A stretch of 34,724 nucleotides of DNA from Candidatus Dormiibacterota bacterium (lineage in GTDB: Bacteria > Chloroflexota > Dormibacteria > Aeolococcales > Aeolococcaceae), in the NCBI GenBank assembly GCA_003132525.1, contig PKXZ01000039.1, positions 9,660 through 44,383 of the forward strand. Reading direction: 5' to 3'. The stretch's first letter is position 1. Each line of letters begins with the position of its first letter. Positions 1 to 34,724 of the stretch are shown in pieces. A program made the translations under genes and the position numbers. The notes below the pieces were generated by a model. That model saw nothing but the letters and a program-made list of their open reading frames with translations, made no database searches and was not told the origin of the DNA.

Positions 1-1170
1 GGCGAAGATCTCATCGAAATCCAGCGGGCTGCGGATCGTCTCCAGGCCGAGTTCCTCCGTCGCCTTCACCGCTTTGATCGCGCGCATGGAGCACTGGCCG
101 AGGAGGCTGGCAGCACAACGTCCTGGGTGCGCGATCACTGCGCCGTGACCTGGAAGGCGGGCGCGTACAGCGTGCGTCTGGCCCGCACCCTCGGTGAGCT
201 GCCTGCCACCCTCGACAGCGCCCGGACCGGGCGCGCCTCGCTCAGCAACGTGACCCTGATCGCCCAGCTCGCCAATGCTGTCGGCGTGGAGCAGGTGGCG
301 CCGCTCGAGCATATCCTCGTGGGTGCGGCGGAGACGCTCGAGCCCTCGGCGATGCGCACCCTCACCCAGGCAGCGCGGCTCCAGATCGATCCCGACGGCG
401 TGCTCGACGATGACAACCGCGCCCACGAGCGTCGCTGGTTCGAGTGCGAACAGAGCTATGGCGGCGCGTGGTTCCTCCGCGGTCAGCTTGATGCCGAAGG
501 CGGTGCGGTAGTCAAGGCCGCCATCGATGCGCTCGCACATGGCTTGAGTCCTGGCGAGACGCGGTCAGGGTCGCAGCGCCGTGCCGACGCGCTGGTCGAC
601 ATGTCCGCCGCCCAGCTGCGCTGCGGTGACCACCGCGATGTGCACGGGCAGCGGCCGCATCTGACGGTGACGGTGAGCGCGGACACGCTGCGTTCGGGCC
701 GTTCTGACGTCCATGCAGCGCCAGCCGAGTTGAGCGGCGTGGTTCCGATCCACGCTGGCGCTGCACCTCCGGCAACGTTGCACGGCGTGGGTCCGATCCA
801 TCCCGAGACCGCGCGCCGGATCGCCTGCGATGCGGTGCGAACCGTGGTGACGGTTGCGACGCCAGCTGATGCTTCGGTATGGACGGCCAGCACGTCCGCG
901 GTGCCGCTTTCGGTGGGACGGGCCACGCGCACCATCCCGGCACACATACGAACCGCGCTGCACCTCCGCGATCAGGGCTGCCGCTTCCCGGGGTGCGACC
1001 GCCCGCCGGGGTGGACCGATGGCCATCACATTGTCCACTGGTCGGACGGCGGTCCAACCGAGCTTGAGAACTTGGTCTCGCTATGCCGGCGTCATCACCG
1101 CGCTGTGCACGAACAGGGTTGGCGCATCCACATTGCTGATGGCGCTGCCGTGGTGGAGCCGCCTCCCTGA
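1..1170 (+). CDS. DUF222 / 13E12-type HNH endonuclease domain protein, 5' end truncated by window edge
   Basis: Frame 1 is open from base 1 (GEDLIEIQRAADRLQAEFLRRLHRFDRAHG...) and runs into the listed ORF at GTG 127, so 127 is an internal codon. C-terminal HNH motif CRFPGCDRPPGWTDGHHIVHWSDGGPTELENLVSLCRRHHRAVHE. Confidence 0.9.
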   Translation, partial: GEDLIEIQRAADRLQAEFLRRLHRFDRAHGALAEEAGSTTSWVRDHCAVTWKAGAYSVRLARTLGELPATLDSARTGRASLSNVTLIAQLANAVGVEQVAPLEHILVGAAETLEPSAMRTLTQAARLQIDPDGVLDDDNRAHERRWFECEQSYGGAWFLRGQLDAEGGAVVKAAIDALAHGLSPGETRSGSQRRADALVDMSAAQLRCGDHRDVHGQRPHLTVTVSADTLRSGRSDVHAAPAELSGVVPIHAGAAPPATLHGVGPIHPETARRIACDAVRTVVTVATPADASVWTASTSAVPLSVGRATRTIPAHIRTALHLRDQGCRFPGCDRPPGWTDGHHIVHWSDGGPTELENLVSLCRRHHRAVHEQGWRIHIADGAAVVEPPP

Positions 1171-1389
1171 CCAAGCGGCCACTCGGTGAGCCTTCATTGG
1201 AGAGGACACAACGTGCGCGAGCGCGTGCCGACGAACGCATGCGACTTGCGTCTGGTCTCGCGTATCGTCCGCGACTACCTGGGCGCGATCTTCGTACAGC
1301 TCGTGCACGCACAGACTGCGTTGAGTGCATTGCCTAAGTCGCCACCCTACAGACGTCGAGCCGCAAGTTCGAGTGTAGACCTCGGATTG

Positions 1390-2283
1390 CTAGCTCGGCA
1401 GCGCGGGTGCGTCGGGCTGCAGCACGATGTCGATATCGACTGTGTACCAGGATCCCTGGATCCCGACCGGTGCAGCTTCAACCGTCGGATCATGCGCGAC
1501 GAGCTTTCGAACCAGCGACTGCTTCACGCCGAAGACGGCATCAGAGTCCAGGTATGGGCTTTCTGAATCGAACACGTGCGTCGTGACTGGGACGCACCTG
1601 TCCGCTGATACCTTGAAGTGGATGTGCGCGGGTCGCCATGGATGACGACCGGTGGCCTCAAGCATCCTGCCGACCGGGCCACCGTCAGGAATCGGGTAAT
1701 CCACCGGCCGCACGGTGCGGAAGCTGAATGCGCCAGCGGCATCGGTGCGAAAACGTCCGCGTAGGTTCTCCGGTGACTGCTCGCCGTCCTGCACCGCATA
1801 GAGACGGTTGGTCGCGTTCTGCCACACATCGACGGTGGCCTCCACAAGCGGCCGGCCGGCGGTATCACGCACCTGGCCACTGACCAGCAGCGGCTGGGCT
1901 CCGAGGTCATCGGTGATCGCGTCGCCGTTGGATCGCCACGGAGAGCCTTCGACGTAGAAGGGTCCGAGCACGGTGGACTCCGTCGCGCTATTCTCGCGCG
2001 CGTGGTTGATCTGGTCCACGAGCATCGAGAGTCCAAGGGTGTCCGACAGCAGCACGAATTCCTGACGCTGATCGCTGCACATCTGGCCAACCTCGGTGAG
2101 GAAGCGAATGCCCGCCATCCACTCGGCCTCGGTCAGCGACTCCTCAATCGCGAACGCGTGCAGATGGCGGATGACGCCGGTGACCAGTTCCCGCAAGCGC
2201 GGATCGGAACAGCGCTCGAGCCTGCCGATCACCTCCGCTGTGAGATCAGGTGCAGCTGTTCCCGGGGCCGTCACGTCGTCCAT
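1390..2283 (-). CDS. Intradiol ring-cleavage dioxygenase, hydroxyquinol 1,2-dioxygenase / catechol 1,2-dioxygenase-like
   Basis: Motifs EWMAGIRFLTEVGQMCSDQRQEFVLLSDTLGLSMLVDQINH, VLGPFYVEGSPW, HPWRPAHIHFKV (His Fe ligands). Start placed at ATG 2283 (MDDVTAPG), overlapping the upstream pobA stop by 13 bp, rather than the ORF-track start at 2421. Confidence 0.88.
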   Translation of the reverse strand: MDDVTAPGTAAPDLTAEVIGRLERCSDPRLRELVTGVIRHLHAFAIEESLTEAEWMAGIRFLTEVGQMCSDQRQEFVLLSDTLGLSMLVDQINHARENSATESTVLGPFYVEGSPWRSNGDAITDDLGAQPLLVSGQVRDTAGRPLVEATVDVWQNATNRLYAVQDGEQSPENLRGRFRTDAAGAFSFRTVRPVDYPIPDGGPVGRMLEATGRHPWRPAHIHFKVSADRCVPVTTHVFDSESPYLDSDAVFGVKQSLVRKLVAHDPTVEAAPVGIQGSWYTVDIDIVLQPDAPALPS

Positions 2284-3446
2284 TCGTACCCCACGTAGTT
2301 CTCGGCAAGGCTCGTCGACGCCGCACGCGAATCGACCATATACGCGAGCTGCGCCAGCTGCAATCGCTCCTGGTACGCGTCGCTGTCCGGGAACCGATGC
2401 AGCATCGAGGTCATCCACCACGAGAAGTGCTGCGCTCTCCAGACGCGGCGCAGGCAGTGTGCCGAATACTCGTCGAGCAACTGGGTGTCGCCGCTCGTGT
2501 AAAAGGCGGCCACAGCGTGGGCGAGCACATGCACGTCACGCAGCGCCAGGTTCATGCCCTTGGCGCCGGTGGGCGGCACGATGTGGGCGGCGTCGCCGCT
2601 GAGGAACAGCCGTCCGAACTGCATGGGTTCCACCACAACGCTGCGCAGAGCCGAGATGCCCTTCTCGGTCACGGGACCTTCGACAAGCGACCAGCCGTCG
2701 GCCGCCAACCGGGTCTGCAGCTCCTCCCAGATGCGTGGGTCAGGCCAGTCTTCGATGTGCTCGTCCGCGGGAACCTGGAGGTACAGACGGCTGACGCTGG
2801 GAGATCGCATGCTGAGCAGCGCGAAACCACGTTCGCTGTAGCAGTAGATCAGTTCGTCGCTCGACGGCGCCACGCTGGCCAGGATTCCTAGCCACGCAAA
2901 CGGATACTCGCGCTCGGCGGTCGTGAGCACGCCGGCGGGGATGCTCTCCCGGGAGACACCGTGGAACCCGTCGCAGCCGGCGATGACGTCGCACTCGATG
3001 GACTGGCTCGCTCCATCGAGGACGAAGCTGACCGATGGACGATCGGACTGCATGTCGTGGAGTTGTACGTCGCTCACCTCGAACAGGATCGGATGCCCGG
3101 CTGCGAGCCGAAGCGCGATCAGGTCCTTGACGATCTCCTGCTGGCCATACACCGTGATCCCGCGTCCGCCGGTGAGCTGACCGAAGTCGATGCGGTGATC
3201 GCCGCCACCGAAGCGCAGTCGAATGCCGTGATGCACCAGGCCCTCGCTGCGCATCCTCGCTCCCGCGCCGATGGCATCGAGCAGGTCAGCACTTCCGTGC
3301 TCGAGCACGCCGGCGCGAACCCGGTGCTCCACGTACGACCGCGTCCGCGACTCGATGACGATCGACTCGATGCCCTCGATGCTGAGCAGGTGCGCGAGCA
3401 TCAGCCCGGCGGGACCCGCCCCGACGATCGCCACCTGGGTGCGCAC
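2271..3446 (-). CDS. pobA: 4-hydroxybenzoate 3-monooxygenase (FAD-dependent)
   Basis: GAGPAG dinucleotide fold, EHRVRAGVLEHG, YPFAWLGIL, GDAAHIVPPTGAKGMNLALRDV, HFSWWMTSMLHRFP, AENYVGYE; GTG start. Confidence 0.9.
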   Translation of the reverse strand: MRTQVAIVGAGPAGLMLAHLLSIEGIESIVIESRTRSYVEHRVRAGVLEHGSADLLDAIGAGARMRSEGLVHHGIRLRFGGGDHRIDFGQLTGGRGITVYGQQEIVKDLIALRLAAGHPILFEVSDVQLHDMQSDRPSVSFVLDGASQSIECDVIAGCDGFHGVSRESIPAGVLTTAEREYPFAWLGILASVAPSSDELIYCYSERGFALLSMRSPSVSRLYLQVPADEHIEDWPDPRIWEELQTRLAADGWSLVEGPVTEKGISALRSVVVEPMQFGRLFLSGDAAHIVPPTGAKGMNLALRDVHVLAHAVAAFYTSGDTQLLDEYSAHCLRRVWRAQHFSWWMTSMLHRFPDSDAYQERLQLAQLAYMVDSRAASTSLAENYVGYEWTT

Positions 3447-3460
3447 GCTGCGACTGCCGC

Positions 3461-4939
3461 CTAGAAGGGGAAGGGGCGGCGACCGCGCTGCACGGTGACC
3501 CAGCGCATCTCGGTGAACTCATCCATCGCGAACGTGCCACCGAAGCGTCCCCAGCCGCTGTCCTTGACGCCGCCGAACGGCATCTGCGGTTCGTCGTGGA
3601 CCGGCTGATCGTTCACGTGCACGATGCCCGCGTCGATGCGCGCCGCAAGCGCCGTACCGCGATCGGGATCGCTGGTGATGATCCCGGACGCGAGCCCGTA
3701 GGAGGTCGCGTTCGCGCGGTCCACCGCGTCGTCCTCGTTGTCAACGATCTCGACCGTGGCAACGGGTCCGAACGTCTCCATGCGGTCCAGGTCGGAGTCG
3801 ACCGGAACATCGCTGACGAGCGTGGGTTGGTAGCAGGGGCCGGACGCCGCACCGCCGGTGAGAACGCGGGCGCCAGCCGCTATCGCAGCTGCGACTCGTC
3901 CTTGCACCATCTCCAGTGCCGCCGGGTTGATGAGCGGGCCGATGATCGTGTCCATCTCCTTCGGATCGCCAACTTTGAGACCCGCGGTCTTGCGGGTCAG
4001 GGCATCGATGAAGGCATTTGCGATGGGACGCTCGACGATGATCCGGCGTGCCGACATGCAGATCTGCCCCTGGTGGAGGAAGGCGCCGAACGCCGCGGCG
4101 TCAACCGCGTAGTCGAGGTCGGCATCGGAGAGCACGATCAGCGGGTTCTGACCGCCGAGCTCGAGGACAACGCGCTTGAGGTTGCGCCCCGCGGCCTCGG
4201 CGAGGCGCCGTCCGGTCGCGGTCGAGCCGGTGAAGTTGAGGCGGCGAACCCTGGGATGCTCCACGAGCTCGTCGCCGATCGGTCCGGCCTCTCCGGGCGC
4301 ATGGGTGACGATGTTGAGCACGCCGGCGGGGAGACCAGCCTCGGCGAAGATCTGGCCCCATACCAAGCCGCCGCTGAATGGCGACTCCTCGGACGGCTTG
4401 AGCACCACGGTGTTGCCGAACACGAGCGGTGCTGTGATCGAACGCGCTGAGAGGATGAGGGCGGCGTTCCACGGTGCGATCGCGCCGACGACACCCACCG
4501 GACGGCGCACCGCCATCGCGACGGCACCCGGCATGTCGGACGGGATGATCTGGCCGATTGGTGCGTACGCTGCGCCGGCCGCCTGGCGGAACAGACCGGG
4601 CACGAAGTGCATCTGGAACATCCCGAAGCCGAAGCTGCATCCGGTCTCGCGTGCGAGCCAGCCGACGATCTCGTCCTGCCGGCTCTCGAGCAGATCGGCT
4701 GCCTTGAGGAAGATGCGCTGACGCTCGGCGGCGGGCGTCTGCGACCACGCGGGAAACGCGGCGGCAGCCGCATCGATGGCACGCCGGGCGTCGGCGCGGG
4801 TGCCGGCGGCGACCCGGGCGACGACGTCGCCGGTGAAGGGGTCGAGGTCGTCGTAGGTGCGATCGTCGGTGGCGCCCACCCACTCACCGCCGATGAACTG
4901 CATGCACTCGCGCACGTTGCCGTTGACAGTCGTGGTCAT
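3461..4939 (-). CDS. NAD(P)-dependent aldehyde dehydrogenase, likely aromatic aldehyde
   Basis: ALDH motifs APWNAALIL, VLKPSEESP, FTGSTATGRRLAEAAGRNLKRVVLELGGQNPLIV, GQICMSARR (catalytic Cys). ATG at 4939 preceded by GGAGGA; the track start at 4954 is TTG. Confidence 0.92.
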   Translation of the reverse strand: MTTTVNGNVRECMQFIGGEWVGATDDRTYDDLDPFTGDVVARVAAGTRADARRAIDAAAAAFPAWSQTPAAERQRIFLKAADLLESRQDEIVGWLARETGCSFGFGMFQMHFVPGLFRQAAGAAYAPIGQIIPSDMPGAVAMAVRRPVGVVGAIAPWNAALILSARSITAPLVFGNTVVLKPSEESPFSGGLVWGQIFAEAGLPAGVLNIVTHAPGEAGPIGDELVEHPRVRRLNFTGSTATGRRLAEAAGRNLKRVVLELGGQNPLIVLSDADLDYAVDAAAFGAFLHQGQICMSARRIIVERPIANAFIDALTRKTAGLKVGDPKEMDTIIGPLINPAALEMVQGRVAAAIAAGARVLTGGAASGPCYQPTLVSDVPVDSDLDRMETFGPVATVEIVDNEDDAVDRANATSYGLASGIITSDPDRGTALAARIDAGIVHVNDQPVHDEPQMPFGGVKDSGWGRFGGTFAMDEFTEMRWVTVQRGRRPFPF

Positions 4940-4965
4940 GACCCCATCCTCCAATTTTCCTGGAC

Positions 4966-6024
4966 CTAAGTGTCTGTTGCCGCTGGATCGGCACCGGCGG
5001 ATGCCGGAGTGTCGAGCTTTCGTAGTGTGTAGCCGACGGGGAGCAGTCGCAACTGCAGGCGACGGTCGACGGCGCCCCAGATCCCGTGGGGGAGAAACAG
5101 CGCGAACGCGATCGCGGTGGCGCCGAGGCCGACGAAATACCAGGCGCCACTGTCACCGAATTGCGCCTGGATGAGATAGAAGATGATCGCACCGATGATG
5201 GGGCCTTCGAAGGTGCCGAGCCCGCCGACCAGCACCATGAAGAGCATGTACGCGGTCCACTGCACGCCGAACACCGACGTGGTCTGGATGAAGAGCGTGT
5301 TGGCGAGGTAGAGCGCGCCGGCGATGCCGCAACCCACGGCTGCGACGACGAAGAGCACGCGCTTGGAGCGCACCACGTTGACGCCGAGCGACGCCGCTGC
5401 CTCCTCGTCGTCGAGAACCGCCTGGAGCGAGGTTCCGATCCGGCGTCGCAGCAGGAAGAACACCAGGCCGAGGAGCACCGTGGTGCACGCGAGCGTCACC
5501 CAGAACGTGTACGCCTGCCGGTAGCCGGGAGCGAACACGTCGAGACCGTTCAGCGAGATGCCCGTACCGCCGCCCAACCCCGCGTCGAGCGTGACCAGGA
5601 TGCCGAACACTTCTGCGACCACCCACATGCCGATGGCGAACTGTCCCCCGCGCAGGCGCAGCATGATCAGCGAGGTCGGCACCGCAACCGCGCCGGCGCC
5701 GAGCCCGGCGAGGATCATCGCCTCGTAGGGAGCGATCCCGTGCTGCGTCAGGAAGATCGTGCCGTACGCGCCGAGTCCGATGAACGCCTGCTGGCCGACT
5801 GAGATGAGACCGCCGTAGCCGGCGAGCGCATTCCACATGACGGCGAGGATCACGAAGATGAGCAGCGAGGTCAGCTGTTCGGTCACGTCGGCCCCGAACA
5901 GGAATGGCACGACGGCGAGCACGACGATCACGGCGACAGTCACTGCCGCCGACACGACGGAGAGCCGCGTCCAGCGCTGCACCCGGAAGCCGCCGCTGAG
6001 TTGCCCGCCACGCGCGCGAATCAC
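4966..6024 (-). CDS. livM: Branched-chain-type ABC transporter permease LivM
   Basis: Multi-TM protein with NALAGYGGLISVGQQAFIGLGAYG and GGLGTFEGPIIGAIIF. GTG start at 6024 overlaps the livH stop (GTGA). Confidence 0.9.
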   Translation of the reverse strand: MIRARGGQLSGGFRVQRWTRLSVVSAAVTVAVIVVLAVVPFLFGADVTEQLTSLLIFVILAVMWNALAGYGGLISVGQQAFIGLGAYGTIFLTQHGIAPYEAMILAGLGAGAVAVPTSLIMLRLRGGQFAIGMWVVAEVFGILVTLDAGLGGGTGISLNGLDVFAPGYRQAYTFWVTLACTTVLLGLVFFLLRRRIGTSLQAVLDDEEAAASLGVNVVRSKRVLFVVAAVGCGIAGALYLANTLFIQTTSVFGVQWTAYMLFMVLVGGLGTFEGPIIGAIIFYLIQAQFGDSGAWYFVGLGATAIAFALFLPHGIWGAVDRRLQLRLLPVGYTLRKLDTPASAGADPAATDT

Positions 6025-6896
6025 ACCGTGCGCCCCCGCCGCGACAGCAGGCCACCGCGCGGCGAGGCGAGCACGGCAAGAAACACCAGGTGACCGAAGA
6101 GCACGAAATACTGTGGATTGACCTGGGCACCGATCACTTGCGCCACTCCGAGCACGATGCCGCCGAGCAGGGTTCCCCACGGCGAACCGAACCCACCGAT
6201 CACCACCGCTTCGAAAGCGAAGATGAGCTGGGTCGGCCCGGTTGACGGGTTGAACGTCTGACGGATGGCGAGGAAGATTCCGCCGAGCCCGGCGATCGCC
6301 ACCGCGATTGCAGTTGCCTTGGCATACACGGCGCGTGCGTTGATCCCCACCAGCTCGGCGACATCGGGATCCTCAGCAGTCGCACGCATCTGCCGCCCTG
6401 ACGTGGTGCGCGAGAGAAAGAACTGCAACCCTATGAGGACCACGACAGCGGTGGCGAGGGTGAGCATGCCGAAGATCGATATCGTCAGCCCACCGAACGA
6501 GATGCTCGAGGTCGCGAGTGTCCCGGTGCTGCTCAGGAGCGAATGGTCATCGGGCGAGAAGATCTGCAGGAGCACGTTCTCGATGACGATGGCCAGCCCA
6601 AATGTCGTCAGCAGTGGCACCAACTGTCCCGCGCGCCGGCTGCGCTCGAGGAGCAGGACGTACATCACGTATCCCGCGACCCACATAATCGGGAGCACCA
6701 GGAGTGCCGCGAGCCACGGTGGCATCGAGGTCTGGTTCACGAGCACCCAGACGAGATAGGCGCCGATCACGGCAATGTCGCCGTGGGCCAGGTTGATGAT
6801 GCGCATGACTCCGAACATCAGCGACAGACCGCACGCGAGGAGTGCGTAGAACCCGCCGAGGAGCACTCCCTGGACGAGGACGTTCACCCAGGTCAA
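6021..6896 (-). CDS. livH: Branched-chain-type ABC transporter permease LivH
   Basis: GFYALLACGLSLMFGVMRIINLAHGDIAVIGAYL; FEAVVIGGFGSPWGTLLGGIVLG. TTG 6896 overlaps the livF stop (TTGA); GTG 6887 is an alternative start. Confidence 0.88.
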   Translation of the reverse strand: MTWVNVLVQGVLLGGFYALLACGLSLMFGVMRIINLAHGDIAVIGAYLVWVLVNQTSMPPWLAALLVLPIMWVAGYVMYVLLLERSRRAGQLVPLLTTFGLAIVIENVLLQIFSPDDHSLLSSTGTLATSSISFGGLTISIFGMLTLATAVVVLIGLQFFLSRTTSGRQMRATAEDPDVAELVGINARAVYAKATAIAVAIAGLGGIFLAIRQTFNPSTGPTQLIFAFEAVVIGGFGSPWGTLLGGIVLGVAQVIGAQVNPQYFVLFGHLVFLAVLASPRGGLLSRRGRTV

Positions 6897-7617
6897 GTAT
6901 CGGCTCCGACACCCGAGGATGCGCGCACTCCGAAGTACGCGGCGGTGATCTGCTCGCGCGAGAGCGCCGACGATGCGCCCTCGAGCACGACCTCGCCGTG
7001 GAGCATGCAGGTCACGCGTGTCGACACGCTGAGCGCCCGGCCGAGATCCTGTTCGACGAGCACCACCGTGGTTCCCCCGCCGATGAGCTCGCGCAGGGAC
7101 TCGTAGACCGCGGCCACCGCCTTGGGCGCGAGGCCGAGCGAGACCTCGTCGAGAAGGATGAGGCGCGGGTTGCACATCAGGGCTCGCCCGATGGCGGTCG
7201 CCTGTTGTTCGCCTCCCGACAGCGTTGCCGCTCGCTGGGTCCGGCGTTGTTGCAGCATCGGGAAGATCGCCAGGACCCGCTCCACGGTCCAGCCGCCGCC
7301 GGGTCGATGGCCGCCGGCGATGCTGAGGTTCTCCTCGACGGTGAGGCCGGGAAACAGCCGTCTGCCCTCCGGAACCAGCGCGATCCCGAGGGCGACGCGC
7401 TTGTGCGCGGGAATCCGGGTGATGTCGACGCCGTCGAAGAACACGGTGCCGGCAGCGGGGCGGTGCGCTCCCGCGATCACACGAAGCAGCGTCGTCTTGC
7501 CGGCGCCGTTGGCGCCGACCAGGGCTCGCGTCTCACCTTCGTCGACGCTGAGCGACACGCCGCGCACCGCCTTCAACAATCCGTACTGCGCGTCGACGGC
7601 GCCGACTTCGAGCAGGC

Positions 7618-7621
<4 letters not shown>
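6893..7621 (-). CDS. livF: Branched-chain-type ABC transporter ATP-binding protein LivF
   Basis: Walker A GANGAGKTTLLR, LSGGEQQATAIGRALM, LILLDEVSLGLAP. GTG start 7621 overlaps the livG stop (GTGA). Confidence 0.92.
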
Positions 7622-8355
<734 letters not shown>

Positions 8356-8367
8356 ACGCGCCCGCCG

Positions 8368-9732
8368 TTAGCTGTACGCGGTCAGCTTCGCCGCCACAGG
8401 AACGTTGGCATCGTTCGAGTTTTCGCAGATCACGAAGTCGATCGGATAGGCCGATCCCGGTGTCGCAACCCACTGCCCGCCGATGATCGGGGTCGGCACG
8501 ACGTTGGGATTCGGACCGGTCCCCCAGGCGAGATGCCCCAGCGGCGTGTCAACCGCGAGCGTCTTCATCGCCGTCGCCACCGCCTGCTTGTTCTTGGGGT
8601 CGCCACTGGCTTTGAGTGCCGCCGCGGCAACGTCGAACAGCGCAAGGCTCGCGCCGGCCTGCTGGTTCCACTCCTTGCCGGAGCTTGCCTCGTAGCCGCT
8701 CGCCAGCTTCGCCGACGAGACGCCGGTGAGCGAGGAGCTGTACGGCCATGTGGGTCCCCAGTACACACCGCTCGCGAGGCCGTTGCCGAGGGACCCGAGC
8801 GCCTCCACCTGCGATGGGAAGAGACCGGTCTTGGCGATCTGCGCGATCTTCGGCGTAAATCCCTGCTGCGCCGCCTGCTCCCAGAAGGTCACGAAGTCCG
8901 GCGGGATCGGGAAGGTGTTGAAGATCTCGCAGTTCTTGCTCTTGAACTCGTTGATCTGCGTGGTGAACTCAGTGGTGCCGTCGGCGTACGCGCCGGGATC
9001 GACGATGGTGTATCCGGCCGCCTTGAGCATGGGTCCGAGCGCCGCGCGGATGGCGTTGCCGTCGGCGTCGTTGGGCCACATCACGCCAACCACCTTGTTG
9101 GTCGGTATCTGCGGCCAGAGGTGCTCGTATGCGTTGGCAAACTGGGCGACGCCGAAGGAGAAGTGGAACGTCCATTTGAACGGCACGGGTGCGGCCGGAT
9201 TGGACTGGCGCCCGAAATACCACGCTTCCCACGGAACCACCGTCGAGATGCACGGCACGCCCGCAGCTTCGGCCGCGTCGGAGACCGGGTTCACGGTTTC
9301 CGGCGCGGACGTGGTGAGGATCAGGTCGACGTTCTGCGCGTTGATGAGGTCGCTCGCGGCCTGGGCCGCACGGGTTCCCGACTGACTGTCCTCGTCGATG
9401 ATCTGGACGTTGTACTTCTTGCCGCCGATGGTCAGCCCACTCGCGAACGCCTTCTTCGCCAGTGAGATGACGTAGGGATCCGGCTCGCCGAAACCGGCGT
9501 CGGGTCCGGTCAGCGGGCTGACGAACCCGATCTTGATCGTCCCCGCGCTGGAGGATCCGCCGGTGGTGCCGAGGGCCGAGCCGCACGCCTCGATGAGGCC
9601 ACCGCCCGCGAGGGTGAGGGTTCCGGCGCCGATCGCCTTGAGGACGTCACGACGCGACAGCTCGTGGCCTGCGACCAGGCGTTCGACGAAGTTGACGCCG
9701 CCTGCTTTGACGAGGGCGTCCTCCTGGGACAT
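8368..9732 (-). CDS. ABC transporter periplasmic substrate-binding protein (branched-chain amino acid / aromatic acid type), Tat lipoprotein-like
   Basis: Twin-arginine SRRDVLKAIGAGTLTLAGGGLIEACGS, then IKIGFVSPLTGPDAGFGE. ATG at 9732; GTG 9741 possible. Confidence 0.88.
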   Translation of the reverse strand: MSQEDALVKAGGVNFVERLVAGHELSRRDVLKAIGAGTLTLAGGGLIEACGSALGTTGGSSSAGTIKIGFVSPLTGPDAGFGEPDPYVISLAKKAFASGLTIGGKKYNVQIIDEDSQSGTRAAQAASDLINAQNVDLILTTSAPETVNPVSDAAEAAGVPCISTVVPWEAWYFGRQSNPAAPVPFKWTFHFSFGVAQFANAYEHLWPQIPTNKVVGVMWPNDADGNAIRAALGPMLKAAGYTIVDPGAYADGTTEFTTQINEFKSKNCEIFNTFPIPPDFVTFWEQAAQQGFTPKIAQIAKTGLFPSQVEALGSLGNGLASGVYWGPTWPYSSSLTGVSSAKLASGYEASSGKEWNQQAGASLALFDVAAAALKASGDPKNKQAVATAMKTLAVDTPLGHLAWGTGPNPNVVPTPIIGGQWVATPGSAYPIDFVICENSNDANVPVAAKLTAYS

Positions 9733-9766
9733 GGCTAGCACCCCGCACTACCCGGTTGCAGAAAAT

Positions 9767-9781
9767 GTTCGCATAGCGAAC
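9767..9781. promoter_or_regulatory. Candidate IclR-family (PcaR-like) operator, site 1
   Basis: Perfect inverted repeat GTTCGC-ATA-GCGAAC in the divergent catabolic intergenic region. Confidence 0.65.
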
Positions 9782-9785
9782 CCGC

Positions 9786-9800
9786 GTTCTGTGAATGAAC
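9786..9800. promoter_or_regulatory. Candidate degenerate operator, site 1b
   Basis: GTTC-TGTGAAT-GAAC, same 15-bp span as site 1, centred 19 bp away; inner arms degenerate. Confidence 0.4.
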
Positions 9801-9880
9801 GTAGCATATCTTTGTGAGGGCAGGCAAGTGCGCGAAACCGCCGAGGGCCGCACGAAACCGCTATGGTTGCGACTACGAGT

Positions 9881-9895
9881 GTGCGCTACGCGAAC
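9881..9895. promoter_or_regulatory. Candidate IclR-family (PcaR-like) operator, site 2
   Basis: GTGCGC-TAC-GCGAAC. Its reverse complement ATGTTCGCGTAGCGCAC matches site 1 ATGTTCGCATAGCGAAC at 15 of 17 positions. Confidence 0.62.
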
Positions 9896-9911
9896 ATGTT
9901 GATCTGCGAGC

Positions 9912-10730
9912 ATGGCTGAGATCGTCTCGCTGTCCGACGGCATCGCCGCGGTCGTCCACGATGGCGACACGCTGGTGATGGAGGGATTCACCCATCTCAT
10001 CCCTTTCGCCGCCGGCCACGAGATCATTCGCCAGGGACGTCGCGACCTGACCCTGGTGCGGATGACGCCCGATCTCATCTACGACCAACTGATCGGCATG
10101 GGGTGCGCGTCCAAGCTGATCTTCTCGTGGGGCGGCAACCCGGGAGTTGGATCACTGCACCGGTTCCGCGACGCAGTGGAGAACGCCTGGCCGCTGCCCA
10201 TCGACCTCGAGGAGCACAGCCACGCCGGCATGGCGAACCGGTACCTCGCCGGGGCGAGCGGACTTCCCTTCGCGGTGCTTCGCGGCTATGTCGGCACGGA
10301 CCTCGTGGCGCAGACCGACACCATCCGCTCGATCACGTGTCCCTTCACCGGCGAAGTGCTCACCGCGGTCCCGGCGCTGTCACCCGACGTCACGATCATC
10401 CACGCGCAGCGCGCGGACCGAAAGGGCAACGTGCAGATGTGGGGGATTCTCGGCGTGCAGAAGGAAGCGGTGCTCGCCGCGAAGCGATCCCTGATCACCG
10501 TCGAGGAGATCGTCGATAGCCTCGATCCCCAGCCACAGGAGGTCGTGCTTCCGTCCTTCGCCACCACGTACGTCGCCGTGGCTCCGGGCGGTGCGCACCC
10601 GTCGTATGCGCAGGGATATTCCCTGCGCGACAACGCGTTCTATACAGAGTGGGACGCGATCAGCAAGGACCGCGACACCTTCCTGCGCTGGATGGACGAG
10701 AACGTTATGCGCCGGGCACCGGCGGCGTGA
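9912..10730 (+). CDS. pcaI: 3-oxoadipate CoA-transferase subunit A (CatI / glutaconate CoA-transferase A-like)
   Basis: CoA-transferase I family; VMEGFTHLIPFAAGHEIIRQGRRDLTLVRMTPDLIYD, SWGGNPGVGSLHRFRDAVE; position in the pca operon. Confidence 0.83.
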   Translation: MAEIVSLSDGIAAVVHDGDTLVMEGFTHLIPFAAGHEIIRQGRRDLTLVRMTPDLIYDQLIGMGCASKLIFSWGGNPGVGSLHRFRDAVENAWPLPIDLEEHSHAGMANRYLAGASGLPFAVLRGYVGTDLVAQTDTIRSITCPFTGEVLTAVPALSPDVTIIHAQRADRKGNVQMWGILGVQKEAVLAAKRSLITVEEIVDSLDPQPQEVVLPSFATTYVAVAPGGAHPSYAQGYSLRDNAFYTEWDAISKDRDTFLRWMDENVMRRAPAA

Positions 10731-11488
10731 CCGCCGCATACACCTCCGACGAGATGATGACCGTCGCCGCTGCGCGCCAGCTGCACAACGGCACCGTCTG
10801 CTTCGTCGGCATCGGACTGCCGAGCACCGCGGCGACCCTCGCGCGTGTGACGAGCGCTCCCGACGTGGTGCTGATCTACGAGTCGGGAACGCTCGGCGCC
10901 AAGCCCGCGCGCCTGCCGCTGTCGATCGGCGACGGCATCCTCGCCGAGACGGCGGACGCGGTCGTGAGCGTTCCCGAGGTCTTCAACTACTGGCTGCAGC
11001 CGGGCCGGATCGACGTCGGCTTCCTCAGCGCGGCCCAGATCGACCGCTACGCCAATATCAACACCACAGTGATCGGCTCCGACTACCGCCACCCCAAGGT
11101 CCGGCTCCCGGGTGCGGGAGGCGCTCCCGAGATTGCGGCCTCCTGCCGCGAGGTGGTCGTGGTGCTGCGTCAGACCCTGCGCACGTTCGTCGATCGCGTC
11201 GACTTCATCACGTCAGTCGGCTTCGGACAGGGCCCCGGCGATCGCCAGCGTCTCGGTCTCAGCGGCTCTGGACCACGTGTGGTCATCACCGACTTCGGCA
11301 TCCTGACTCCCGACCCTGAAACCTGCGAGCTCACCCTGGTGAGCGTCCACAACGGGTCGACGGCCGAGGACGCCCGGGCTGCGACCGGCTGGCCACTTGC
11401 GGTATCGCCCGACCTCGCGACCACGGACCCGCCGACGGAGGAGGAGCTCACCGTGCTCCGCCGTCTCGAGGCGACCCAGGGCGCGTGA
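10727..11488 (+). CDS. pcaJ: 3-oxoadipate CoA-transferase subunit B (CatJ / glutaconate CoA-transferase B-like)
   Basis: FVGIGLPSTAATLARVTSAPDVVLIYESGTLGAKP. GTG start overlaps the pcaI stop (GTGA). Confidence 0.85.
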   Translation: MTAAYTSDEMMTVAAARQLHNGTVCFVGIGLPSTAATLARVTSAPDVVLIYESGTLGAKPARLPLSIGDGILAETADAVVSVPEVFNYWLQPGRIDVGFLSAAQIDRYANINTTVIGSDYRHPKVRLPGAGGAPEIAASCREVVVVLRQTLRTFVDRVDFITSVGFGQGPGDRQRLGLSGSGPRVVITDFGILTPDPETCELTLVSVHNGSTAEDARAATGWPLAVSPDLATTDPPTEEELTVLRRLEATQGA

Positions 11489-12669
11489 GCGAGGACGTCT
11501 TCATCCTGGATGCGGTGCGCACGCCGATCGGTCGGCACGGCGGTGCTCTTGCGGGCGTGCGCCCCGACGATCTTGCGGCGGGGGTGATCGGAGCGCTCGT
11601 GCAGCGGAGTCCGAACCTCGACCCCGCGGAAATCGGTGACGTGGTCTTCGGGGACAACAACGGCTCGGGCGAGGACAACCGCAACGTCGCGCGCATGGCG
11701 CTGCTGCTCGCCGGCGTTCCGCCGAGTGTGCCGGGGACGACGGTTAACCGCCTCTGTGGCTCCGGCCTCGAGGCGGTGATCACCGCGAGCCGTGCGATCG
11801 CCGTGGGTGACCACTCCGTGTGCATCGCCGGCGGAGTCGAATCGATGAGCCGCGCGCCGTGGGTGATGCTCAAGCCGGAGCGCGGTTACCCGCGCACCAA
11901 CGAGACCATGTGGTCGACGACGCTCGGGTGGCGCATGGTCAATCCGCGCATGCCGGGGAACTGGACGATCTCGCTCGGCGAGGGCGCGGAGCTGCTGGCA
12001 TCGAAGTACTCGATCAGCCGCGAGGAACAGGACGCGTTCGCGGTGCGCAGTCATCGGCAGGCCGCCGCCGCGTGGGACGTAGGGCGCTACGCCGCCGAGG
12101 TGGTGCCGGTGGAGGGAACCGACCTCGCTCGTGACGAGTGCATCCGCCCGGACAGCACGATCGAAGCGCTTGCCAAGCTGCGTCCGGCATTCCGGCCGGA
12201 CGGCACCGTGACCGCGGGAAACGCATCACCGTTCAACGACGGTGCCGCAGCGGTGCTGATCGGCGATGCCGAGGCCGCGCGGCGGGCAGGTCGCGAGCCG
12301 CTGGCGCGCATCGTCGCCCGTGCCGTCAGCGCGGTTGAGCCGCCGCTCTATGGGATCGGCCCGGTCGCCGCGGCCAACACGGCGCTCCGTCGCGCCGGCA
12401 TCGCATGGAAGGATCTCGCTGTCGTCGAATTGAACGAGGCATTTGCTGCGCAGTCGCTTGCCTGCCTGCGCGACTGGCCCGACCTCGACCCGGAGAAGGT
12501 GAATCCGAACGGTGGCGCGATCGCGATCGGTCATCCCATCGGGTGCTCCGGAGCGCGGATCATCGGTTCGCTCGCGCATGAGTTGCACCGGCGGGGTGGC
12601 GGCTACGGTCTCGCCGCGATCTGCATCGGGGTGGGCCAGGGGCTCGCCGTGGTGCTGAGGGCTGAATGA
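11485..12669 (+). CDS. pcaF: 3-oxoadipyl-CoA thiolase / acetyl-CoA acetyltransferase family
   Basis: VNRLCGSGLEAV (active-site Cys), GGVESMSRAPWV, VELNEAFAAQ, NPNGGAIAIGHPIGCSGARI; GTG start. Confidence 0.92.
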   Translation: MSEDVFILDAVRTPIGRHGGALAGVRPDDLAAGVIGALVQRSPNLDPAEIGDVVFGDNNGSGEDNRNVARMALLLAGVPPSVPGTTVNRLCGSGLEAVITASRAIAVGDHSVCIAGGVESMSRAPWVMLKPERGYPRTNETMWSTTLGWRMVNPRMPGNWTISLGEGAELLASKYSISREEQDAFAVRSHRQAAAAWDVGRYAAEVVPVEGTDLARDECIRPDSTIEALAKLRPAFRPDGTVTAGNASPFNDGAAAVLIGDAEAARRAGREPLARIVARAVSAVEPPLYGIGPVAAANTALRRAGIAWKDLAVVELNEAFAAQSLACLRDWPDLDPEKVNPNGGAIAIGHPIGCSGARIIGSLAHELHRRGGGYGLAAICIGVGQGLAVVLRAE

Positions 12670-13364
12670 CGACATCGTCTCGATCCGTCCATCCGCCCAA
12701 CGACTATCCGGCGTACGGATCAACAGCGCTTCGGGCGCCGAAACAGCCACTGCGTGTGCTCCCGGCGAGACTTGGCGAGCTCACCGCACCATTGCTGGCC
12801 GGCGAGACGATCGGTGCTCTCGACCACGACCTGACCCGGCAGCACGACGCCGACCCGCTCGGCGAGCGGATCAGCATCAGCGGGCGCGTCTTTGACCAGG
12901 ACAGGAACCCCGTCGCCGGCGCGCTCATCGAGGTCTGGCAGGCGAACGCCGCCGGTCGCTACGCGCACCTGTCGGATCAGCACCCCGCACCGCTCGATCC
13001 CAACTTCAGCGGCGCCGGCCGCTGTCTCACCGAGGCTGACGGTGGGTACCGGTTCGTGACCATCAAGCCGGGCGCGTACCCGTGGCGCAACCATCCCAAC
13101 GCTTGGCGGCCGGCGCACGTGCATTTCTCGGTGTTCACGCCCGCAATCGCGCAGCGCCTGGTCACCCAGATGTACTTTCCGGGCGACCCGCTCTTCGATC
13201 AGGACCCGATCTTCAACTCGGTGCCGGACCCGGATGCCCGACAGCGACTCGTCGCGCGGTGGTCGCTCGAGCTCACCGAACCGGAGTGGTCGCTCGGCTA
13301 TGCGTGGGACATCGTGGTGGCGGGGCGTGATGCCACGCCGCTCGACGATGATGGGGCGGAATGA
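12666..13364 (+). CDS. pcaH: Protocatechuate 3,4-dioxygenase beta subunit
   Basis: LIEVWQANAAGRYAH, IKPGAYPWRNHPNAWRPAHVHFSVF, LVTQMYFPGDPLFDQDPI; Tyr/His Fe ligands present. Confidence 0.95.
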   Translation: MTTSSRSVHPPNDYPAYGSTALRAPKQPLRVLPARLGELTAPLLAGETIGALDHDLTRQHDADPLGERISISGRVFDQDRNPVAGALIEVWQANAAGRYAHLSDQHPAPLDPNFSGAGRCLTEADGGYRFVTIKPGAYPWRNHPNAWRPAHVHFSVFTPAIAQRLVTQMYFPGDPLFDQDPIFNSVPDPDARQRLVARWSLELTEPEWSLGYAWDIVVAGRDATPLDDDGAE

Positions 13365-13849
13365 CGCTGCCGCTCACGCCGTCGCAGACCGTCGGGCCGT
13401 TCTTTCGCATCGGGCTCTCGACCACCATCGGATCACACGTCGTCCATGAGGGAATGCCCGGGGCGGTGCGCATCTCGGGCCAGGTGTTCGACGGCGCCGG
13501 TGAACCCGTGCCGGACGCGCTCATCGAGACGTGGCAGCCGGAGGGCGCCGGGCGGTGCGCAACTGACGACGAGGGGCATTTCGCCATCGTCACCATCAAG
13601 CCGGCGCAGGACGGCGGCGCGACGGGCGCGCCGCACCTCGATGTTTCTGTCTTCGCGCGGGGACTGCTCACGCGCCTTGTGACGCGCGTGTATTTTCCCG
13701 ACGAGCACGCCGCGAACGGTGCGGACCCGGTGCTCCGAACCCTCTCTCCCGACGAGTGCTCGACGCTCGTGGCGGTGCGAGAGGAAGGTGGTCTTCGATT
13801 CGACATCCACCTCCAAGGCGCGCGTGAGACTGTCTTCTTCGACCGCTGA
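13361..13849 (+). CDS. pcaG: Protocatechuate 3,4-dioxygenase alpha subunit
   Basis: TPSQTVGPFFRIGL, ALIETWQPEGAGR, APHLDVSVFARGLLTRLVTRVYFPDE; follows pcaH with an ATGA overlap. Confidence 0.94.
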   Translation: MTLPLTPSQTVGPFFRIGLSTTIGSHVVHEGMPGAVRISGQVFDGAGEPVPDALIETWQPEGAGRCATDDEGHFAIVTIKPAQDGGATGAPHLDVSVFARGLLTRLVTRVYFPDEHAANGADPVLRTLSPDECSTLVAVREEGGLRFDIHLQGARETVFFDR

Positions 13850-15182
13850 GGGCATCGTCGATCCCCTCTTCGGCAGCGCCGCGGTGGATGCCGCGGTGAG
13901 CGATGAGGCCTGGCTCCAGGCGATGCTCGACTTCGAAGCGGCGCTGGCCGAGTCGGAAGCGGAAGCCGGGCTCGTTCCGGCACCGCTTGCGGCGGAGATT
14001 GCCGCCGCATGCCGCGCGGAATCCTTTGACATGGCGGAGATCGGACGTCGTGCTGTCGGCTCCGGCAATCCCGCGGCGCCGCTCGTGCGAGTGTTGATGA
14101 ACGCCGTCTCCCCGGCGGCGCGGGAGTACGTCCATCTGGGTGCCACCAGTCAGGACGTCATCGACACAGCGCTGTCGTTGATGGCGCGGCGAGCGCTCGA
14201 CGTGATCCTCGATGACCTGTCCCAGGTGTCGTCTGCCTGCGGGGACCTGATGGAGACGCACGCGCACACGCTCATGACCGCGCGGACGCTGCTGCAGCCG
14301 GCGGTCCCGACGACGCTGGGCTACAAAGCCGCCGGCTGGATGGTCAGCGTCGACGAGGCACGCGTGCTGTTGCGACGTGTGCGCTTCGAACGTCTGGCGG
14401 TGCAGTTCGGCGGCGCGGCGGGAACGCTCGCGTCACTGAAGGGTGCAGGCGTCGACGTCGCGCGACGTCTCGCCACGCGCCTCGGGCTCGGAGATCCCGC
14501 GCTCCCGTGGCACACGGATCGCACCCGCATCGCCGAGCTCGCGGCCGCGCTCGGAACCGCCGTTGGCGTCCTCGGCAAGTTCGCCCGCGACGTCACTCTG
14601 CTCGCCCAATCCGAAGTTGCCGAGGCGGAAGAATCGGAGCCGGGGACGTCGTCGACGTTGCCACAGAAGCGAAACCCGGTACGGGCCGTGCTCATCCTGG
14701 CGGCGGCGGCGCGCGCACCCGGGCTGGTCGGGACGCTGTTCAGCACAATGGTGCAGGAGCACGAGCGCGCCACGGGAGCGTGGCACGCGGAGTGGGATGC
14801 CATCCGCGACCTGCTCCGCATCACGGGCGGCGCAAGTCATCACGCGGCGGCGTTGCTGAGCTCGCTGCAGGTCGAGCCGGCACGCATGGCTGAGAACCTC
14901 GATGCTGACGGCGGCCTGGCGATGGCGGAGCATCTCGCGCTTGAGCTCTCGCGACGCGTGGAACGCGCCACAGCACGCGACATCGTGCGCCGCTGCAGCG
15001 AGGAGTCCATCGAGCGTCATATTCGTTTTGCAGAGGTCGTCCGCGACGATGCCGAGGTGCGTAAGCACCTCTCCGACGAGCAGCTCACCGCGGCGCTCGA
15101 TCCTGCCGGCTATCTCGGGTCGATCGATGAGCTCATCCGCCGCGCGGCAGAGGCGCACAGCGACGCCGGTGTGCAGCGATGA
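13824..15182 (+). CDS. pcaB: 3-carboxy-cis,cis-muconate cycloisomerase
   Basis: Fumarase/aspartase superfamily: HLGATSQDVIDTAL, signature GTSSTLPQKRNPV. Start placed at in-frame GTG 13824 (VRLSSSTAEGIVDPLFGS); the N-terminus of the listed ORF overlaps pcaG. Confidence 0.92.
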   Translation: MRLSSSTAEGIVDPLFGSAAVDAAVSDEAWLQAMLDFEAALAESEAEAGLVPAPLAAEIAAACRAESFDMAEIGRRAVGSGNPAAPLVRVLMNAVSPAAREYVHLGATSQDVIDTALSLMARRALDVILDDLSQVSSACGDLMETHAHTLMTARTLLQPAVPTTLGYKAAGWMVSVDEARVLLRRVRFERLAVQFGGAAGTLASLKGAGVDVARRLATRLGLGDPALPWHTDRTRIAELAAALGTAVGVLGKFARDVTLLAQSEVAEAEESEPGTSSTLPQKRNPVRAVLILAAAARAPGLVGTLFSTMVQEHERATGAWHAEWDAIRDLLRITGGASHHAAALLSSLQVEPARMAENLDADGGLAMAEHLALELSRRVERATARDIVRRCSEESIERHIRFAEVVRDDAEVRKHLSDEQLTAALDPAGYLGSIDELIRRAAEAHSDAGVQR

Positions 15183-15958
15183 GCGTCGAGGTCGCGTTTT
15201 CGTGGATCGGAGATCGTGAGAGGCCGGTGCTGGTGATGAGCAGCGCGCTCGGCACGTCGCGCGCGGTGTGGGACAGCCAGCATTCGCTCGGCGACCAGTA
15301 CTCGCTGCTGCTGTACGACCATCGCGGTCTGGGCGAATCGCCTGCACCACCAGGGCCGTACAGCGTCGCCGAGCTCGGCTCGGACGTCATTGCCCTGCTC
15401 GACAAGCTCGGTCTCACGTCGGTGGCTTTCTGCGGACTCTCGCTGGGGGGGCTGGTGGGACTCTGGCTCGCGGCACATCATCCGTCGCGCATCAGCACGC
15501 TCATCGCGATGGCCTCGCTCTCACGCCTTCAGCCGGCGGATCGATATGTCGAGCGCGCTGCCGCAGTCCGAGCGGACGGCATCGAGCCGGTTGCGTCAGG
15601 CGTTGCTGCCCGCTGGTTCACGCCGCACTTCGCCCAGGAGCATCCGTCGACGCTGCGGCGATTCACGGATGCGCTGGCGGGCATGAGCGCCGAAGGCTAC
15701 GCGAGTTGCTGCGAGGCGATCGCGACCTGTGACCTGCGCACTCATATACGCAAGATCCATGCGCGAACGCTGATCATCGCCGGCGCTGACGATCCGGTCG
15801 TCCCAGCCGCGAGCGCGATCATGTTCGGCGCGTCGCTCCGCGATGGGAGCGTGGCGGTGGTTCCCGATGCGGCGCACCTGATGAACGTCGAGCAGCCGGA
15901 GATCGTCAATCGACTGGTGCTCCAGCATCTCGAAGAACCCGATGGAGGAGTGGTGTGA
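15179..15958 (+). CDS. pcaD: 3-oxoadipate enol-lactonase (alpha/beta hydrolase)
   Basis: YDHRGLGESPAPPGPYSVAELG, FCGLSLGGLVGLWLA (nucleophile elbow), AGADDPVVP, AHLMNVEQP. Confidence 0.92.
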   Translation: MSVEVAFSWIGDRERPVLVMSSALGTSRAVWDSQHSLGDQYSLLLYDHRGLGESPAPPGPYSVAELGSDVIALLDKLGLTSVAFCGLSLGGLVGLWLAAHHPSRISTLIAMASLSRLQPADRYVERAAAVRADGIEPVASGVAARWFTPHFAQEHPSTLRRFTDALAGMSAEGYASCCEAIATCDLRTHIRKIHARTLIIAGADDPVVPAASAIMFGASLRDGSVAVVPDAAHLMNVEQPEIVNRLVLQHLEEPDGGVV

Positions 15959-16347
15959 GCGACGACATTCGAGAGCAGGGGATGACCACTCGGCGCGAGG
16001 TTCTCGGCGACGAGCACGTGGACCGCGCCATGACGGGTGCCGACGCGTTCACCACCGACTTTCAGGAGTTCATCACGCGCTCCGTCTGGGGGGAGATCTG
16101 GTCGCGCCCAGGGCTCGACCGGCGCACGCGCAGCTGCATCACCATCGCCATGCTGGCCGCTCAGGGCATGGAGCACGAGCTCGCGCTCCACCTGCGTGCC
16201 GCGCGGCGCAACGGTATCAGCGTCGACGAGATCAAGGAAGTCCTGCTTCAGGTTGCGGCGTACGCGGGTGTCCCGCGGGCAAACCGCGCGTTCAGCATCG
16301 CTCGAGACGTGCTGTCCGAGCCCGAGTCGACCACGGAACCGACGTGA
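15955..16347 (+). CDS. pcaC: 4-carboxymuconolactone decarboxylase
   Basis: REVLGDEHVDRAM, FQEFITRSVWGEIWSRPGLDRRTRSCITIAMLAA, EIKEVLLQVAAYAGVPRANRAF. Confidence 0.95.
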   Translation: MSDDIREQGMTTRREVLGDEHVDRAMTGADAFTTDFQEFITRSVWGEIWSRPGLDRRTRSCITIAMLAAQGMEHELALHLRAARRNGISVDEIKEVLLQVAAYAGVPRANRAFSIARDVLSEPESTTEPT

Positions 16348-17162
16348 CCGACATCGATCAACCGCCGGTCGCGCGCGTCGATCGCGGCATCGGCACCGAC
16401 TTCGTGCAGTCGCTGGAGCGCGGGCTCGCGGTCATCCGTGCCTTCGACGCGGAACACCCGGAGCTCACGCTCAGTGAGGTCGCGCGCGCGGCGGGGTTGA
16501 CACGCGCATCGGCTCGGCGATTCCTGCGCACGCTGTCCGAACTCGGCTACGTGCGCAGCAATGGACGGCTCTTCGCGCTGCGTCCGCGCGTGCTGGAGCT
16601 CGGCTATGCGTACCTCTCCAGTCTCAGCCTGCACGAGGTGGCCCAGCCGCATCTCGAACGGCTCGTGGGCATCCTTCGAGAATCGTCGTCGATCTCGGTG
16701 CTCGATGCCGATGACGTCGTCTACGTCGCCCGCGTGCCCACACGCAGGATCATGACGATCACCATCAGCGTCGGCACCCGGTTCCCGGCATATGCGACAT
16801 CGATGGGGCGTGTCCTCCTTGCCGGTCAGAGTGATGACTGGCTCGACGGGTATTTCGCGACAGTCGAGCTGCGGCGGCTTACCGCCCGTACTGTCACCGA
16901 CGTCCCGGCGTTGCGCGCGGAGCTCCTCCTGGTGCGCGACCAGGGGTGGGCGTTCGTCGACGAGGAGCTGGAGGAGGGGCTGCGGGCCATCGCCGCACCG
17001 ATCAATGACTCGTCGGGACGGGTGATCGCCGCGGTCAACGTCTCGTCACCGGTGAGCCGTGGGAGCGCCGACTTGGTGCGTGGCGAGTTCCTGCCGCACC
17101 TGCTTGCCGCCGCACGTGGGATCGAGGAGGATCTGAGTCACAGCGCGAGCGGGTCGCGCTGA
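16344..17162 (+). CDS. IclR-family transcriptional regulator (PcaR/PcaU-like)
   Basis: FVQSLERGLAVIRAFDAEHPELTLSEVARAAGLTRASARRFLRTLSELGYV (wHTH) and IclR effector domain. GTG start 16344 overlaps the pcaC stop; the track ORF start at 15942 is upstream read-through. Confidence 0.93.
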   Translation: MTDIDQPPVARVDRGIGTDFVQSLERGLAVIRAFDAEHPELTLSEVARAAGLTRASARRFLRTLSELGYVRSNGRLFALRPRVLELGYAYLSSLSLHEVAQPHLERLVGILRESSSISVLDADDVVYVARVPTRRIMTITISVGTRFPAYATSMGRVLLAGQSDDWLDGYFATVELRRLTARTVTDVPALRAELLLVRDQGWAFVDEELEEGLRAIAAPINDSSGRVIAAVNVSSPVSRGSADLVRGEFLPHLLAAARGIEEDLSHSASGSR

Positions 17163-17187
17163 GCAGCGCATACCTGGGGACCTGACC

Positions 17188-17886
17188 ATGCCTGTCACGC
17201 ACGTCGGCGGCATCGACATGTACTACGAGCTGCACGGGGCCGGTGAACCGCTCGTGTTGATCGGCGGACTGGGCAGTGACATCTCGCGATGGGCCTCGAT
17301 CACGGACTGGTGTGCCCAGACGCACCACGTGCTCGCTTTCGACAACCGCGGCGCGGGCCGCACCGACAAGCCGGATGCCCCGTACACGATCCCGATGATG
17401 GCCAACGACACCGATGGGCTCATGGAGACGGTCGGCATGTCACACGCAACGATCCTTGGCATCTCGATGGGTGGCCGGGTGGCTCTGGACCTCGCGCTCG
17501 AGCACCCGAATCGCGTCGCGCGACTCATCCTCGTGAGCACCATGGCGTCGGCGAGACCGCTCACGTCCATGACGCGCATGGAGATGCTCGGCGCCTTGTC
17601 AAACCTGATATTCCGAGGCAAGCATCCGCAGCCCCGCTACGCGTTCGAGCGGCAGCGTGAAGCGTCGCGGTCCTACGATTGTGTGGAGCGCCTGAGTGAG
17701 ATCCGCGTCCCGACGACCATCCTGCACGGACGCAGAGACAAGATTGCCCCGCTGCGTGAGGCCGAGCGGATGCGGCGGGAGATCACCGGATCGACCCTGG
17801 TGACATTCAGCCGCGGGCACCTCTTCTTCATGCGCGAGCGCAAGTGGTTCTTCGACAGCGTGACCACCGCGATGCAGGCGGACTGA
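17188..17886 (+). CDS. Alpha/beta hydrolase
   Basis: FDNRGAGRTDKP, ILGISMGGRVALDLA, HGRRDKIAP. Confidence 0.85.
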   Translation: MPVTHVGGIDMYYELHGAGEPLVLIGGLGSDISRWASITDWCAQTHHVLAFDNRGAGRTDKPDAPYTIPMMANDTDGLMETVGMSHATILGISMGGRVALDLALEHPNRVARLILVSTMASARPLTSMTRMEMLGALSNLIFRGKHPQPRYAFERQREASRSYDCVERLSEIRVPTTILHGRRDKIAPLREAERMRREITGSTLVTFSRGHLFFMRERKWFFDSVTTAMQAD

Positions 17887-17887
17887 T

Positions 17888-17900
17888 CGGGCTCAGCCCG
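17888..17900. terminator. Compact hairpin over convergent gene ends
   Basis: CGGGC-TCA-GCCCG (CGGGCT-C-AGCCCG), spanning the minus-strand fused-gene stop (TCA 17893-17895, rest in stem) 2 nt after the alpha/beta hydrolase stop. Confidence 0.45.
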
Positions 17901-20256
17901 GCCGCCAGCGGCTGTGGCGTGTCCGCGCCGCACCCTCGCGGATGAGCTGGAGCCTGGGTTTCGGACCGTCGGTGCGACCGCCCTGGGGCTTGCGGCTGCC
18001 GGCCTTGAATGGATCAGGCCATTCGGCACCAGGTCCGAAGTAGCCCTGGTCGGCCGCTGCGTGCAGCGTCCACTGCGGATCGTAGAGGTGCGCGCGAGCG
18101 AGCGCGCAGAGGTCGGCCCGGCCCGCGAGGACCAGTGAGTTCACGTCGTCGTACGACGAGATCACGCCCACCGCGATGGTCGCGATGCGGACCTCGTTGC
18201 GAATGCGATCCGCGTACGGCGTCTGGTACGAACGGCCGAACGCCGGCTGCTCATCCTTGGTCACCTGGCCCGTCGACACGTCGATGGCATCGGCGCCGTG
18301 CTCCGCAAACGCGCGGGCGATCGCAACGGCATCGTCGCCATCGTTGCCGCCGGGGTACCAGTCGGTGGCGGAGATGCGCACCGTCATCGGCTTGTGCGCC
18401 GGCCACACCGCGCGCGCCGCGTCAAAGACCTCGAGTGGGAAACGCATGCGGTTGTCGAGCGAACCGCCGTACGCGTCGGATCGTTGATTCGAGATCGGCG
18501 AGATGAAGCTCGAGAGGAGATACCCGTGTGCGCAGTGCAGCTCGAGGAGATCGAACCCGGCGCGCTCACCGGCCTCCGCCGCACGGACGAACTCCTCGCG
18601 GATCTGCGCCATCTCGTTGCCGGTAAGCTCGTGCGGGACCTGGTTGGCGGGTGAATATCGAATCGGTGAGGGCGCCACGACCTCCCAGTTGTCCTCCGGC
18701 AGCGGCTCGTCCGTGCCCTCCCACATCAGCCGCGTCGACCCCTTGCGCCCGGAGTGCCCGAGCTGGAGCCCGACGCGCGCGCTGGTTCGGTCGTGCACGA
18801 AGTCAACGATTCGCCTCCAGCCGGACTCGTGCTCGGGTGCGTACATCCCGGCGCAGCCCGGCGTGATCCTACCTGTCTCGGAGACGCAGACCATCTCGGT
18901 CATCACCAGCGCCGCTCCGCCGAGTGCCTTGCTCCCGGTGTTCACGAGATGAAAATCGTTGGGCATGCCATCGACTGCCGAGTACATGTCCATCGCCGAC
19001 ACGATGACCCGGTTCTTCAGCTCGAGGTCACGCAGCCGGAAGGGCTCGAACATCGGTGGTGTCACCGTTTCGGCGTCGCGTGGCTGGAGTGCGTCGACCT
19101 GGCTCGCGAACCAGGCATCGACGTCACGCACGAATTCCGGGTCGCGGAGACGCAGGTTGTCATATGTGACCCGGCGGCTCCGGGTCAGGATGTTGAACGC
19201 GAACTGCATCGGTTCCTGGTGGACGTACTGGCCGAGATTCTCGAACCATTCGAGGCTCGCCTGGGCAGCGCGTTGTGTCGACACCACAATGGGTTTCCGC
19301 TCCGCCTCGTACGCATCGAGCGCGACGGCGACGCTCTGGTTCTCGTGCAGGCACGCGGCAAGCGCAAGTGCGTCCTCCATGGCGAGCTTCGTGCCGGACC
19401 CGATCGAGAAATGCGCGGTGTGCGCGGCGTCACCGAGGATCACGACGTTGCCGTGATGCCAGCACTCGTTGCGCACCGTGGTGAAGCTGATCCAGTTCGA
19501 GTTGTTCGCATATATCGCGTGATCACCGAGGATCGGAGCGAACAGCGTGCGGATCTCGGCGATGCTCGCGACATCGCTCTCGCCGGGAGCGAGTCCGCGG
19601 TGATCAAGCGCTTCGAACCCGGCGTTGCGCCAGACCTCGTCGTTCATCTCCACGATGAACGTGCTCCCCGCGGCGTCATACGGGTATCCGTGGATCTGCA
19701 TGATCCCCTGCGGCGTCTCGACGATGTAGAACTTGAAGGCGTCGAACACGAGGTCGGTCCCGAGCCACATGAACTTGCAGCGGCGCACATCGAGGCTCGG
19801 GCGAAACGTCTCCGCGTACCGGCTCCGTATCGTCGAGTTGACGCCATCGGCGCCCACCACGAGGTCGTGCGTCTGAGCAAGCGCGCCGGCGTCGGGAGCC
19901 TCGGTGTTGAATCGCAGCGTTACCCCGAGCTCGAGACAGCGGCCCTGCAGGATCTGGAGCAGGCGTTTACGGCTCATCGCGGCGAAACCGTGACCACCCG
20001 ATGTGATCACCCGTCCTCGGTAATGGATATCGATGTCATCCCACCTGGCGAACTCACGCGACATCGCCTCATGGATCGCCGGGTCGGCGTGCTCGATGCC
20101 CCCGAGCGTCTCGTCGGAGAAGACGACGCCAAAGCCGAAGGTGTCGTCGTCCGAGTTGCGTTCCCAGACCGTGATCTCGTGCCCTGGATCGAGCTGTTTG
20201 GTGAGCGCCGCGAAGTACAGTCCGCCCGGCCCGCCCCCGACAACCGCAATTCGCAT
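17893..20256 (-). CDS. Bifunctional flavoenzyme: N-terminal salicylyl-CoA 5-hydroxylase-like FAD monooxygenase fused to C-terminal OYE/NADH:flavin oxidoreductase (2-aminobenzoyl-CoA monooxygenase/reductase-like)
   Basis: MRIAVVGGGPGGLYFAALTKQ, DGVNSTIR, LGDAAHTAHFSIGSGTKLAMEDA; then PPMFEPFRLRDLELKNRVIVSAMDMYS and ELHCAHGYLLSSFISPISNQRSDAYGGSLDNRMRFPLEVF. Start placed at ATG 20256. Confidence 0.92.
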   Translation of the reverse strand: MRIAVVGGGPGGLYFAALTKQLDPGHEITVWERNSDDDTFGFGVVFSDETLGGIEHADPAIHEAMSREFARWDDIDIHYRGRVITSGGHGFAAMSRKRLLQILQGRCLELGVTLRFNTEAPDAGALAQTHDLVVGADGVNSTIRSRYAETFRPSLDVRRCKFMWLGTDLVFDAFKFYIVETPQGIMQIHGYPYDAAGSTFIVEMNDEVWRNAGFEALDHRGLAPGESDVASIAEIRTLFAPILGDHAIYANNSNWISFTTVRNECWHHGNVVILGDAAHTAHFSIGSGTKLAMEDALALAACLHENQSVAVALDAYEAERKPIVVSTQRAAQASLEWFENLGQYVHQEPMQFAFNILTRSRRVTYDNLRLRDPEFVRDVDAWFASQVDALQPRDAETVTPPMFEPFRLRDLELKNRVIVSAMDMYSAVDGMPNDFHLVNTGSKALGGAALVMTEMVCVSETGRITPGCAGMYAPEHESGWRRIVDFVHDRTSARVGLQLGHSGRKGSTRLMWEGTDEPLPEDNWEVVAPSPIRYSPANQVPHELTGNEMAQIREEFVRAAEAGERAGFDLLELHCAHGYLLSSFISPISNQRSDAYGGSLDNRMRFPLEVFDAARAVWPAHKPMTVRISATDWYPGGNDGDDAVAIARAFAEHGADAIDVSTGQVTKDEQPAFGRSYQTPYADRIRNEVRIATIAVGVISSYDDVNSLVLAGRADLCALARAHLYDPQWTLHAAADQGYFGPGAEWPDPFKAGSRKPQGGRTDGPKPRLQLIREGAARTRHSRWRPG

Positions 20257-20311
20257 GTGAGTCTGGGCGCAACTGTAAAGTGTGGAACGTCGTGAATGTG
20301 GCGTCCTCAGC

Positions 20312-21073
20312 ATGCCTGCATCGATCTACTTCGCCGATCTGACCTCGCCGCGCGCGAGGGCGCTGCTCGACAGCGGCCCGGTGCCGGTGCTGCTCCTGCC
20401 CGTCGGCGCGGTGGAGCCGCACGGTCCGCACGCGCCGCTGGGCACCGACTCGGTCATCTCCGCTGCGATCTGCAAACACGCGGCCTTGTCGCTCGGCGAC
20501 GACCCCACCGTGCGTGCATTCGTGCTTCCCGAGATCGCCTACGGCGTCACCAGGTATTCGGCGGCGTTCACCGGCGCGATCACGATCAGCGAGGGCACGC
20601 TGCACGCGATGGTCGTCGAGGTCTGCGCGTCGCTGCGCGCCCAGGGCTTCGGTCACCTGGTGATCGTCAACAGTCACTTCGAGCCGGCCCACGTCGCCAC
20701 GCTGCGAAAGGCTGCCGAGGACGCGGGGGTGGGATTCCTCGACGTCACCCGACGGGCAGTTGCCGAGCAGCTGACCGCGGAGTTCCAGCGGGGGGCTGCC
20801 CACGCGGGGCGTTATGAGACCTCCCTGGTGCTCTCGAGCCGCCCCGAGCTGGTGGAGGCGGAGACCATGCGTCGCCTGCCCGCCTATGAGCTGGACATGC
20901 CAGCCGCGATGGCGGCCGGGCAGACGGATTTCCTCGCCATGGGCATGGACCGCGCCTACTGCGGCGCGCCGGCCGAGGCGACCGCCGCCGAGGGTGAGGA
21001 GACACTGGCGACGCTGAGCCGCCTCCTGGTGGACCTCATCCGCGAGCGGGTCCAGGCCACGATCCGGACGTGA
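20312..21073 (+). CDS. Creatininase-family amidohydrolase
   Basis: VLLLPVGAVEPHGPHAPLGTDS, IVNSHFEPAH, HAGRYETSLVL. Start placed at ATG 20312 (MPASIY). Confidence 0.85.
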   Translation: MPASIYFADLTSPRARALLDSGPVPVLLLPVGAVEPHGPHAPLGTDSVISAAICKHAALSLGDDPTVRAFVLPEIAYGVTRYSAAFTGAITISEGTLHAMVVEVCASLRAQGFGHLVIVNSHFEPAHVATLRKAAEDAGVGFLDVTRRAVAEQLTAEFQRGAAHAGRYETSLVLSSRPELVEAETMRRLPAYELDMPAAMAAGQTDFLAMGMDRAYCGAPAEATAAEGEETLATLSRLLVDLIRERVQATIRT

Positions 21074-22650
21074 GCGCCGTCGGTGAGCGGTCGAGGCTGA
21101 ACCTGGCCACCGCGTTCCTTGACCGCAACGTTGCCGAGGGGCGGGGACAGCGAACCGCGCTCACCGGTCCCGCGGGCAGTTGCACCTACGCCGAGCTCGC
21201 CGATCTCAGCAACCGGATCGGCAACGCGCTCCTCGAGCTCGGCGTCAGGCCGCAGGAGCGGGTGCTCCTTGCTCTCACCGATTCCATCGAGTTCGTTGCC
21301 ACCTGGTACGCGGTCCAGAAGATCGGGGCCGTGACCGCCGAGGTGTACACGTTCCTCCAGCCGAAGGACTACGCCTACTACCTCGACTACACGGCCGCGA
21401 CGGTCGTCGTCGTGGACGGGGTCACGCTCGAGCGCGTGCGGGAGGCATGGCTTGGAAGCCGTGCACGACCGACTCTGTTGATCGTCGGCGCTCGCGACGC
21501 GGAGCTGCGCGATGGCGAGGTCGCATTCGATGCCGTGGTCTCGCGCCAGCCGGCAGTTCTCGAGGCTGCGCCCGCGACGCCGGGCGACATCGCGATCTGG
21601 AAGTTCACCACCGGCAGCACGGGCAAGCCGAAGGCCTGTGTGCACACGGCTCGGAGCCCGCTCTTCAGCTATGAGGCCTACGCGCGCGGTGTGCTCGACA
21701 TCCGTGCCGGCGACGTCGTGCTCCCTGTGCCCAAGCTGTTCTTCGGGTATGCGCGCGATCTCGCCGCGATGTTTCCCTTCGGCGTCGGCGCCACCGGGGT
21801 GATCTTCGCGGAGCGCACCACGCCCGAGCTGCTCTTCGAGCTGATCGCGACGCACCGGCCGTCGATCCTCGTCAACGTGCCCACGATGATGCAGGCGATG
21901 CTCGATCACCCGAGCGCCGCGACCCAGGACCTGAGCTGCCTCCGCCTCTGCACGTCCGCCGGCGAGGCACTCCCCGAGCCGCTCCATCACCGCTGGGACG
22001 ATGCGTTCGGCGTCGAGGTGCTCGACGGCATCGGATCCTCGGAGGCGTACCACATCTACATCTCCAACCGGCCCGGTCGCGTCCGCCCGGGAAGCATCGG
22101 AGAGGTCGTTCCCGGGTACGAGGGCCTGGTGGTCGACGATGATGGCCGTCCACTCCCCGACGGGGAGACCGGCCGGCTCTGGATTCGTGGGGAGAGCGCA
22201 GCGCTGATGTACTGGGAGGACGCCGAGGCATCGGCGGGCACCTTCGCCGATGGGCTCGTGATGAGCGGCGACCTCGTGGAGCGCGATGCAACCGGTTTCT
22301 TCGCATACCGCGGACGAGCTGACGACCTGCTCAAGGTCGGTGGCATCTGGGTGGCGCCCGCGGAGATCGAGCGCTGCCTCGCGGGCCATCCAGGCGTGGT
22401 CGAGTGCGCGGTGGTCGCGGCCGAGCGCGACGGGCTCACGTTCGGCCTGGCCTGGGTGGTGTTGTCGGCAAGCTCGGCGGTCACTCCTGAGGAGTTGCGG
22501 GCTTTCGTGCGCGAGCGTCTCTCGCCGCACAAGGTCCCGCGCGAGGTGCGCGTCGTCGCCGGGCTCCCCCGTACCGGCTCGGGCAAGGTCGATCGCAGCG
22601 CCCTGCGCGGGCTCGCGCCCGCTGGCGAGATCGGAGGCGGTCAGGGTTGA
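21070..22650 (+). CDS. Benzoate-CoA ligase family protein (2-aminobenzoate/benzoate-CoA ligase-like)
   Basis: AMP-binding motif KFTTGSTGKPKACVH; benzoate-CoA-ligase-like VPKLFFGYARDL; GIGSSEAYHIYISN; YRGRADDLLKVGGIWVAPAEIE; GSGKVDR. GTG start with GTGA overlap. Confidence 0.9.
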   Translation: MSAVGERSRLNLATAFLDRNVAEGRGQRTALTGPAGSCTYAELADLSNRIGNALLELGVRPQERVLLALTDSIEFVATWYAVQKIGAVTAEVYTFLQPKDYAYYLDYTAATVVVVDGVTLERVREAWLGSRARPTLLIVGARDAELRDGEVAFDAVVSRQPAVLEAAPATPGDIAIWKFTTGSTGKPKACVHTARSPLFSYEAYARGVLDIRAGDVVLPVPKLFFGYARDLAAMFPFGVGATGVIFAERTTPELLFELIATHRPSILVNVPTMMQAMLDHPSAATQDLSCLRLCTSAGEALPEPLHHRWDDAFGVEVLDGIGSSEAYHIYISNRPGRVRPGSIGEVVPGYEGLVVDDDGRPLPDGETGRLWIRGESAALMYWEDAEASAGTFADGLVMSGDLVERDATGFFAYRGRADDLLKVGGIWVAPAEIERCLAGHPGVVECAVVAAERDGLTFGLAWVVLSASSAVTPEELRAFVRERLSPHKVPREVRVVAGLPRTGSGKVDRSALRGLAPAGEIGGGQG

Positions 22651-23474
22651 CTCGATTCCGGGCATCCGCCGGGTTCACCGAAAGCTGGCAGCACTTCGAC
22701 TTCGGCATCGCCGACGGCGTGGCCACGGTCAGGCTGGCGCGTCCCGAGAAGCTCGGTGCCCTGACCTTCGACGTCTACGCGGACCTCCGCGACCTGCTCA
22801 CCGAACTGCCTCACCGTGGCGACGCCCGGGTCGTGGTGATCACCGGATCCGGCCGGGGGTTCTGCTCGGGCGGTGACGTCGTCGAGATCATCGGCGCCCT
22901 GCAGTCGATGCAGGCCGCTGACCTGCTCGAGTTCACGCGCATGACCGGATCGGTCGTCCGGGCGCTTCGCGAGTGCCCGCTCCCGGTGATCGCCGCGGTC
23001 AACGGCATCGCCGCAGGCGCCGGTGCGGTGATCGCGCTCGCCGCGGACATCCGTCTCCTGGCGCGATCCGCGCGCTTCGCCTTCCTGTTCACCAAGGTCG
23101 GCCTGGCGGGCGCGGACATGGGCTCCGCATACCTGTTGCCGCGGGTGATCGGCTTCGGACGCGCCAGCGAGCTGCTCCTGCTCGGAGACACCGTCGGTGC
23201 CGACCGCGCCCTCGAGATCGGGCTGGCGACCGCCGTCGTGGACGACGACGAGCTCCCGGAGGCTGCGATGACCATGGCTCGGCGGCTTGCCGACGGGCCG
23301 GCGCTCGCCTACTCCACGACCAAGGTGCTGCTCACCCGAGAGCTCGACATGGGCTTGAGCGGCTCGCTCGAGCTGGACGCCATGACCCAGGCGCTGCTCA
23401 TGGGCAGCCACGACCATGCTGAATACCACCGCGCCTGGACCGAGGGGCGGGCCCCCGTCTGGGAGGGCCGATGA
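22647..23474 (+). CDS. Enoyl-CoA hydratase/isomerase family protein
   Basis: GRGFCSGGDVVEI, AAVNGIAAGAGAVIALAADIRL, KVGLAGADMGSAYLLPRVIG. TTG start with TTGA overlap. Confidence 0.9.
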   Translation: MTRFRASAGFTESWQHFDFGIADGVATVRLARPEKLGALTFDVYADLRDLLTELPHRGDARVVVITGSGRGFCSGGDVVEIIGALQSMQAADLLEFTRMTGSVVRALRECPLPVIAAVNGIAAGAGAVIALAADIRLLARSARFAFLFTKVGLAGADMGSAYLLPRVIGFGRASELLLLGDTVGADRALEIGLATAVVDDDELPEAAMTMARRLADGPALAYSTTKVLLTRELDMGLSGSLELDAMTQALLMGSHDHAEYHRAWTEGRAPVWEGR

Positions 23475-23878
23475 GCCACGCCGAGCACGAGATCGTCACC
23501 GCGGCCGATCTCCCGGCCCCGATCGGCTACGCGCACGCGGTGATCGCCGCGCCCGGCCGGACCGTCTACCTCGGTGGTCAGACCGCTCAGGCCGCAGACG
23601 GAGCGATCTTCGGCACGACCATCGTCGAGCAGTTCGACCTTGCCGCGCGCAACCTCGTTGCCGCGCTCCAGGCGGCCGGGGGACAGCCGGACGACCTCGT
23701 CTCGCTGCAGATCTTCGTGACCGACATCGCGGCATACCGCGCTTCGATGAAAGAGCTGGGAAGTGTCTGGCGCACCCATTTCAGGCGCCGCTACCCCGCC
23801 ATGGCAGCGATCGGGGTCGCGGAGCTCTTCGACCCGACCGCCATGGTCGAGCTCGTCGGTGTCGCCGTGATCCCGTGA
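23471..23878 (+). CDS. RidA/YjgF/Rid family protein (putative enamine/imine deaminase)
   Basis: VYLGGQTAQAADGAIFGTTIVEQFDLAARNLVAALQAAGGQPDDLVSLQIFVTDIAAYR, RRRYPAMAAIGVAELFDPTAMVELVGVAVIP. Confidence 0.9.
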   Translation: MSHAEHEIVTAADLPAPIGYAHAVIAAPGRTVYLGGQTAQAADGAIFGTTIVEQFDLAARNLVAALQAAGGQPDDLVSLQIFVTDIAAYRASMKELGSVWRTHFRRRYPAMAAIGVAELFDPTAMVELVGVAVIP

Positions 23879-25020
23879 GCGCGACCTACGCGCACCTGAC
23901 CGCAGCCCATCGCGACCTGCTTGCCCGGAGCGAGACCCTGGCTCGAAATGTGCTGGCGCCGATCGCGCACGCCGGTGACCCCGGCCGGGTCAACCGCGAC
24001 CTGGTCGCCGCCCTCTCCACGCACGGCCTCGTTCCCGAGGTGCTCGAACGCGGCCGCGAGGTCCCTGCGCTGACCCTCTGCCTGGTTCGCGAGGGCCTGG
24101 CGCGGTATTCGACCGCAGCGGAGACCGCCTTTGCCCTGCAGGGACTCGGCGCCCATCCGATCCTGGTGGCCGGTCGCCCGGAGGTGGTCGACCGCTGGAT
24201 CCCCAGGGTCGCCTCGGGTGAAGCCGTCGCCGCCTTCGCCCTCACCGAGCCGGACGCGGGGTCAGACGTTGCCGCCCTGACGCTGTCCGCCGAGCGCGAC
24301 GGCGACGGCTTCCGCCTCACCGGCGAGAAGGTGTTCATCTCCAATGCGCCGGACGCGGACATCTACACGGTCTTTGCGCGCACCACGCCGGGAGCGGGCG
24401 CCAGGGGCATCACGGCGTTCGCGGTTCCTCGGGACAGTCCGGGGCTCTCCGGTGAAGCGATCCCGTTTGTCGCCGACCACCCGATCGGACGGCTCCACTT
24501 CGACGGCGTTGCCCTGCCCGCCGAGAACGTGATCGGCGAGGTCGACCACGGGTTCGGGGTCGCGATGCGAACTCTCGACCTGTTCCGTCCCAGCGTCGGC
24601 GCGTGCGCCGTGGGGATGGCCCAGGCTGCGCTCGACGCAGCGGTAGCCCACGCAGCCGAACGCCAGGCATTCGGCAAGCCGCTCTCAGCGCTGCAGGGCG
24701 TGACCCATCCGCTTGCAGACGTGGCGACCCGCGTCCAGGCCTCGCGGCTCCTGGTCCATTCGGCGGCGGCCGCGCATGACGCCGGTATCACCCCGAACAC
24801 CGAGGCTGCGGCAATGGCGAAGCTCTTCGCCACCGAGAGCGCGATGTTCGCCATCGACGTGGCGATCCAGGTGCACGGCGCACGCGCTCTCGAACGCGGA
24901 CACCTCCTCGAGCACCTCTACCGCGACGTGCGCGGGACCCGTATCTACGAAGGGGCTTCTGAGGTGCAGCGCGAGATCATCGCGCGTCAACTGTTCCGCC
25001 GGGCCGGTCGCGGATCATGA
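23875..25020 (+). CDS. Acyl-CoA dehydrogenase
   Basis: FALTEPDAGSDVAAL, GEKVFISNAPDADIYTVFART, YRDVRGTRIYEGASEVQREIIARQLF. GTG start 23875 overlaps the RidA stop; the 23416 track start is out-of-frame read-through of upstream genes. Confidence 0.93.
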   Translation: MSATYAHLTAAHRDLLARSETLARNVLAPIAHAGDPGRVNRDLVAALSTHGLVPEVLERGREVPALTLCLVREGLARYSTAAETAFALQGLGAHPILVAGRPEVVDRWIPRVASGEAVAAFALTEPDAGSDVAALTLSAERDGDGFRLTGEKVFISNAPDADIYTVFARTTPGAGARGITAFAVPRDSPGLSGEAIPFVADHPIGRLHFDGVALPAENVIGEVDHGFGVAMRTLDLFRPSVGACAVGMAQAALDAAVAHAAERQAFGKPLSALQGVTHPLADVATRVQASRLLVHSAAAAHDAGITPNTEAAAMAKLFATESAMFAIDVAIQVHGARALERGHLLEHLYRDVRGTRIYEGASEVQREIIARQLFRRAGRGS

Positions 25021-25567
25021 GGATCGACTCAACCCGCTGACCGTCGCGGAGGTCGGTGTCGAGGAACGGCTCGCCGGAGGCGCGCATGCCGGCGCGGCGG
25101 TATGCGGCGTGGGAGCGCGCGTTGGTTGCCTCGGTGATGAGCGCCACGGCCGTCGCCGACTCCTCGGCGAAGAGATGGTCGGAGAGCAGCCGGACCGCTC
25201 GCGACCCGATCCGCCGGCCCGCGAGGCCACTGTCGCCGATGAAGATGTCGAGACCCCAGGATCCCTTCGGCAGGCGCAGCCCGATCTCGGCCAGGTATGC
25301 CGCCTCGGTATCCCAGGGATAGAACTGGATGAACCCGACTGGGTCCCCGGCAAGCTCGATGATGCAGAAGGTGGCCTGCCCGTCCCCGTCTTCGCCCGGT
25401 CCGAGCTCCTCGATGGCGGCCTCGAGGGTGAGCGGCGGGTCGTCCGGGTCCCACCACTCCCTGACGTACGGACTGTTCCGCCAGGTAACGATGCGGCTGT
25501 ACTCCTCGGGCTGATCTCGCAGCCGCCGGACCACCAGGTCCGCGTCGGAGGCGATGACGTCCTTCAT
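24977..25567 (-). CDS. GNAT-family acetyltransferase (AAC(6')-like)
   Basis: TWRNSPYVREWWDPDDPP, GFIQFYPWD, IGLRLPKGSWGLDIFIGDSGLAGRRIGSRAVRLLSDHLF, NARSHAAYRRAGM. Start placed at ATG 25567. Confidence 0.83.
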   Translation of the reverse strand: MKDVIASDADLVVRRLRDQPEEYSRIVTWRNSPYVREWWDPDDPPLTLEAAIEELGPGEDGDGQATFCIIELAGDPVGFIQFYPWDTEAAYLAEIGLRLPKGSWGLDIFIGDSGLAGRRIGSRAVRLLSDHLFAEESATAVALITEATNARSHAAYRRAGMRASGEPFLDTDLRDGQRVESILMIRDRPGGTVDAR

Positions 25568-25632
25568 CCGAGCAAGTATCGAGTCACTCGCGAAGCGGGT
25601 GCGGGGCGTGACCGCTGCATACGATCCCGGGT

Positions 25633-26325
25633 ATGCGCGTACTGGTTGTCGAGGACGAGCCGGAAGTCGCCGGAAGCCTCGCACGCGGCCTGGCGGAGGC
25701 CGGCATCTCGGTCGACGTCGCCCTGAGCGGCGAGGAAGGCCTCGAAACCCTCCGATCCGGGCTCGCCTACGACGTGGCCGTGCTCGACGTGATGCTTGGC
25801 GGCGATCTCGACGGCATCGGTCTCTGCCGCCATCTCCGCATCCAGGGAGCGCCGACGGCCATCCTCATGCTCACCGCCCGTGACGACGTCAAGGACCGCC
25901 TGGCCGGCTTCGACGCGGGCGCCGACGACTACCTGGCCAAGCCGTTCCACTTCGAGGAGGTCCTCGCCCGCGTGCGAGCCTTGAGCCGCCGGCGGATCGC
26001 GCCCCAGCTCGAGGTCCTCTCGGCGGGCAACCTCAGCATGGACAGCGCTGCCCGCCAGGTGATGGTGGACGGCGACGTCGTGCCAACCACACGCCGTGAG
26101 TACGAGATCCTCGAACTCTTCCTGCGCCACCCCGCTCAGGTGCTGAGCAAGGAGCAGATCCATGACGCGGTCTGGGGCGACGCCCAGACGGTCGAATCAG
26201 GTCTGGTTGAGGTCTACGCCGGGAAGGTTCGCCGCAAGCTGCATGACGCTCGCGCCTCGGTGCTCATCGAGACGTGCCGTGGTATCGGTTACCGGCTGAT
26301 CAGTGGCGAGGCCGCAGCGCTGTAA
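25633..26325 (+). CDS. OmpR/PhoB-family response regulator
   Basis: VLVVEDEPEVAGSLARGL, AVLDVMLGG, MLTARDDVKDRLAGFDAGADDYLAKPF; C-terminal wHTH TRREYEILELFLRHPAQVLSKEQI. Confidence 0.95.
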   Translation: MRVLVVEDEPEVAGSLARGLAEAGISVDVALSGEEGLETLRSGLAYDVAVLDVMLGGDLDGIGLCRHLRIQGAPTAILMLTARDDVKDRLAGFDAGADDYLAKPFHFEEVLARVRALSRRRIAPQLEVLSAGNLSMDSAARQVMVDGDVVPTTRREYEILELFLRHPAQVLSKEQIHDAVWGDAQTVESGLVEVYAGKVRRKLHDARASVLIETCRGIGYRLISGEAAAL

Positions 26326-27398
26326 TGGGTACTGTCGTCAGGCGCCGCGACTCTTTCAGCCCGCGCCAGCCGGCTCCGCTGGTCGGCGTGGTCACGGTCT
26401 TCCTCGGCTGCGTGGCAATGCTCGCCCTGGTGCTGGTCGTCGAGATCGCGGTTCCGAACAACCCGACCCTCGGCGGCATCCTGCTCCTCGCGGTGCTGTT
26501 TGCCACGTGGCTGTTGCCCACCCCGTATGCCGCGGCCATCACCGCCGCCGCCGTCGGCATCACGCTGATCACGGCGCTCACCGGAGTGATTGACCCGCTC
26601 ACCGCCAAGTTCCAGTTCGTCGCAGTGGTGGTGACCGCGTGCCTCAGTGAGCTGACCGTCCGGTCGCTGATGGCCCGAGACCAAGCCCAGATGGCGACCG
26701 CCGACCAGCTGCGCAGGTTCACCGCGGATGCCGCCCACGAGTTGCGCAACCCGCTCTCCGCGCTCCAGAGCGACCTCGAGATCACGCTGCTGCAGCCGCG
26801 GACGCCCGACGAGCTCACCGCCACCGTGCGCCTTGCCCTCAAGAACACCCAACGGCTCGTGAAGATCTCCGAGTCCCTCCTAACCCTGTCGCGGGGCGAC
26901 GCCGGAGGCCTCATGACCTCGATCGCGCGGGTCGACATCAGTGACGTGCTCGAGGAGGCGTTCGCTCGCTGGGAAGGGCATGCAACGGCGCTGGGCGTCG
27001 AGATGACCGAGGCGCTGGACTGCGAAGGCGTGGTTGAGGGTGACTCGCTGCTGCTCGGGCGTCTTTTTGACAATCTCATCGAAAACGCGCTCGGCTACAC
27101 GCCGAAGGGTGGGAGTGTAACGATCGCGCTGGCGCCGGCTCCGCCCGCTTCGTGCGTCATCACCATCACCGATACCGGGTGCGGGGTTCCTGATTCGGTG
27201 CGTCCCGTGATCTTTGAGCGGTTCTCACGAGGGGATGCGTCGCGATCCCGCAAGACGGGCGGCGCCGGACTCGGGCTCGCCATCTGTGCCGCGATCGTCT
27301 CCGCCCACAAAGGCACCATCACACTCGATGACGAATACGTCGGTGGAACGCGAATCGTTGTGCGACTTCCTGTTACCAGGCTTTCCGGAAGGGTTTGA
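26325..27398 (+). CDS. Membrane sensor histidine kinase
   Basis: N-terminal TM segments; FTADAAHELRNPLSALQSDLE (H box), NLIENALGYTPKGG, DTGCGVPD, GGAGLGLAICAAIVSAHKG. Start in TAATG overlap. Confidence 0.93.
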   Translation: MGTVVRRRDSFSPRQPAPLVGVVTVFLGCVAMLALVLVVEIAVPNNPTLGGILLLAVLFATWLLPTPYAAAITAAAVGITLITALTGVIDPLTAKFQFVAVVVTACLSELTVRSLMARDQAQMATADQLRRFTADAAHELRNPLSALQSDLEITLLQPRTPDELTATVRLALKNTQRLVKISESLLTLSRGDAGGLMTSIARVDISDVLEEAFARWEGHATALGVEMTEALDCEGVVEGDSLLLGRLFDNLIENALGYTPKGGSVTIALAPAPPASCVITITDTGCGVPDSVRPVIFERFSRGDASRSRKTGGAGLGLAICAAIVSAHKGTITLDDEYVGGTRIVVRLPVTRLSGRV

Positions 27399-27465
27399 GA
27401 TGCGTGCTCACTCTGAATGTATCGCCTCGCCATGTCGGGGGACCGCAATTATTCGGAGAGATGCA

Positions 27466-27666
27466 ATGGGCAACAGGGTTTTGGAGGTCGGAGAACGGAT
27501 CCGAGAGCTGGGAGAGAGGCTCCAGAACAACGAGGACGGCCAGGGCATGGTCGAATACGCGCTGATCCTCGTCCTCATCTCGATCGTCGTCATCGTCATC
27601 CTTACCACGCTGGGCAAGACCGTGAATAACGTCTTCTCCAACGTGAGCCACGGCCTGTCGAGCTAA
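27466..27666 (+). CDS. Flp/Fap-type type IVb pilin, 66 aa
   Basis: NNEDGQGMVEYALILVLISIVVIVILTTLGKTVNNVFSNV: prepilin peptidase site with Glu+5-Tyr and hydrophobic helix; GGAGAG upstream of ATG 27466. The listed ORF start at 27214 overlaps the kinase gene. Confidence 0.9.
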   Translation: MGNRVLEVGERIRELGERLQNNEDGQGMVEYALILVLISIVVIVILTTLGKTVNNVFSNVSHGLSS

Positions 27667-27667
27667 T

Positions 27668-27690
27668 CCCCAACTAGTCCCCCAACTAGT
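27668..27690. repeat. Short tandem direct repeat, CCCCAACTAGT x2 (12-bp period)
   Basis: CCCCAACTAGT at 27668-27678 and 27680-27690, immediately after the pilin stop. Confidence 0.75.
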
Positions 27691-27699
27691 CTCGCCCGC

Positions 27700-27731
27700 G
27701 GGCTGCCGGACCGGACAAGGCCTGGCAGCCC
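27700..27731. terminator. Bidirectional hairpin terminator between flp and MFS genes
   Basis: GGGCTGCC...GGCAGCCC perfect 8-bp stem (extendable by a G-T and a G-C pair) between convergent genes; no clear U tract. Confidence 0.6.
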
Positions 27732-27740
27732 GCCGTCATG

Positions 27741-29453
27741 TCAGGCGGCGTGCACAGCTCCGGCGACGGGCTTGGGACGCGCGCGTGGCAGCAGCATCGA
27801 CAGGATGCCGGTCAGCGCCCAGAAGCCGACGTTGAAGAACAGGATCCGCTCGACCGAGGTCACGAAGTCGCGGCCCAGGGCCGACTGCGCGGCACTCGCG
27901 AAGGCGGTCCCCACCGGACCTGACTCTTTCTGCGTGCACCCGGGGATCGGTGCCGTGGGGTCACTCGCCGATGCCTCCTTCTTGAAGCACACGGTGAAGT
28001 GCGAAATGTCGCCCTGCGCTTCGGGCGGCGCAACGTTGGCGGCCGCAAGCTGGGTCTGCAACTGCGGAGTCACGGTGTTGATGGCGGCCGGTGCGCGGCT
28101 CGACAGGAGACCGAAAAACACCACGCCCACCACCGCGACGCCGATGGCACCACCGAGCTGCTGGAAGGTCGTGAGCACGCCGGACGCCGACCCGGCATCC
28201 CTTCCTGGGACGCCCGCCAGGATGATGTTGAGCAGCGGCGCGATGACTGTCCCGAGCCCCAGTCCGCTGACCACGAATGCAGGGATGAGGACCCAGCCGG
28301 TGACGCCTGTCCCTGCGAGATGCAGGGTCGCGATGATGCCCAGCATGCCGACCACCAGCAGTACCGAGCCGATCGCGATCGTGTACTTTCCGAGGCGCGG
28401 GGCGACCCGCGTCGACATCGCGGAAGCGACAGCGGATGCGAGGCTCCACGGGATCGTGGTCAGGCCGGCGTTGAGCGCGCTGAATCCCAGGCCGACCTGG
28501 AGCATCAGGCTGAAGGTGAAGAAGAACGCGGGAATCCCGGCGATGAAGATTGCGGAGATGGCCACGCCGACGCTGAACGATCGGATCCGGAACAGTGAGA
28601 GCTGCACCAGCGGGAACCGGGTCGACGGCAGTGATCGCTCGTACAGGATGAAGAGCACAAGCATCAACGGGCTGATGGCCATGCAGATGAAGGTCCAGGC
28701 AGGCCAGCCGGCGACCTGTCCCTCGACGAGCGGGTAGACGAGCAGCAGGATGCCCGCCGTGGAAAGCACAAAGCCGCCCATGTCGAGACGCGTGGCGTTG
28801 GGTGCGCGCGACTCGGTGATCAAGCGGGTGGCGGCAATCAGCGCGGCGATCCCGATGGGGAGGTTCACCAGGAAGATCCAGCGCCATGATCCACCGGTGA
28901 TGTCGTTGCGGATGATCAATCCGCCCACGAGCGGGCCGGTGATCGTGGCGATCCCGATCACCGCGCCGACAAAGCCGAAGACGCGAGCGCGTTCCTGCGG
29001 TGGGAAGGTCACCTGGATCACCGAGAGCACCTGCGGATACATCATCGCCGCCATGGCACCCTGGAGCACCCGGGAGAGGTCGAGCATGATTGCGCTCTGG
29101 GCAAGCCCGCAGAGTGCGGAGGCGATCACGAAGCCGGACATCCCGATGATGAACAGCCGCTTTCTGCCAAAGATGTCACCAAGTCGACCGCCGGTGATGA
29201 GGAGCACCGCGTAGGCGAGGCCGTAGCCGGCGACGACGAACTGGATGTCGGCGTTGTTGGCCGCGAGGTTCGAGCGGATTGCAGGGATCGCCACGTTGAC
29301 GATGGAAACGTCGAGCAGCACCATGAACAGCCCCGTCATCACGCTCGCCAAGGCGAGCCAGCGGCGCGGATCGAGTTCGCTCGCCGGCGGAGCAGGAGTG
29401 GCGGGCTGCGTCCCCGAGCCGGGCGGAGAAGCAGCCTCAGTGGTCTCGGTCAT
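27741..29453 (-). CDS. MFS drug transporter, DHA2 (EmrB/QacA) family
   Basis: Many TM segments; LDVSIVNVAIPAIRSNL, GGRLGDIFGRKRLFIIGM, LQGAMAAMMYPQVLS, GPLVGGLI. Confidence 0.93.
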   Translation of the reverse strand: MTETTEAASPPGSGTQPATPAPPASELDPRRWLALASVMTGLFMVLLDVSIVNVAIPAIRSNLAANNADIQFVVAGYGLAYAVLLITGGRLGDIFGRKRLFIIGMSGFVIASALCGLAQSAIMLDLSRVLQGAMAAMMYPQVLSVIQVTFPPQERARVFGFVGAVIGIATITGPLVGGLIIRNDITGGSWRWIFLVNLPIGIAALIAATRLITESRAPNATRLDMGGFVLSTAGILLLVYPLVEGQVAGWPAWTFICMAISPLMLVLFILYERSLPSTRFPLVQLSLFRIRSFSVGVAISAIFIAGIPAFFFTFSLMLQVGLGFSALNAGLTTIPWSLASAVASAMSTRVAPRLGKYTIAIGSVLLVVGMLGIIATLHLAGTGVTGWVLIPAFVVSGLGLGTVIAPLLNIILAGVPGRDAGSASGVLTTFQQLGGAIGVAVVGVVFFGLLSSRAPAAINTVTPQLQTQLAAANVAPPEAQGDISHFTVCFKKEASASDPTAPIPGCTQKESGPVGTAFASAAQSALGRDFVTSVERILFFNVGFWALTGILSMLLPRARPKPVAGAVHAA

Positions 29454-29555
29454 TCAGGCGTGCCTCCCACGATCGCGCATCAGGTCCGTCATCACATGCC
29501 CGCAAGTGCGGACGACCATCTTGCCAGAGTCCCGATCGACGGGCGCGGCAGATCT

Positions 29556-29568
29556 GACAGGTCCTGTC
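29556..29568. promoter_or_regulatory. Candidate operator upstream of MFS exporter
   Basis: Perfect inverted repeat GACAGG-T-CCTGTC about 100 bp upstream of the MFS ATG. Confidence 0.4.
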
Positions 29569-29592
29569 CCAGCGGCTGCAGATCAGACCAGG

Positions 29593-30000
29593 TTATCTCC
29601 CCGCAAGGGGCCCGTTCAGCGCGGTATGCACGATGCCCACGGCCAGCACCGCGAACATGGTGGCGACGTGATTGCGCCGGATCCTGCGGCGAGCGTCGCG
29701 CTTCGCGCCGGACAGACCGCTGCCCGCGAACGCCGTCAGGACGAGCAGGCCCACGGCCGCGGCGCCGGCCCAGATGCCGATCTCCTCGCCTGCCGGAAGC
29801 GCGGTGCGGGTCACCGATGAGAGGCAGTGGGCGGCGCCCGCGACGGTTGCCACCGCGCCCAGCCAGTTGTGGGCTCGGAACCACCCCATGGAGAAGCTCC
29901 GTCCCGCGGAGAGCCGCCAGCGGTTCACCAGCGATGACGCGATGGCCACGCCGAAGAGCCCTGCAGCGATCCAACCCGTGAGCGTGTCGATCGCACTCAT
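29593..30000 (-). CDS. Small four-TM membrane protein with conserved-looking histidines (possible ferric-reductase/cytochrome b-like)
   Basis: [22 protein letters not shown] and [24 protein letters not shown]: His pairs in predicted TM helices. Confidence 0.6.
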
Positions 30001-30012
30001 CGAAGATGGCGT

Positions 30013-30024
30013 GAGTCGCGACTC
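30013..30024. promoter_or_regulatory. Palindromic candidate operator in divergent promoter
   Basis: Perfect 12-bp palindrome GAGTCGCGACTC in the 51-bp gap between divergent genes. Confidence 0.4.
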
Positions 30025-30051
30025 GGTGCCCGGTCTCTATCCTCGTGCGTC

Positions 30052-31014
30052 ATGGAGATGCAGTATCGGCACCTGGGCCGCTCGGGGCTCCAGGTCAGCG
30101 TTCTGTCCTTTGGGTCGTGGGTGAGCTTTGGGCCGCAGCTCGCGGGGAGCAGCGCTCGCGACTGCCTCGCGGCCGCATACGAGGCGGGAGTCAACTTCTT
30201 CGACAACGCCGAGGTCTACGCAGGTGGACGATCGGAATCAATCATGGGCGAGGCGATCGCGGAGCTCGGCTGGCCGCGGCACACCTACGTCATCTCCAGC
30301 AAGTTCTACTGGGGAATCGAGGAATCGGTCAACACACGCAACACCCTCAATCGCAAGTACCTGCTCCATGCCGTCGACGGGTCGCTGCGCCGCCTTGGGC
30401 TGGATTTCCTCGACCTGATCTTCTGCCACCGCGCGGATCCCGACACGCCGATCGAGGAGACCGTCCGCGCGATGCACGACATCATCAGCTCCGGTCGAGC
30501 CCTGTACTGGGGCACATCCGAATGGAGCGCCGACGCGATCCTCGAAGCGTGGGAGATCGCTGATCGGCATCACCTGCACAAGCCGGTGATGGAGCAGCCG
30601 CAGTACAACCTGTTCGAGCGTGACAAGGTCGAGCGTGAATTCGCTCCGCTCTACGACAAGATCGGGCTCGGCCTGACCACCTGGAGCCCGCTCGCGTCCG
30701 GCCTGCTCACGGGTAAGTACGTCGACGGTGTCCCGGACGGAAGCCGCGCCACGCTCCCCGGGTATGGATGGCTCAAGGCGGACGTCACCGACGCCGACGC
30801 CAACGGGAAGGTGCGCGAGCTCAGTGCGATCGCCAGCGAACTTGGAGTGTCTCCCGCCCAACTCTCCATCGCCTGGTGCGCGTCCAACCCGCATGTGTCG
30901 ACGGTGATCACCGGCGCGAGTCGCGTCGAGCAGGTCCGCGAGAATCTCGGCGCGCTCGATGTGCTGGACAAGCTCACCCCCGAGGTCCTCGGGCGCATCA
31001 ACGCGATCTTCTGA
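30052..31014 (+). CDS. Aldo/keto reductase (Kv-beta-like / AKR6-type)
   Basis: [92 protein letters not shown]. Confidence 0.93.
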
Positions 31015-31029
31015 GCGTCAGCCTGACGC
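31015..31029. terminator. Compact hairpin at convergent stop codons
   Basis: GCGTCA-GCC-TGACGC, perfect 6-bp stem and 3-nt loop; the TCA at 31018-31020 is the minus-strand gene's stop. Confidence 0.45.
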
Positions 31030-32073
31030 GGCGACGCGGTAGACGATCCCTGCACCCCAGTCGCCGACATAGATGGCGTTGTCGGGGCCGAGGATCACCG
31101 GGACCGGGCTCTTGAGTCCGGTGATGAACTTGACAACGGTTCCCGTGTATCCAGTACCCACGTGCGTGAGGGTCACCGCGTCGACGACACCCTTTGCCCA
31201 CTCCGCCACCAGCGCCTTGGTTCCGACAGCGGGACCGAGCTGGCCGGTGACGATGGCGACGCCGCTCACCGCCGCGTGCTTGTCCAGCACGGCGACCGGA
31301 GCAGGGACGCCGGCGCATACGCTGCTGCCCTGCCCGTAGCAGGCGGGGAATCCCCATGACTGGCCCTCGCGCACCACGGCGAGCCAGTCGCCCGGGGTTC
31401 GCGCTCCGAGGTCGTCGCGCTGGTTCATGGTTACGAACAGGTCGTCGGTCCCGGGGTAGAACTCGAGCCCCACCGGCGCGCGGATCCTGGTGGCGAACTC
31501 GGTGAGACCGGATCCGTCGGGCAGGAAGGACACGATCGAGCCCGACACGGCCAGCACCGGTGTGCAGTGATCGCACGGAGCGGTGATCCCCATAAGCATC
31601 CTGCCGTCCGGCGCCAGCACGAGCTCGTTGACCTCACCAGAGCCGGCCGGAAGGATCAGCACGGTCCGGTGGGCCAGGAAGCGCGTCCCGTTGAAGTCGC
31701 TGTACGCGTCGACCCGGCTCGTCGACGCGACGTACAGCGAGCCCGCGTACCAGAGCAACCCGAGCGGCGTGCGCAGACCGGTGATCACCTCAACAGGCGT
31801 TGCCCCCGCGTCCGCAACGACATAGACCCCGTCGTCGCCGGTGTAGTCGTACGCAGCGGTGGCGACCCAGAGCCGGCCCTGCGGATCGAATGCGAGTGCT
31901 GCGGCGTGGATCAACCCGCGCGCGAAGACCGACGCGTGCAATCCCGCCGGTCCATGCAGTCCGTCACCGATGCTCACGAGCGCGGCGGGCGAAGGCGATG
32001 CGCTGTTCGTCCCGCCACACGCGGTGACGATCGCCAGCGCCACAGCCGCAGCCCACCACCGGTTGCACTTCAT
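31018..32073 (-). CDS. Secreted lipoprotein with beta-propeller / PQQ-type sugar (sorbosone) dehydrogenase-like domain
   Basis: Signal MKCNRWWAAAVALAIVTACGG with lipobox; repeated LAFDPQGRLWVAT, ELVLAPDGRMLMG, GLEFYPGTDDLFVTMNQRDDLG. Start placed at ATG 32073. Confidence 0.78.
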   Translation of the reverse strand: MKCNRWWAAAVALAIVTACGGTNSASPSPAALVSIGDGLHGPAGLHASVFARGLIHAAALAFDPQGRLWVATAAYDYTGDDGVYVVADAGATPVEVITGLRTPLGLLWYAGSLYVASTSRVDAYSDFNGTRFLAHRTVLILPAGSGEVNELVLAPDGRMLMGITAPCDHCTPVLAVSGSIVSFLPDGSGLTEFATRIRAPVGLEFYPGTDDLFVTMNQRDDLGARTPGDWLAVVREGQSWGFPACYGQGSSVCAGVPAPVAVLDKHAAVSGVAIVTGQLGPAVGTKALVAEWAKGVVDAVTLTHVGTGYTGTVVKFITGLKSPVPVILGPDNAIYVGDWGAGIVYRVAASG

Positions 32074-32244
32074 GGAGATCGCGATGAGCTTACGGCTGGT
32101 TCCTGAGTGATCTCTCCGTGCACCCTGGGAAAGACCCCACAGACGCGATGTCAGGACGCACGGCCCGCCTTTCATGACGCCATCGCGTCCCTCGAGAGAT
32201 GCCAAGATTCGTTGCCTTCACCAGGCGCTTACGGAGGGGCGACG

Positions 32245-32688
32245 ATGGACATGAAGCTCGAGGTCGCGGTGGTGCCCGTCTCTGACGTGGACCGCGCCAA
32301 AAGCTTCTATCAGTCGCTGGGGTGGCGGCTCGACGCCGATTTCGCCGGCGCAGACGGCTTCAGGATCGTGCAAGTCACACCTCCGGGCTCAGCGTGTTCG
32401 CTCATCTTCGGCGACGGGGTCACCGATGCCCTCCCAGGCTCCGCCGAGGGCCTGCAACTCGTTGTCACCGACATTGATGCGGCGCGAGTCGAGTTGACCG
32501 GACATGGTGTCGACGTGAGCGACGTGTTTCACGACTCAGGCGGCGTCTTCCACCACGCCGGCGAGAAGAACCGCGCGCCCGGCCCGGCGCCGGAGCACAA
32601 GAGCTACGGCTCGTTCGTATCGTTCACCGACCCGGACGGAAACCGCTGGTACATCCAGGACGTAACCACGAGCCGCCCGGGCCGCTGA
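32245..32688 (+). CDS. VOC (glyoxalase/bleomycin resistance) family protein
   Basis: KLEVAVVPVSDVDRAKSFYQSLGWRLDADF, SFVSFTDPDGNRWYIQDV; ATG 32245 with GGAGG upstream. Confidence 0.9.
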   Translation: MDMKLEVAVVPVSDVDRAKSFYQSLGWRLDADFAGADGFRIVQVTPPGSACSLIFGDGVTDALPGSAEGLQLVVTDIDAARVELTGHGVDVSDVFHDSGGVFHHAGEKNRAPGPAPEHKSYGSFVSFTDPDGNRWYIQDVTTSRPGR

Positions 32689-32697
32689 GCGCGCACA

Positions 32698-32713
32698 GCG
32701 AGGAGCTCCTCGC
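32698..32713. promoter_or_regulatory. Perfect 16-bp palindrome between VOC gene and small ORF
   Basis: GCGAGGAGCTCCTCGC, self-complementary, starts 9 bp after the VOC stop codon. Confidence 0.45.
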
Positions 32714-32755
32714 CATGCCGCCCAGCAGCGGCGAAAATGTCTTGACTTCGGAGGT

Positions 32756-32947
32756 ATGACGATGGCAGCAACCTACGACTCGGCCGCGGATCTGGCCGCC
32801 GCGTTGCGCCGTGCAGCGGCGGCGCACGGCCGTCACGAAGCGGAGATCGGGCACGCGGACGAGAACTGGCCGGACTGGTACGCGCAGCACATGGTGGACG
32901 AGCAGGGCGGGCACTCCGACCAGAGCGCCCAGGGAGCGAGCACATGA
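32756..32947 (+). CDS. Small conserved-looking protein (63 aa) with NWPDWYAQHMVDEQ motif
   Basis: GGAGG just upstream of ATG 32756; ATGA overlap with the downstream oxidoreductase; DENWPDWYAQHMVDEQGG. Confidence 0.75.
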   Translation: MTMAATYDSAADLAAALRRAAAAHGRHEAEIGHADENWPDWYAQHMVDEQGGHSDQSAQGAST

Positions 32948-34290
32948 CCGCGTACGACGCCATCGTCGTGGGCGGTGGGTCGCCAGGAGAGCACTGCGCC
33001 GGGGAGCTGGCCGATGGCGGTTTGCACGTCGCCCTCGTCGAGCGCGCGCTGGTGGGCGGCGAGTGCTCGTACTGGGCATGCATCCCGTCCAAGACGCTGC
33101 TGCGCCCTGGTGAGGCCGTCCATGCCGCGCGTGACGCGCAGGCGCACGCTGACATTGACGTCGAGGCGGCGCTGGCCTGGCGTGACTTCATGGTTTCGGA
33201 CTACTCCGACGCCGGCCAGGAGCGCTGGTTGGCGGGCAAGGGCATCGACCTCCTGCGCGGCACCGGCCGGCTTGCGGGTGTGGGCGTCCTCGAGGTGGAC
33301 GGTGTGCAGCACACCGCCACGAACATCGTGCTGGCGACGGGGTCCGATCCCATCATTCCGCCGATATCCGGGTTGCCCGATCTCGAGGGCGTCTGGACCA
33401 ACCGCGGAGTGACCGGGATGAAGTCGATCCCTCGCCGCCTGCTCGTGCTCGGCGGCGGCCCGGTTGGCGTCGAGATGGCTCAGGCGGTTCGACGCCTCGG
33501 CGGCGAGGTGGTCGTCGTCGAGGGAGCGCCGCGCCTGCTCGGGCACGAGCCGGCGCCCCTTGGAGAGGCATTGAGCGCCGTCCTCCACCGTGACGGCGTC
33601 GAGGTGATCTTGAGCCGGAAGGTCACCGCTGCCGGCCGTGACGGCGACGACTACGTCCTGACCCTGGACGACGCCAGCGAATTGCGTGGCGACCGGTTGC
33701 TCGTCGCCACCGGCAGGCGTCCGCGCGTGGAGGGGCTTGGGCTCGAGACCGTCGGCGTCACCGCCACTGGACCTGGACACGGGATCCCCGTCGACGCCCA
33801 CCTGCGAGCCGGCGAGCGTCTCTGGGCGATCGGTGATGTCACCGGCATCCGGCTCCTCACACACGTTGGCAAGTATCAGGGCGAGGTTGTCGCCGCCAAT
33901 ATCCTCGGTGACCCTCGGGAGGCCAACTACGAGGCCATTCCGGACGTCGTCTACACCGACCCGCAGGCCGCCGCGGTCGGCGCCGGTGAGGCGCGGTTCA
34001 CTGCAACCACCCCGCTCTCGGAGGTGGCCAAGGCCGAGACCTACAGCCGGGCGTACGCTGAATCCCCCGGCTTCCTGGCACTCCTCAGTGACGGTGAACG
34101 GCTCGTCGGCGCGTACGCCTTCGGCCCCGAGGCGGGCGAGTGGCTGCAGCAAGCGACGCTGGCCATCCGGGCCCGTGTGCCGCTCGACGTGCTGCGCGAC
34201 ACGATCCAGCCCTTCCCGACCTTCTCGGAGATCTTCGTCGCCACCCTTAAAGCGCTCCACAGTCAGATCCGTGGCGCCCCGAAGCCCTAG
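32944..34290 (+). CDS. FAD-dependent pyridine nucleotide-disulfide oxidoreductase (Lpd/MerA-like)
   Basis: DAIVVGGGSPGE, VGGECSYWACIPSKTLLRP (CxxxxC), VLGGGPVGVEMAQAVRRLGGEVVVVE, LWAIGDVTGIRLLTHVGKYQG. Confidence 0.92.
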   Translation: MTAYDAIVVGGGSPGEHCAGELADGGLHVALVERALVGGECSYWACIPSKTLLRPGEAVHAARDAQAHADIDVEAALAWRDFMVSDYSDAGQERWLAGKGIDLLRGTGRLAGVGVLEVDGVQHTATNIVLATGSDPIIPPISGLPDLEGVWTNRGVTGMKSIPRRLLVLGGGPVGVEMAQAVRRLGGEVVVVEGAPRLLGHEPAPLGEALSAVLHRDGVEVILSRKVTAAGRDGDDYVLTLDDASELRGDRLLVATGRRPRVEGLGLETVGVTATGPGHGIPVDAHLRAGERLWAIGDVTGIRLLTHVGKYQGEVVAANILGDPREANYEAIPDVVYTDPQAAAVGAGEARFTATTPLSEVAKAETYSRAYAESPGFLALLSDGERLVGAYAFGPEAGEWLQQATLAIRARVPLDVLRDTIQPFPTFSEIFVATLKALHSQIRGAPKP

Positions 34291-34724
34291 GCGGTCTCCC
34301 CGAGCACGCGCAGCCGTGGCCGGTCGCCGGCCTCCACCTGCGACCAGCGTCCACCGGCGAGACGCATCGCGTGCGACGCGTGCAGCATCCGCTGGATCTC
34401 CTCTGCGGGCACCGGTCGCGAGAAGTAGAAGCCTTGGGCGAACCGGCAGCCGAGGCTCTGGAGCCGCTCGGCCTGTTCGGCCGTCTCCACGCCCTCGGCG
34501 ATGAGGCCGAGCCCGAGCGTCTTGCCCATCCGGATGATCGCCTGCGCGAACGCGGTCCGGCGGGGATCCTCGGCGACATGGTCGACGAACAGCTTGTCGA
34601 TCTTGAGGATGTCCAGCGGCAGGTCCTGGAGCGACGCCAGCGACGAGTAGCCGGTACCGAAGTCGTCCATCGAGATGCGCACGCCGAGCGCCTTGAGCTC
34701 GCGCAGGCGGTCCCGTGCGCTCAC
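34287..34724 (-). CDS. EAL-domain cyclic-di-GMP phosphodiesterase, C-terminal part (5' end beyond window)
   Basis: ISMDDFGTGYSSLASLQDLPLDILKIDKLFV, IRMGKTLGLGLIAEGVETAEQAERLQSLGCRFAQGFYFSRPVPAEEI; ORF reaches the window edge. Confidence 0.93.
   Translation of the reverse strand: MSARDRLRELKALGVRISMDDFGTGYSSLASLQDLPLDILKIDKLFVDHVAEDPRRTAFAQAIIRMGKTLGLGLIAEGVETAEQAERLQSLGCRFAQGFYFSRPVPAEEIQRMLHASHAMRLAGGRWSQVEAGDRPRLRVLGETA

Follow-up and report, generated by a model that had tools for sequence, protein, structure and literature searches.

A predicted anthranilate-CoA gene cluster of a Candidatus Dormiibacterota bacterium combines an Arg105-less Rid protein with a creatininase homologue

The window (the whole stretch of 34,724 nucleotides analysed here, from a Candidatus Dormiibacterota contig) carries a gene for a fused flavoenzyme that faces a tight operon. 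All six genes of this arrangement, already outlined in a sequence-only reading that placed its end exactly, at 25020, are present and intact, and curated HMMs confirmed their families (Table 1). The four downstream junctions are all 4-bp overlaps (21070-21073, 22647-22650, 23471-23474 and 23875-23878). The creatininase homologue (CREA) starts at the ATG at 20312, which leaves a divergent gap of 55 bp where a scan for sigma-70-like promoters and terminators found nothing. Of the two starts considered for the fusion, 20256 is the most likely, with M20 opening the Rossmann motif MRIAVVGGGPGG, and 20313 is not favoured. Among the well over a hundred relatives compared, two genomes of the same genus have the identical gene set and order, with the six genes 77-92% identical, and the set also recurs, rearranged, across several phyla. 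This recurrence suggests that the locus is more than a chance assemblage.

Table 1 Features of the fusion locus, with positions in the window
Feature	Position	Strand	Basis
ACMR-type fused FAD monooxygenase / OYE reductase	17893..20256	-	NF006101, 65-72% identity to actinobacterial fusions, tree
Divergent intergenic region, fusion versus five-gene operon	20257..20311	.	55 bp, sequence
CREA, creatininase-family hydrolase, predicted N-formylkynurenine formamidase	20312..21073	+	PF02633 2.5e-50, residues, linkage, tree
Aryl-CoA ligase, predicted anthranilate-CoA ligase	21070..22650	+	TIGR02262, PDB matches, operon match
Crotonase-fold enzyme (PRK08258), non-hydratase, predicted ring-opening hydrolase or isomerase	22647..23474	+	NF006107, residues
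Rid-family protein without Arg105, predicted to deaminate the fusion product	23471..23878	+	PF01042 7e-19
Acyl-CoA dehydrogenase	23875..25020	+	PF00441 1.2e-46

The fused protein scored 1235 bits against NF006101 (cut-off 1078), covering positions 1-765 of the 768 in the model, and a profile search found the domains PF01494 and PF00724 in it. It has the ACMR architecture, a single-chain FAD monooxygenase and OYE reductase of about 770-790 amino acids. In the phylogenetic tree it lies inside a set of 23 Rid-linked fusions (95*) that includes the one of Arthrobacter Rue61a (L070), nested among those of Actinomycetota, and the gentisate-linked sequences fall outside. It is 67% identical to the Rue61a protein, which is encoded on pAL1 beside a demonstrated anthranilate-CoA ligase (PMC3534580). 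Clusters with this type of fusion adjoin kynureninase/TDO genes and the quinolone-degradation gene aqdC1. These data point strongly to an aerobic CoA-dependent anthranilate pathway. The sequence-only reading had left the substrate of its hybrid pathway open between anthranilate and salicylate; anthranilate stands, and salicylate is rejected on the presence of Rid, the lack of gentisate dioxygenase and the position in the tree. A salicylate-CoA to gentisate pathway would match the NCBI name of NF006101, 'salicylyl-CoA 5-hydroxylase', and gentisate-type clusters with the same fusion family by HMM do exist (L173, L179, L183 and L193). However, those four loci have gentisate 1,2-dioxygenase and no Rid, whereas the window cluster shows the reverse and also has neither FAH nor thioesterase, so that we regard this reading as highly improbable.

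The ligase belongs to the benzoate-CoA-ligase family TIGR02262 (460 bits, cut-off 375). Against the PDB, it matched both a benzoate-CoA ligase (2v7b, 3.7e-114) and an anthranilate-CoA ligase (4wv3, 2.9e-98). It shows a 48% match to the ligase of a Gemmatimonadota tryptophan operon (see below), whereas its identity to the ligases in the remaining Chloroflexota fusion clusters is just 31-37%. The operon context favours anthranilate as its substrate, and the sequence fits the benzoate-CoA ligase family.

The Rid protein has the PF01042 fold (68 bits over 27.3) and the Glu120 that mark the Rid superfamily. It reads YPAM where RidA reads YPAR, with Met in place of the Arg105 that defines the RidA subfamily. 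As residue ruler we used what we take to be the E. coli RidA sequence. Its Arg105 and Glu120 fit the published numbering (PMC4433059). Glu120 occurs in 133/133 fusion-linked Rid copies and Arg105 in 0/133, although Arg105 is present in 14 of the 18 aligned unlinked Rid proteins from the same genomes. Since all 133 copies lack the arginine, the fusion-linked proteins are, by sequence, a group distinct from RidA proper, to which RidA activity cannot simply be transferred. Their linkage is very frequent: 49/55 fully flanked loci have a Rid gene no more than 10 kb from the fusion (kinship ignored), for an expected frequency of ~0.03 per 22 kb, given 118 Rid genes in some 99 Mb. At L174 and L192, which are fully flanked and Rid-less, the fusion stands without any pathway genes, and the four Rid-less loci with pathway genes are those of the gentisate type. 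Gentisate 1,2-dioxygenase is found in 4/4 of the latter versus 1/49 Rid-bearing loci (Fisher p = 2e-4, kinship ignored).

This synteny supports the proposal of the sequence-only reading that a Rid protein performs the deamination, although not one of the RidA type: the Arg105-less Rid is probably the deaminase of the fusion product. Alternatively, the enamine might hydrolyse spontaneously or on another enzyme, with Rid having a protective or other role. The fusion product is reported to be unstable below pH 5 (PMC3534580), Arg105 is described as indispensable for imine hydrolysis, and the Rid4-7 subfamilies, which lack it just as the 133 linked copies do, are treated as probably not imine hydrolases (PMC4433059). 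However, the residue at issue binds a free carboxylate (PMC4433059) and, since a CoA thioester has none, an arginine to hold it would not be needed. The very frequent linkage of Rid to the fusion and its loss from the nitrogen-free gentisate clusters, the invariant Glu120 and the existence of Rid-family pathway deaminases also make this non-pathway alternative rather unlikely. In fact, the Rid fold is known to act as a catabolic enamine deaminase in 2-aminomuconate deaminase (AmnE) and RutC (PMC6742747, PMC8113886). In contrast to the window-type Rid, with its proposed CoA-thioester substrate, AmnE retains an arginine, Arg117. We take this residue to occupy the Arg105 position.

The crotonase-fold protein (NF006107/PRK08258, 385 bits, cut-off 330) had been read as an enoyl-CoA hydratase, an identity that we discard. 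Val128 and Phe148 stand where E. coli PaaF has its catalytic glutamates, and 103/103 fusion-linked crotonases lack both of them, with Asp157 invariant in all. The closest solved structure, 3g64, is labelled merely as a putative enoyl-CoA hydratase. Crotonase genes occur in 31 loci, cupin/FAH genes in 19, and both together in none; Rid is common to these two mutually exclusive downstream modules, which counts in favour of its pathway role. Because of the missing glutamate pair and this exclusive alternation, the crotonase appears a better candidate for ring opening than CREA, the other enzyme initially suggested for this step, although we give it only an even chance of being the ring opener. 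As a general likeness, BadI-type ring hydrolases have the crotonase fold too, and the reaction proposed for the window protein, in which a beta-keto cyclohexane thioester is opened by hydrolysis, is of their kind. The acyl-CoA dehydrogenase has other domain matches besides PF00441. The NCBIfam models nearest to it are those of acryloyl-CoA reductase and of cyclohexane-1-carbonyl-CoA dehydrogenase, and for each of them it scores far below cut-off.

CREA is a member of the creatininase family (PF02633, 171.6 bits over 31.3) and keeps the creatininase metal cluster Glu35/His37/Asp46/His122/Glu124. In the pathway-linked copies E35, H37, D46 and H122 are invariant and position 124 is Glu or Asp; these residues do not separate amide from C-C hydrolysis. 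CREA falls below the equivalog cut-offs of MftE (107 of 172 bits), creatininase proper (80 of 235) and IolN (49 of 245). A plasmid search with CREA as query gave no match, and in the loci of creatininase homologues of family f46 (L108-L112) we saw a conserved hydrolase-like neighbour and no anthranilate genes, so that these homologues shed no light on CREA. Close CREA orthologues occur solely beside the fusion. However, CREA is found in only 1/80 fusion loci of the named-genome sample, so that the association of creatininase with ACMR-like fusions expected by the sequence-only reading does not hold for most clusters, and a universal role as ring opener can be rejected.

Where present, CREA mostly accompanies TDO and a kynureninase-like gene. 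A one-locus tryptophan operon of Gemmatimonadota reads LIG | CREA-SDR-Rid-ECH-ACAD-fusion-TDO-KynU-like, and in G127 the block KynU-like-TDO-fusion adjoins CREA-LIG-ECH-Rid-ACAD. TDO occurs in 27/41 loci of the Gemmatimonadota CREA operon set, in 69/71 CREA-bearing Gemmatimonadota genomes against a comparison figure of 118/227 (kinship ignored), and in all five CREA-bearing genomes of the window's own family. The kynureninase-like gene of Gemmatimonadota and G127 misses TIGR01814 but has a weak KYNU_C domain; it is therefore no more than a candidate kynureninase. The one step lacking a gene in the Gemmatimonadota operon is N-formylkynurenine hydrolysis. As compared with the kynA-kynB-kynU route, TDO and a kynureninase(-like) gene are present, and share one cluster in Gemmatimonadota and in G127, whereas KynB (cyclase family) is not seen there and a creatininase homologue is found instead. 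Creatininase-family formamidases exist, as experimentally established for BrbF (PMC9478397). Because of this single gap and this precedent, we infer that CREA may be a kynurenine formamidase rather than a ring opener, a reading for which we see the chances as balanced. BrbF, of the riboflavin pathway, hydrolyses a formamide on a ring amine (PMC9478397); its substrate differs from that proposed for CREA and the likeness is at family level.

The window genome encodes TDO and kynureninase on a separate contig, and no match to the KynB model was found in it. Five TDO-bearing genomes of the same family without CREA (G231, G045, G054, G063 and G371) have no KynB match either, so that the gap at the formamidase step is not confined to genomes with CREA. 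Strong KynB matches occur in 4/25 CREA-bearing versus about 10/38 CREA-less genomes with TDO; with no clear anti-correlation across these 63 genomes, we rejected KynB displacement as proof of CREA function.

Two other roles for CREA seem unlikely. It might be a metal-dependent C-C hydrolase that opens 2,5-dioxocyclohexane-1-carbonyl-CoA, with the crotonase acting as isomerase. CREA matches IolN (3.7e-13), a creatininase-family 3-dehydro-scyllo-inosose hydrolase that, judged by its name, opens a diketo-cyclohexane, and it is fusion-linked rather than TDO-linked both in the window genus, where TDO and KynU are unlinked from it, and in L291 (G471), where CREA and the fusion share a 4-bp overlap with TDO not nearby. 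However, the IolN match is far under the curated cut-off, clusters with Rid, crotonase and dehydrogenase manage without CREA, and L260 keeps it with TDO, KynU and ligase even though this locus lacks the lower-pathway genes. Alternatively, CREA might be a BrbF-like riboflavin formamidase, an MftE-like peptidase or an amidase freeing anthranilate from amide conjugates; MftE is its best NCBIfam match and BrbF illustrates the breadth of the family. That CREA is specifically linked with anthranilate clusters, and this in two phyla, argues against such roles, and no mycofactocin or riboflavin genes were recognised in the loci read.

With CREA as the predicted formamidase, the pathway would begin with the conversion by TDO of tryptophan, whose waste products include anthranilate, to N-formylkynurenine, from which CREA would remove the formyl group and kynureninase would release anthranilate. 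The ligase would then form anthraniloyl-CoA, as in a verified homologous system, and the fusion, by homology, would hydroxylate and reduce the ring to the enamine 2-amino-5-oxocyclohex-1-ene-1-carbonyl-CoA; these first two steps of the 2-aminobenzoate CoA pathway have been summarised (PMC4539516). Rid would hydrolyse the enamine, releasing ammonia and yielding 2,5-dioxocyclohexane-1-carbonyl-CoA, a step that we assign on comparative genomics and on a published in vivo metabolite: anthranilate-grown Rue61a, whose anthranilate cluster carries a Rid gene, contains a C7H8O4 CoA ester for which the authors suggest cyclohexanedione-carboxyl-CoA (PMC3534580). The crotonase would open the beta-keto thioester by retro-Claisen hydrolysis to 4-oxopimeloyl-CoA, whose oxidation the acyl-CoA dehydrogenase would begin. 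We consider this whole scheme, a Chloroflexota anthranilate-CoA pathway fed by tryptophan breakdown, somewhat more probable than its negation. The joint proposition that an Arg105-less Rid deaminates the CoA-thioester enamine as third step in several phyla and that a creatininase-family kynurenine formamidase completes, both in Gemmatimonadota and in the present Chloroflexota family, a one-locus operon leading from tryptophan to CoA esters is more tentative and somewhat less likely than not.

The window pathway would be a variant of the already known anthranilate-CoA route, with the deaminase and formamidase assignments as predictions. The abm clusters of Azoarcus evansii (Schuhle et al. 2001) reportedly comprise a ligase, a fused monooxygenase/reductase and beta-oxidation-type enzymes, all shared with the window, and are said to have listed already a 'putative translation inhibitor protein', an old name of the YjgF/Rid family, which deprives the built-in Rid of its supposed novelty. 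The window operon differs by the lack of 3-hydroxyacyl-CoA dehydrogenase, MarR and ABC genes and by the additional creatininase homologue. The Rue61a pAL1 cluster shares fusion, ligase and Rid with it, but has FAH, a small cupin and a TesB-like thioesterase instead of crotonase and dehydrogenase, and no creatininase homologue. To our knowledge, no enzymes have been assigned since 2001 to the steps after the flavoenzyme in the aerobic anthranilate-CoA pathway. Our analysis names candidates: for deamination, a Rid group without the arginine held essential in the literature; for ring opening, a crotonase misannotated as hydratase; and, upstream, a predicted new kind of kynurenine formamidase. The name of NF006101 is probably wrong for most of the fusion members seen here, and whether a locus carries Rid or gentisate dioxygenase would be a useful guide for correcting it.

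Six genes occupy the region under study in the window genome, a MAG of 3.2 Mb that is 88% complete. The single-chain FAD monooxygenase/OYE reductase (fusion) is separated by 55 bp from a divergent five-gene operon encoding, in this order, a creatininase-family hydrolase (CREA), a benzoate-CoA-ligase-family enzyme, a crotonase, a Rid protein and an acyl-CoA dehydrogenase (ACAD), with a 4-bp overlap at each junction. Curated HMMs agreed with all six family labels of the sequence-only reading. A pob/pca protocatechuate cluster with its regulator lies directly upstream. Products of an anthranilate pathway could feed into this cluster through its 3-oxoadipyl-CoA thiolase. The hydrolase gene adjoining the fusion 3' end is kept in two genomes of the same genus.

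Coordinates of the features in the window and in compared loci
Feature	Locus	Position	Strand	Basis
4-hydroxybenzoate/protocatechuate cluster: pobA, pcaF-like thiolase, pcaH, pcaG, pcaB, pcaD, pcaC, PcaR-type regulator	window	2271-17162		
PcaD-type alpha/beta hydrolase	window	17188-17886		
Six-gene set	window	17893-25020		
Fused FAD monooxygenase/OYE reductase	window	17893-20256	minus	curated HMM
Divergent kynureninase-like protein beside TDO	L191	13066-14256		
Divergent kynureninase-like protein beside TDO	L035	6699-7835		
Cupin/FAH/TesB-like module	L070	7998-10297		
Fusion/CREA cluster (genome G471)	L291	6489-14745		

NCBI lists the fusion family as salicylyl-CoA 5-hydroxylase. Among relatives whose function has an experimental anchor, the one closest to the window fusion (67% identity) is encoded on plasmid pAL1 of Arthrobacter sp. 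Rue61a, where the neighbouring ligase is a demonstrated anthranilate-CoA ligase (PMC3534580). Rue61a cells on anthranilate contained anthraniloyl-CoA, presumed hydroxyanthraniloyl-CoA and a C7H8O4-CoA, for which the authors suggested cyclohexanedione-carboxyl-CoA (PMC3534580). Related fusions adjoin kynureninase and TDO, the enzyme making N-formylkynurenine from tryptophan, in Rhodococcus NJ-530, kynureninase only in Arthrobacter ERGS1:01, and aqdC1 in R. erythropolis BG43, all plausible sources of anthranilate. TDO and kynureninase also stand side by side in the window genome, on contig C63. The pathway type, aerobic and CoA-dependent, is already known; the functions after ligation and the fusion reaction (steps 1 and 2) we infer.

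We compared 80 fusion loci from named genomes by tblastn with the cluster proteins. The proposed association of the fusion with Rid held: among the 55 loci with at least 7.5 kb on each side of the fusion, 49 carried a Rid gene within 10 kb, against ~0.03 expected per 22 kb from a background of 118 Rid genes in about 99 Mb (23 genomes, mainly of the window's phylum, whereas the compared loci are mainly actinobacterial, a mismatch that is small beside the thirtyfold gap). Four of the six Rid-less loci (L173, L179, L183 and L193) encode gentisate 1,2-dioxygenase and are a nitrogen-free salicylate variant; the other two had no recognised pathway genes. Only one of the 49 Rid-bearing loci has a gentisate 1,2-dioxygenase-like gene (L115, 31% match; Fisher p = 2e-4 for the alternation, uncorrected for ancestry). 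Rid-bearing clusters contained either a crotonase module, with or without ACAD (31), or a cupin/FAH module (19), never both, and six had neither. Since Rid accompanies both modules, it most likely acts before they diverge, the point at which the fusion product would be deaminated. In many actinobacterial clusters a cupin/FAH/TesB-like module stands in for the crotonase/dehydrogenase one, and the ring could there be opened instead through C-C hydrolysis by the FAH-family enzyme.

The product of the Rid gene is not RidA proper, as it had been called. In the alignment of 133 linked Rid proteins, position 105 (E. coli RidA numbering) was never Arg, being Met in 110 and Ser, Thr, Ile or Leu in the rest, and Glu120 was always retained; PDB alignments likewise showed YPAR changed to YPAM. 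Arg105 was present in 14 of 18 alignable unlinked Rid proteins from the same genomes. This residue is reported to be essential and to bind the substrate carboxylate, and subfamilies without it are considered probable non-hydrolases of imines (PMC4433059). Because the proposed substrate would carry its carboxylate as a CoA thioester, Arg105 would be expected to be lost.

Both hydratase glutamates, as found in E. coli PaaF, were absent from all 103 linked crotonases, and all carry a DMG-motif Asp that aligns with one in E. coli PaaG. These proteins are therefore unlikely to be enoyl-CoA hydratases despite that earlier label. BadI-type enzymes catalyse retro-Claisen ring opening, and the natural assignment for the crotonase is such an opening of the beta-keto thioester that deamination would form. 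The alternative is an isomerase. A close relative has a solved structure (3g64).

CREA had been offered alongside the crotonase as a possible ring opener. Its orthologues (64–88%) occurred in 5 of 400 genomes of the phylum, each belonging to the window's family and each with the gene next to the fusion. A homologue (42%) in the Gemmatimonadota fusion cluster L191 was joined by about 70 more in 298 Gemmatimonadota genomes. The usual order in the 41 loci read was ligase on the opposite strand, then CREA-SDR-Rid-crotonase-ACAD-fusion-TDO-kynureninase-like. Of these loci, 27 encode TDO and 25 a kynureninase-like protein; several are truncated by a contig end. L191, L255, L262, L282 and about 30 others form a one-locus tryptophan-to-CoA-ester operon with divergent ligase. 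The kynureninase-like proteins of L191 and L035 left the kynureninase model unmatched and have a weak KYNU_C domain. In G127, from the window's family, the kynureninase-like gene, TDO and fusion share one strand, and CREA-ligase-crotonase-Rid-ACAD the other. TDO was found in 69 of 71 CREA-bearing Gemmatimonadota genomes versus 118 of 227 others (p = 2e-14, uncorrected for ancestry).

This operon offers a candidate for every step between tryptophan and anthraniloyl-CoA except N-formylkynurenine deformylation, with CREA as the leftover hydrolase; CREA may remove the formyl group, as a predicted kynurenine formamidase. A creatininase-family formamidase, BrbF, is known experimentally (PMC9478397). 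Against this, CREA overlaps the fusion by 4 bp in L291 with TDO not nearby, the window genus has CREA beside the lower pathway and TDO elsewhere, and a match to KynB (cyclase-family kynurenine formamidase) is also missing in family members with TDO that lack CREA. We therefore still grant a small probability to ring opening by CREA, whose family includes IolN, by name a ring-opening hydrolase. After the overlapping pair, L291 encodes hydantoinase/oxoprolinase-like proteins and a ligase, with Rid, like TDO, not nearby; this cluster possibly serves a different aromatic substrate, one bearing an amide or imide. All pathway-linked CREA fell in one supported 26-row set, which also holds the homologues of family f46 and a single further one and is separate from the rest of the creatininases; the two pathway-linked groups within it are not sisters. 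CREA retains E35, H37, D46, H122 and an acidic residue at 124, a position that is Gly or Ser in most other sampled homologues.

The 2001 abstract on Azoarcus evansii reportedly already listed in the cluster a 'putative translation inhibitor', as Rid proteins were formerly called. Judging from the searchable literature, the following are new: the alternation of Rid with gentisate dioxygenase, the loss of Arg105 throughout, the loss of the hydratase glutamates, the pair of mutually exclusive downstream modules, and the tryptophan operon with CREA.

A second clade of shorter fusions (about 720 aa; L053-L063 and L069), at 45–49% identity and under the family cut-off, mostly occurs with crotonase and Rid, an adjacent CoA ligase not being found; it may have a different substrate. 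In a tree built by a quick method, the window fusion branched inside the Actinomycetota fusions (97 with three actinobacterial rows) and apart from the others of its phylum, which suggests acquisition of the gene by lateral transfer.
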